Source of the DNA: Anabaena sp. UHCC 0187
GTDB lineage: Bacteria; Cyanobacteriota; Cyanobacteriia; Cyanobacteriales; Nostocaceae
Direction: 5' to 3'
Length of the DNA stretch: 45,627 nt
Assembly (NCBI RefSeq): GCF_009712035.1
Contig: NZ_VILB01000034.1
Coordinates: 1 to 45,627, forward strand
Of the stretch, positions 1-45,627 are shown one piece after another. Below the pieces are notes generated by a model. The model was given only the letters and a program-made list of their open reading frames with translations. It was not told where the DNA came from and searched no databases. Positions within the stretch are counted from its first letter, which is position 1; every line of letters starts with the position of its first letter. The translations under genes and the position numbers were made by a program.

Positions 1-650
1 GGTTCTAAAGATGTAAATTCTGCCTGTGTAGAATTACTAGCTTTTGCTGCTACTGTAATTAAATCATTATCAACCTTAAAAAACTCAACAAAACTTTGCA
101 GCGAGTCCGACAACTTTTGTAAATTGGCAGGTACAGGTGGTTCTAGTACATCTGACTCATCTTCAGATAGCTCATAATCATCGCATACTCTAGTTTTCGC
201 TTTTAACCAAGCCAAATATAAAACCCGGCAATCACCTTGTAGTAATTCATCTCTCAGTGATGCTAAATTAGACAGCCAACCCTCACCTTCTATCCAATCT
301 TGATATTCTTCATCATTGATATTGATATCAAGAATTAGATAATTTGAAGTATTAGAAACAGAAATACAATCATCTACACAATATTGCTTAATCAAAGTAG
401 CATCTACCAGTTTTTTCGGCAACCGAAATAAAAGCTGTCGAGTTCCCCAGTTAGCCATGTACAACATGACATCAAAACACTTTTCTAACAAATCTTGGGG
501 ATTGCCCCGAAAGTCACCGTAACTATAAGTGAAAGCTGCTTTTGTTGGTGATAATTCCACTCGACTAGAAAGACTTTCAATGTAACTTTGTTCAGTTTTT
601 GTTAATATTCTATCTAAAGCTTGAAATTCATAATACTGGTATTCACTCAT
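1..650 (-). CDS. Conserved hypothetical protein, 3' end outside the window
   Basis: An open frame begins at ATG 650 (protein starts MSEYQYYEFQALDRILTK) and runs without a stop to base 1, giving 216 visible residues, so the C-terminus is missing. A Shine-Dalgarno-like GAGGA lies 5 bases before the ATG and decides the start. The middle contains the phrase YSYGDFRGNPQDLLEKCFD followed by a tryptophan-rich stretch (MANWGTRQL). I recall this arrangement from bacterial proteins encoded beside SWIM zinc-finger or SNF2 helicase genes. No catalytic motif is evident. The SNF2 helicase at 5726-7438 and the coiled-coil protein at 1174-2214 are on the same strand, so all three may once have formed one cluster; this is inference. 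Confidence 0.75.
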   Translation of the reverse strand, partial: MSEYQYYEFQALDRILTKTEQSYIESLSSRVELSPTKAAFTYSYGDFRGNPQDLLEKCFDVMLYMANWGTRQLLFRLPKKLVDATLIKQYCVDDCISVSNTSNYLILDININDEEYQDWIEGEGWLSNLASLRDELLQGDCRVLYLAWLKAKTRVCDDYELSEDESDVLEPPVPANLQKLSDSLQSFVEFFKVDNDLITVAAKASNSTQAEFTSLE

Positions 651-678
651 AATTATCCTCTTTTATTAAGTGGGCATG

Positions 679-713
679 GGGCATTGGGCATTGGGCATTG
701 GGCATTGGGCATT
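679..713. repeat. Heptanucleotide tandem repeat (GGGCATT)5
   Basis: Five exact head-to-tail copies of GGGCATT lie directly upstream of the partial gene. Short heptameric tandem repeats (STRR type) are a known feature of heterocystous cyanobacterial intergenic DNA. Other heptamer tracts occur at about 838-861 (AGGAGTC), 2217-2237, 5702-5727 and 43364-43384. Confidence 0.9.
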
Positions 714-803
714 GGGTATATCTTAATTGTTCATGTCCTATTCTCGATATTAACAAATAATCTATTCATAAATAAATCCAAAAATTAAATCGAATTGCTA
801 TAT

Positions 804-1010
804 AGGGCTTGCTGAAAAAGTCTCTCCGTTAGGGCTAGGAGTCAGGAGTCAGGAGTCAGGAGGAAGAATTAGAAGAAGAGAAGAATAGTCTTGAATCAGA
901 TCCAGTGATAGGTTTTTGGTTGTTTCAACGCTTATTCCTTGCACCTGATTCACCTCTTTAACCTTCCAACTCTTGATATATCTAAGTTTTAGCTTTATTC
1001 AGCAAGCCCT
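804..1010. mobile_element. MITE, 207 bp, TIR AGGGCTTGCTGAA, ATAT target duplication
   Basis: The ends are inverted copies of AGGGCTTGCTGAA followed by A/T-AA. The element is flanked by ATAT at 800-803 and 1011-1014. The same termini bound the element at 8738-8949, which has an AAAT duplication, but the interiors differ. This one contains three AGGAGTC heptamers and no coding sequence. A 4-bp duplication points to an IS5- or IS701-like parent, but the family is not assignable from the ends alone. Together with the heptamer tract and AT-rich DNA it accounts for the gene-free stretch 651-1173. Confidence 0.75.
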
Positions 1011-1173
1011 ATATAGCCATCCTAGAAAAAAGTGAACAAAAATCATTCCATAAAACCCATAGTTAGCCTTCATGAATTATTTTATAAATCAAATCAGAAC
1101 GCTATATGTTAACTTTAATTTTATATTAACTTTGATTTTAGAGAAAATTGTCCCTTGGGATTTGACATATAAA

Positions 1174-2214
1174 TCATTTCTTCCAAACAGTCGAGGAGAT
1201 AATTTTAGCATCTGCATCATCTAAATAAAAATCATAAACAGGTTCACCAGAAACTTCACAACGCAATGGTTCAATAATTTTAGTAAAAGGATTCCAAACT
1301 GCTGTGACAATCCGTTTCGCTTTCTTTCTTTGTAAAGAGAATTGAATATGTACCGTAGGTAAATGGATAATCATGGAACTGTGTAACCAAGCCTCTACAC
1401 TCATTGTATAACGCTCCTTTACATCCAATAATTTTCTCTCTAACTCTTTATTTGTTGCTTCAATTCTTGCTAATTCCTTATCTTTATCGGCATCTATCAA
1501 ACCTTTAGATTCTATCTTTCTAAGAATTTCGGCACTGATTGTGTTGTAATAATCCTTGAGTCGCTCTTCATCCCTAGTTCTTGCTCTAATTAATTTAGCT
1601 TGCCAATTTTCCAAGGTTTGACTAACTAGTATTTCGCTGCGGGTTTCAATTAAATTTAACAAATCAGCAATTGGTAGTGATAATTCTAAATCTTGTTCAT
1701 CTACTGCAATTCTATCATCTTCCCAGAATAAAGCATTACCAATTTCTACTGGTGTTACTCCCGTTAATTCATTGATAATAAAGGAAACTAAACCAATTCT
1801 TTTCTCTTCGGCATTCGCTGTGTAAGCTACATTACATAAAATATAACGGGTGATTTCTGGTTTAGCATCAACAAATTTAATTAAGCCATTTTGGGCCACA
1901 AATCTTTCCGTAAGCAGCTTATCAAAATTCGTATTTTTGAGGTATCCATCATATTTAATACCTAATGCACTAACTTGTCCTGTAGTAGATAATAAATCAG
2001 ATAATTTATTTAATACTTCGGAATGATAAGTAACAAAAACACTTTGAGATACATCAGCTTTTGTTGTAAACGTAACATCTTCTGGTAGGGATAGCAGTGA
2101 CGCTAAATTTTCAGTTAGCAAAACATTCAAAGTGTGTTCACTAGCTGGTTCTGCGATACCATCATGTAACGCAATAATTTTTTCTAACGTGGAAATAATT
2201 GGATCTGATAACAT
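1174..2214 (-). CDS. Conserved hypothetical protein with central coiled coil
   Basis: A 346-residue protein starting MLSDPIISTLEKIIALHDG. Residues about 205-275 (from ENWQAKLIRARTRDEERLK to ELERKLLDVKERY) are charged, heptad-rich and probably coiled-coil. The C-terminus (VWNPFTKIIEPLRCEVSGEP then YDFYLDDADAKII) resembles a zinc-ribbon end in which I see only one of the usual cysteines, so metal binding is probably lost. I recall proteins of this general form encoded beside SNF2-like helicases and SWIM proteins. The likely partner helicase lies at 5726-7438 on the same strand, separated by unrelated DNA. The function is unknown. The start ATG abuts a GGGGATT heptamer tract and has no good ribosome binding site. 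Confidence 0.75.
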   Translation of the reverse strand: MLSDPIISTLEKIIALHDGIAEPASEHTLNVLLTENLASLLSLPEDVTFTTKADVSQSVFVTYHSEVLNKLSDLLSTTGQVSALGIKYDGYLKNTNFDKLLTERFVAQNGLIKFVDAKPEITRYILCNVAYTANAEEKRIGLVSFIINELTGVTPVEIGNALFWEDDRIAVDEQDLELSLPIADLLNLIETRSEILVSQTLENWQAKLIRARTRDEERLKDYYNTISAEILRKIESKGLIDADKDKELARIEATNKELERKLLDVKERYTMSVEAWLHSSMIIHLPTVHIQFSLQRKKAKRIVTAVWNPFTKIIEPLRCEVSGEPVYDFYLDDADAKIISSTVWKK

Positions 2215-2216
2215 CT

Positions 2217-2237
2217 GGGGATTGGGGATTGGGGATT
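2217..2237. repeat. Heptanucleotide tandem repeat (GGGGATT)3
   Basis: Three exact copies of GGGGATT occur immediately before the start codon of the 1174-2214 gene. They occupy the place where a leader or ribosome binding site would normally be. Confidence 0.85.
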
Positions 2238-2279
2238 TGAGAATAACTTAGTATAAAAGTGGTGGTAAAATACTAATTT

Positions 2280-2579
2280 CTAATCTTTAGTTACTGGTTC
2301 TCGAATATATTGTTTTCCATACTCTTCTCCACCTTGTTTTTGAGAACGAATAAAGCGACAGTACCCATTAAGACCTTTTTCAATCTGTGCTTCAATTTGA
2401 TTTACCCAAGCTAATTGTTCTGTTGTGCAGAATCCAATCTTTTCAGCGATGATGAAAGCACTTTTAGTTTCTGCTAAAGATCCACGAGCAATATACATAA
2501 AACGTAAGCGGTCTAGATAGTGATAACGCCCATAGCCTTCAGCTATATTCAGTAATACACTACAGGATGCTCGGCGCAA
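2280..2579 (-). pseudogene. Four-helix-bundle (S23/IVP-like) protein, 5' damaged
   Basis: The 99-residue frame contains LRRASCSVLLNIAEG and then RFMYIARGSLAETKSAFIIAEKIG, characteristic of the S23-like four-helix-bundle family found in 23S rRNA intervening sequences and as stand-alone genes. It opens only with TTG. Just upstream, in another frame, the text reads EALKLEHRLSD; joining this to QLRRAS would restore the usual 'LSDQLRRAS' of the family after removing about 5 bases (TTGAT) near 2585. I therefore read it as a frameshifted relic, although a short TTG-started protein cannot be excluded. Its role in general is unknown (helical, dimer- or pentamer-forming). Confidence 0.6.
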
Positions 2580-2660
2580 TTGATCAAATCTGAAAGACGA
2601 TGTTCTAATTTTAAAGCTTCGTTTTTCCGGTTTTTAATTTCGGGAACATAATCATTATTC

Positions 2661-2878
2661 CTATATTTTTTGATTTTTCCCACAGAGAAAATAAGTTGTT
2701 ATCTTCCCAACACCTTTGACAGTAATTTCCCCTCGTTCCTCAAATACAAACTCATCCTGTAAAAGTTCATAACTTGTCTTTGTCACCTGGATTTTACCTG
2801 GTATACCATGTGATTCCATTCTACTAGCAATATTCACACTATCACCCCAAATATCATAGACAAACTTTTTCGTACCTA
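2661..2878 (-). pseudogene. C-terminal fragment of a class III adenylate/guanylate cyclase
   Basis: After removal of the IS630-type end, the frame reads [20 protein letters not shown], then [19 protein letters not shown]. This is the C-terminal half of a class III nucleotide cyclase domain, with the conserved N-IASR segment that positions the catalytic Asn and Arg. The N-terminal half with the metal-binding aspartates is absent, because the sequence is cut exactly at the TA junction of the element at 2879-3170. The DNA beyond the element is the EamA gene, so the rest was deleted rather than just separated. Non-functional. Confidence 0.8.
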
Positions 2879-3170
2879 CAGCACTTCCCTCTGTTATGAG
2901 GTACAGTAACAGCAATTAGTAAACCAGTTTTTTAAATTGCGGCTTCCCTCGCTGCTTAGGTTGTAAATTCCCATCAGTTTCTTGTTGCAAAACCCAGTTT
3001 TTGGACTAGACTTTTACTAACAGAAAATATGGTTGCTACTTTCCGAATTGATATTTTCTGCTGAATATGTGCTGCAACTATTTTTTCTCGAAGATCGATT
3101 GAATATGCTTTCATAAGAAAATTATCTTTTTATTATTACTAACTGTACCTCATAACAGAGGAAAGTGCTG
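2879..3170 (-). mobile_element. IS630-type remnant with both ends and a transposase N-terminus
   Basis: The inverted ends read CAGCACTTCCCTCTGTTATG on the left and the same with one difference on the right, each bordered by TA (2877-2878 and 3171-3172). This is the TA duplication typical of IS630/Tc1-mariner elements. On the minus strand, ATG 3114 starts MKAYSIDLREKIVAAHIQQ followed by ISIRKVATIFSVSKSLVQKL, the helix-turn-helix start of an IS630 transposase. It then frameshifts into LQQETDGNLQPKQRGKPQFK and stops. The DDE domain is deleted, so this 292-bp piece is a MITE-like relic needing a transposase in trans. Confidence 0.8.
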
Positions 3171-3176
3171 TATAAT

Positions 3177-4220
3177 TTACATTCCCTTAAAGCCAACTTC
3201 CATGTCTTTTTCAATTATAATTTCTTCCGAAGTTATACTTTTTGGCAGTTGATTATAAATACCTATTTGATTGAGGATAATACCAAAAATAATGACACTA
3301 CCTCCTATATACTGTGCTGTTGTGGGGACTGCTCCCAAAATCCAATAAGCAGATAAAATACCTGCAATTGGACTAAAAGAACTAGCTAAAGAAACATCAG
3401 AAGCAGTAGTCTTTTTCAGACCTTGAAACCATAATAGCTGACCACCGACAATAATAACTGCCCCATAAAATAACATCCATTGCCAAATAAAGGGGGATAA
3501 AACATCCATAAAGTGACTTATACCATATAATTTCATCACCACTATAAAGAAAATTAATGTACCTGCAAATGTACGAAAAATTGTAAATATTCCTAATGGA
3601 ATTTGACGCAATTTAACTTTACTAATAATTGTAGAAATTGCCAAAGAAATTGCTCCTGCTGCTACCATAATTTCACCTTGTCCAATCATTAAGTTGGCAC
3701 TCATATTAATTGTATTCGGTTGTGGAGGTTGAAGAATAATTGTCAAGATGACACCAATAAAAGAGATAACAGAGCCAGCCATAACCCAACTATTAACTTT
3801 TTCTTTGAGGAATATAATTGATAAAGCCAAAGCTAAAGGTGGTTCTATTCTTCCCACCAAGACAACATTATTAACAGTAGTTTTTTCCAATGCCATGAAA
3901 ATTAGAGAAGGTGCTAATGCGCCTGAAAGAATTGCTACTCCTAGTAAACCTAGCCAGTCAGTAGCAGATAATTTATTGATAGTCCTAAAATTCCACTGCC
4001 GACCATAAATAACTATTAAAGTTAGTAAAGCACAAAGATTACCAACAAACAAAACGTTACAAAAAGAAATGGGATTTCTACCATCAATTAAATTCTGTGC
4101 GCCAATTTCTGTAAGTTTGCGTGTAATGGAGTTAGCAGCAGCAAAAATTAGGATAGCCAGAAGTAAATAGGTTCGTCCAGGATTGAATAACCTAGTGATA
4201 TTGTTCACAAATTTTGACAT
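3177..4220 (-). CDS. EamA/DMT-family transporter
   Basis: A 347-residue, very hydrophobic protein with about ten predicted membrane segments in two repeated halves, the EamA (drug/metabolite transporter) architecture. The first segment is LLLAILIFAAANSITRKL. The signature region of half one contains LIFMALEKTTVNNVVLVG, then PPLALALSIIFLKEKV, the typical 'xAL..T.....A......P....L......E' pattern. The second half repeats it with GLKKTTASDVSLASSFSPIA. It probably exports a small metabolite across the plasma membrane; the substrate is unknown. The last codons lie within a few bases of the IS630-type remnant, so the native C-terminus could have been altered. The short C-terminal extension after the last membrane segment is hydrophilic. 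Confidence 0.85.
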   Translation of the reverse strand: MSKFVNNITRLFNPGRTYLLLAILIFAAANSITRKLTEIGAQNLIDGRNPISFCNVLFVGNLCALLTLIVIYGRQWNFRTINKLSATDWLGLLGVAILSGALAPSLIFMALEKTTVNNVVLVGRIEPPLALALSIIFLKEKVNSWVMAGSVISFIGVILTIILQPPQPNTINMSANLMIGQGEIMVAAGAISLAISTIISKVKLRQIPLGIFTIFRTFAGTLIFFIVVMKLYGISHFMDVLSPFIWQWMLFYGAVIIVGGQLLWFQGLKKTTASDVSLASSFSPIAGILSAYWILGAVPTTAQYIGGSVIIFGIILNQIGIYNQLPKSITSEEIIIEKDMEVGFKGM

Positions 4221-4351
4221 TCTGGTTTTGGGTATAACAAAGGTAACATATCAGATAAAAGAATTTGCGAATCAGGAAACTCTAAAGGTGAAACCATTCG
4301 TAACCTTAACAATATTCGTTTTATAGATGTTATTCATAAGCACAATTTTTC

Positions 4352-5617
4352 TCAAGCAGATAAATAATGTTGCAGAACACTAACAGCAGCAGGTACACCA
4401 TTTTCTGTCCTAACTTTCTCCCCTAATAATGCTGCTTGGGTTTGCATTTTTTCACTTTGTACTTCTACAAACGCACCTGTCAAACTTTCCACAGTTAGTT
4501 TTTGGTGAGGTAGAGGTTTTGTTCCCACTCTCAATTTCATCACAATATCAGCCCAAGAAGGTTGATCTCCAGCAAAAGGAATGGGAATATGGGGAATACC
4601 AGCACGAATCACAGCCGCAGTTGTTCCTGCACCGCAATGATGCACCGCAGCAGCTACGCGAGATAATAACCAAGCATGGGGAATGGAATTAATTTTAAAG
4701 ATTGTATCTGGTAAATTACTATTACTAATCCCACTCCATCCTGTAACTAAAATCCCTCTTTCTCCTGTTCTTTGTAGTGCCTCTAAAACAATCTCTAGAG
4801 TTTTCGCTGCTGTTTCTCCTCCCATACTACCAAAACCAACATAAATAGGCGGTTTCCCCTTGGCTAAAAAATCAACTAAATCAGCAGGAGGAACAAAATT
4901 TGTCGGTGCATCTAAAAACCAATAACCTGTAGAATGAATTTCTGAAGGTAGATTTTTTGGTGTGGGAACAATAGCAGAACTAAAACCTCTTAACCAGGGA
5001 GTTTTCTGTTTTCTCATCCTTTGGAAATAAGACTTCCAAAAGGGTACAGGTTTAAAATTTAATACTTTTACTCGCCAATTATTGATAGGTTGACGGTAAA
5101 TCTGCCAAAATAAAAACCAGATCAAATGATAACTGAAACGATTATACCAGCCACCCAAACGCTCTAAAACTGGCATTATTTTCAGCATCGGATATAAATT
5201 GGTGGGATAAGAGGGAAAAAGTTCTCCCCAAAAAAATGGCACGCCTAATTTTTGGGAAATATCTAAACCCCAATAAGCAATAGGTGAACCAATAATAGCA
5301 TCCGCATCTTGACAAGCTACCCAGGCATCTCGTAAATTTGCATCCATGCAGGGATTAAATAATTCAGAGACGGTTTTGTATATTTTAAATAAGTTCTTCC
5401 CTGTATTTAATGCTGCTTGACCTGCTTCACTTTCTAACATTTCTTGTGGGTTCATACTCAATAGGGCAAACTCAAAGCCTAATTCTTTTACCCACGCTTC
5501 AAAATTGGCATGAGTGGCAATTTTGACTGTATATCCTACTTTTTTTAGTCCCAAACCCAAAGCTAGAAAAGGTTGGACATCACCACGAGAACCAAAGGCT
5601 AAAATTGTAATTCGCAT
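4352..5617 (-). CDS. GT1-type glycosyltransferase (MGT/UGT-like)
   Basis: I place the start at ATG 5617 (MRITILAFGSRGDVQPFLAL); the open frame continues upstream only to a TTG at 5635. The N-terminus is the classic acceptor-domain opening of GT1 family sterol/macrolide/zeaxanthin glucosyltransferases. The C-terminal donor domain has the signature VHHCGAGTTAAVIRAGIPHI followed by PFAGDQPSWADIV, where the HCGAGT and D-Q residues contact the UDP-sugar. The length (421 aa) is normal for the family. It would transfer a sugar from a nucleotide donor to a lipophilic acceptor such as a sterol, hopanoid, carotenoid or natural product; the acceptor cannot be read from sequence. It lies on the same strand as the EamA gene, about 130 bp away. 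Confidence 0.88.
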   Translation of the reverse strand: MRITILAFGSRGDVQPFLALGLGLKKVGYTVKIATHANFEAWVKELGFEFALLSMNPQEMLESEAGQAALNTGKNLFKIYKTVSELFNPCMDANLRDAWVACQDADAIIGSPIAYWGLDISQKLGVPFFWGELFPSYPTNLYPMLKIMPVLERLGGWYNRFSYHLIWFLFWQIYRQPINNWRVKVLNFKPVPFWKSYFQRMRKQKTPWLRGFSSAIVPTPKNLPSEIHSTGYWFLDAPTNFVPPADLVDFLAKGKPPIYVGFGSMGGETAAKTLEIVLEALQRTGERGILVTGWSGISNSNLPDTIFKINSIPHAWLLSRVAAAVHHCGAGTTAAVIRAGIPHIPIPFAGDQPSWADIVMKLRVGTKPLPHQKLTVESLTGAFVEVQSEKMQTQAALLGEKVRTENGVPAAVSVLQHYLSA

Positions 5618-5701
5618 TGTTGCTAAATCTGGCAATCGTAAAAAATTTTACATAACGCCATTGATTATATCTTTTTTGGTGAACTCAAGGCACAATAGTT
5701 A

Positions 5702-5727
5702 CCCCAAGTCCCCAGTCCCCAATCCCT
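5702..5727. repeat. Degenerate heptamer tract (CCCCAAG/TCCCCAG/TCCCCAA)
   Basis: Three to four heptamer-phased units (CCCCAAG, TCCCCAG, TCCCCAA, TCCCTA) lie at the 3' end of the SNF2 gene, just overlapping its stop codon. This is the same class of short tandem repeat as at 679 and 2217. Confidence 0.7.
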
Positions 5728-7438
5728 AAGCCTCAAAATCTTCACCGAAAATCTGTTCATCTAGTTCCTGAACTTGCTGATACTGGTCTTTAGCTTTCAA
5801 CAAATTATCTGCCAATTGGTCAAAAGCTGTATCTAATTCAGGTTTTTTCTGATTTTTCAACCAAATCTCCATAACAATTTCACTAAAATCAAATTCATCA
5901 TCTACATTCCCTAGAATTGTCTCAATCTCACCTACCACCAATTCAAACATATTGATTTTGTCATGTAATATTCGCAGAATATATTCTTCAATGCTGCCTT
6001 TTAAACAAAAGTTAAAAATAAATACATCCTGGGTTTGGCCAATGCGGTGAATACGACCAATGCGCTGTTCTATTTTCATAGGATTCCAAGGCAGATCATA
6101 ATTTACGATCGCATTCGCAAACTGAATATTCCGCCCTTCTCCACCTGTTTCCGACGCTAACAGTACAGAAACAGTATCCCGAAAAGCTGCGATCGCTTCA
6201 TCTTTGGCTTTTAAGGACATCCCTCCTTGAAATTCTGCAAAGGGAATATTGGCTGCTGACAGAGTTTTAGCTAAATATTCACTGGTGGCTTTGTGAGTAG
6301 TGAAAACCAATGTTTTCTGACTAGATTTGGACAGCATTTCTACCAATACTCGCGCTTTCTCCACCTGCTTCATCTGTGCTGCACGTTTAGCTAAAGACTT
6401 CAATTCTTCATCATCAGGTATGCGTTTAGTCAATTGTTTGAGAGAGTCAGCCAAAGCACCAGGGGAAGAACCAGCCCGCATTAACAAATTAGTTCGAGAA
6501 AGTCTGTCTAACTTATCTTCAGAAGAACGCAGATAATCACTCAAATCTTGGTAAAGTTTCTGTTCACCCGCCGCAGGTGCCACCGTAATTGTAGTAGCAA
6601 ATCGTTTTGGTAACTTCACATCTACCAAAGCGCGGGTATTGCGTACCATCACTTCCCGCATCAAGGAACGCAGTTTTTCTGGATTTTTGGGAATACGTCC
6701 ATTTCTGGAATCAACGTATTCTTTTTTAAACGCAGCTTCTGTTTGCAATAAACCTGGTTTCAGTAGAGTCAGGAGATTGAATAGTTCAATCAGCGAATTC
6801 TGGACTGGGGTTGCAGTCAGCATGAGGATAAACCGCTTGTTAAGGGCGTTTACCAACTTCCAGTTAAGAGTCGTGCGATTTTTGAGGTGGTGTGCTTCAT
6901 CAACAACTACCAAGTCCCAGGTGCGACCGGTGACATGAGAAAAATGCTTGGCAGATTTAGCCGTGTTGAGTGAAGCAATAATGCGGGGATTTTGCGTCCA
7001 AAAATCTTCTAGGGGTTGTTGGGGGTCACGGTTATCTGTGGTAATAGTGGCAATGTTAAATTTTTCACTTAATTCTAATTGCCACTGAGAAACCAGGGAT
7101 GCGGGAGTGAGTACGAGTAGGGACTGTACCATGCCTCTAGCTAAATACTCAGCACAGATAATTCCGGCTTCAACGGTTTTGCCCAAACCCACTTCATCTG
7201 CTAATAATGCCCGTCCACCCAGTTGTCTCAGAACCTTGCGGGCTGTTTCAATTTGATACCAATATTTGTCAATAGCAGTGAGGGTGGGAAGGCACACTAA
7301 CTGGTCATAGTCTGCCATGACCGATAGTTTAAATAGGTCTAGACGTGCTTCGTAAAAGTCCAGGCGATCGTATTTACCTGCTTTGAGTGCTTCTAAGGCT
7401 GTGGAGGAGTTAAATTTAAATGTATAATTTTGATTCAT
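5726..7438 (-). CDS. SNF2-family DEAD/DEAH helicase-like ATPase
   Basis: A 570-residue SF2 protein with every SNF2 motif readable: Walker A DEVGLGKT (81-88), DEAH (180-183), LTATP (motif III), LLASETGGEGRN (motif V) and QRIGRIHRIGQ (motif VI). It lacks the N-terminal Tudor-like domains of RapA/HepA and is close to a bare two-lobe motor, expected to translocate on double-stranded DNA and remodel protein-DNA complexes. Same-strand genes at 1-650 and 1174-2214 belong to families I recall near such helicases. No nuclease or methylase is adjacent, so a defence role (for example DISARM-like) is not supported. The start ATG 7438 is followed by MNQNYTFKFNSS. Confidence 0.9.
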   Translation of the reverse strand: MNQNYTFKFNSSTALEALKAGKYDRLDFYEARLDLFKLSVMADYDQLVCLPTLTAIDKYWYQIETARKVLRQLGGRALLADEVGLGKTVEAGIICAEYLARGMVQSLLVLTPASLVSQWQLELSEKFNIATITTDNRDPQQPLEDFWTQNPRIIASLNTAKSAKHFSHVTGRTWDLVVVDEAHHLKNRTTLNWKLVNALNKRFILMLTATPVQNSLIELFNLLTLLKPGLLQTEAAFKKEYVDSRNGRIPKNPEKLRSLMREVMVRNTRALVDVKLPKRFATTITVAPAAGEQKLYQDLSDYLRSSEDKLDRLSRTNLLMRAGSSPGALADSLKQLTKRIPDDEELKSLAKRAAQMKQVEKARVLVEMLSKSSQKTLVFTTHKATSEYLAKTLSAANIPFAEFQGGMSLKAKDEAIAAFRDTVSVLLASETGGEGRNIQFANAIVNYDLPWNPMKIEQRIGRIHRIGQTQDVFIFNFCLKGSIEEYILRILHDKINMFELVVGEIETILGNVDDEFDFSEIVMEIWLKNQKKPELDTAFDQLADNLLKAKDQYQQVQELDEQIFGEDFEA

Positions 7439-7439
7439 G

Positions 7440-7700
7440 ATGCACCCAGTGTGAATACTTTTGATCGGAAGAGACAGGGCGGAAGGGAGCTTTTTAGTAG
7501 GGGGAACAAACCCTTTCCCCCAACGCGCTTTTCGGTGCGGAACATGGGTACAAGCCCCGTTCTTCTAAGACACTTATACGGTGCGGAGTCCAAACCTGTC
7601 CCGGTCTTCCCCCTGCCCCTTTTCCTTTTAGCTTAAACAGTAGAAGCCTCTCACCTACCCGATGGGGAGGTGATGAGATGAATATGCGTGAGTGACGAAT
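7440..7700 (-). other. G/C-rich structured intergenic segment, possible omega-RNA-like relic
   Basis: This gene-free stretch is richer in G+C than its surroundings. Read on the minus strand it contains a hairpin CACCTCCCCATCGGGTAGGTG followed by AGAGGCTTCTA. This resembles the TCACCT...AGAGAGG stem just before the iscB gene at 22058-23332. Two copies of a GCACCG motif follow. It could be the 3' part of an IscB/TnpB guide RNA or another IS200/IS605-type remnant. No nuclease reading frame is attached, and the open frames over it look fortuitous. The rest up to 7818 is AT-rich and shows nothing else. Confidence 0.25.
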
Positions 7701-7818
7701 TGACCAACTGTTATAATCGATTTTCAATCAATCACCATAAAAACAACGCAAGAGCCAATATTTTTAAATCTAGAAGTATCCTGGAATTATAACTCATTCT
7801 ATCTTATCGCGAGGTCTT

Positions 7819-8421
7819 ATGACTCTAACTAAAACCCGACTCACCTTTGATCAATTCCTCAACTACGACTTCCCCGAAGAAGGTCGCTATGAACTTGTAA
7901 ATGGAGAAATCATGCGGATACAAGCAACCAGAAAACATGATAATTTAGCAGATTTTCTCACTAGAAAATTAGACCAGGAAGTTGAACGTCTGAATCTCAA
8001 TTACAGAGTCTCTGGAAGAATTTCCATTAGAACTGTAACAACCAGCGGTAAAGAACAAGGTCGTGTTCCTGATGTTAGCGTAGTAGATAAAAACCTCTGG
8101 GATGCTAACTTATCCGCTTATACTGCCTTTATTGAACCATTACAATTAGCGGTAGAAATAGTTTCCACAAATTGGGAAGATGACTATATAGATAAACTAG
8201 AAGAATATCAACGTTTAGGGATTTCTGAATATTGGATAGTTGATTATTTAGCTATTGGTAGTCGTAATTATTTAGGTAATCCTAAAGAACCAACAATTTT
8301 TGTATATATTCTCAATGAACAAGGTATTTATCAACCAAACGCTTATCGAGATACAGATATAATTATATCTCCAACTTTTCCAGAATTAAATATTACAGTT
8401 GATCAAGTTTTTGCAGCATAG
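7819..8421 (+). CDS. Uma2-family (DUF820) PD-(D/E)XK protein
   Basis: A 200-residue protein with the Uma2 hallmarks: an early RLTFDQFLNYDF then GRYELVNGEIMRI, a central Pro-Asp (GRVPDVSVVD) supplying the catalytic Asp, AVEIVSTNWEDDYIDKLEEY (E and K of the PD-(D/E)XK core), and GISEYWIVDYLA. Such proteins are numerous in cyanobacteria; a nuclease fold is clear but the biological role is unknown. The start ATG is preceded by GAGGT. The gene stands immediately before an Rpn-family pseudogene on the same strand. Confidence 0.92.
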   Translation: MTLTKTRLTFDQFLNYDFPEEGRYELVNGEIMRIQATRKHDNLADFLTRKLDQEVERLNLNYRVSGRISIRTVTTSGKEQGRVPDVSVVDKNLWDANLSAYTAFIEPLQLAVEIVSTNWEDDYIDKLEEYQRLGISEYWIVDYLAIGSRNYLGNPKEPTIFVYILNEQGIYQPNAYRDTDIIISPTFPELNITVDQVFAA

Positions 8422-8437
8422 ATACAATTTCACGACT

Positions 8438-9367
8438 GAACTAACATTAGAACCAATTCGCGCTGATTCTGTGAGTTTTTTTTGCGGACAGATAACCTAA
8501 TTCTGCATATAGAATTTCAGACTTTACCAAAGTCTAGAACACCTTTAGATTTCCGAATGCTAGATTATTCTGTCAGGTTAAAACGTTAATATAAATGTCC
8601 TGTCATTCAGGTATTAATATTTTTACAACAAACTGATAACGAAGTAGCTTTTACAGAGAAATTTAGAGATGAAACAACCAGACATCGCTATCGTGTAATC
8701 AGGATGTGGGAGCAAGATTGGTGCATTATTTCTAAATAGGGCTTGCTGAATAAGTCTAGAAATTGAATCTGGGTGTCACAGGGATTGAAAAATTAAGAGT
8801 TGGGGAATTAGTTTTCAAATGTACGCGGTTATTTTTGGTGAAAATGCAAGGGTTTTCAATATCTTTGCTCAATAATCTTGCACTTGTTTGGTCAGAAAAA
8901 ACTGTAACCCTTTATCTGGCAACGCTTTTACATTCTTTCAGCAAGCCCTAAATAATCCGGCATTATTACCACTTGCATCACTGACACGCACCAATTTACC
9001 ATTTATATTATTAGGGCAAGTTGCTGAAAAAATTGCTAAAATTCCTAATAGGGAAGAAAGACAAAATATAGCAGGGTGTACAGAGATTTTAGCGGGATTG
9101 AAATTTGAAAAAGATGTTATTCGCCAATTTTTACGCGAGGATATTATGCAAGAGTCAGTAATTTATCAGGACATTTTACAAAAGGGTAAAAAAAAAGAAG
9201 CTGTCAAATGGATTACCAGTTTTCTCAATTATCGCTTTGGTGACGTTAATTCATCACTAATAGCCGAAATTCAGGTATTATCTTTACCAAAATTAGAAGC
9301 CATGAGAAACGTTTTATTTAATTTTGCAACATTAGCAGATTTGGAAGTTTGGTTAAAACAACAATAA
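8438..9367 (+). pseudogene. Rpn-family nuclease (DUF4351 C-terminus), split by a MITE
   Basis: Left of the MITE the three frames spell ELTLEPIRADSV, then TPLDFRMLDYSVRL and VIQVLIFLQQTDNEVAF, and finally TRHRYRVIRMWEQD. Right of it one frame gives NNPALLPLASLTRTNLPF, later ESVIYQDILQKGKKKEAVKW, ending with a DUF4351-like segment. This is the normal order of a cyanobacterial Rpn (recombination-promoting nuclease) protein. Deleting bases 8738-8953 (the element plus one AAAT copy) rejoins the code in frame as ALFLNNPALLPLA. Additional frameshifts and an in-frame TAA in the left part show decay beyond the insertion. The rightmost 150 residues are still open but lack the catalytic domain. Confidence 0.85.
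8738..8949. mobile_element. MITE, 212 bp, inserted in the Rpn gene, AAAT target duplication
   Basis: The ends AGGGCTTGCTGAATAAGTCT and its inverse (TTCAGCAAGCCCT) are flanked by AAAT at 8734-8737 and 8950-8953. The TIR is the same as the 804-1010 element, but the interior is unrelated and has no transposase. The host gene reads through once the element and one duplication are removed, which fixes the boundaries precisely. Confidence 0.85.
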
Positions 9368-9641
9368 TCGTCAGTTTTAAATCTTGCTAACAATTCCTCG
9401 CGGGATTGAAGTAATCGCGGCAGTCCCTACCCTCAATGTACTCATAGGGTAGGGGTTAGATCGGGTTATTGCAGCAAAAGACATGAAAAAATTAATGTTG
9501 TTTATCAAAAAATTGCTTAACGCCATATGTGAAGTATTGTATCCCCTACAGTTACCAAAACTGTAACGCTGATCAAATTTCCCCCTGCTCAGGACTATTC
9601 TAGGTAAGTACAACAGGGCAAACATCTGTGAGGATTTAGTA

Positions 9642-11714
9642 ATGTCTTACCCGATTCCGTCCAAAACGTGGCAGCGAGTCAGTATTTTAACACTCCTATT
9701 ATTAATACCAACAGTAGGAATTGCCGTTTTAAATCAGTCTCTGACAAAAGCAATTCCCACCAATTCAACCATCTCAGCCAACTCCATTTTACCCAATCAC
9801 CCTAACTACCAAGCACTTCAGGCATTAGTTAATAATTATAGTTGTGTCGCTTCCGTCCCCAACTTTGGCACTCTTCCCCTCACCCGCACAGAATTTGCTA
9901 CAGTCTTGAATACTTGTTCACAGCGCATCAATGAACTCATAGCAAATAACCCCACCACAGTTGCCCAAACAGATATACAAACCCTACAACGCTTACAAAA
10001 AGAATTTGCCCCAGAATTAGCAATTCTCAACAATCCCCAAGATGCAGATAAATTAGAAGCTCGTAGTAATATCGCTCCCATTCAACCTAGCAGAGAACGC
10101 ATTCAAGACCAATCTATCCGTAAGACTAAACCATCCGGCGTAGTTATTGCACCTCCTCTGAATTTCCCAGCGAGTTCACCTGTTATTAATCAGTCCCTTG
10201 ATCGTCGCAGTAGCCCTAAACTCACAGTTGGGGGTGGTGTTCGTGGTATGGTTGCCCCCGAACCCCAAACAGGTGGCAAATTCAACACCGAAAACTATAA
10301 CCGCATTGACGATAATCCCTTTCATCGTGTTGGTAACGAACCTCTTTCTACCTTTTCCATAGATGTAGATACAGCAGCTTACAGTAATATGCGCCGGTTT
10401 ATTACTCAAGGACAATTACCACCCAAAGATGCCGTGCGGATAGAGGAATTAATCAACTACTTCCCCTATAATTATCCTCAACCTACAGGAAATAGACCCT
10501 TTTCCGTCACCACTGAAGTTACTGCTGCTCCCTGGAATCCCCAACACAAATTAGTACAGGTAGGTTTGCAAGGTAAACGCTTAGAGAGTGAAACCTTACC
10601 ACCTAGCAACTTGGTATTTCTGATTGATGTCTCCGGTTCTATGGGTGAACCCGATAAATTACCCTTGGTGCAACAGTCTTTAAAATTGCTAGTCAATAAA
10701 CTACGTCCTGAAGACAGGGTAAGTTTAGTAGTTTATGCAGGAAATGCGGGTGTCGTCTTACCTGCTACCCCTGGAAATCAAAAAACGAAAATTCTAGCAG
10801 CCATTGACCGCTTACAGGCTGGAGGCTCTACTGCTGGTGGTCAGGGGATTGAATTAGCTTACAAAATCGCCAAACAAAACTTCCTCAAATCTGGTAATAA
10901 CAGAGTAATTTTAGCTACCGATGGAGATTTTAATGTCGGGGTTTCTAGTGATGCTGAATTGACTAGATTAATTGAACAGAAGCGAGACCAGGGAATTTTC
11001 CTGACAGTGCTGGGATTTGGTACTGGCAACTATAAAGATGGCAAAATGGAACAACTAGCTGATAAGGGTAATGGTAACTACGCCTATATTGATACCTTAT
11101 TGGAAGCTAAAAAAGTCCTAGTTAATGACATTCGGGGAACTCTATTTACCATTGCCAAGGATGTGAAAATTCAGGTGGAATTTAATCCGGCTAAAGTCCA
11201 AGCATACCGCTTAATTGGCTATGAAAATCGCCTGTTGCAAAACCAAGATTTCAATGATGATAAAAAAGATGCAGGGGAAATTGGCGCTGGTCATTCGGTG
11301 ACTGCACTGTATGAAATTATTCCTACTGGTACGAAGAGTGATGTGAAATTACCAGAGGTAGATCCTTTGCGGTATCAGCGTTCTGGTATAACTGCGACCA
11401 ATACTGCCGATAATGAGATGATGTTAGTGAAACTCCGTTATAAATCACCCCAAGATAGTACCAGTCAATTGATTACTCAGACTATCAAAGATAGTGAATT
11501 CAACCCTAATCAAACACCATCGACTAATTTGAGATTTGCTGCGGCGATCGCCACTTTTGGCATGATCCTCCGTGATTCTGAGTACAAGGGGAATGCTAAC
11601 TATGATTTGGTGATCAAATTGGCAACTCAAGGTCAGGGGGAAGATCAGGAAGGTTATCGGGGTGAGTTTATTCGCTTAGTGGAGCAATCTAGGGAGTTGA
11701 TGACCAGGAAGTGA
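9642..11714 (+). CDS. VWA-domain protein with DUF3520 C-terminus (YfbK-like)
   Basis: A 690-residue protein. Residues about 13-31 (VSILTLLLLIPTVGIAVLN) form a signal or anchor segment. Residues 55-100 (NYQALQALVNNYSCVASVP with LTRTEFATVLNTC) resemble a cyanobacterial SLH-like domain. A YfbK-type preamble follows (STFSIDVDTAAYSNMRRF). The von Willebrand A domain carries a complete MIDAS: DVSGSM at 329-334 plus the later T and D (ATDGDFN). The C-terminus matches the DUF3520 region. It is probably exported and bound to the cell envelope, acting in metal-dependent protein adhesion or assembly. It stands alone: there is a gene-poor stretch upstream (9368-9641) and about 200 bp of AT-rich sequence downstream. 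GAGGATTT precedes the ATG. Confidence 0.9.
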   Translation: MSYPIPSKTWQRVSILTLLLLIPTVGIAVLNQSLTKAIPTNSTISANSILPNHPNYQALQALVNNYSCVASVPNFGTLPLTRTEFATVLNTCSQRINELIANNPTTVAQTDIQTLQRLQKEFAPELAILNNPQDADKLEARSNIAPIQPSRERIQDQSIRKTKPSGVVIAPPLNFPASSPVINQSLDRRSSPKLTVGGGVRGMVAPEPQTGGKFNTENYNRIDDNPFHRVGNEPLSTFSIDVDTAAYSNMRRFITQGQLPPKDAVRIEELINYFPYNYPQPTGNRPFSVTTEVTAAPWNPQHKLVQVGLQGKRLESETLPPSNLVFLIDVSGSMGEPDKLPLVQQSLKLLVNKLRPEDRVSLVVYAGNAGVVLPATPGNQKTKILAAIDRLQAGGSTAGGQGIELAYKIAKQNFLKSGNNRVILATDGDFNVGVSSDAELTRLIEQKRDQGIFLTVLGFGTGNYKDGKMEQLADKGNGNYAYIDTLLEAKKVLVNDIRGTLFTIAKDVKIQVEFNPAKVQAYRLIGYENRLLQNQDFNDDKKDAGEIGAGHSVTALYEIIPTGTKSDVKLPEVDPLRYQRSGITATNTADNEMMLVKLRYKSPQDSTSQLITQTIKDSEFNPNQTPSTNLRFAAAIATFGMILRDSEYKGNANYDLVIKLATQGQGEDQEGYRGEFIRLVEQSRELMTRK

Positions 11715-11968
11715 TGCAATACTGCTCGGTTAAGGAAATAAAGGAGGCTGAATCCCTTAGAATATCGTTGTCTATAAAGCCCTAACCGAATAGTAAGTAG
11801 TGGTGCCAAATAAATTGTATATTTTGAACAATTCTCTCTCAAATATCAATTTAAAGTATTCGCTCAATAAATGGGGGCGGACTACCTATTCAGGAACGAT
11901 TTTATGCCATTTTAGGCTTGTCATTAAACAATTTACCCCGGATTATTGAGCGGTTACAATTTAAAAAT

Positions 11969-13321
11969 ATGCTGAGAAACCTAACTATTCATAACTTTAA
12001 ATCTTGGCAAAATACTGGACAAATGCCATTAGCATCCTTAACAGGATTATTTGGGAATAATAGTTCAGGAAAAACTGGAATTATTCAACTATTATTAATG
12101 CTGAAACAAACTGTTGAATCAGCGGACTGTCAACGAGTATTGCATACAGGAGATGAGCAAACTTATATTGATTTAGGGACAATTTATGATGTCATATATC
12201 AGCATCAAATCCCCGGAGAACTAGCTTTTTCCTTAACTTGGGACTTACCAGAATATCTGAATATTATTAATCCCGAAGGAGAATTAGATGATATTATATT
12301 TTCCATTCCATCTTTATCATTTAATGCCAACATTGCAGTTACAGCAGAAAATCTGGCTGTAAAAAGCATGACTTATAGTTTTGATTATGAAAATAAAAAT
12401 TATCTGTTTGGAATCGAGCAACAAGATAATCAGAATCAAAGTGAATATAAATTATTATCTCAAGGTTACACTGTAAAGCACATTAAAGGTAAAGCATGGC
12501 CACTACCAAAACCCATTAAAAGTTATGGGTTTCCAAATCAGATAAATTCCTATTATCAAAATACCGCTTTTTTGGCAGATTTTGTATTAGCCTTTGAAGG
12601 ACTTTTTCAAAATATTTATTATCTTGGACCCTTGCGAGATTATCCACGTCGTAGCTACGCATGGGCTGGATATCAACCACAGGATGTAGGCAAAAAAGGA
12701 GAACAAGTTATTGCGGCTTTATTAGCTTCCAGAACCAGAGATAAAGAGGAAAAAATAGAACAGTGTGTAGCAGAATGGTTACGTCAATTAGGATTAATTT
12801 ATGATTTTCAATTAAAACCAATTGCCGAAAATCGTCAAGAATATGAATTACGTGTGCGTCGCACTCCTACTTCTTCTGAAGTGTTAATTACAGATGTAGG
12901 TTTTGGTGTTTTTCAAATCTTACCAGTTTTAGTGCTTTGCTATTATGCCCCCAAAGGTTCAACATTGATTTTTGAACAGCCAGAAATTCATTTACATCCA
13001 TCAGTACAAGTCGGTTTGGCAGACGTATTTATTGATATCATTAAAACTAGAAATATGCAAATAATTATCGAAACTCATAGTGAACATTTACTGCGGAGGT
13101 TACAAAGACGTATGGCTGAAGCTGAACTCCAAGAAAAAGACGCTGCATTGTACTTTTGTCAATTAAATGAACAAGGAAACTCCCAATTAATTCCTTTAGA
13201 ATTAGATGCTTATGGCAATATTAATAATTGGCCTATAGGATTTTTTGGTGATGAAATGGGTGAATTACTAGCAATGACAGAAGCAGCTATCAAACGCCAA
13301 AAGGGGAGTCAGTCACAATAA
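11969..13321 (+). CDS. AAA ATPase, DUF3696 type
   Basis: I start it at ATG 11969 (MLRNLTIHNFKSWQNTGQ); an open frame extends about 50 bases further upstream to a TTG but lacks homology-like text. The N-terminus has the P-loop GLFGNNSSGKTG. The C-terminal half has YYLGPLRDYPRR and, near the end, FEQPEIHLHPSVQVGLAD (Walker B) and IETHSEHLLRRLQRR (His-switch). These are the hallmarks of ABC-like AAA_15/21 ATPases with a C-terminal DUF3696 domain. Relatives occur both singly and in defence modules with a nuclease partner. Here no partner gene is adjacent on the same strand, so the function is open. The length of about 450 residues is normal. Confidence 0.88.
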   Translation: MLRNLTIHNFKSWQNTGQMPLASLTGLFGNNSSGKTGIIQLLLMLKQTVESADCQRVLHTGDEQTYIDLGTIYDVIYQHQIPGELAFSLTWDLPEYLNIINPEGELDDIIFSIPSLSFNANIAVTAENLAVKSMTYSFDYENKNYLFGIEQQDNQNQSEYKLLSQGYTVKHIKGKAWPLPKPIKSYGFPNQINSYYQNTAFLADFVLAFEGLFQNIYYLGPLRDYPRRSYAWAGYQPQDVGKKGEQVIAALLASRTRDKEEKIEQCVAEWLRQLGLIYDFQLKPIAENRQEYELRVRRTPTSSEVLITDVGFGVFQILPVLVLCYYAPKGSTLIFEQPEIHLHPSVQVGLADVFIDIIKTRNMQIIIETHSEHLLRRLQRRMAEAELQEKDAALYFCQLNEQGNSQLIPLELDAYGNINNWPIGFFGDEMGELLAMTEAAIKRQKGSQSQ

Positions 13322-13392
13322 TCTAGTTAACAGGTAACACAAAAATCACTTGTGTAATAAATTTTGTCGCATTACTTATTGCATCAAGTTAT

Positions 13393-13785
13393 TCATAGCA
13401 ATTTATCAGCATATTTTCCTAACCACACCTGCAAAGCATTTTCGTCAATTTCTCCAGATGCTAAACCCTCCATCACTAATACTATCTCCGGCTCTGGTGC
13501 GTTAAAACCATGACCATTCAACCCCAAAAAAACATACATTGCCATAAAAGCTGTTCGCTTATTCCCATCCATAAAGGGATGATTTTTACACAAAGCAAAA
13601 CCATAAGCCGCCGCCAATCGAGAGAGCGAAACCTCCGACTGATAAGAAAACTTATGCCGGGGACGGGCTAAACTCGCTGCTAATAACGGGCTATCTCTCA
13701 CCCCAGATAACCCACCATACTGAGAAATCAAATCTTCATGGATAGCAAGCACCATCTGTTCCGTTAGCCAAGTTGGTTCATTCAC
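13393..13785 (-). CDS. doc: Death-on-curing (Doc/Fic) family toxin
   Basis: A 130-residue protein with the Fic-fold active-site motif HPFMDGNKRTA at residues 69-79. The motif form H-x-F-x-D-G-N-K-R and the compact length fit Doc, which phosphorylates EF-Tu in the P1 phage system, rather than long AMPylating Fic proteins; the actual activity is inferred. It overlaps the upstream AbrB-type antitoxin gene by 4 bp, so the two are translationally coupled. The motif is intact, suggesting a functional toxin. Confidence 0.9.
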   Translation of the reverse strand: MNEPTWLTEQMVLAIHEDLISQYGGLSGVRDSPLLAASLARPRHKFSYQSEVSLSRLAAAYGFALCKNHPFMDGNKRTAFMAMYVFLGLNGHGFNAPEPEIVLVMEGLASGEIDENALQVWLGKYADKLL

Positions 13786-14009
13786 TTGGCCAGTTCCTTC
13801 AATGCCTGACGAAACTTCTGGCTACCTTGCCGATAGATGGCCATTGCTTTCTCAAACTCAGGATCATAAGGACTAAGTTGGAGTCCATGTTCAGTTTCCG
13901 TCACAAATACGGTATCTCCTTCCGAAAGATTGAGTTTTTCTAACAACTCCTTAGAAAAAGTCACCCCTACTGAATTACCAATTTTGCGTAACTTTAAGGT
14001 TTGGATCAT
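13782..14009 (-). CDS. AbrB/MazE-type antitoxin paired with Doc
   Basis: A 75-residue protein starting MIQTLKLRKIGNSVGVTFSK, the swapped-hairpin AbrB/SpoVT DNA-binding fold. A C-terminal tail (YRQGSQKFRQALKELAK) probably wraps the toxin. It precedes doc with a 4-bp overlap. As in other type II modules it should bind its own promoter and neutralise Doc. Pairing an AbrB-type rather than a Phd-type antitoxin with Doc is a known combination. Confidence 0.88.
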   Translation of the reverse strand: MIQTLKLRKIGNSVGVTFSKELLEKLNLSEGDTVFVTETEHGLQLSPYDPEFEKAMAIYRQGSQKFRQALKELAK

Positions 14010-14264
14010 TAAACTTTCGCCAATGTAATTACGAGTGTAACTACTATCTTAGCCTTAAATTCCCAATTCTGCAACTCCCTATGGCTTAGTCCACGCTCCG
14101 TAGGAATCGCTATTCCTGTGAGTCCTAATTTTTAGGTGATCGCACTTAACCTACAAGATCAGCGATCGCAGAAATTTTATCAAATAAAATATTGAGTTTC
14201 TTTCGGTAAACTAATCTACAACAGCGGTGATCACCCTTACGAGATCAGTGAACTGCTTGCAGCA

Positions 14265-14303
14265 GCGCTAGTTCCCTCCGGGACGCTTCGCGAACGCTAT
14301 CGC
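14265..14303. repeat. Palindromic dispersed repeat, subfamily B
   Basis: The segment starts GCGCTAGTTCCCTCCGGGAC and ends CGAACGCTATCGC. A near-copy lies at 15933-15971. It sits just after the stop of the DUF4238 gene. A partial subfamily-A copy (GCTCCGTAGGAATCGCT) is at about 14096-14112. With a HIP1 site (GCGATCGC) near 14163 these fill the 14010-14304 gap. Confidence 0.8.
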
Positions 14304-14304
14304 A

Positions 14305-15240
14305 CTAACCACTAACTTTTTTAGCTTCTTGATTTTTTTTATACATTTCAAGAAAAAGGTATTTCCAAAAAGAATCTTCTAAATTTTGTATTTCAAAGTA
14401 TCGTAATGGAGTATTTTTAAGATATTCTAAAGTTTCGTGATGTCTAGCAGCAACACGGCAACCATTATAACCTCCACCATTAATGAATTGTAGTTCATTA
14501 AGAAACCTAGAATCCAGTGGAGATAAACTACTGTCAATAGAATGAAATCTTAAGCAATTAGTTGGACTTATAGGAAAATAGAATTCAGGTTCCCAAGTAT
14601 TATATAAAACTGGGGAACCACTAATAACATATTCGTATTCTTTATCTAATGATTTTGGACTAACACTACTTAATGTTAAATTATTAAGTTTTCGGATTAA
14701 AAATTGAATACCTGTAAACAGATTAGCATGAATATGTTTAATAGAATCCTCTCCTAACATTTTATCTAAATATTTAAAATACGACCAACACGGGTCATTT
14801 TTGAGGTCATGTAAAGAGATTTTTTTTTGCTTATCAAAATCATGGATTTCTTGTTTAAATTCTAAATACTCTTTTTTGTAAGCTTCAAAGATTTCAGAAT
14901 ACGAAATTGATTGATTTCTGATTCCGATACATCTAAGCCACTGAAATGCCATGAATTCATTAATTTTTTCTCGTTCCTGAAAGTTCAAGTTTTCTACACC
15001 ATTTTTAATAATTGAGGCTATTATAAATGGAGATTGGTCATCGATCTTTTTAAACCATGAATCATAATTTTCTTCATTAGTTGTGAAATATTTATTTTGT
15101 TCAAATGTTCTATTTATGGGATTTGATTTTATTGTAAGTTGATTATTGATGTGAAGAATGACAAATATTTTATTTTTCTTTTTTGATGAAGAAAAGTTTC
15201 TGAGTAATGCCTGGGTTACAAAATGTTGATGATCTGTCAT
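14305..15240 (-). CDS. DUF4238 domain protein
   Basis: A 311-residue protein beginning MTDHQHFVTQALLRNFSSSK. It continues with the DUF4238 pattern: ARNLFS/FEQNKYFTT-like segment, then FQEREKINEFMAFQWLR, and ISPTNCLRFHS toward the end. The opening H-Q-H-F-V-x-x-x-L-R-N-F is diagnostic for this family, which is widespread and of unknown function; relatives are often found singly in accessory regions. The gene is markedly AT-rich compared with neighbours. No partner is adjacent, and a palindromic repeat follows its stop codon. Confidence 0.85.
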   Translation of the reverse strand: MTDHQHFVTQALLRNFSSSKKKNKIFVILHINNQLTIKSNPINRTFEQNKYFTTNEENYDSWFKKIDDQSPFIIASIIKNGVENLNFQEREKINEFMAFQWLRCIGIRNQSISYSEIFEAYKKEYLEFKQEIHDFDKQKKISLHDLKNDPCWSYFKYLDKMLGEDSIKHIHANLFTGIQFLIRKLNNLTLSSVSPKSLDKEYEYVISGSPVLYNTWEPEFYFPISPTNCLRFHSIDSSLSPLDSRFLNELQFINGGGYNGCRVAARHHETLEYLKNTPLRYFEIQNLEDSFWKYLFLEMYKKNQEAKKVSG

Positions 15241-15488
15241 ACATTAAAACACGATGTTTAGTTCAATTAAATTATAACTTAAAAAAAATTGGTGGTGAGT
15301 GCGATTGCTGATCTTGTAGGGTGCATTAATGAAATGTAATGCACCTTTTGATTATTTGTAAGAGAATTAAATTTTGTTCGCTACGCTACACTAACATACG
15401 CTAAGTAATACCAGATAATCCCATTAAAGATGCTTCCATAAATTTATATGAAGAAGATGTCAGGCTAGATTTGGAATCATAAAATATG

Positions 15489-15842
15489 TCATAGTTTTTG
15501 TAGAGTTAATTGTGACATTTGTAAAACACGGTCATTCCAATTACCAAGTTCTTGATTTACCTGATTTCTAGCTTCTTTATCGTTCCAGATTTGCTCCCAT
15601 TTAAACAACCAACGGGTCAAAAACCGTCCTAAATTCGCTAATTCAAAAGCATAATCAAATTCTACATCTGGGGCTATCCATTCAATAAAATACATTGTCT
15701 CTCTAATCAAATTTTTGACGACATCATTATTACCGTCTTGTAATAACCCCTGAATTTGTTTTAAGTGGTTGGTTAAATTGTTTAACCTGAGACAAACATC
15801 ATCTTTAATAAAGGTTTCTTGTTTATAAATTAAGTTAATCAT
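15489..15842 (-). CDS. Small conserved cyanobacterial hypothetical protein
   Basis: A 117-residue acidic, helix-rich protein (MINLIYKQETFIKDDVCLRL at the start, FIEWIAPDVEFDYAFELANL in the middle). No catalytic or binding motif is visible and I do not recognise a named family. The start codon overlaps the stop of a short upstream fragment as ATGA, so it was once the second gene of a translationally coupled pair. The 240-bp stretch after it (15241-15488) holds only an inverted GGTGCATTA...TAATGCACC hairpin near 15319-15345. Confidence 0.6.
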   Translation of the reverse strand: MINLIYKQETFIKDDVCLRLNNLTNHLKQIQGLLQDGNNDVVKNLIRETMYFIEWIAPDVEFDYAFELANLGRFLTRWLFKWEQIWNDKEARNQVNQELGNWNDRVLQMSQLTLQKL

Positions 15843-15924
15843 GCTAAAAACTTCATAATAATTGCAGCAACTTGTTCTCTAATTTTAGCGTCCAGAATAT
15901 TCCTATGTCTGGCTGAACGCGATT
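15839..15924 (-). pseudogene. C-terminal tail of a lost gene
   Basis: On the minus strand the frame RSARHRNILDAKIREQVAAI IMKFLA ends in TGA overlapping the ATG of the 15489-15842 gene. Upstream the frame meets a TAG inside the dispersed repeat at 15933-15971, and no other coding text is attached. The ATGA overlap argues that this is the real end of a gene whose body was lost or displaced. Family not recognised. Confidence 0.35.
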
Positions 15925-15932
15925 CCTAGGTC

Positions 15933-15971
15933 GCGCTAGTTCCCTCCGGGACGCAATGCGTTCGCTATCGC
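15933..15971. repeat. Palindromic dispersed repeat, subfamily B, within coding sequence
   Basis: A near-copy of the 14265-14303 repeat (GCGCTAGTTCCCTCCGGGAC ... TTCGCTATCGC). It is translated on the minus strand as the last residues, AIANALRPGGN, of the 15936-16580 protein, and it separates that gene from the fragment at 15839-15924. Confidence 0.8.
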
Positions 15972-16580
15972 CTCCATTCCCAAACGTTTTAATACCTGTA
16001 ATACACTATAAAGCTCATTATCAGGATTTACCAAAGAAAACAGCCGTGAATTAGCATATTTATGTTCCAATACCTTTAAAAATAAAAACTCATTACCATT
16101 GGTAATCATGCCAAAGGTTGGTAGCACAGTTTCCTCATTACTCAACATATAAGCCAAAGCTTGAGGAATTGCGCGTGTCACCGCAAAATCACTCCGTTTT
16201 GATTCAATTACCAACAACCAAAGCCGATTTTTTAACACCAAAACATCAATCCGCCCCCGAATAATCGTTCCTTCATCCTCCATTTCTAAAGCCACACCCG
16301 TTTCTGTTTCAATCCTAAACGGTTTATGATAAAAACCAGCTAAATCTAACAAGGGCGCAAGTATCACCATCTTCACCGTATTTTCTAGCATTGGAGGATC
16401 ATCCATCAATTCTAAAAAATTAGCCTTCACCCGCTCTAATAAATGTTGCTCTTCTTTGTTCAAAGCCTCAAGCCCATCCAACCACTCAGGAAAAAAAGTA
16501 GCATCTTGAACGATTTGAATGCCAAAATTTTGCTTTAATTCCCGTAGCGTCACATCCTGGTCTGCAATAGACTGAACCAT
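15936..16580 (-). CDS. Restriction-endonuclease-like PD-(D/E)XK protein (HsdR N-terminal type)
   Basis: A 214-residue protein resembling the N-terminal nuclease domain of type I restriction subunit R. The core is GRIDVLVLKNRLWLLVIESK, giving the D...(E)xK catalytic set. It is followed by AIPQALAYMLSN and TFGMITNGNEFLFLKV, the usual Q-x-x-x-Y helix and strand. Similar short stand-alone proteins are common in cyanobacteria and lack helicase domains, so it is not a classical R subunit. The final eleven residues are encoded by a dispersed palindromic repeat, so the native C-terminus has been replaced. It was probably co-transcribed with a now broken gene just downstream. Confidence 0.8.
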   Translation of the reverse strand: MVQSIADQDVTLRELKQNFGIQIVQDATFFPEWLDGLEALNKEEQHLLERVKANFLELMDDPPMLENTVKMVILAPLLDLAGFYHKPFRIETETGVALEMEDEGTIIRGRIDVLVLKNRLWLLVIESKRSDFAVTRAIPQALAYMLSNEETVLPTFGMITNGNEFLFLKVLEHKYANSRLFSLVNPDNELYSVLQVLKRLGMEAIANALRPGGN

Positions 16581-16734
16581 CTTGATATTTCTCCTGACGA
16601 AATTTTAAGCTCAAGTGTACAGAAAAAGCTATTAAGCCTGAAACCTTTACTTCCGTATTTCTCACGAATAATGTAATCGTAATTTGTATAACCCGGATAG
16701 AGAATCGGTTTCAGGCATTTTTTACGGGGTTGAC

Positions 16735-16810
16735 TTTTGATATAGTGTGAAACTCCAGAATCCAGATTTTATAAGGGTTTGAGAATTTTGGTGAGAAATC
16801 CGGGTAGTCT
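16735..16810 (+). repeat. Dispersed repeat with a second copy at 30529-30612
   Basis: This segment (containing GTGTGAAACTCCAGAATCCA, ending GAGAAATCCGGGTAGTC) aligns over about 75 bases with 30529-30612 (GTGTGAAAAACTGGAATCTA, ending GAGAAATCCGAGAGTTC). The similarity is imperfect but continuous. It looks like the end of a MITE or IS; no second end was identified. The remaining 16581-16940 is AT-rich with no gene. Confidence 0.5.
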
Positions 16811-16940
16811 AACTAAATTTTAGTTTAAACTAGTATCGCCGCGCATCAACAACCTACAAAACTAATTAGTAAATCATAGTATAAATCAAATCAACTGTTT
16901 TCAGTTAAGATTATAGATAGGGTAAATTGGGAAGTTTGAT

Positions 16941-17110
16941 ATGACAGTACATCAAAAGTTTAGTCAACTTACTAAAGATTTACCCCTTAGACAGAACAGC
17001 AAAGTTTGCCAATCAATTGCTAATCAAATAGCTAAAAGAAAAGAAGAAATGAACTAGCTGAATTACGTCAAGCTTTTAAAATATCTCAATCTCAATTAAT
17101 GGATTTATAG
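16941..17110 (+). pseudogene. Relic of an XRE/HigA-type antitoxin
   Basis: ATG 16941 gives MTVHQKFSQLTKDLPLRQNS, then KRKEEM, and stops. In the next frame the text continues LAELRQAFKISQSQLMDL and stops. The pattern (short helix, E-E-M, then an 'LR.A..+SQ.+L' helix-turn-helix) is that of small XRE-family antitoxins partnered with RelE/HigB toxins. The frameshift and loss of the rest of the helix-turn-helix indicate a dead gene; no toxin relic is recognisable next to it. Confidence 0.5.
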
Positions 17111-17118
17111 GAGAAAAA

Positions 17119-17382
17119 ATGTCTAATCATTCTGGTAGTTATATGCTAAATGAAATCTTGGAGTTAATGGAACAAGAACAGATTTTTGGTTGGTTAGGCA
17201 AAGAGAAAACCCAATCTCTTGTTAGAAATATTACTAACACTGCGTGTCGAAAATATGACTGTAATAGTGGAGAAATTTTAGAGAATTTTACAGATCGCTT
17301 TGAGTTATGCTATGGCTGTCTTGCAGATAGCAAAGACCTTGAAAACGGACTTTGTGAAGTGTGTCGAAATGATATGGGATAG
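17119..17382 (+). CDS. Small protein with paired CxxC motifs
   Basis: An 87-residue protein with AGGAGA placed 6 bases before ATG 17119, a good start. The N-terminal half is helical. The C-terminus contains CYGCLADSKDLENGLCEVCR, a four-cysteine zinc-ribbon-like knuckle, plus two upstream cysteines (TACRKYDC). It probably binds zinc. I do not recognise a named family. It stands between an antitoxin relic and the DUF1778/GNAT module. Confidence 0.6.
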   Translation: MSNHSGSYMLNEILELMEQEQIFGWLGKEKTQSLVRNITNTACRKYDCNSGEILENFTDRFELCYGCLADSKDLENGLCEVCRNDMG

Positions 17383-17487
17383 ATTTAAAAAGAGGCAAGG
17401 GAGCCGGCGGATGTTCAGACGGGTATGTCAACAATAAAGCTCATGTGTTGACATTGTGTATACGATTATCTATAATAGGCGTAATGG

Positions 17488-17641
17488 TAGGGTGTTGATT
17501 TTGATGAAATTTCCCCGTTTTTAGTTCATGCAAATTTTGTGTCCATGTGAACGCAAAGTCCATTTAACATAGGCTTTTGCTCCAATAGATACCAGAGATT
17601 TTGCATGAATTTTTACCCCCTCAAACAGAATCAACACCCTA
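17488..17641. mobile_element. MITE, 154 bp, TIR TAGGGTGTTGATT, 9-bp target duplication
   Basis: The ends TAGGGTGTTGATT and its inverse are flanked by exact GCGTAATGG copies at 17479-17487 and 17642-17650. Both ends carry a subterminal TTCATGCA about 35 bases in. The autonomous IS at 27133-29065 has ends TAGTGTGTTAATT, the same subterminal TTCATGCA and also a 9-bp duplication, so this is very probably a non-autonomous relative. It lies 26 bp from the next cistron and may have replaced or split the promoter of the DUF1778/GNAT pair. Confidence 0.85.
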
Positions 17642-17675
17642 GCGTAATGGAGTAATTAAAATTCAGAAAACTAAA

Positions 17676-17981
17676 ATGGTAGCTTTCTTTGAAATGGATA
17701 ATCCTGGACGAAATCAGGTTATAAATATTAGAGTTCAAGAAAAACAGCGTAATTTAATTGATTATGCTGCATCAATTCTTGGTAAAACTCGTTCTGATTT
17801 CATGCTAGATGTCGCTTGTAGAGAAGCAGAAAAAGTAATTTGCGCTCAAACTTTTTTTGCTTTAGATGAAAAAAAATATCAAGAATTTCTTGATATTTTA
17901 GACGCACCACCTAAAGTAGATGAGGAACTACGTAACTTTTTAGCTGCTAAATCACCTTGGGATAAAGAATGGCAGAAATAA
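17676..17981 (+). CDS. DUF1778 (TacA-like) antitoxin
   Basis: A 101-residue ribbon-helix-helix protein. The core is INIRVQEKQRNLIDYAASIL then GKTRSDFMLDVACREAE, the DUF1778 signature, followed by a C-terminal tail (DILDAPPKVDEELRNFLAAK) that blocks the acetyltransferase partner. The ATG at 17694 (MDNPGRNQV) is an alternative start closer to the family's usual length. It overlaps the toxin gene by 13 bp. A MITE ends 26 bp upstream of 17676. Confidence 0.92.
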   Translation: MVAFFEMDNPGRNQVINIRVQEKQRNLIDYAASILGKTRSDFMLDVACREAEKVICAQTFFALDEKKYQEFLDILDAPPKVDEELRNFLAAKSPWDKEWQK

Positions 17982-18469
17982 AAATTATAGAAGCTCCTCA
18001 GCCAATTAATTCTAGCCATGATATATCACAATTCAAATCAAGGTCAGAAACTTTAAATAATTGGTTGAAGGAAAAAGCTTTTAAAAATGAGGGGGATACT
18101 GCCAGAACTTATGTAGTAACTTGTGAAAACAAAGTAATCGGTTATTACTGTTTGGCGAGTTCTGGTGTATATCACTCAGTGGCTATTAGAAAAGTCAAGC
18201 AAAATGCGCCAGATCCAGTGCCTTGTATGCTTGTTGGTAGGTTAGCGGTTGATGAACTATGGCTTGGGAAAGGTATAGGATCTGGTTTATTAAGAGATGC
18301 AATTTTTCGGATTTTACAAGCATCCAAAATTGTTGGAATACGATGTATTTTAGTTCACGCTAAAGATGAAGAAGCTAAACAATTTTATTTAAAACATAAA
18401 TTTAAACCCTCACCAATAGAACCTTTAACATTAATGTTGCCTTTACAAGATATTGTTGCAAACCTTTAA
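17969..18469 (+). CDS. GNAT-family acetyltransferase toxin (TacT/AtaT-like)
   Basis: A 166-residue GNAT protein paired with the DUF1778 antitoxin. It has the acetyl-CoA pyrophosphate loop region LAVDELWLGKGIGSGLLRDA (the Q/R-x-x-G-x-G/A type loop, here GKGIGSG), then ILVHAKDEEAKQFYLKHKF, where the Tyr of FYLKHKF is the usual catalytic tyrosine. TacT-type toxins acetylate charged tRNA and stop translation; that activity is inferred from family and context. All motifs are intact. Confidence 0.92.
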   Translation: MAEIKIIEAPQPINSSHDISQFKSRSETLNNWLKEKAFKNEGDTARTYVVTCENKVIGYYCLASSGVYHSVAIRKVKQNAPDPVPCMLVGRLAVDELWLGKGIGSGLLRDAIFRILQASKIVGIRCILVHAKDEEAKQFYLKHKFKPSPIEPLTLMLPLQDIVANL

Positions 18470-18524
18470 TAACAGAATATATTTTTAGTTGTCGGAGTTT
18501 TTTGCTAGTTATACCCAAGAGCGA

Positions 18525-18929
18525 ATGATTTCTCTTCATAAAAAAAGAATTAACAAAGCCATGCCCAAAGAAATATTTCCATCAACCTATGAGTGCGACT
18601 GTGGGTATCTGTGTTATTTCTTTGAAAATACAATCAACGAAATGAAGCTGATGAGTGAAAAGAAAAAGACTTTTCTTCGAGACTCTGGAGAGCCAGCACA
18701 TACTATTGTATTTGATAAAGGACAAATGGTGAATATTGTTTGCCCCAAACGAAATCACAAGGGAACTAAGGGAAGTTCAGTTGACACATCACCCAAATGT
18801 GACCCATGGCGCACAAAATCAACAAGTAGGTTTTTGTTGACTGTAATTAAACCCACTAAATGTGATCCATGGATCACATTTTTCCTCAAAACCTGGGCAA
18901 CACAGTCCCCGTTCCCGCATCCTTTTTAG
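18525..18929 (+). CDS. Hypothetical protein with CDCG motif, C-terminus possibly altered
   Basis: The open frame begins at a TTG at 18489; ATG 18525 (MISLHKKRINKAMPKEIFPS) is a better start. The core ECDCGYLCYFFENTINEMK and PAHTIVFDKGQMVNIVCPKR resembles a small cyanobacterial family of unknown function with a putative metal-binding CxC...C. After VCPKR the frame runs into the repeated palindromic DNA at 18795-18881 and past the stop of the recombinase gene on the other strand, so the last 40 residues are probably not native. It suggests rearrangement at this spot. Confidence 0.5.
   Translation: MISLHKKRINKAMPKEIFPSTYECDCGYLCYFFENTINEMKLMSEKKKTFLRDSGEPAHTIVFDKGQMVNIVCPKRNHKGTKGSSVDTSPKCDPWRTKSTSRFLLTVIKPTKCDPWITFFLKTWATQSPFPHPF
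18795..18881. repeat. Perfect 24-bp palindrome with an imperfect upstream copy
   Basis: Bases 18858-18881 are AAATGTGATCCA joined directly to its reverse complement. About 63 bp upstream (18795-18817) lies AAATGTGACCCATGGCGCAC, the same half-site with a degraded partner, also preceded by ACCC. The perfect copy ends 5 bp before the 3' end of the tyrosine recombinase gene. It could be a recombinase core or arm site, an att relic or a bidirectional hairpin; nothing in the sequence decides. Confidence 0.7.
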
Positions 18930-19989
18930 AACGAACATAGGTCTTAGTCGTATCACTCTTACTATGCCCCAACTGGTCTTGCACCTCAAACAGTGATTTA
19001 CTATCCACCGCCCGCGACGCGTGAGAATGGCGTAACCAGTGGCAAGAAAACTTCACCTTGGCCACCTCAGATATATCCTGAATCAACTTTTTAATCGCCC
19101 GGTCACTCAATGGCAACCCCCGCTTTTTCGGGTCAGGTGACAGATTCGGAAACACTGGCATCTTCTCACCTGCCATCCCCCGGTACTTCTTAAAGATTAG
19201 CGAAGTCTGGTGGTCTAAACCAATCTCCCGGTACTTCCCCCCCTTCCCCCGAAACTTAATTGTGTAATAACCCCTGGACCTATCTGACGGTATTGGGTCG
19301 GGTTGCCATTTAAAATTGTGCCAATATAAACCCGGATAATCTTCCTTAGGCTGACCCGGTTTATCACCAGGAACCGTCACCCGACCAACCTCACCCACCC
19401 GCATCCCACTATAAAAAAGCAAAGAAAAAACCAGCCAGTACTGCTCCCCCAACCGCTGGGCAACATCAGCCAACTGCGCCATCTCCCAATCTTCTAAATA
19501 ACGCTCTGCCTTCGGTAAGTCACTGAAATTATCGTAATTTATGGTACTGGCAATATTCCGTAAAAAATAGCCAACATTCTCCCCATGACCATAACTCCAA
19601 AGAGATCGCAACATCAAAACCTGGTTAGATTTAGTATAAGGGGAAACCTCACCCCAACTAGCAATAAATTCCAGTAACTTTGGTGGCTGAACCAGCCGTA
19701 AATCCCGTATATCTTGATTTTCCAACCAAGCGAGTAATTTTTGACCAAAGCGATAGTATTTTCGCTTAGTTTGTTCCCGGTTCTGTGACCCTGCCCAAGC
19801 CAAAATCAACTCCTCATCATTTGCTACAGCAGGTGTGCGGTAATAATATTGGCGAATCACCTCCTCTACTAATTCGGCAGTCACAGGTTGAGCCGGATCA
19901 CGAGATACAACTTTACTAGGGGAGGAAGGGAGAATTTCTACGGGGCTAACCTCAACATTAGTGATATCCATCTGGGAAATAACCATCAC
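18886..19989 (-). CDS. Tyrosine recombinase / phage-type integrase
   Basis: A 367-residue protein with an N-terminal SAM-like core-binding domain (about 55-150) and a catalytic domain in which all six residues are readable: R197 (SGMRVGE), K249 (FRGKG), H317 and R320 (CHWLRHSHA), H342 (QLGHS) and Tyr351 (TKTYV). It should cut and rejoin DNA through a 3'-phosphotyrosine. The N-terminal ~35 residues are a variable extension. It points toward the palindrome at 18858-18881, a plausible substrate (inference). Neither excisionase nor phage structural genes are nearby, so it may belong to a reduced island or act on a local site. Confidence 0.9.
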   Translation of the reverse strand: MMVISQMDITNVEVSPVEILPSSPSKVVSRDPAQPVTAELVEEVIRQYYYRTPAVANDEELILAWAGSQNREQTKRKYYRFGQKLLAWLENQDIRDLRLVQPPKLLEFIASWGEVSPYTKSNQVLMLRSLWSYGHGENVGYFLRNIASTINYDNFSDLPKAERYLEDWEMAQLADVAQRLGEQYWLVFSLLFYSGMRVGEVGRVTVPGDKPGQPKEDYPGLYWHNFKWQPDPIPSDRSRGYYTIKFRGKGGKYREIGLDHQTSLIFKKYRGMAGEKMPVFPNLSPDPKKRGLPLSDRAIKKLIQDISEVAKVKFSCHWLRHSHASRAVDSKSLFEVQDQLGHSKSDTTKTYVRSKKDAGTGTVLPRF

Positions 19990-20005
19990 ATGACAACTAA
20001 CATCT

Positions 20006-20048
20006 AGCTTCCTGGAAGTGGCGTTTCAGGAAGCTTTTATTTTATTCT
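20006..20048 (+). terminator. Terminator-like hairpin
   Basis: AGCTTCCTG (20006-20014) pairs exactly with CAGGAAGCT (20027-20035) across a 12-base loop, followed by TTTATTTTATTCT. It would stop plus-strand transcription between the recombinase gene and the gene at 20206. It lies just upstream of the recombinase start, so it might alternatively be a leader structure of that gene. Confidence 0.5.
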
Positions 20049-20205
20049 ATCTTTATGTGAATGTGCAGATATTGTGCTGATGGGAAAAAATCCCTGATCG
20101 TGGTTTGCTCTTGTGTCTGGATAACTTTGTTAATTTTCTACTTGTAAGATGAATTTAGGCTATAGGGTGATACTCAGTTTCCCAATTACCAAGAGGAGAA
20201 GAAAG

Positions 20206-20583
20206 ATGAGTAAGTACATTATTTTTAAAGCTGAAGATGCCAACTCTGACCAGTGGGAACAAATGCTATTAGCTCACACAGGCGCTTGTACTGACATTTT
20301 GGCTGAACATTACGATGCCTCTAAAAAACCAATTCCCCAACCAGGGTACAGACTGAGAGATTTTCACAAAGTTGAAAAATTTATTGATCCTCAGTTTCCA
20401 GGTGCGAGTACCCATAGCAGGGTAGGAGATTGGGAAGTGACAAGGGTTGAGGAATATGTACCCAACTTACCTGTGGGTGGTTTTGAATCGGTAGTTATCT
20501 GTTACTGTCACTATTCGCCTGTGATGACTCCATTAGAACCATTACCTAGATTTCAGTTTGTACAGGAACTACAGCAAGTTTAG
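20206..20583 (+). CDS. Conserved hypothetical protein
   Basis: ATG 20206 (MSKYIIFKAEDANSDQWEQM) follows a strong GAGGAGAAG and is preferred over an upstream ATG at 20149 that has no ribosome binding site. The 125-residue protein contains RDFHKVEKFIDPQFPG, then HSRVGDWEVTRVEEYVPNLP and FESVVICYCHYSPV. I recall similar small cyanobacterial proteins without known function. No membrane segment or catalytic motif is evident. The following 190 bp (20584-20775) contain an inverted AGCGATGC...GCATCGCT pair and no gene. Confidence 0.6.
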   Translation: MSKYIIFKAEDANSDQWEQMLLAHTGACTDILAEHYDASKKPIPQPGYRLRDFHKVEKFIDPQFPGASTHSRVGDWEVTRVEEYVPNLPVGGFESVVICYCHYSPVMTPLEPLPRFQFVQELQQV

Positions 20584-20775
20584 ATTAGCGAGCGATGCCT
20601 GCCGTGAGGAAGCAAGCAACGGATACAGGGTAGCCTTTGTCAAGGTATCTCACTTTTTAGCATCGCTCCCACTGTCATAGATAGTTATGGTGCAACGAAT
20701 CCCGCAGAATTTTTTGCTGTAGCGCAGTAAAATTAATTTATTAATCTATGCTCCAGAGCAGGAGGTAATTATCCA

Positions 20776-21081
20776 ATGGATAACTCACTAAATTATGCAG
20801 AAATAATCAAAAAAACAGTGAATGCTGCCACTATTGATCAACCTAGTATTCAAGCAATTAAACTCTATCCAGTTTGTGACGTTGAATCTGGTAATTTTGT
20901 TGTTCTTGCTACAGGCTTTGATAAACAACAATGGATGGATAATGTAATATTTCATGCCAGACTCATCGAAAAAGATAACTGTGATCCCCAAATCATCATC
21001 GAAGAAGATAACTTTGAGGAAGGATTAGTTGATACACTCATCGAGGCAGGAATCAAAAAAGAAGATATCGTTATCAGTTAA
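20776..21081 (+). CDS. Divergent XisI-family protein
   Basis: A 101-residue protein with AGGAGGT before the ATG. It aligns by eye with the canonical XisI gene directly downstream: NYAEIIKKTVNAA ~ SYRHIIQSLLTDYA, VLATGFDKQQWMDNVIFHAR ~ VMNVGWDGHRRVYGCVLHLD, and the ending LVDTLIEAGIKKEDIVIS ~ LVDLGVAKEDIVLG. It therefore looks like a diverged duplicate. XisI was described as a factor needed for excision of the fdxN element in Anabaena; its biochemical role is not established. No XisH gene is adjacent. Confidence 0.7.
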   Translation: MDNSLNYAEIIKKTVNAATIDQPSIQAIKLYPVCDVESGNFVVLATGFDKQQWMDNVIFHARLIEKDNCDPQIIIEEDNFEEGLVDTLIEAGIKKEDIVIS

Positions 21082-21114
21082 CAACAAGCGCGGAAAGCAA
21101 GAGGTAATTGTACA

Positions 21115-21450
21115 ATGGATACCATAGAGTCTTATCGGCATATAATTCAGTCGTTGTTGACAGATTACGCTGCTATCCCCATCGCTAATGGGTCGATAGA
21201 TTGCTACACTGTTTTTGATCCGAAACAAGACCATTATCAGGTCATGAATGTGGGATGGGATGGCCATCGGCGGGTATATGGTTGTGTTTTACATTTGGAT
21301 ATTAAGCAGGGAAAGATTTGGATTGAGCAAAATATGACGGAAATGAGAGTAGCCCAAGAACTTGTGGATCTGGGGGTGGCAAAGGAAGATATTGTGTTAG
21401 GGTTTCAAGGTCCGGAAATGCGGCAATATACGGATTATGCAGTTATATAA
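21115..21450 (+). CDS. xisI: XisI-family element excision factor
   Basis: A 111-residue protein with the diagnostic text FDPKQDHYQVMNVGWDGHRR, then VYGCVLHLDIKQGKIWIEQN and NMTEMRVAQELVDLGVAKED, matching XisI controlling factors. It follows the divergent paralogue by 33 bp on the same strand, preceded by AAGAGGT. XisI normally follows xisH as a pair, as at 43843-44573 in this window. Here the upstream slot is taken by the XisI-like gene, so this copy is an orphan with respect to XisH. Confidence 0.85.
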   Translation: MDTIESYRHIIQSLLTDYAAIPIANGSIDCYTVFDPKQDHYQVMNVGWDGHRRVYGCVLHLDIKQGKIWIEQNMTEMRVAQELVDLGVAKEDIVLGFQGPEMRQYTDYAVI

Positions 21451-21503
21451 TTTAAGAGAAGGGATAGCGATAAATTTCAGTATGGAAGGTAACAGTATTG
21501 TGA

Positions 21504-21626
21504 TTACACCACAAAACGGAAATAACCACGATCCAATAAAATCTTTTCTTCCACAATAGCGATTTTAATAATGCGGCTAGTAGCTAAGTTTATTTTTACT
21601 GTATTAATATAATCTTGTATTTCCAT
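21504..21626 (-). pseudogene. Truncated DUF6516-type toxin-like protein
   Basis: A 40-residue frame from ATG 21626 (MEIQDYINTVKINLATSRII, then EEKILLDRGYFRFVV) ends after only the first third of what I recall as the DUF6516 family, whose members continue with a strand-rich YRYQW-type region. It starts 3 bp after the stop of the gene at 21630-21953, which matches the usual partner in such pairs. The rest of the toxin is missing; up to 21451 no further coding text is seen. Confidence 0.6.
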
Positions 21627-21629
21627 TGT

Positions 21630-21953
21630 TTAACTAGCTATTAAATTCGTATTTATCTGAATAGTATTTTGAGCATTAGTCCACATTTCATAAAATACGC
21701 TCCATTCAAAAAAATCTATTTCATCTCCTAATTTACCTGCTTGAAATTCTTGATAGAAGTCACCAGAAGACATTTGATATTTTGTCTCAAAATTCTTTAA
21801 TTTTTGTTCTAAATCTGAAATATCTTGTTGTGTTGAATTTGCTAACGGTGAAGATAATTTGACATTATTAATTTTGCTTTCTAAAAGCTGCCTTTCTTCT
21901 GGGGATAAAGAGAGGATGATTTGAGTGATAGATTCAACTAATTGGGTATTCAT
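21630..21953 (-). CDS. Partner (antitoxin-like) protein of a DUF6516 module
   Basis: A 107-residue protein: MNTQLVESITQIILSLSPEE at the start, then a coiled-coil stretch (ISDLEQKLKNFETKYQMSSG) and the ending FEWSVFYEMW. I recall this combination (short helix, coiled coil, 'DxxFYxxFQxGxLGDxxDFFEWSxFYEM') as the upstream partner of DUF6516 proteins in cyanobacteria and archaea. The toxin-like partner is truncated here, so this gene is probably an orphan antitoxin. The function is inferred only from pairing. Confidence 0.65.
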   Translation of the reverse strand: MNTQLVESITQIILSLSPEERQLLESKINNVKLSSPLANSTQQDISDLEQKLKNFETKYQMSSGDFYQEFQAGKLGDEIDFFEWSVFYEMWTNAQNTIQINTNLIAS

Positions 21954-22057
21954 AAAACCTCGTGGGAAGTGGGAAACTCAGTCCTTCGACAAGCTCAGGA
22001 ACCATCCCTTTAGGGCTGAGAGGGAAGCGACTCAAGGGATTTTAATCCCCGTCAATC

Positions 22058-23332
22058 CTAAAATGCGTAATCATAGCCATCTTTGCGGTGAATGATTTTG
22101 CAATATTTATAACTAATACCCTGAACTAATTTTGATGCGGAAATATTGAAAGAACCTGTTGCTCTAACTGCAACACGACCAATATATTTACCGATTTTCT
22201 TCCCAGTAGTAACAATTGCTTTCACAATATCACCGGTCTGAAAACCTTTAACAAATTTAATTCTCGGCACATATCGAGATGGAAAACCAAACTTGTCAGT
22301 CCGACACATTTGACGAGTTCCATGCCCTGTTGCTTTGATTAGCAAAGGCTTGTTCGTTAAAACTGCCAATTCTCCAATTTGCCCAACACAAGCGGCATCT
22401 AGCCAATGAGTTTTAGGAAAGTTTAATCTAGTTCGGTTGAACTTAGTTTGACCACCAGAACCAGTGGAAAGGGGTAAGCCAGTTTCTTTGAGTCGGCTAA
22501 ACAATGCCCAACGGGTAGAGTTCACAGCCGCCGCATCTTTTAAAGGTCGTTTTGCTTGTGCCAGAATACATTTGAGAAGATCCGGTTTCTTAGCCAGGAA
22601 GTCTTTAATATCCTGAGTGCCTTTTTTGATATTGCACTTCTCACAAGCAAGACAAAGATTAGAAATTCGATTAGTGCCACCTCTGGCTTTAGGATGAATA
22701 TGCTCAACTTGCAAGGGAACATTCTTAATCCCACAGTAAGCACATTTTCTCTGCCATTTTTCTAGTAGATACTCACGGACTTCGTACCCGGACAAAGTGC
22801 CTTGCTGATATTCAATACCTGATATTTCTGGATTGTCTATTTGTTGCAGGTCAAATCTGACAAGCTCTTGAGATATGCTTGTGATGGGAGCAAACTTAAT
22901 AAGTTTGTTGACCCAAGTTAAGGTAGTCTCAACACGATGCTGCAAACTTGGAGCTAACCAATTTTTTGTCCGGGTTCTATTCAAAAATCTGGCTTGACGA
23001 TAGCGAGTATGGCGGTTTCGTCTCCCCCTGCGGAGTGAGCGACGGGATTCTAGGGAAGCTTTAATTGCATTTCCTCGATGAGAAAGTTCTCCACCAAAAA
23101 TGATTTTTTTTCCCTGAATCAATGCTATGCCCGTAGTTTTTGAACCGGGATCTATTTTGAGTTCTATTGCTTGGTTAACAATATCTGAGCATGACTTGTT
23201 TAAGATGATAGTAAAGGGATACCTCCTAAATACAGCAGCTTTTTCAGAATCCAATAATTTCCTTGCTACCGAGGGATGACAAGGGCTTAAAGGTTGTTTG
23301 TTTGTGTCGAGAACTAATGCGTAATTTGACAT
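22058..23332 (-). CDS. iscB: IscB RNA-guided HNH/RuvC nuclease
   Basis: A 424-residue protein in IscB order. There is an N-terminal PLMP-type domain (ALVLDTNKQPLSPCHPSVAR). RuvC-I has D61 in KIDPGSKTTGIAL. An arginine-rich bridge helix spans 97-119 (RRSLRRGRRNRHTRYRQARF). RuvC-II has E156 (SQELVRF). The HNH domain shows C197/C200, H211, C230/C233 (CAYC, EHIHPKARGG, NLCLACEKC). RuvC-III has H309 and D312 (THWLDAACVG), followed by a C-terminal RNA-interaction region. All catalytic and zinc residues are present, so it appears active. IscB is the presumed ancestor of Cas9 and cuts DNA guided by an omega-RNA encoded just upstream. Single copy in the window. Confidence 0.95.
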   Translation of the reverse strand: MSNYALVLDTNKQPLSPCHPSVARKLLDSEKAAVFRRYPFTIILNKSCSDIVNQAIELKIDPGSKTTGIALIQGKKIIFGGELSHRGNAIKASLESRRSLRRGRRNRHTRYRQARFLNRTRTKNWLAPSLQHRVETTLTWVNKLIKFAPITSISQELVRFDLQQIDNPEISGIEYQQGTLSGYEVREYLLEKWQRKCAYCGIKNVPLQVEHIHPKARGGTNRISNLCLACEKCNIKKGTQDIKDFLAKKPDLLKCILAQAKRPLKDAAAVNSTRWALFSRLKETGLPLSTGSGGQTKFNRTRLNFPKTHWLDAACVGQIGELAVLTNKPLLIKATGHGTRQMCRTDKFGFPSRYVPRIKFVKGFQTGDIVKAIVTTGKKIGKYIGRVAVRATGSFNISASKLVQGISYKYCKIIHRKDGYDYAF

Positions 23333-23335
23333 TTC

Positions 23336-23603
23336 TGCCTCTCTGATTTCTCAGGTGATGTTCGCTTTGACCTTGTTATCTGAGCTTGTTAGGCTTGCAA
23401 CACTGTTTCAGTGACTTTAAAACTGTTTAATTACAAACGACAGAGCGGAAAACTAGCGTCGCATTCTCCGGTGTCTTGACTCAAATAACGGCTACCCTAA
23501 CCTTCGGTATGCTACGCAAACGACTACGCTCAGGGTGGTCTGGTCAGTATAGCTTGCTTGATTACTCTTACAAGCTCAGTGGCTTTAGCCCTGAGTTACT
23601 GAC
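23336..23603 (-). ncRNA. IscB omega-RNA scaffold
   Basis: The 270 bp before iscB has no coding text and is rich in paired segments on the minus strand: CTCAGGGCTAAAGCCACTGAG, GCTTG...CAAGC, and immediately before the ATG a GAACATCACCT followed by the stem CTGAGAAATCAG and AGAGG. The last part matches the general form of the 3' end of known IscB omega-RNAs. The guide would be the 5' extension into the flanking DNA, here a vapC relic (minus strand ...TTTTTAATTAGTTCGGA). Exact ends are not determinable by eye. Confidence 0.7.
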
Positions 23604-23860
23604 TTCCGAACTAATTAAAAACCCCCATCAGGAGTGATATTTTCAAAAATTCAAGATGTCGGAGAAGACCAAATTTGTACAAGTGTTATTATAGCTTGTG
23701 AATCAAGATTTGGAGCTAGAAAAAAGAACTTCCAAAAGCTCATATAAAAACTGCGAATTATCTTGGATAGCATAGAAATACTACCCCTGATTCATCAATA
23801 AAGAACAATTTTTAACGCTCACTTACTTATATTGGTGGATTAAAGATTCCCAACTTTTAT
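23604..23860 (+). pseudogene. vapC (PIN-domain toxin) relic
   Basis: Starting at the left edge of the IscB element, the text reads SELIKNP, then after one extra base in a C5 run SGVIFSKIQDVGEDQICTSV, IIACESRFGARKKN, and later LRIILDSIEILPL. This is the order of a FitB/VapC-type PIN toxin. The N-terminus with the first catalytic Asp is absent, there are at least two frameshifts and stops, and the C-terminal half is unreadable. The rest of 23861-24020 shows nothing. The missing N-terminus was not found on the other side of the element. Confidence 0.65.
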
Positions 23861-24020
23861 GATAAAATGATTAACCGAGGTAGATTGACCTTAACGGATG
23901 GTCGAAACTCCCAACAGTAGAACATCTAGTTAAAAGACGGCTATTTTCGCTATTTTTAATCATTTTGTGCTGCAACACACCCTACCACCAAGTAATACTT
24001 AGATTTTGAAAAGGTAAAAA

Positions 24021-24647
24021 ATGGCTTTCAGTAATTTTAAAACTATCGGAGAAGTCCTCACAATATTTCAAGTTACCTACACCGAAGACAATTTTATCAG
24101 TGACGTTCCCTTTAATATCACCGACTACTTCCGCGAAGATTTAGAATTAATGATGCGGGATGCTGTTGTTGATAACTCAGAATTTGCTATCTGTGAAAAC
24201 TTAATTTATCCCGTTCTTAAAGAAGTTTGGAAAACATACCGCCAACATTTTATTTTATGGAGTCATCAATCCTTAAACTACGATGAAAAATTATCAAGAT
24301 TTCCTGAATATATTTTAGCTAAACGTTCCCCATTAGGAAAAGTTGTTTTTGACAAACCATACTTTATCTTAGTAGAAGCCAAACAAGACAACTTTGAGGC
24401 AGGTTGGGCGCAATGTTTAGCAGAAATGATTGCTGCTCAAAGATTAAATGGAGAGTATCAAATCATTATTTGGGGGATTGTTTCTAATGGCGCAACATGG
24501 CAATTTGGTAAACTAGAAGATAATAAGTTTACCAAAAATATGACTCCTTTTACAATTTATGAACTAGATAAATTATTCGCGGCTGTTAATTTTATATTTA
24601 AACAATCTGAATTACAGCTAAATAATTTAGTTTTATCTGCTGCTTAA
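24021..24647 (+). CDS. PD-(D/E)XK-like hypothetical protein
   Basis: A 208-residue protein starting MAFSNFKTIGEVLTIFQVTY. The segment ICENLIYPVLKEVW, then FPEYILAKRSPLGKVVFDKP YFILVEAKQDNF has the E...(D/P)...ExK layout of a PD-(D/E)XK fold. It is followed by WAQCLAEMIAAQRLNGE (the conserved Q-x-x-x-E/A helix) and IIWGIVSNGATWQFGKLEDN. I recall similar proteins as multi-copy cyanobacterial hypotheticals. No methylase or helicase is adjacent, so there is no support for restriction. Confidence 0.7.
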   Translation: MAFSNFKTIGEVLTIFQVTYTEDNFISDVPFNITDYFREDLELMMRDAVVDNSEFAICENLIYPVLKEVWKTYRQHFILWSHQSLNYDEKLSRFPEYILAKRSPLGKVVFDKPYFILVEAKQDNFEAGWAQCLAEMIAAQRLNGEYQIIIWGIVSNGATWQFGKLEDNKFTKNMTPFTIYELDKLFAAVNFIFKQSELQLNNLVLSAA

Positions 24648-24712
24648 CTGTAGGGATTTCCAAAAATAAAACATTCTCTAGAATATCTACTTCAAACTTA
24701 TTAATCTTTTTT

Positions 24713-25069
24713 ATGTCTATCCAAATCTACGGAATACCGAACTGCGGAACTTGCAGAAAAGCTTTCAAGTGGCTTCAAGAAAATGGTATTGACTATGAGT
24801 TCATTAACACCAAAGAAACTCCCCCAACTCGTGAGATGGTTCAAAATTGGGTAACGTCTTTGGGTTCTGCGGGTATGCGAAATACTTCTGGTCAATCCTA
24901 CCGGGCTTTAGGTGATGACAAGAAGAATTGGATAGATGAGCAATGGATTGAGGCATTTAGCAAAGATGTAATGCTGCTCAAACGCCCCCTTTTCCTCAAA
25001 GATGGAACGGCTGTGCTGATAGGCTTTAAAGATAAAAATGAAGTAGTAAGGCAAAAGTTGGGACTTTAA
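24713..25069 (+). CDS. Spx/MgsR or ArsC-like thioredoxin-fold protein
   Basis: A 118-residue protein with the opening QIYGIPNCGTCRKAFKWLQE: a CxxC (CGTC) at the start of a thioredoxin fold and ENGIDYEFINTKETPP, as in the ArsC/Spx/YffB family. FSKDVMLLKRPLFLKDGTAV (the KRP motif) near the C-terminus is the other signature. True arsenate reductases keep a Cys plus three Arg; here the CxxC form points to Spx/MgsR-like proteins of unknown cyanobacterial role. Single gene, convergent with the metallopeptidase gene and separated from it by 17 bp. Confidence 0.9.
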   Translation: MSIQIYGIPNCGTCRKAFKWLQENGIDYEFINTKETPPTREMVQNWVTSLGSAGMRNTSGQSYRALGDDKKNWIDEQWIEAFSKDVMLLKRPLFLKDGTAVLIGFKDKNEVVRQKLGL

Positions 25070-25086
25070 TTTTGCTGGTTTTTACT

Positions 25087-26880
25087 TTACTTAATCCTGA
25101 AAACCTGACCTTTAGGAATAAAAGGTAATCGGCAACCTACAGGAATTAAAAAAGCGTGTTCTCGACGAATATGTAAATTATCGCAATAGCCATCAGTAAT
25201 AATTAGCAATGGTCCATTTTTCGGGAAATCCTCCGCTGTTGCCAACAAATCAATACCTGGTTGTAAAACAGTACCACCTCTACCCTTGACTTGAACTCTA
25301 TCGGCTAGAGATTCTGGTGTTAAATAACCTTGATCATAAGCAAAAGCATCACAGAAAACAACCCGCACCAAAGAAACATCATGGGAAATACTATAACTGG
25401 CGATAGCGAAGCGCTCCGTAGGAATCGCTCCTAATGCCTTTGCCAATAACTCCCTATCCATTGAACCAGAAGTATCTAAAACTACCCCAAATGTGCGACC
25501 TTCTTCATTATCACTATCCGGTACATAACGAGGACGAGGAATATCAGGAGTCGCAGATTGACGGCGACTGAGACGAGCGTAAGACCTGACTTTAATTAAA
25601 GGAGAAAAATGATCATCAAACCACTTAGCCAATTCCACATCCCAAGGGATTGGCGGATAACTCAAAGCCCGAATTTCTTCAATTAAACCTGCTGGGAGAA
25701 AACCCCGATTTTGTTCATGGTGATATACAAGTCCCTGACTCAGACAACGGCGATAAAACTCATCCAATCCCACACCATCGCCATAAGTCCACCAATCGGC
25801 TTTTCCTGGTTCTAAAATGTCACATTGTCCGATTCCCCGCAAGGTAGATAGTTTGCGATAGAGGCGTAAATCTTTAACTATTTGGTCATAAATTGACTCC
25901 GCTGATAAATTCTTTAAATCAGGGTCGTGTAACACCCCAATGTGAGGTAATTCACCTATTCCCATTTCTAACAACCAAGAATTAATCACATAATCACAAG
26001 CAACATTCCACAAATAAGGATCTCTTCCCTGACAGCGAGTATCATGTCTAAGTCCGGCGTGTAACAATTCATGAGCCATCACAAATCGGCATTCTTCACC
26101 ATTTAATCCAGCAGCAGGATTGATAAAAATTTGTTTATTTTGGACATCAATTGCAGCTACAGAAATATCCAGACGTTGACAAATTAAGGGATCTTCAATA
26201 ATCTCAAAATTAGTTGCTAAAGCTCCCAGTAGAGGATAGCTATTGATAAACCAAGCCTTAGCTCTTTGTCCAGGAGTATCATTTTTGTTCTGCACACCCA
26301 ACAAAGGTTCGCGTCCGGCGGCTACATTTACCGCATTGGTAACGGCTCTTGTTAATCCTGCTCCAAAAACAGTTTGCCAGTCAAAACCCCGACCAAAATA
26401 GTTACTTTGGACAGGTTCTATAATCATATCCACAAAGTTATCACCAGGAAGACCACGCTCACAAAATTCCTGATACAAACTTTCTTCATTTCGGTTAGAA
26501 ACATTGAGAGAAAAAAGGTATTCTTCTGGGATATATCCTAACTTTAAATCGGCAAGAAACTTAGCAATAAAATAATTACAAGCGGCGTTCCATTCACGAG
26601 GATGTGTGCGTTTTTGGAAATGACCAAAACCCAGATGCAAGAGACAATGAGCTAATACATAAACCCATTCTTCTGGAGAACCCCGTCGCGTCGGATGTAC
26701 GTGAATAGCGCCATTACTGGTGACTACAGCCCAACCCTGTGGTGGACAATGGTTGCCCGACTGACGATTAATGTTAGCGTGGCAGAGTAACGGTGCAAAA
26801 ATGGGATGCTCTCTGAGGATGTCACATCCCTGCCCAAATTGTAATGTGGCAATATCTGTTTGCTTCTTTTTACGTGCCAT
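25087..26880 (-). CDS. VWA-like / DUF2201 putative metallopeptidase
   Basis: A 597-residue protein with two copies of a zincin-like N-terminal domain. Copy one has AHCLLHLGFGHF (78-82 HCLLH, Glu replaced by Cys). Copy two has AHELLHAGLRHD (270-274 HELLH, intact). Each is followed by a W-N-x-A-C-x-Y segment (EWNAACNYFIAKF and LWNVACDYVINSW). The C-terminal third is a VWA-like domain with DTSGSM. Partners of MoxR ATPases, such proteins are thought to form chaperone or protease-like complexes. Its start overlaps the moxR 3' end by 11 bp, indicating coupling. The stretch GAIPTERFAIA after the MIDAS is encoded by a dispersed palindromic repeat. Because moxR is split by an IS, the complex is probably inactive. 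Confidence 0.9.
   Translation of the reverse strand: MARKKKQTDIATLQFGQGCDILREHPIFAPLLCHANINRQSGNHCPPQGWAVVTSNGAIHVHPTRRGSPEEWVYVLAHCLLHLGFGHFQKRTHPREWNAACNYFIAKFLADLKLGYIPEEYLFSLNVSNRNEESLYQEFCERGLPGDNFVDMIIEPVQSNYFGRGFDWQTVFGAGLTRAVTNAVNVAAGREPLLGVQNKNDTPGQRAKAWFINSYPLLGALATNFEIIEDPLICQRLDISVAAIDVQNKQIFINPAAGLNGEECRFVMAHELLHAGLRHDTRCQGRDPYLWNVACDYVINSWLLEMGIGELPHIGVLHDPDLKNLSAESIYDQIVKDLRLYRKLSTLRGIGQCDILEPGKADWWTYGDGVGLDEFYRRCLSQGLVYHHEQNRGFLPAGLIEEIRALSYPPIPWDVELAKWFDDHFSPLIKVRSYARLSRRQSATPDIPRPRYVPDSDNEEGRTFGVVLDTSGSMDRELLAKALGAIPTERFAIASYSISHDVSLVRVVFCDAFAYDQGYLTPESLADRVQVKGRGGTVLQPGIDLLATAEDFPKNGPLLIITDGYCDNLHIRREHAFLIPVGCRLPFIPKGQVFRIK
25400..25428. repeat. Palindromic dispersed repeat, subfamily A, in coding sequence
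   Basis: This is the 29-bp unit GCGATAGCGAAGCGCTCCGT-AGGAATCGC (inverse of GCGATTCCTACGGAGCGC...). It is translated as AIPTERFAIA in the VWA-metallopeptidase without breaking the frame. Copies lie at 29229, 34984 and 44924. Confidence 0.9.
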
Positions 26881-27132
26881 TTTCTTTTTTGACTAAACGT
26901 GGCAAGTCTCTCACTATTTCTACCATCAACCAACTAGGTAAAGCATCTCCTTTTTCAGGTTCCGAAACAACCATTTGGGCAATTTCAAAGCTGATAGCCG
27001 CTAAATCTTTGAGTAGTCCTTTGGCGCGATGAGCTAAGTCTTTATGACTACCTGTAATTGCTTGACGTTCTTGGGGTAATTCTTTGATGAGTTGAGCGCG
27101 GAATGATTGAGCTAAAAAATAGAGGACATCTC

Positions 27133-29065
27133 TAGTGTGTTAATTTTGACAGGTAAACCAGGGATTTCCTTCATGCAGAAAGTGTGATAAAAAAAAGAAT
27201 GCCTAAAAGCCCATAAAAAGGTTTTACGGAAACCAAACAAGCAGAATGAAGGTAATAGGGGAATGGAAGGATTTAAAAGTTCAGAAAGCCGATTAGTCCG
27301 GCTATTTCAAAAAGGTCGGGAACAGTGGAGAAAAAGAGCCGCAGAAAAACAGAAAAAAATGCGAGGAATGGAAATCAAGATCAGAGACTTAAGTGCAAGT
27401 CGAGACCTTTGGAAATCGAAAGCACTATCAGCACAACAGCAAAAAGAGCAGTTGGAACAAGAATTAGAAAATTTAAAAAAAAACTGAATTTGACAAATTA
27501 AAAAAACAAAATAATCATGTAACCGAATTAAGAAATCAAGAGCTAGAAGAGTTAAGACCCAAAGGGCATAGTTATTTAGTTTGTGTCATAGAAACAGCAA
27601 TTAAATTCTTAATAACGGGCTTAAATAGCCTGAGAGGGATTGAAAAAAATTTTCAAATATTAACAGAACATTGGATATTTTCAACACCTAATTTTAATAC
27701 GATACGACAATGGTCATTACGATTGGGATTGTATGAGTTTAATCGTAAAAAAGAATATCGGGAGGATTGGATATTTATTTTAGATATGACCATAGAGTTA
27801 GGAGCAGCCAAATGTTTAGTTGTTTTAGGTATATCTCAAGAAAAATTTACCCGAATTGTTAAGGAAGAGGTGAGAAGTTTACAACATGAAGATGTCGAAG
27901 TCCTCAGTTTAGAAATCATGGATAAATCACCTGGTACGGTGATATTAGAAAAGTTAAAAAAATTAGCAGAATGTGTAGGAACACCTGTACAAATAATATC
28001 AGACTGGGGCAGTGATATCAAGAAAGGAATAAATTTATATAAAGAAGAGAATCCGGGAGTTATTCTTACTTATGATATTACCCATAAAATGGCTAATCTC
28101 CTTAAAAAAGAGCTATTACCAGATGAGAACTTTAAAACCTTTCTGCGACAATGCAGCTTGACTCGTCAAAAAGTTCAGCAGACAAAATTATATTTTCTTA
28201 TCCCTCCTAAACAAAGAACTAAGGCTCGTTATCATAACGTTGATGTTTTGATAGAATGGGCAATAAAAGTCATAGAATATGAAAAACACCAAGATTTTTC
28301 TCAAATTAGCACTACCTATAATTTAGACGATAAAGCACTATTTTTACTAAGCTTTACTTTGGATGTAGATATTTTAAATATTCTCAAAAATCTCACACCA
28401 TTCGTTTATAAAAACCGTCAGGAATTTACTGAAGCTCTTATGAAACATTTAGGAAAAGAATTGTGCGTTGTTCATGGAGAAATTATTTGTCAACATTCTG
28501 ATTTAGGACGGAGAAGTTTTTATCATAAATTTGGTTGGCTCTTTAATTATGAACAAGATCTTGATACGTATACCGAAATATTTACTCAAATTCATTCTGT
28601 GCAAAAACAACTAAAAACTCAAGGTTTACATTCTGAATCTCTAAAAGAATGGTTAAAAACTATCTCCATTGATTCTCTGACACCAAAAGGACAAAAATTT
28701 CATGAAAAAATGATTGCATATTTAACATTTGAAACTAATCAAATTCCGGTAGGTCAAATTCTACTTGGTACTAGTGATATTGTTGAATCCCTCTTCGGTA
28801 AATATAAATTCTTTGCAGCTAGACGACCTCTTAAAGATATTGGTGCTAGTATTTTATTGATTCCTCTCTTTACGCTCAAAATTACCACAAGTTCCGTAAA
28901 ACAGGCAATGGAATCTATTCGTTTTATAGATGTTATTTCTTGGACTGAATCTATTTTTGGTTCTTCCATGCTCTCCCAAAGACGAAACCTTAAATTCGCG
29001 AATATTTCTGACACAGAACCTGCATGAAGTCTTATGGGTAAAGGATTCACAGAATTAACACACTA
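27133..29065 (+). mobile_element. Insertion sequence, 1,933 bp, 9-bp target duplication, in moxR
   Basis: The ends TAGTGTGTTAATT and its inverse are bordered by GGACATCTC at 27124-27132 and 29066-29074. TTCATGCAG occurs about 35-45 bases inside each end. It carries one transposase in two frames. The host moxR gene reads through once the IS is removed, so the borders are exact. Family not assigned: the transposase matches a cyanobacterial DDE-type group I recall but cannot name with certainty. Confidence 0.9.
27263..29027 (+). CDS. Transposase of the IS in moxR, two reading frames
   Basis: ATG 27263 (MEGFKSSESRLVRLFQKGRE) encodes a 74-residue basic, coiled-coil domain ending at TGA after an A9 run (27475-27483). 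The main domain continues in another frame from EFDKLKKQNNHVTELRNQEL through DWIFILDMTIELGAAKCLVV (first Asp), VQIISDWGSDIKKGINLYKE (second Asp) and LLGTSDIVESLFGKYKFFAA (Glu) to 29027. This gives a DDE layout over about 588 residues if fused. Slippage by +1/-2 on the A9 run could fuse the two parts, as in several IS families; a simple inactivating indel is the alternative. No other damage is seen. Confidence 0.75.
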
Positions 29066-29228
29066 GGACATCTCTATCTTCTGGGAGATGTGGCCAGGTA
29101 ATTTCACCTTTAAGAATTGCTGTGAGTTGGTATTTGCTTTTAATTTGTTTGATAAAACCTTTGAATTGGGTGCCATGATGGGGAGAAAGACACCCCATAG
29201 CGAGAACTTCTAGCCAATGATCTGTGAG

Positions 29229-29257
29229 GCGATAGCGAAGCGCTCCGCAGGAATCGC
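29229..29257. repeat. Palindromic dispersed repeat, subfamily A, in moxR
   Basis: A 29-bp unit differing from the 25400 copy by one base (CTCCGCAGG for CTCCGTAGG). It is read in a different frame from that copy, giving GDSCGALRYRL in the MoxR protein, between conserved segments. Confidence 0.9.
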
Positions 29258-30281
29258 CATATTCATGAAGGGTATCACTTAACATATGCCAAGAGCGAGG
29301 AGTGGAAAAAGGTTCTTCATGTTTAGGAGGTTGACTCCATAGATGATCTGGACAAGTTTGAATATATTCAATTACCCAAGGATGAATATCATGATTTTTT
29401 GCCCAATCTAACCAGTCTCGATGGGAAACTTTTAAATGAACATGAACCATACGATTTAGCAAAGGTGAAGACATGGGTTTCACAATTGCACTATCTTGAG
29501 CGCGATTACCCGCACCAATGACAATTGAATCTTTGGGGAGATGATATTCACCAATTCTGCGTTCATGAATCAGGCTATAAAATGCTTTCTGTACTTCATG
29601 AGAACAAGCGTTAAGTTCATCCAAAAACAGACAATAGGGTTCTTCTCGGGCAATCATTCTGGGTGGGCAGAAGCGACTTGTTCCATCTATAATCTGCGGC
29701 ACACCAATTAAGTCTTCTGGTGCTAGTTGACTACCCAGGAGTGAAACGCAAGGTATTCCCACTTCCGCCGCAAATGCTTCTACTAACGATGATTTACCGA
29801 TTCCTGGCGCTCCCCAAATAAATACGGGTCGCACTACTGCTACATTCAGCAGAAATTCTGAGAGTTGTTTTTGGGTGACTGTAATTGCTGGGTTCATTCT
29901 TAACTCACGAAAACTGCTGTTAATTAACCCCAATTTGGGGATTATTTTAAATTCGCTTTATTATTGATCTAACTCTAACAATACCTTTAGCAAAATCCTG
30001 AAATCCTATTGATATCGTAACAGTTTTATTGGTTTTGAGACCTATATTTAGCAAGTTTGCGAAGGTATTGCTCTAAAAATAAAAATTCTAACCTGCTTTT
30101 TTCACAAGTCCGTGATTACACTTCTTATAATCTTTACCAAAAAAAGGGAACTCTTAACTCTTCAGTGGAAACAGAAAGTATCCTGTTCTGTGTTCTCTAA
30201 AACACTCATTTGCACCAGTTTAAAGTTCAGTCAAAAGAAAGATGTTTTTGAGATGCGTAGCCCTAAAAAAACGGCAGTGCT

Positions 30282-30326
30282 GATAGCCTGCGTGGCGTAT
30301 CCCTGCGGGAGCCGGAGGCATCAGCC
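30282..30326. repeat. Palindromic dispersed repeat, subfamily C
   Basis: The segment contains GCCTGCGTGGCGTATCCCTG then CGGGAGCCGGAGGCATCAGCC, with GATAGCC/GGC and TCCCTGCGGGA inverted parts. It is of the G+C-rich palindromic small-repeat class common in Nostocales, distinct from subfamilies A and B. Confidence 0.6.
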
Positions 30327-30372
30327 ATATTGAGGTATGAAATTCGCAAATTGAACCTTTAAAACTCTTATA

Positions 30373-30396
30373 CCTTTGCGTCTTTGCGCCTTTGCG
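30373..30396. repeat. Octamer tract (CCTTTGCG/TCTTTGCG/CCTTTGCG)
   Basis: Three 8-base units, the middle one differing in its first base, followed by TGA. This is a recognisable cyanobacterial intergenic repeat type; function unknown. Confidence 0.7.
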
Positions 30397-30452
30397 TGAA
30401 ACTAAAATTCATACCCTTAATCAGCAACGCCAAAAAACAGTGTCAATATTTC

Positions 30453-30482
30453 AAACTCATGTTTAAAAACATGAGTTTTTCC
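30453..30482 (+). terminator. Terminator-like hairpin
   Basis: AAACTCATGTTT pairs perfectly with AAACATGAGTTT across a two-base AA loop and is followed by TT CC. It would act on plus-strand transcripts; there is no gene immediately upstream on that strand, so it may be a relic or part of a repeat. Confidence 0.4.
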
Positions 30483-30909
30483 TGTTTCCCGTTCCCTCTC
30501 AACCAGAATATGGTTTGGGAATTTTTAACAGGTTATTTTTTGATGCTGTGTGAAAAACTGGAATCTAAACTTTATCAGGCTTTTAAAATTGTGGGGAGAA
30601 ATCCGAGAGTTCACCTCGCACCCTTACCTCTTGTTGAAAATCCCATTTCTTCGTTCAGTATTTCACTACCTTGAGACGCAAATGCACATCCGCTTTTCTC
30701 AATGCTACGCTGATCAGTAAACCAAAAAGTTTTTCCCAAAGAGCGGTTTTTACGGAGTGCTGACGCTATTGATACAGACGCAGCAAGCATTACCAACAAA
30801 AGACGATAGACATTTATGTGCTATATAACACCAGATATATAATAAATAGTTATAGTAATTTGCACTGGGTCAAAATATGAAATGATGAACGTAGTGTGTA
30901 GCATATTGG

Positions 30910-31341
30910 GTGAAAAAATTGACTGTTTCATCTCTAACAAAAGCCAAGCAGGGGGAGTCTACAGAAGAACTCGTTTTAACCGACTCAGAAACCCTTGATC
31001 AAGTTATTCAGTGTTTAGTAGAGAATTTTTCCATTACAACTCAAGGAGCCTGTGACCAAAAAACTTTATTCGAGATTATGGTCAAAGCAGCCAGCACTGG
31101 AGATAGTATTGAAAACACAGCTAAATTGTTAAAAAATATTCCGACAGCTAATGATATTAGATATCATCTCAATAAAATTAATAATTTTGAGGAATTAGAA
31201 GCGCAAATAAATCAAGCATTAAAAAGTCGAATTCCTTTAGGATTAAAAAAGGGGTGTTTGAAAATAGCGATTGATTTAAATTTAATTTGTTATTATGGTA
31301 AACCAACATCATCAGAATTTGTGACTTGCACCATAAAATAA
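30910..31341 (+). pseudogene. N-terminal fragment of an ISH3-like transposase
   Basis: GTG 30910 begins KKLTVSSLTKAKQGESTEEL, followed by KAASTGDSIENTAKLL, IRYHLNKINNFEELEAQINQ and LKIAIDLNLICYYGKPTSSE (first Asp region). This is the N-terminal third of a transposase I recall as ISH3-like. The frame ends abruptly with VTCTIK at 31341, before the composite element, so the catalytic remainder is missing. A transposase C-terminal scrap lies at 37340-37568, but whether it is the same copy is unknown. Confidence 0.6.
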
Positions 31342-31434
31342 GCTTTTAGCTCGCTTTATGCTTCAGGAAGTAGGTATTCATTTTATGCTTCTCTCCTCAT
31401 TAAAGTAGAGAACTAATTTTTCCCATGTATTACA

Positions 31435-31739
31435 GGGGTACAGCCGGGATATCTGCAAAATGGGACATGATGTAAAGTTTTGTAAATTTAATTTTTCAAA
31501 ACTCCTGATTTACGGTTGTTTCAGCCTCCTCCTAAACTTGCTTATTCAAATGAAAACATCCCCAAAAAGAGTCATTTATGGGCAAGTTTGAGAGGCTGAA
31601 CCGCGTAAAAAGTTGATTTTAGTGTGCAAAAGTTGAATGTTTCTTTACCATTTTCGGGCAAGTTAGTAAATCACTAAATTTGTTTCTGCAACATTTATTT
31701 ACAACGTGTCCCATTTTACCCTTATCCCAGCTAGACCCC
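31435..31739 (+). repeat. Tn3-derived miniature element (TIME), left copy
   Basis: Its own imperfect terminal inverted repeats start GGGGTACAGCCGGGATA and GGGGTCTAGCTGGGATA and share AAAATGGGACA and TGTAAA further in. Internally TTTCAGCCTC...AAACTTGC and its inverted counterpart GCAAGTTTGAGAGGCTGAA surround the centre, a possible resolution site. No coding sequence. Confidence 0.85.
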
Positions 31740-31828
31740 TAAATCGCACGCGAACCACTTCTCCTTTTCCACATCCCGTGAAAAGTCAGAATTGGCTTTT
31801 ACCTGTATATCTTTAACCCGAACTCAGA

Positions 31829-33355
31829 TTAAAGAACATTTGAAAAAAAGCGGATTCCTGGAGTAAACATATACTCGCCCCCCGTTGCTACTACCCAACC
31901 ACCCGGAATTGGCAAGTCAAACCTATTAGTGCCATTTACCAAAGAAATTTTAGTATTACGTGCAGTACTGATGATTGGATCTACACCTCCATCAGCATGG
32001 GGCTTATTTGCTTCGTTTACCCAGTCATTCATTAAAAACTCGAACTGGTTAACGATTGATGTTTGGAATGCAACGAACAAAAGACCTCTCTCAGCTTGAG
32101 GTTGATCTATTTCTGGGCCAAAGGTAATACCGCGTCGAAGGAGTAACTTCTGAAAAGTTCGTTCCTTTGAACCAATATCTGTGGCATCATCCCTGGGGTT
32201 GACCTTGCGAATGTGTGCTGCGAAAGGACAAATTAGTCCGTTTGGATCGGGTAAGTTGAGCGGATATGGATCGTTCGGTAACGATACGGTCGTTGCTTCA
32301 GTAAAAGTGAAATAGTTCTCACCTAAGTTTTGTTCTCCACGATCAACATTGGGATCGCGCATTACTGGCCATCCAGATGCCCATCGACCGACAAGCAACG
32401 CACCAAGCCGCTCTGGAGTGAGTCCTGGATCAAAACCATTTTGACGTAGAGTTTCAGATGCTTCAGCAAGGAATGTACGAAACGCTTGCACGTCTTGGGA
32501 TAATCTCCGATAGACTAAGAACGAGCCATTCACTGCCCAAGCAGGTCCAGGAGGCTCAGAGTTTGGACGACTCGACTCTGGCTCATCACGGTTTTGTCTC
32601 AAGTAGCCAAACAAGAAATGACCTGGCCATACTAGAGGACGACCAGGTGCAGCAAATCTACTGCGGTAGATATCGAATGCTGAATCTTCTGGCCATGTGC
32701 GTGGCTCGATAAAATCATCTGGTGCGGTGGATCTGCGCCCTCTAATTGCTGGATGCGAAATGCCATCCTTAAAACCGAAGTGCTCATGCCCAGACAGTTT
32801 GCCGGGTCGAACTCGACCTCGATCAACGTGAATTAGCTGTAGTCCCTGTTGCTGTGCTGAGGTGATAAGTTCCTCTTCATATCTCACCGCCCAATCAAAA
32901 TCATCAGTTGCGAGAATGAGAAGTACATCTGGACGACGAAAACCAGCCCCAAATATCCAATTTTCTGGCGCGCCTGGTTCACCACTGCCCCGAGGAGGGT
33001 CGCCAATGGAGGCGGCTCTCTCCTCAAGCCCTAGTTTGAAAGCTGGATCGTCGAACTTCTCAATACCTGGTACCCCAAGTTTCACTAGTCCTTGTGCTGA
33101 AATTGCACAGTTGAGAAACAAGAAGTCAAGATTGTTAGGTTCGTGTCCCAATTTTAAACGCATCGCCTTCCACATACTGTGAGCAGCAAGAACCTCTCTG
33201 GCTGTCCACAGCCGTGGAGCGAGTGACTTGAGCCACAGTCGTGCTGGCTCTGGATTAACAATTTGAAAGAACAGGAAGTGCTGGCTATCCTTCTTGAAGC
33301 CTGGCAGGACATTGCCTTGGATATCGTCAAAATCTAAGACTGGCTCTTCAAGCAT
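31829..33355 (-). CDS. DyP-type heme peroxidase
   Basis: A 508-residue protein opening with DFDDIQGNVLPGFKKDSQHF, the usual DyP start. It has the GxxDG motif in FGFKDGISHP (distal catalytic Asp), PFAAHIRKVNPRD (proximal heme-ligand His and following Arg), and LLRRGITFG (distal Arg region). There is no twin-arginine signal, so it is probably cytoplasmic or needs another carrier. DyPs oxidise dyes and phenols with H2O2; the natural substrate is unknown. The ATG overlaps the upstream stop as TAATG, so the two genes are tightly coupled. Base composition is visibly more G+C-rich than the flanking DNA, consistent with import on the composite element. Confidence 0.93.
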   Translation of the reverse strand: MLEEPVLDFDDIQGNVLPGFKKDSQHFLFFQIVNPEPARLWLKSLAPRLWTAREVLAAHSMWKAMRLKLGHEPNNLDFLFLNCAISAQGLVKLGVPGIEKFDDPAFKLGLEERAASIGDPPRGSGEPGAPENWIFGAGFRRPDVLLILATDDFDWAVRYEEELITSAQQQGLQLIHVDRGRVRPGKLSGHEHFGFKDGISHPAIRGRRSTAPDDFIEPRTWPEDSAFDIYRSRFAAPGRPLVWPGHFLFGYLRQNRDEPESSRPNSEPPGPAWAVNGSFLVYRRLSQDVQAFRTFLAEASETLRQNGFDPGLTPERLGALLVGRWASGWPVMRDPNVDRGEQNLGENYFTFTEATTVSLPNDPYPLNLPDPNGLICPFAAHIRKVNPRDDATDIGSKERTFQKLLLRRGITFGPEIDQPQAERGLLFVAFQTSIVNQFEFLMNDWVNEANKPHADGGVDPIISTARNTKISLVNGTNRFDLPIPGGWVVATGGEYMFTPGIRFFSNVL

Positions 33356-34584
33356 TACATCTCTCCACGTGTTCTGTTTGTGTTCATGCGGCTAGGCATA
33401 CCACTAAACGCAGTTACTGCACTTGAAGGAGTTACAGCCACCAGAGTTGGTAATGGAAATGGAGATGTACCCGTGCAACCAATCGCTCGCGGCAAGGGAA
33501 TTTGTTGTGGCTCACTTACTAAAACTCCGACACGCACATTGATACGACCTGCAATCTGGGCACCAAAATCAATTTGCTCACCGCCAATTTTTATATCCGA
33601 AACTGTGTAGTTCTTGCTTTCAGGTACTGAGTACACAGCGCGAACAATATAGGATTTATTTGGATCGGCATCCTGTGAGCCTCGTAATACGGTCCAGAAT
33701 GTATCGGCTAAAGTTCCATCAGGAGTTTCCCAGCCATTCCAATCAACATCACTCATATACAATCCAACTGGATTTTCAATAGTAATGAAGCGATTTTCCC
33801 TCGAAAACTTGTTGATGGCATCTCCAATACGCGGATCACTCTGACGTGCTTCATCACCATACCGGCCACAGCGAATTAGTCCTTGTGCATCTGTAATTGG
33901 GTTACCAAGACCATTAATTCGCAAGATACAAGACCGGGACACAATGTTCACCTGTGCACCAAGCGTGTTGTTTGGTTGTTGCATATGTACGGCAAATTCG
34001 TTGTTATAACGGTTGTACCAGTCATATTCACCACGGCTGTCAACTAAATCATCAATTGTAATTGATTGAATCCCAGTGATCTTGCGATAGACATCTACTA
34101 ATAGATCGCGTGACTCCTGTGAAGTATAAAACATGAAATTATAATATTCTGGAGGCTCACTTGTGAAGATAACTTCTATAATCTTGTTGTCAGCGTTACG
34201 TTTGACAATCCACTCGCAGTATTCATCTTGAATTCGGGTGATAGTAGATGGGTCTCCAGGAAATTCTTGCCGTTCATCCAGATAGGAATATTTTTCTTTT
34301 GTATTGTTGAATTGCTCATCAAAACTTGTTGGAAGTGCTGACCAAATAACATTCTTAATTTCTGAAGGGGACAAAATAGGCATTGATGCTGGATTGTATA
34401 CGCGCAAATCACTGTCAGATCTTCCCCATGTTTGCAGTTCTTCCAAAGCTGAACGTACTCTATCATTTGGTTTTCCATAAAGATGGGTTTCATACAAATC
34501 ATTAATGAATAAACCCCATGAGTCCTTTAAACCAGGAACACTTTCAAAATCAGTCAATTTTGCGGTTGGCTCGAATACCCACAT
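33355..34584 (-). CDS. Unknown protein coupled to the DyP peroxidase
   Basis: I start it at ATG 34584 (MWVFEPTAKLTDFESVPGLK), with an alternative 30 bases upstream; about 409 residues. Conserved-looking blocks include IQDEYCEWIVKR, FTSEPPEYYNFMFY, NNTLGAQVNIVSR, LIRCGRYGDEARQSDPRIGD and ENPVGLYMSDVDWNGW. I recall actinobacterial hypothetical proteins with the same blocks, but no named family. The C-terminal ~50 residues are proline/serine-rich and likely disordered. No heme, flavin or metal signature is certain, though the several conserved Glu, Arg and Trp residues suggest an enzyme. The TAATG overlap with the DyP gene implies joint function. Confidence 0.8.
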   Translation of the reverse strand: MWVFEPTAKLTDFESVPGLKDSWGLFINDLYETHLYGKPNDRVRSALEELQTWGRSDSDLRVYNPASMPILSPSEIKNVIWSALPTSFDEQFNNTKEKYSYLDERQEFPGDPSTITRIQDEYCEWIVKRNADNKIIEVIFTSEPPEYYNFMFYTSQESRDLLVDVYRKITGIQSITIDDLVDSRGEYDWYNRYNNEFAVHMQQPNNTLGAQVNIVSRSCILRINGLGNPITDAQGLIRCGRYGDEARQSDPRIGDAINKFSRENRFITIENPVGLYMSDVDWNGWETPDGTLADTFWTVLRGSQDADPNKSYIVRAVYSVPESKNYTVSDIKIGGEQIDFGAQIAGRINVRVGVLVSEPQQIPLPRAIGCTGTSPFPLPTLVAVTPSSAVTAFSGMPSRMNTNRTRGEM

Positions 34585-34983
34585 TTTCAATGCTCCTTTA
34601 GATCTGTTGAACAAGACGAATTACAATGCTAAGAAAATTAATTAAATAAAATTGTCACATCTTTTAATGTTTACTCAGTTAATAACAATCTCATCTTTAA
34701 GGTAAGAGGTACATTTTTGCAGCATAAACAAGACTTAAACCCATACAGGACAAAGAAATACACCGAAGACTCAAAAATGCTTTAAATCCAAATCGATCGT
34801 AAGAACAGCATTTAATTGCATATTAGCAGCATTACTAAATTTACACTAGTAGTCAAGCCTAAGAAAATCTAAAATTTATAGGGGAGCAACGCGATTTTGT
34901 GAAGTCATGGTTTAATTCTCAATTACCACGGGTTATTCTCAATAAATAGGTCTTGATTTTCCCATTTTCATCTCTTTTAGGTA

Positions 34984-35012
34984 GCGATTCCTACGGAGCG
35001 CTTCGCTATCGC
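34984..35012. repeat. Palindromic dispersed repeat, subfamily A
   Basis: An exact copy, opposite orientation, of the 25400 unit (GCGATTCCTACGGAGCGC...). It lies in the 34615-35113 intergenic stretch inside the composite element; the rest of that stretch is AT-rich with no gene, probably the promoter side of the DyP operon. Confidence 0.9.
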
Positions 35013-35113
35013 TAATTATCGAGGTGAGATATATCACCAATTTTCAGCACCTCACCAAATCGCGTTGCTCCCAATTTATAGTGTACAACTTGGCATAAAT
35101 AGAGGTTATTTTA

Positions 35114-35418
35114 GGGGTCTAGCCGGGATAAGGGTAAAATGGGACACGTTGTAAATAAATGTTGCAGAAACAAATTTAGTAATTTACTAACTTGCCCGAA
35201 AATGGTAAAGAAACATTCAACTTTTGCACACTAAAATCAACTTTTTACGCGGTTCAGCCTCTCAAACTTGCCCATAAATGACTCTTTTTGGGGATGTTTT
35301 CATTTGAATAAGCAAGTTTAGGAGGAGGCTGAAACAACCGTAAATCAGGAGTTTTGAAAAATTAAATTTACAAAACTTTACATCATGTCCCATTTTGCAG
35401 ATATCCCGGCTGTACCCC
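35114..35418 (-). repeat. Tn3-derived miniature element (TIME), right copy
   Basis: Inverted copy of 31435-31739 with two differences over 305 bp (C/T near the AAAT(C/T)ACTA and A/G in CCC(A/G)GCTAG). The near identity implies recent duplication or homogenisation. Confidence 0.85.
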
Positions 35419-35423
35419 TTACA

Positions 35424-36087
35424 TGGGAAAAACGTCAAATTGACGGTGTATTACATGGGAATGTTGTTGTGCCGAATCATCCCTCAATATGGGTTATAGA
35501 AACACCATTGTTTTTTGAGAGCAGTTCATTGCAATAAAAGATGATAAGCGTGTCTTTTCCTTTATTTAGCAACAGTTTTGGATTGCTACTACATAAGACG
35601 AGATTGATGATTACTAATGTTTCTGAAGCATAACATGGTTACTTTGAACCATATCTTGGTATTAAAGTTTATAATTGTGCTGTTTCTTGAGGGTTATTTA
35701 CTTCTACCTTTGTTCGACAGAGTTCTTAAAACTCAGGCTTATCTTATGGTGCAAAAAATCTACTCTGGCTCATTATTTGATGCAAAGTTTTATATTGCTA
35801 TTAGTTGAAAAGCTTAATTTGGCATTACTTATGGCTCATGTTATGGTTCACAATTTGGCTCAAATTATAGTTAAAGTCACAAATATCAAGTTGTTGAAAG
35901 CATTTATATTCCATCTGGTTAGCGTCAAGAAATTATTACCCAGATAGTCATAAGTAATTATTATCTATATGATATCTACTGGTCAGAACACCGAGATTTA
36001 AAGAGCATCTTAGGCTACAAAATACTTGGCATATAGCCTCAGTGTTTTATAGGAATCGCTCTTTGGGAAAAACTTTTTGGTTTACTG
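35424..36087. other. Decayed gene-poor stretch
   Basis: About 660 bp without a supported gene. Open frames at 35617-35947 are hydrophobic but have no ribosome binding site, no family text and overlap each other in different frames. Scraps such as TYGSCYGSQFGSNYS suggest a degenerate coding region. At about 36055-36085 a 30-base block (CGCTCTTTGGGAAAAACTTT...) repeats, inverted, a block at 30715-30745. Confidence 0.5.
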
Positions 36088-36321
36088 TCTATCTCAGAAG
36101 TAGGTCATTTTATCACATCTCTGAGACGTTCATTTAAGGATAGTGGCCAAATTTTAGTAACTTCTCATAATCCTGAAGCAATTAGAAAATTCTCCAATGA
36201 AAACACCTTTGTTCTGGATAGAAAAAGTCACTTAGAACCAACTTTAATTAGATTGCTTAGTGATATACCTGTTACTGGGGATTTGATTAATTCTTTGATT
36301 TGTGGTGATATAGAATTATGA
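36088..36321 (+). pseudogene. C-terminal fragment of an AAA ATPase (OLD/AAA_15-like)
   Basis: The text ISEVGHFITSLRRSFKDSGQ, ILVTSHNPEAIRKFSNENTF and PVTGDLINSLICGDIEL is the His-switch (SHNPE) and C-terminal end of an ABC-like AAA ATPase. The P-loop and everything before are gone, replaced by repeat sequence at 36055-36085. The TGA overlaps the next ATG as ATGA. The original pair would be an ATPase plus the LPEDDANRQI protein. Confidence 0.7.
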
Positions 36322-36422
36322 GTATAAATAAGAATAAACCACATCTGTTAATTTTACCTGAAGATGATGCTAATCGTCAGATTGTTAATGGATTTATTCA
36401 AAATTTGAATGTGAATAATCGG
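36318..36422 (+). pseudogene. N-terminal fragment of the ATPase partner (TOPRIM-like)
   Basis: ATG 36318 gives MSINKNKPHLLILPEDDANR QIVNGFIQNLNVNNR, then the text changes character. ILPEDDANRQIVNGF recalls the start of proteins encoded after AAA_15/21 ATPases in cyanobacteria that I believe carry a TOPRIM-like acidic core (first Glu in LPEDD). The catalytic DxD is missing. The frame continues open to 36662 but over DNA that is antisense to yoeB and seems unrelated. The TOPRIM assignment is inference. Confidence 0.45.
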
Positions 36423-36606
36423 CTTGAATCACAAATTGATAAAATTTGGGATAGGGGGGTTGAGTTTTGTAATGTATCTCAGTCAAATCCTTTGTCAACA
36501 ACCTTAAGATATCATCAGCTTCACCTAAGAGTTCCTGATCTCCAGGTAAATTTCCTAACCATTGCTGGATTTGTTCTTGGAACCAGACAATTCCCAAGTT
36601 TTGATT

Positions 36607-36930
36607 TTAATTTGATTCATAATGATAACGAGCTTGTAAAAAATAAACTTTATTTTGTGTGACTTTATAAACCAAACGATGTTCTAAATCAATGCGTCGT
36701 GACCAAGTATCAGGATCAATATATTTAAGAGGTTCAGGTTTACCTAAGCCTGTAAACGGTTGACCGTCAAGAATATCCGCTACTAAATCTAATATCTTAT
36801 CCCCTTTTTTTCTATCATGATTATACCACCAAGCCAAATCTGCTTTAAAATCAGGACTGAAAGCAGGAAAATAACCAGATAATTCTTTTTCTTCATTATG
36901 AGTATCTGGCTTTTTTTTCTTACTACTCAA
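36607..36930 (-). CDS. yoeB: YoeB-family toxin
   Basis: A 107-residue protein whose C-terminal 85 residues are YoeB: FSPDFKADLAWWYNHDRKKG, FTGLGKPEPLKY, DTWSRRIDLEHRLVYKV and the ending QARYHYESN. The E(H)RLVY and Y-H-Y ends include the usual catalytic Glu, Arg and C-terminal His-Tyr. YoeB is a ribosome-dependent mRNA endonuclease. The first ~22 residues (lysine/glutamate-rich) are an extension relative to the family; a later start is possible. It overlaps yefM by 8 bp. Confidence 0.88.
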   Translation of the reverse strand: MSSKKKKPDTHNEEKELSGYFPAFSPDFKADLAWWYNHDRKKGDKILDLVADILDGQPFTGLGKPEPLKYIDPDTWSRRIDLEHRLVYKVTQNKVYFLQARYHYESN

Positions 36931-37204
36931 TTCCTAACTCCTCTTTTAATTCAGCCAATGTTTGAGGAGTTTCCATTGCTGTTTGGGTCCATTCTAAAGC
37001 CCGAAATAAACGTTTAGCATTTTCAGGTGATCTTAATAAATAAACACACTCTAATAAACTGGAAAGTTCATCTTCTGCAATTAACGCCACATTTTTCTCA
37101 TTACGACGTTTAATTACTACAATTTCCCGTTGATCACACACCTGATCTAAGATAGTTGCTAAATTCAACCTTGCTTGAGAGTAAGTGGTTTCTTTGTTTA
37201 ACAT
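36923..37204 (-). CDS. yefM: YefM/Phd-family antitoxin
   Basis: Start set at ATG 37204 (MLNKETTYSQARLNLATILD) because the longer frame would begin inside the operator at 37221-37242. The N-terminal YSQARLNLATILDQV..REIVVIKRRN is the YefM DNA-binding half; the acidic C-terminus (LKEELGIE) binds YoeB. About 93 residues, normal. Autoregulation through the TGTACA site is expected. Confidence 0.9.
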   Translation of the reverse strand: MLNKETTYSQARLNLATILDQVCDQREIVVIKRRNEKNVALIAEDELSSLLECVYLLRSPENAKRLFRALEWTQTAMETPQTLAELKEELGIE

Positions 37205-37220
37205 TCTCTTTTTTAAGAAG

Positions 37221-37242
37221 TTGTACAAGTATATTGTACAAT
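37221..37242. promoter_or_regulatory. Probable YefM operator (paired TGTACA motifs)
   Basis: Two TGTACA hexamers (37222-37227 and 37235-37240), each within TTGTACAA, lie 13 bp apart centre to centre, 17 bp before the yefM ATG. In the Escherichia coli yefM-yoeB system the operator palindromes contain TGTACA cores about 12 bp apart, so this is a strong match to established regulation. Confidence 0.8.
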
Positions 37243-37250
37243 ATAACCCA

Positions 37251-37331
37251 TAGTATCACCGCCGGAAGTAATTTAGTTTGACTCAAATCAGTAAACGGGA
37301 AGGGTGCTAAAATCACAGACCCCAAGTACAA
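37251..37331 (-). pseudogene. N-terminal scrap of a MazF/PemK-type toxin
   Basis: The minus-strand frame LGSVILAPFPFTDLSQTKLL PAVIL matches the opening of PemK/MazF toxins ('GDIVLAPFPFTDLS..K.RPAVVL'). No ATG precedes it and it runs straight into the yefM operator, so only the first strand-rich segment survives. Confidence 0.6.
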
Positions 37332-37339
37332 TCCTGGGA

Positions 37340-37568
37340 ATGTATCGCTTGCTGATTCTTTCTTTAACTGCTTATCTTATAGCTCACTGGAGTTATTTGC
37401 TCCCCTCAGTTCCCATTACCACCGGATTGGGGTAAGGCTGCACAAACTGCTCTTGAATCACTTTTTCCCAAAATAGTTGTGTCTCTTATTTTACTGGATA
37501 TTCAACGATTAATTCCTCTCGCACGTAGTTTTGGTTTTGACATCTCTATTTCCAGGTGCAAGATGTGA
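37340..37568 (+). pseudogene. C-terminal scrap of a transposase
   Basis: ATG 37340 gives MYRLLILSLTAYLIAHWSYL, then after a one-base shift LPPDWGKAAQTALESLFPKI, VVSLILLDIQRLIPLARSFG and FDISISRCKM before TGA. This is the recurrent C-terminus of a cyanobacterial transposase family whose name I cannot fix. Frameshifted and lacking the catalytic domain. Confidence 0.5.
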
Positions 37569-37607
37569 GTATAGAGACATTCCATGGAATGTCTCTACAC
37601 CCAATAA

Positions 37608-38858
37608 CTAATCGTATCCACCAAACATAAACAGGGAAATCTGCTCGTCGGTACTGTTCATCAAAGCATGAAGATTACCACCTTTGAGCATGGCCATGTG
37701 TCCACTTTTGAGGGTACGGATTTCAAAACAGCGTTCTCTTTCTGGCATTTTACACCAGTCACCCACCACCATGAAACCTTGACCTTCCATCATGAAAAAC
37801 ACTTCTTGGTTATCACGATGGCGGTGTAAGCCAATACCACAATTAGAATTGAGTAAGTGTAAATCCATATAATCAACGGCAAAGAAGGGTTCAAAATCGT
37901 TACCGTGATTTTTGTTTCTAAAGGCGCTAAAGTTCCAAGAATTTAACTGGCGGCCTAATTCGTTTTTGCCAGTGTATTGTCCATAGTTAGACATTAAGTT
38001 GCGATATTCTAAGAAACCAATACCACCATGAGGGTTAGGACTGATGCCAGTTCCCAAGAAATTATCCCAACCCCGCATGATCATATTGAACTCGTAGTGA
38101 TAATTAGCACCATTTTGGGAATCCCAAAATTTTTCCGTAAAGTCTGCCCAGGCTAGTTCCACATGAAGGGGTAAGATAGGGTGCATGGTGTTGGTGGGCG
38201 CAACTTGTGTCATCAGACGGTCATTTAAACCTTCTCGATTGAAATCAGAGATGTTGCCATGTACTAAGTCCGTGCGTACCTGAAGTTCACCACGATCTAT
38301 AGAATTGCGGCCTTTGTCATCGAGTTGACTTCTCAAGTCATTACCAGGATAACCCCAAAACTCAACTTCATAGCGATCGCTTCGTTCATTGTAGGGGACA
38401 GTAATTAGCATTGGTGTAGCTACATCCCCAACCTTAACCCAGAGCTTGATTTTTTCTCCCAATTTGTTACCAGCAGCAACAGAAAGCTGAGAATCTGGGC
38501 CACCTCGATAGGAAATCCGCAAAAATGGCCCTGTCCAATCACCTACAGTTACCAAACCCCGGACAAGAAAGGTATCCGTACTGTAAAAGTCCTTGACATT
38601 TTGCTTTTGGAAATCTGTTTTATTATCCTGCTGGGTGGGGTCGAGAATATTAGCATCAGCACCTTGTGGCCCATAAAATACTAGAGATTGATAGGGAAAA
38701 AGATACTGTAATTGGTCAGTCAGGTAAAATTCTCTTTCTGCTGCTAATTGCGCTCTTTCGAGAAAGTTCAACAACTTCAGCAAGGGATTACCCCGATTAT
38801 ATTCTGGTGGGGTATTGGGGTCTACTTTGAAAATACTATCAGAATGAACAATAAACAT
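37608..38858 (-). CDS. Cupin protein A of the GMC/subunit-3 cluster
   Basis: A 416-residue protein in two parts. Residues ~90-205 form a beta-rich domain (FLVRGLVTVGDWTG, FLRISYRGG, IKLWVKVGD, DRYEVEFWGYPG, DDKGRNSIDRGEL) shared with cupin B. Residues ~345-415 are a cupin: GLHRHRDNQEVFFMMEGQG with H-x-H and Glu, VVGDW, and TLKSGHMAMLKGGNLHALMN (second motif with His). The central region is conserved-looking and contains FLGTGISPNPHGGIGFLEYR. It probably binds a divalent metal. Last gene of a four-gene co-oriented set, 30 bp after cupin B. The activity is unknown; sugar-processing isomerases and oxygenases use the same fold. Confidence 0.85.
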   Translation of the reverse strand: MFIVHSDSIFKVDPNTPPEYNRGNPLLKLLNFLERAQLAAEREFYLTDQLQYLFPYQSLVFYGPQGADANILDPTQQDNKTDFQKQNVKDFYSTDTFLVRGLVTVGDWTGPFLRISYRGGPDSQLSVAAGNKLGEKIKLWVKVGDVATPMLITVPYNERSDRYEVEFWGYPGNDLRSQLDDKGRNSIDRGELQVRTDLVHGNISDFNREGLNDRLMTQVAPTNTMHPILPLHVELAWADFTEKFWDSQNGANYHYEFNMIMRGWDNFLGTGISPNPHGGIGFLEYRNLMSNYGQYTGKNELGRQLNSWNFSAFRNKNHGNDFEPFFAVDYMDLHLLNSNCGIGLHRHRDNQEVFFMMEGQGFMVVGDWCKMPERERCFEIRTLKSGHMAMLKGGNLHALMNSTDEQISLFMFGGYD

Positions 38859-38888
38859 GACAAGTTGGTGAGAATTAGGTGGACAAGT

Positions 38889-40031
38889 CTAGTTGGTGTG
38901 ATACAAGAAAGCAACGAATTTGAGGGGTTTTGTCCCAGGGTTACGAATGCCGTGCATTCCCCCACTCTTGGTAAAAATCACACTCCCTGGTTTCACTGGT
39001 AGTTCCTTAAATTCCTTTTTTCCTAAGCCCATCACTTGACGTTCGACGGTCGGGTACTTCTCTGTGGCGGGGTCATCACCAACTCGCATATAAGCAATCC
39101 CTTCGCCCTCGGTAATGTAATACAGTTCCTCTGTCCCAATATGTTGGTGAGTACCTTCAACTATCCCAGGAGGAACGGTCACTTCATGGAAGAACACCAT
39201 TGAACCGCCAAGTTCTCGTTGCACAATCCAACGCATATCAATGATGTTGGTATCTGACTTATCTGGATTGTCACTATCCATCATGGCGTTGCGATATCGC
39301 ACTGGGGCAATATCTGGTGTTTGTAAGAACCAACCGCGTTGGAAATTAATCAGATAGTTGAGGTCAGAAATAGTATTTTGGGGTGAACTGGGATCTTGAG
39401 TGCGAGGTTCTTGATGCGATCGCGAATAGTCATTATCCCAAACAGCATCATTACTGCTAATTTGATAGCCAGAGGGTAAATTGCGATCGTTTTCCCGAAA
39501 CGCCAACTCTATCTTTGTCAAAGACTTAATATCTGCCAACGCTGGACTAAACGCCTTAACTCGCGTAATTGCCCCATTGCGTCCCATTTGATCCAAAACC
39601 TGAAAATCGTGGTAGCTACCAGCAGGAGGTTCTAGGGTTTCCCAAATCTCCACTTCGTAAGCATCAATCCAAGAGCAATAGGACAGTTTTACCGTTGCTT
39701 CTGCCTTCTTACTCTCATCCTCTGGCAACACCCTCACCCAAGCAATCAACTGATCCTTGAGCAAGCGTTTTTTCTCCCTTGTCTGTTCCACCAAGCGACT
39801 AGAACGATATTCTAAGCGGAGAAAATTGCTAAGAAACTTACCATCTAGATATACTTCACCCTTGAGAGCATTGATACCCAAATAGCTACGAACTTCGCGC
39901 ACATTATAACGGTAACGAGGGCTGCGGGTAGCGTTGAGATATTCGGCATGGTAAATCCGGTCAGGATAGAAGACAACCTTAAAAATGTCATTCCACGGAC
40001 TCGTAAAAATATCGTTAAATGCTGGGTCCAT
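38889..40031 (-). CDS. Cupin protein B of the GMC/subunit-3 cluster
   Basis: Start set at ATG 40031 (MDPAFNDIFTSPWNDIFKVV), 4 bp after the GMC stop; an upstream in-frame codon lies inside that gene. 380 residues. The beta-rich domain (~60-190: FLRLEYRSS, LIAWVRVLPED, DAYEVEIWETLEP, DQMGRNGAITR) parallels cupin A. The C-terminal cupin (~300-385) has EGTHQHIGTEELYYITEGEG and KPGSVIFTKSGGMHGIRNPG, giving H-x-H, Glu and His ligands. Metal-binding is likely; substrate unknown. The two cupins are diverged paralogues. Confidence 0.85.
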   Translation of the reverse strand: MDPAFNDIFTSPWNDIFKVVFYPDRIYHAEYLNATRSPRYRYNVREVRSYLGINALKGEVYLDGKFLSNFLRLEYRSSRLVEQTREKKRLLKDQLIAWVRVLPEDESKKAEATVKLSYCSWIDAYEVEIWETLEPPAGSYHDFQVLDQMGRNGAITRVKAFSPALADIKSLTKIELAFRENDRNLPSGYQISSNDAVWDNDYSRSHQEPRTQDPSSPQNTISDLNYLINFQRGWFLQTPDIAPVRYRNAMMDSDNPDKSDTNIIDMRWIVQRELGGSMVFFHEVTVPPGIVEGTHQHIGTEELYYITEGEGIAYMRVGDDPATEKYPTVERQVMGLGKKEFKELPVKPGSVIFTKSGGMHGIRNPGTKPLKFVAFLYHTN

Positions 40032-40035
40032 AATA

Positions 40036-41880
40036 CTAAAGCCTCTTGAGTAATTCGTCAGCGACACGGAAAGAATTGGCTTGAATCGTCAATGTCGGAT
40101 TAGCACCCCCTGATGTGGGCATAAAAGAGCCATCGGTTACGTAGAGATTATCAAAATCCCAAGTTCGACAATTCACATCTAATACTGAGTCTTGGCGATC
40201 AGTGCCGAATCTTGCACCACCGAGAATATGATTAGCAATCCGTGCTAGGGCGTTTTCTGCCATGTACACACCCCCAGATCCCAAGAATTCATAAGGGAAT
40301 TTGCGATCGCCTGACGCATTTTGTCCGTTATCTAAAACCTGTTTGCACATATCCGCCAGGGTATTCATCAGATACCTATCATGGCTGTGCCATTCTTTAA
40401 TAATGTAAGCAACCGAACGACCCCATTTATCCTTAATTGTCGGATGTAGTTCGATGCGATTTGTTTTCAGGGGTAATTGATTGGCCATAAAGCTGACAGA
40501 TAGACCTCTACCCATGTATTGATCCAGGAAATCTGCCAAACCTTGACCTGCCAATCCAGTGTTATTAATAAAGCCTTTCCAGAGAGTATCTAAATCTTGA
40601 CTACCCTGAGTACGTCCTAGAGATATGGGCAAAGCTTGGTCAGAGGTGTTGTTGTAGATTGCACCACCAGCCCACAGTCCCCGGCTTTTGAGAAAATCAT
40701 CCGTAGCGCAAGCATCCGTAGCCCAATCAGCATCTAAAGCCTGTGATTTATCGCTGCGAGTGGGCATTAGGGCGCTCGCACCACCAAAACAGTGAGTTAG
40801 AAAATACTTTCCTAAGAGGTCATTTTGATTGATCCGGCGATCGAATTCCGAACTCATCTGTGCAGACAATTTCAGTAACCGAATTGATTCAATTGCTGAA
40901 CAAGCCACAACAACAATTTTTCCCTGCACAAACCGAGTTTTCCCACTAGGGTCACGGTAAACCACTCGGCTAACTTTCGACCCTTCGCTTTCCAAATGAG
41001 TAACTACGCAGTTAGTGCGAATCTCAAAATTTGGTTGGTTAGCAATGGGACTGAGTAAAGATACCCAAGTATTTGATTTCAAACCTAGAGGACAACCAAA
41101 ACGATTCACATAACTGGTTTTAATCGTTTCTGGATCTTGGGGAGCTTTGCGTCCACTGGGTTCGTGGTCACGGGTAATCACCGCTAAAGGTGTCCGATAT
41201 GGCTTGATAGGTTTGTTACTGTTGAGTTGTTTACCAATCTGCTCCATACCCACCTTCGCATAGATACTAATAGGATTAGGCTCTAAAGGTGGTTGATACT
41301 TATCTCCACTAAATGGTTTCAGTTGGTTCTCGACAGTGCCGTTAAAGCCAACTAAATATTCAGCTTTCAAATAGTATGGCTCTAATTGTTGATAACTAAT
41401 CGGCCAATCACGGGCTTCCCTTTGAATATCGCCGTTGGGGTCTTCTTTGAGGTCATTACGTCCAGCATTAAAGCTTTGTAGGCGTAAATCGGTAGGTGTA
41501 AATCGCAGGGAAACACCACCATAAAGTTGAGTACCGCCACCGACAACTTGGGCTGTATAACCTTCAATTGTGGCTCGATCTTTACCATCAAAACCACGAT
41601 AAATATGTGGCTCGTCGTTAATATCTGGTTCAACGTGGCTAGAATAGAAAGCTTCGTTTTCGTTGGCTACTCCAGGAATACGAATCCGCTTTTCTGGTCC
41701 ATCAGCAAATAGTTCATCTCTTTTAAAATCACTTAACCCATTGGGGTTTTGATATTGGGGTTTAAACAAGGGGCCTTTTTCTAAAATCAATACTGATTTT
41801 CCGGCTTTGACTAAGGTGTGAGCAATAGGCGCACCACCACCACCACTACCAATAATTACGACATCAAATTGAGTTTCCAT
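40036..41880 (-). CDS. GMC-family flavin oxidoreductase
   Basis: A 614-residue flavoprotein. The N-terminal dinucleotide fold reads FDVVIIGSGGGGAPIAHTL then VLILEKG (Rossmann motif and acidic ribose contact). EGYTAQVVGGGTQLYGGVSL is the GMC signature near the flavin. The C-terminus has NHILGGARFGTD (usual H-x-x-G-T form), LYVTDGSFMPTSGGANPTLT and QANSFRVADELL. AGGAGA precedes the ATG. Homologues paired with a subunit-3 protein oxidise sugars, polyols or gluconate and pass electrons on; others are H2O2-forming oxidases. No signal peptide, so a cytoplasmic location is expected. It follows the subunit-3 gene by 204 bp. Confidence 0.93.
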   Translation of the reverse strand: METQFDVVIIGSGGGGAPIAHTLVKAGKSVLILEKGPLFKPQYQNPNGLSDFKRDELFADGPEKRIRIPGVANENEAFYSSHVEPDINDEPHIYRGFDGKDRATIEGYTAQVVGGGTQLYGGVSLRFTPTDLRLQSFNAGRNDLKEDPNGDIQREARDWPISYQQLEPYYLKAEYLVGFNGTVENQLKPFSGDKYQPPLEPNPISIYAKVGMEQIGKQLNSNKPIKPYRTPLAVITRDHEPSGRKAPQDPETIKTSYVNRFGCPLGLKSNTWVSLLSPIANQPNFEIRTNCVVTHLESEGSKVSRVVYRDPSGKTRFVQGKIVVVACSAIESIRLLKLSAQMSSEFDRRINQNDLLGKYFLTHCFGGASALMPTRSDKSQALDADWATDACATDDFLKSRGLWAGGAIYNNTSDQALPISLGRTQGSQDLDTLWKGFINNTGLAGQGLADFLDQYMGRGLSVSFMANQLPLKTNRIELHPTIKDKWGRSVAYIIKEWHSHDRYLMNTLADMCKQVLDNGQNASGDRKFPYEFLGSGGVYMAENALARIANHILGGARFGTDRQDSVLDVNCRTWDFDNLYVTDGSFMPTSGGANPTLTIQANSFRVADELLKRL

Positions 41881-42084
41881 TTATCTTCTCCTAGGGATAT
41901 TGATGAAAGGATAATCATGATTAATAATCTGCAAATTAATCTTAGGACTTATGCAGAAGTTAGTGAAAAACTAACCACTCCAGGCACAGATTTCACGGAG
42001 AAATGAGGGTTTGAGAGATATTTTGCATAAATCCTGAATCTGTTAATCCTGTGATCTGAAAATCCTGAATCCTTACAATTGTTA

Positions 42085-43158
42085 TTAGCCGCGATAATCG
42101 CTATTAATGCCGAGGGGTTGTTCTATAGCTTTGCGCCAATTAAACAAAGTTTCCCCTTTGTCATCTGTATATCTTTCAGCCAAATAAGCCCAACCTGTAC
42201 CGCCAACATTACCGCCATATTTAGGATGGGAAAAAGCACCTGTGTAGGTGTGGCGACGTAATAATTGCAGAAAATAACGAGGTTCTTGATATTGTTGATA
42301 GTTCCACCCATTAACTTGGTTATTTGCCATTTCGTTATACAGATCAATGTATAACTCTTTGGAAACATCTTGAGGATTAATGTAGGGATTTCTCTGGCGC
42401 AAAATTCTGTCCATTTGACCAAGACAAATTTTGTAATCAGTTAAGTGGTGATTTTCTTCCCTAGCTAAAATGTTGTCAATGTAATTGACTGCCCCTACGG
42501 ATTGATCTAGGCGATAAGCAAAGGCATATTGTACTTCTTTATCTTGTTTACCAAGATAATTGTATTGGCGGTTCAAGAAGTTCTCACCTTCAGCCGTGCG
42601 GAACGGTAAAATGTGATCTACTAAGCGAGTTAAAATTTCAAATTCCCAATCTTCAAAACTCAGAGGTTCTGTGCAGAGTTGGGTGAAAAATCTTGACCAG
42701 AATTGACCATTATCAAGTTGGGCGCGTTGAGGGTTAATGGGGTCAAGAATTGGTTGTCCATCCACAATAAATTTATAGGTATGAAATTGGGCTTTGGGAA
42801 CAACAATTGATAAGGCGTAGTATCCTGTTTCTTCGCCTAAAAATTTCACTGGTTTGAGGGGAATTGGTTCAAAGAGATGGGCAAATGTGCCAATAATACT
42901 AACATCTTTGGGAGGTGTGTTGCCTTGTTGTTGATAAACGAAAGTTACTAAGTTTGAGGAGTAGCTTTTAACAAAGTCTTTACCATCACTGTAACTATCA
43001 ATAATGGGAAATCGCCAAGCTTCAGCAATGCGTGAGCGAGGGTCATCGTCGGTTAATTGTCCAAAGTTATGGCGAGGATCTGTGTTAGACCTAGCTAAAA
43101 ATTTTGTGCATTGGTTTAACACATACTGATCATCGGTTGGGAAGATTTCTACAGCCAT
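42085..43158 (-). CDS. CBM48-like domain fused to gluconate 2-dehydrogenase subunit 3
   Basis: A 357-residue protein. Residues ~68-140 (VTFVYQQQGNTPPKDVSIIG TFAHLF, YYALSIVVPKAQFHTYKFIV, DGQPILDPINPQ) look like an early-set/CBM48-AMPK-type glycogen-binding fold. Residues ~168-357 (WEFEILTRLVDHILPFRTAE through YFLQLLRRHTYTGAFSHPKY GG and GTGWAYL) match subunit 3 of FAD-dependent gluconate/polyol dehydrogenases, which assists folding of the GMC subunit. There is no twin-arginine signal, unusual for classical subunit 3. AGGAGAT precedes the ATG. As first gene of the cluster it defines the GMC as a dehydrogenase-type complex. Confidence 0.85.
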   Translation of the reverse strand: MAVEIFPTDDQYVLNQCTKFLARSNTDPRHNFGQLTDDDPRSRIAEAWRFPIIDSYSDGKDFVKSYSSNLVTFVYQQQGNTPPKDVSIIGTFAHLFEPIPLKPVKFLGEETGYYALSIVVPKAQFHTYKFIVDGQPILDPINPQRAQLDNGQFWSRFFTQLCTEPLSFEDWEFEILTRLVDHILPFRTAEGENFLNRQYNYLGKQDKEVQYAFAYRLDQSVGAVNYIDNILAREENHHLTDYKICLGQMDRILRQRNPYINPQDVSKELYIDLYNEMANNQVNGWNYQQYQEPRYFLQLLRRHTYTGAFSHPKYGGNVGGTGWAYLAERYTDDKGETLFNWRKAIEQPLGINSDYRG

Positions 43159-43363
43159 TCATTTATCTCCTGCTAGATTTAAGCAGCGTTTTCTTTTTTG
43201 GTTTAAACCGGGTTAATCCAGTTTCAGAAAACTTGTTTTTATTGAATACAATTGCTTGAAATTGTTTTCCAGAAATTTATGTATAAAAATCTGAAATTAT
43301 TTCTAGTTTGAGAAATCTTACTTTAGATAGATGCAAAGATGATTTTGCCTTTCTATAGCAGAA

Positions 43364-43384
43364 GGCAAGAGGTAAGAGGCAAGA
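43364..43384. repeat. Heptanucleotide tandem repeat (GGCAAGA/GGTAAGA/GGCAAGA)
   Basis: Three heptamers with one internal difference lie upstream of the GMC cluster. Apart from this and the broken small frame at 43590-43830, the 43159-43842 gap shows only AT-rich sequence likely to hold the cluster promoter. Confidence 0.8.
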
Positions 43385-43589
43385 GTGAAATACTTGTTAT
43401 CACTCAGTTTCGGACATTTATTATGTCCTAACTGTCTTGGCTACAGCTATAATTAATACCTCTATGAAGGTTGGCAAAATTGGCAAGCAATCTTAACGGT
43501 TAAAGCTGTTAAGCACCTAAATTTTATTATCACAAAATGCCTAAATCTTGTGGTGTAGGCATCTTGCTCGTTAGGATTATACAAATTAA

Positions 43590-43830
43590 ATGCACAACTT
43601 AAATGCACAACAGCTTAATCAGGATATGAAAAACCTTTTTGTGAGTAATAGTGAAGAAAATTACCAGAGGAAGATGTGGCCACAGTTCAGGAATCTAGTA
43701 ATCATCAAGAAACTGATGTTTTGGAGAATTTTACAACACGAGTTTATCAAACACCGGGATTGCAAGGGTAGAAAGCTGGTGGATTTTACGAAGCTATAGG
43801 ACTTTTACGAAATTACAGGATACTTTGTCT
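43590..43830 (+). pseudogene. Small frameshifted gene of unknown family
   Basis: ATG 43590 gives MHNLNAQQLNQDMKNLFVSN SEEN, then a -1 shift continues LPEEDVATVQESSNHQETDV LENFTTRVYQTPGLQG, an in-frame TAG, and KAGGFYEAIGLLRNYR. The amino-acid style (acidic middle, then GLQG/GGFYEAIG) suggests a genuine short protein once existed. Not recognised; could also be chance. Confidence 0.25.
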
Positions 43831-43842
43831 ATTTTATTAACT

Positions 43843-44172
43843 TTAAGCAACACCATATTTGGTATAAGGACGTTTATATGGGGGATGTAAGCCTAAAACA
43901 ATATCTGAAGCTGGAACTCCTCTTTCCACTAACTCTTGACCGATATCAGCTTCCGTCATATTTTGCTGAATCCAGATTTTGTTGTCTTTAATGTCTAAAT
44001 GGATATAACAAGCATAAATGCGATTTAACTCTTGCCAACCAATATCTAAAATTTGATAGTGGTCGTGTTCTGTATCAAAAATGAGTTGACATTCAATATT
44101 TGGATCATTTGGAGTGGCATGGGCGATTAATAATTCGCGCACAATTTGGCGATATTTAGCTAGTTTTTCCAT
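43843..44172 (-). CDS. xisI: XisI-family element excision factor
   Basis: A 109-residue protein (MEKLAKYRQIVRELLIAHAT, then FDTEHDHYQILDIGWQELNR, IYACYIHLDIKDNKIWIQQN, and ELVERGVPASDIVLG). It is a canonical XisI. It overlaps xisH by 13 bp, so the two are coupled. Compare with the XisH-less tandem at 20776-21450. Named from the fdxN excision element of Anabaena; no excisable element or recombinase is adjacent here. Confidence 0.9.
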   Translation of the reverse strand: MEKLAKYRQIVRELLIAHATPNDPNIECQLIFDTEHDHYQILDIGWQELNRIYACYIHLDIKDNKIWIQQNMTEADIGQELVERGVPASDIVLGLHPPYKRPYTKYGVA

Positions 44173-44573
44173 ACGATTATCTCCTCTGTATTCGGTTCAT
44201 ATGCTATGATCTTTATGGCATATTGTAAGATTGCCGCTTGGGTAAAACGCTCCTGAAAAAAAGTATTAAAAATATCAATAGGGACGGCTAAATAGAGGAT
44301 ACGCTTAGGCTCAGTCATTTCTAAAGCAAGGCGATAATTAAGAAATTGACCTAATGCATTATGAAAGTCGCTAATGGCGGAAGGATTGATAAAGCTCTTA
44401 ACTTCTACAGCGATTTTCTGCTCATCTTTTTCAGCAGCAAATACTTTTTCAGCAGCAAGATCAATTTCTAGTTTAACGCGCTCAATGCGAATGATTAATG
44501 GATCGCTGGTGATTGTCCATCCATTTTTGATTAAGGCTTGCTTGACGGCTTGGTGGAATAGGTCTTTAGCCAT
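44160..44573 (-). CDS. xisH: XisH-family element excision factor
   Basis: A 137-residue protein: MAKDLFHQAVKQALIKNGWT, ITSDPL, LEIDLAAEKVFAAEKDEQKI AVEVKSF and FHNALGQFLNYRLALE. The D(L)AAE...EVKSF set is an endonuclease-like PD-(D/E)XK core, so XisH is probably a nuclease-fold protein, with XisI as its partner. First gene of the pair. The catalytic D, E and K are present. Confidence 0.9.
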   Translation of the reverse strand: MAKDLFHQAVKQALIKNGWTITSDPLIIRIERVKLEIDLAAEKVFAAEKDEQKIAVEVKSFINPSAISDFHNALGQFLNYRLALEMTEPKRILYLAVPIDIFNTFFQERFTQAAILQYAIKIIAYEPNTEEIIVWKN

Positions 44574-44923
44574 AGTGGAATATTACAGGGGTTTCCAAAT
44601 AGATGAGGTACACCTATACCTTATCCCCTTAAGATGGAGTCAGGAGTAAAATCCTGTTGTAGTCAGAGTTTTAAGTTTATTTCTCGATAAGCATAAGTTA
44701 TGTTTAAGTATTAATGTTTTAAGAATATAATTATATTATTAATTGTTCCAGAAACAACCGTCATTGTTTATTGCTTCTTATTGAGAATACATCTGAATCA
44801 ACTTTCCTATCTAAAATTTGTTTTTTTATAGATAAATGTATTTTTTTACTCTTTATTCATAAATTCACTTCCGTAATAACCGCTTGTGACACTTAAGGGT
44901 GCGGAATGTGGGTTCAAAGTAAA

Positions 44924-44952
44924 GCGATTCCTACGGAGCGCTTCGCTATCGC
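44924..44952. repeat. Palindromic dispersed repeat, subfamily A
   Basis: An exact copy of the 34984 unit in the same orientation. It lies in the 44574-45023 intergenic stretch, which otherwise is AT-rich with no gene. Confidence 0.9.
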
Positions 44953-45023
44953 CTATTTCCGTCAATGCTGAAAATTATTAAAGCAATGCCTTCAGCGATC
45001 AAGAGAAAAGTTACAATTATTTT

Positions 45024-45627
45024 CTAATTACCCATTTGATCTGTCAAAAACTGAATCAGCAGTTTGTTAATTTCAATGGAGCGTTCTTGTTGAATCCAGT
45101 GACCAGCCCCCGGTAGCAATACCTTCTGCTTTAAATTAGGTACATTGTGTTCTAAGTTATCAAATGCTTCATGGTACATTGTAATTACTGCATCTACTTC
45201 TCCTGCAACAAACAGTGCTGGTTGGTAAATCTTTGCCCCACTGAGAAAATGTGTTAGTTCCCAATTTCTATCTATATTGCGGTACCAATTCAGTCCTCCC
45301 CGGAAACCAGTTCGTTCAAACTCAGAGGTAAAGAAATCAATATCTTGCTCTGTTAACCAAGTAGGAAGTTGATCTGGTAAAGACATATTTGTTAATTTCT
45401 CTGACTTGTTGTACAGAAAACGCCAACGTTTAGCAGGTGGTGGATCTCCTGATGCAGAGTAGAGAATTGAAAGTATATTTGTACGGATATCAGACTCTAG
45501 TTCTGCTTCTGCTTTGCCTGGTTCTTGAAAGTTTAGTTGATAAAATTCTTGCTCACCGGCCATCAGCCTCATCGCTTCTGTTGGTTTTATATTATCCCAA
45601 GTACGGGGTTGATAAGGCACACTAAGC
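45024..45627 (-). CDS. Alpha/beta hydrolase (epoxide hydrolase-like), 5' end outside the window
   Basis: The minus-strand frame is open to the window edge (…LSVPYQPRTW) and ends at 45024, giving about 200 C-terminal residues. It contains the cap region (GEQEFYQLNFQEPGKAEAEL, LPTWLTEQDIDFFTSEFERT GFRGGLNWYRN) and the core end with PALFVAGEVDAVIT (acid Asp region) and LLPGAGHWIQQERSIEINKL (catalytic His). These are typical of soluble epoxide hydrolase-like enzymes; the nucleophile Asp and oxyanion hole lie upstream outside the window. A GTG at 45620 is an internal codon, not the start. Confidence 0.88.
   Translation of the reverse strand, partial: LSVPYQPRTWDNIKPTEAMRLMAGEQEFYQLNFQEPGKAEAELESDIRTNILSILYSASGDPPPAKRWRFLYNKSEKLTNMSLPDQLPTWLTEQDIDFFTSEFERTGFRGGLNWYRNIDRNWELTHFLSGAKIYQPALFVAGEVDAVITMYHEAFDNLEHNVPNLKQKVLLPGAGHWIQQERSIEINKLLIQFLTDQMGN

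Follow-up and report, generated by a model that had tools for sequence, protein, structure and literature searches.

Composites bounded by two TIMEs, which are mini-elements derived from Tn3-family transposons, have been described in Pseudomonas and in Enterobacteriaceae. According to the available text of the Pseudomonas study, TIME-COMP1 (2,469 bp) carries its TIMEs in inverted and TIME-COMP2 (3,892 bp) in direct orientation, and both moved into a trap plasmid (PMC4133298). The sections available on Enterobacteriaceae describe TIME-COMPs bounded by TIME244, IS101 or MITESen1, recognized by 5- or 6-bp duplications together with an uninterrupted ancestral site (PMC13367494). TIME-COMPs of such form have been mobilised in trans experimentally in these bacteria, and cyanobacteria are not mentioned in the accessible text of either paper (PMC4133298, PMC13367494). 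For Anabaena sp. 90, a strain related to the one considered here, 147 MITEs were classed as type II without a matching IS, and the term 'Tn3' is absent from the available text of that paper (PMC3542288).

The window analysed here is the whole 45,627-nt stretch of contig NZ_VILB01000034.1 of Anabaena sp. UHCC 0187, in which an inverted-repeat pair was detected (310 nt, 99% complementary). Like the Pseudomonas elements, as far as the available text describes them, the locus has two TIMEs ending a segment of non-transposition genes and 5-bp AT-rich duplications, but the Pseudomonas TIMEs are 262 bp long and of other sequence and host group, their cargo comprises resolvase, DUF1652, rep or vapD genes, and their movement was observed whereas the Anabaena unit is known from sequence (PMC4133298). 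With the Enterobacteriaceae elements, in the sections available, it shares the two-TIME composite build and the basis of recognition. A resolution site is present in some of their TIMEs and putative in ours; the one described there is of the Tn21/Tn3 TnpR type, whereas the match found here is adjacent to a tyrosine recombinase gene. Their cargo differs in being antibiotic resistance (PMC13367494).

Anatomy of the composite unit

The repeat pair consists of two inverted copies of 305 bp that are identical at 303 of 305 positions, the two mismatches being at TIME positions 238 and 295, and in this the initial annotation was right to the base. Together with the cargo they form a composite unit of 3,984 bp, and the interval 31430-35423 holds this unit plus both target duplications:

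31430..31434, no strand: left copy of the target duplication TTACA, from the flank sequence; present only once at the empty site on plasmid pANA01
31435..31739, plus strand: left TIME, 305 bp, from repeat and ORF searches
31435..31476, plus strand: 42-bp terminal inverted repeat on the outer side of the left TIME, matching each end of the transposon G014:C85 at 39/42 positions
31698..31739, minus strand: terminal inverted repeat on the inner side of the left TIME, from repeat comparison
31740..35113, no strand: cargo, 3,374 bp between the TIME ends
35114..35418, minus strand: right TIME, inverted, 303/305 identical to the left TIME
35419..35423, no strand: right copy of the target duplication TTACA, from the flank sequence

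Each TIME is bounded by imperfect inverted repeats of 42 bp (79%). Neither contains an ORF of at least 70 aa, and ORF and Pfam searches found no transposition gene inside the unit. We took a TIME to be an element of 50-500 bp without a transposase gene that has the ends of a Tn3-family transposon; the borders are 305 bp long, and their outer end agrees in 39 of 42 nucleotides with both ends of a transposon that codes for a TnpA of family PF01526. A TIME-COMP is bounded by two copies of one TIME, has a 5- or 6-bp duplication outermost and lacks an internal transposition gene, and all of these features were found. Judged by these features the unit is a TIME-COMP, an already known kind of element. 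The initial reading as a transposase-less composite of Tn3-derived mini-elements is upheld by the outer-only duplication and the empty sites described below and by the Tn3-family transposons with matching ends. An IS-bounded composite transposon, in which a border element codes for the transposase, was rejected because neither TIME has an ORF of that length.

Entry into the target site

The outer flanks of the unit are both TTACA, while the inner flanks of the TIMEs are TAAAT and TTTTA and form no duplication, as the initial annotation had it. From base composition alone the chance of a 5-bp flank match is 0.0016. The interrupted target is a miniature Tn7-like element, termed X, whose two parts lie on either side of the unit:

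31319..31429, no strand: target, left part of the miniature Tn7-like element X
35424..35881, no strand: target, right part of the miniature Tn7-like element X

An uninterrupted target is present in plasmid pANA01 of Anabaena sp. 90 (97.8% over 90 nt, with one TTACA) and in two genomes of the same genus, G012 and G013 (89.1% over 101 nt), which have ATACA at the aligned place of TTACA plus a 1-nt gap difference. More diverged uninterrupted copies occur in G050, G071 and contig C18 of the own genome. The cassette is absent from the empty site in relatives. Because TTACA stands at the outer borders only and the target is uninterrupted in relatives, the 3,984-bp block is taken to have entered as one unit, that is, both TIMEs and the cargo came to the new site together. 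The same had been proposed from the window, and the search for empty sites suggested there found them in three records or genomes at 89-98%. The initial annotation also took the near identity of the TIMEs as a sign of recent movement. This is no proof, since homogenisation can keep copies alike. Recency is better argued from the empty pANA01 site, to which the right flank is 99.1% identical over 463 bp.

An improbable alternative is that one TIME came first to TTACA and that the cassette with an inverted second TIME followed by recombination with a TIME-bearing molecule. Solo TIMEs do occur in relatives, and 305 bp of near identity would suffice for recombination in principle. However, simple integration at a TIME yields direct and not inverted copies, an adjacent inversion caused by a transposing TIME would result in unlike outer flanks whereas here the flanks are the halves of one empty site, and the own genome contains no solo TIME. 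It is very unlikely that a cassette already in place was flanked by two separate TIME insertions: neither TIME has a duplication of its own while the outer pair has one, and the empty sites without cassette contradict it, even if another inverted TIME pair (G040:C165; copies 71% alike, outer 5 bp unshared) suggests that chance pairs may occur. We give hardly any weight to the view that the unit is what remains of a full-size Tn3-family transposon with 305-bp ends after the loss of tnpA. An internally deleted transposon with TIME-like ends is known (G051:C131), but here both borders are entire mini-elements, each with an inner repeat, and have single-element relatives elsewhere, and the Pfam Tn3 match is absent from the own genome and so from between the borders. 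An assembly error, in which unrelated contigs were joined at the 305-bp repeat, could be imagined for a 57-contig draft with near-identical copies but is most improbable, as flanks brought together by a false join would not match a single empty site and carry the duplication at either end.

Probable source of the transposase and the putative resolution site

The TIME family or its ends were matched in 56 of 119 relatives. A relative of 90.5% identity sits on plasmid pANA02 of Anabaena sp. 90, the strain of the MITE survey as far as its text is available (PMC3542288). A solo TIME in G063 (L051) is flanked by the duplication TATTA, and the solo TIMEs L037, L038, L043, L054 and L058 lack a 5-bp duplication, so duplications would frequently be lost or never made.

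The suggested search for a Tn3 transposase with matching ends led to the same-genus transposon G014:C85, which codes for TnpA, a tyrosine recombinase and a helix-turn-helix protein. The contigs with copies of this transposon end within the repeat, leaving the duplications unpaired. With its tnpA, tyrosine recombinase gene and GGGG ends it presumably resembles the Tn4430-type Tn3 transposons with TnpI. Related Tn3-family transposons have 5-bp duplications in G498:C5 (TTATA) and G523:C145 (ATGTT); for the B-type elements L299, L301, L302 and L306, a clean duplication of 5 bp was not seen at the ends chosen. The 57-contig draft of the own genome gave no PF01526 Tn3-transposase match, and tnpA is likely absent from it; the unit would therefore need a transposase in trans. 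The matching ends point to the transposase of a related full-size transposon as the most likely agent.

In view of the above, we consider it very probable that the two Tn3-derived mini-elements moved the DyP peroxidase gene and its partner as a TIME-COMP, with TnpA acting in trans. Points against this are the failure to find the unit a second time, the solo TIMEs that lack a duplication, the draft state of the own genome and the small target differences in G012 and G013. A related autonomous transposon would supply the Tn3-family TnpA, which would act on the two outermost 42-bp ends, and the whole block would insert into TTACA inside the miniature Tn7-like element with duplication of 5 bp. Replicative transposition would form a cointegrate, which could be resolved by homologous recombination or at a putative site in each TIME:

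31552..31667, plus strand: putative resolution site of the left TIME (TIME positions 118-233), function presumed from core matches
35186..35301, minus strand: corresponding putative resolution site in the right TIME, again positions 118-233, in opposed orientation and placed by symmetry

The core of the left TIME has direct repeats at 31573-31588 and 31649-31664 with a spacing of 76 bp. It matches the stretch between the recombinase gene and tnpA of other Tn3-family transposons, a match that is new in this analysis, and it is probably a resolution site. A core profile matched at all 9 loci of one transposon type (32-51 bits), which have the query stretch in common and do not count as independent cases, and at none of 5 loci of the type with the best-fitting ends. 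When the recombinase piece of L141 was used as query without the core and matches above 8 bits were counted, the core was present at 1 of 30 loci, namely L141 itself. The query L141:640-1300, which contains the core, did find relatives holding it (8 places examined; near-identical places in G509 and G457 left out). The same-genus L040, with best-fitting ends, was rejected as a holder of the core since its ends alone match.

It is conceivable, though we consider it rather unlikely, that the TIME has a double origin, with ends from a Tn3-family group that has a recombinase of about 300 aa and no core match, and a core that is the resolution site of a group with a tyrosine recombinase of 206-213 aa; the opposed sites would then serve cointegrate resolution and cargo flipping. 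If so, the recombinase of one transposon could resolve cointegrates and flip the cargo after the transposase of another had acted. The reading is weakened slightly by L306, which combines the core with GGGG ends, and by L307, which lacks the core and has GGGT ends, so that ends and gene order do not track each other strictly. A single parent transposon with both the fitting ends and the core may simply still be unfound.

Cargo and implications

31829..33355, minus strand: DyP-type peroxidase gene, 508 aa, with PF21105, PF20628 and TIGR01413 over their cut-offs
33355..34614, minus strand: partner gene, an ORF of 419 aa with a TTG start or of 409 aa if begun at the ATG at 34584
34712..35113, no strand: non-coding right part of the cargo, partly repeats found in 15/15 same-genus genomes searched

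The motifs of DyPs, GXXDG and that of the proximal His, are present as GFKDG at 194 and AHIRKVNPR at 380, and the PDB relatives of the protein are D-type DyPs. By family the predicted product is a peroxidase. The partner gene overlaps the start of the DyP gene by one base, and in profile searches its protein passed the cut-off of no Pfam or NCBIfam family and had no relative in the PDB; of the proposed oxidative enzyme pair, the peroxidase stands and the partner is without a known family. Promoter- and terminator-like sites came close to the shuffle level or fell below it, and Rfam gave no match in 27000-40000.

Elsewhere, at other loci, the two genes are present together without TIMEs; at this locus that arrangement was not found. 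Cassette DNA matched in only two of the 119 relatives, once over 2.8 kb without TIMEs and once over 32 bp. That the unit is spreading, as initially suggested, was not borne out: there is no second copy among the 119 relatives, and no plasmid record covers 80% of 31200-35700 in a search that perhaps left own-genome records outside.

To the cases from Pseudomonas and Enterobacteriaceae in the available text of PMC4133298 and PMC13367494, the unit adds a TIME-COMP with an empty site from the order of Anabaena and Nostoc. An annotation keyed to transposase genes would miss it, because its borders code for none. With a widespread TIME family and full-size transposons that have matching ends, trans-mobilisation in cyanobacteria becomes directly testable. 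The unit also illustrates a route by which an enzyme operon may enter a genome without a residual transposase gene.

The composite unit and its nested target

The unit is a TIME-COMP, a composite bounded by two Tn3-derived miniature elements (TIMEs), and measures 3,984 bp, of which 3,374 bp are cargo. The initial annotation had described two inverted 305-bp copies with two mismatches and the repeat TTACA at the outer borders only. Both statements were borne out, the inner neighbours of the copies being TAAAT and TTTTA. Imperfect inverted repeats of 42 bp, starting with GGGG, form the ends of each copy.

Features of the unit and its surroundings
31435-31739: left TIME, 305 bp, inverted relative to the right copy
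35114-35418: right TIME, 305 bp, inverted relative to the left copy
31430-31434 and 35419-35423: TTACA outer flanks
31319-31434 plus 35419-35881: X, the interrupted target, ends TGTGACTT/AAGTCACA
30713-31319 and 35881-36087: broken ISH3-family insertion sequence around X (name taken from the annotation)

A query in which both flanks were fused with one TTACA was compared with the loci from L035 on; L080, L085, L100 and L128 were excluded because they include the window. Matches span the junction at six distinct places: pANA01 (a plasmid of Anabaena sp. 90), G012:C1, G013:C84 and the more diverged G050:C211, G071:C234 and contig C18 of the own genome (80% over 90 nt). The uninterrupted target implied by the initial annotation thus exists in relatives, at 97.8% over 90 nt in pANA01 and at 89.1% over 101 nt in G012 and G013, there with a 1-nt gap and ATACA instead of TTACA. 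In the fused flanks and pANA01 alike, the target sits within a palindrome of 13 bp centred on a single nt, TTTTTCCCATGTATTACATGGGAAAAA. Over the 463 bp of the right flank (35419-35881), identity to pANA01 is 99.1%, so by this sequence comparison the insertion is young relative to the split from pANA01, unless the flank was exchanged by recombination.

The target X is a miniature element in its own right. Long versions with large internal frames are present in G067, G050 and G071 (L115, L116, L117); in G067, the one searched with Pfam, frames exceed the cut-offs of the Tn7 TnsA N-terminal, Mu-transposase C-terminal and TniB models. These frames and matches suggest that X is a Tn7-like transposon with an internal deletion. 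About 733 bp are absent from the surrounding ISH3-family copy compared to a longer copy in G012, and the unit in X in this sequence makes three nested mobile elements. G012 also has a diverged TIME (71%) some 0.5 kb from an empty copy of X (L121; G012:C1 4778185-4779497). Next to the insertion, 36607-37228 encodes a YoeB-like toxin paired with a Phd/YefM antitoxin. Downstream, the region 37608-43158 encodes in one direction a 416-aa protein without family, a cupin protein, a GMC oxidoreductase and a gluconate 2-dehydrogenase subunit 3 domain protein, possibly an oxidative gene cluster.

Transposons matching the TIME ends and core

The Tn3 transposase model PF01526 found no match in the own genome and matched in 49 of 119 relatives. 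A transposon with matching ends, which the initial annotation proposed to search for, was located in the same genus: both 42-bp ends of the 4,966-bp contig G014:C85 are 39/42 identical to the TIME outer end, and its predicted products are a Tn3 transposase (PF01526, NF033527), a tyrosine recombinase of 294 aa (PF00589) and a helix-turn-helix protein. Two further transposons of this type, here called lineage A, are G498:C5 (4,849 bp, 5-bp duplication TTATA, ends 38/42 and 37/42), with a single frame of 1,001 codons that shares 91% identity with TnpA of G014, and G523:C145 (4,889 bp, duplication ATGTT, ends 34/42 and 35/42), in which the transposase is broken across two frames.

The core of the TIME seems to point elsewhere. 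Profile positions 118-233 match G062:C10 between a tyrosine recombinase gene (PF00589) and tnpA with 38.5 bits, or 41.6 bits with a core-only profile, against a top score of 9.3 in 20 block-shuffles of 30 loci. Among the 30 loci around relatives of this recombinase, only G062:C10 itself exceeded 8 bits. When the stretch around the core served as a DNA query, further transposons of this type came to light; 26 of 217 family genomes matched, many in the tnpA part only. The core lies between recombinase and tnpA in all nine loci of this second type examined (L141, L299-L306; 32-51 bits; from G062, G433, G508, G484, G513, G414 and G496), which are not independent as the query included the core; of the eight places taken from this search, six are in genomes at 94-96% to the query and two at 80-81%. 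None of five lineage-A loci (L040, L041, L307-L309) matched the core. Its position, direct repeats paired 76 bp apart and conserved blocks make the core a likely, still putative, resolution site. The window's TIME thus seems to combine lineage-A-like ends with the core of the second transposon type. Since ends and gene order are not strictly linked across transposons (exceptions L306 and L307), a parent with both features may exist. The own genome has no match to the L141-type recombinase (limit 1e-15) or to the L141 stretch.

Matches to the TIME, or at minimum to its ends, occur in 56 of 119 relatives, or in 57 of 120 genomes once the own genome is counted; many are to the ends only. Of 72,556 plasmid records, 34 have a match, and in 13 of these it covers 80% of the TIME. 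An alignment of eighteen copies, including the window's two, spans most of the element, and the inner portion of the end repeats is among the best conserved stretches. The own genome holds only the window's two full copies, plus 55- and 38-nt matches elsewhere. A solo TIME in G063 has the duplication TATTA; those in L037, L038, L043, L054 and L058 have none. The 90.5% copy in L043 (G005:C1, 1625-1929) abuts a fragment of a Tn3 tnpA gene, at the fragment's 3′ end. A second inverted pair of the same polarity, with copies 71% alike, occurs in L042 (G040:C165; 1605-1911 and 3398-3704) around one 480-codon frame, a 462-aa stretch of which gave no Pfam match; its outer 5 bp are not common to both sides. 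In L045 (G067:C2), a full TIME (3255-3551) and a partial one (8149-8316) are opposed, with about 4.6 kb between them whose frames, judged by eye, resemble an IS transposase, an alpha/beta hydrolase, a short-chain dehydrogenase and a FAD reductase.

The peroxidase cassette

The 508-aa DyP-type peroxidase passes the Pfam and NCBIfam cut-offs and has the motifs GFKDG and AHIRKVNPR. Its gene is overlapped by one base by a partner gene, whose product has no relative in the PDB and fits no Pfam or NCBIfam family above cut-off. In the stretches examined the pair occurs without TIMEs in Nostoc sp. UHCC 0302 (84.6% DNA identity), G270 (88.3%) and G203 (79.2%). A scan of GTDB genomes gave 184 stretches with partner relatives, the best 80 of which were analysed: 13 have a DyP relative in the available flank and none has a TIME match. 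Among the ten closest, eight have the DyP relative and the sequences of the other two stop 116 bp and 220 bp beyond the match. Cassette DNA was matched among the 119 relatives only in G052 (Nostoc) and over 32 bp in G083, and in none of 15 same-genus genomes; repeats of the right inner flank were matched in all 15, with 98 bp 99% identical in G004. The G+C content is 47.6% for the DyP gene, 41.4% for the partner and 38.2% for the window. This cassette distribution, the G+C values and the flank repeats suggest that the composite was probably assembled within the genus around a pair of genes imported from elsewhere.

Proposed mobilisation and known composites

Replicative transposition and cointegrates are general features of the Tn3 family and are applied here to the unit. 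TnpA, supplied in trans, would join the two outermost ends to the target with a 5-bp stagger. Since the putative resolution sites oppose each other in the inverted TIMEs, inversion of the cargo is predicted to be permitted. The proposed transposition agrees with published TIME-COMPs, for which two papers report demonstrated trans-mobilisation (PMC13367494, PMC4133298); neither contains a word starting with 'cyanobacter'. MITEs of Anabaena are mentioned in a review (PMC10969869). No paper on a cyanobacterial TIME-COMP was among those listed from the open-licence literature on Tn3 in cyanobacteria, which does not prove absence. The kind of element is already known; this case extends it by its host group, its TIME family and a core that matches DNA next to a tyrosine recombinase gene.
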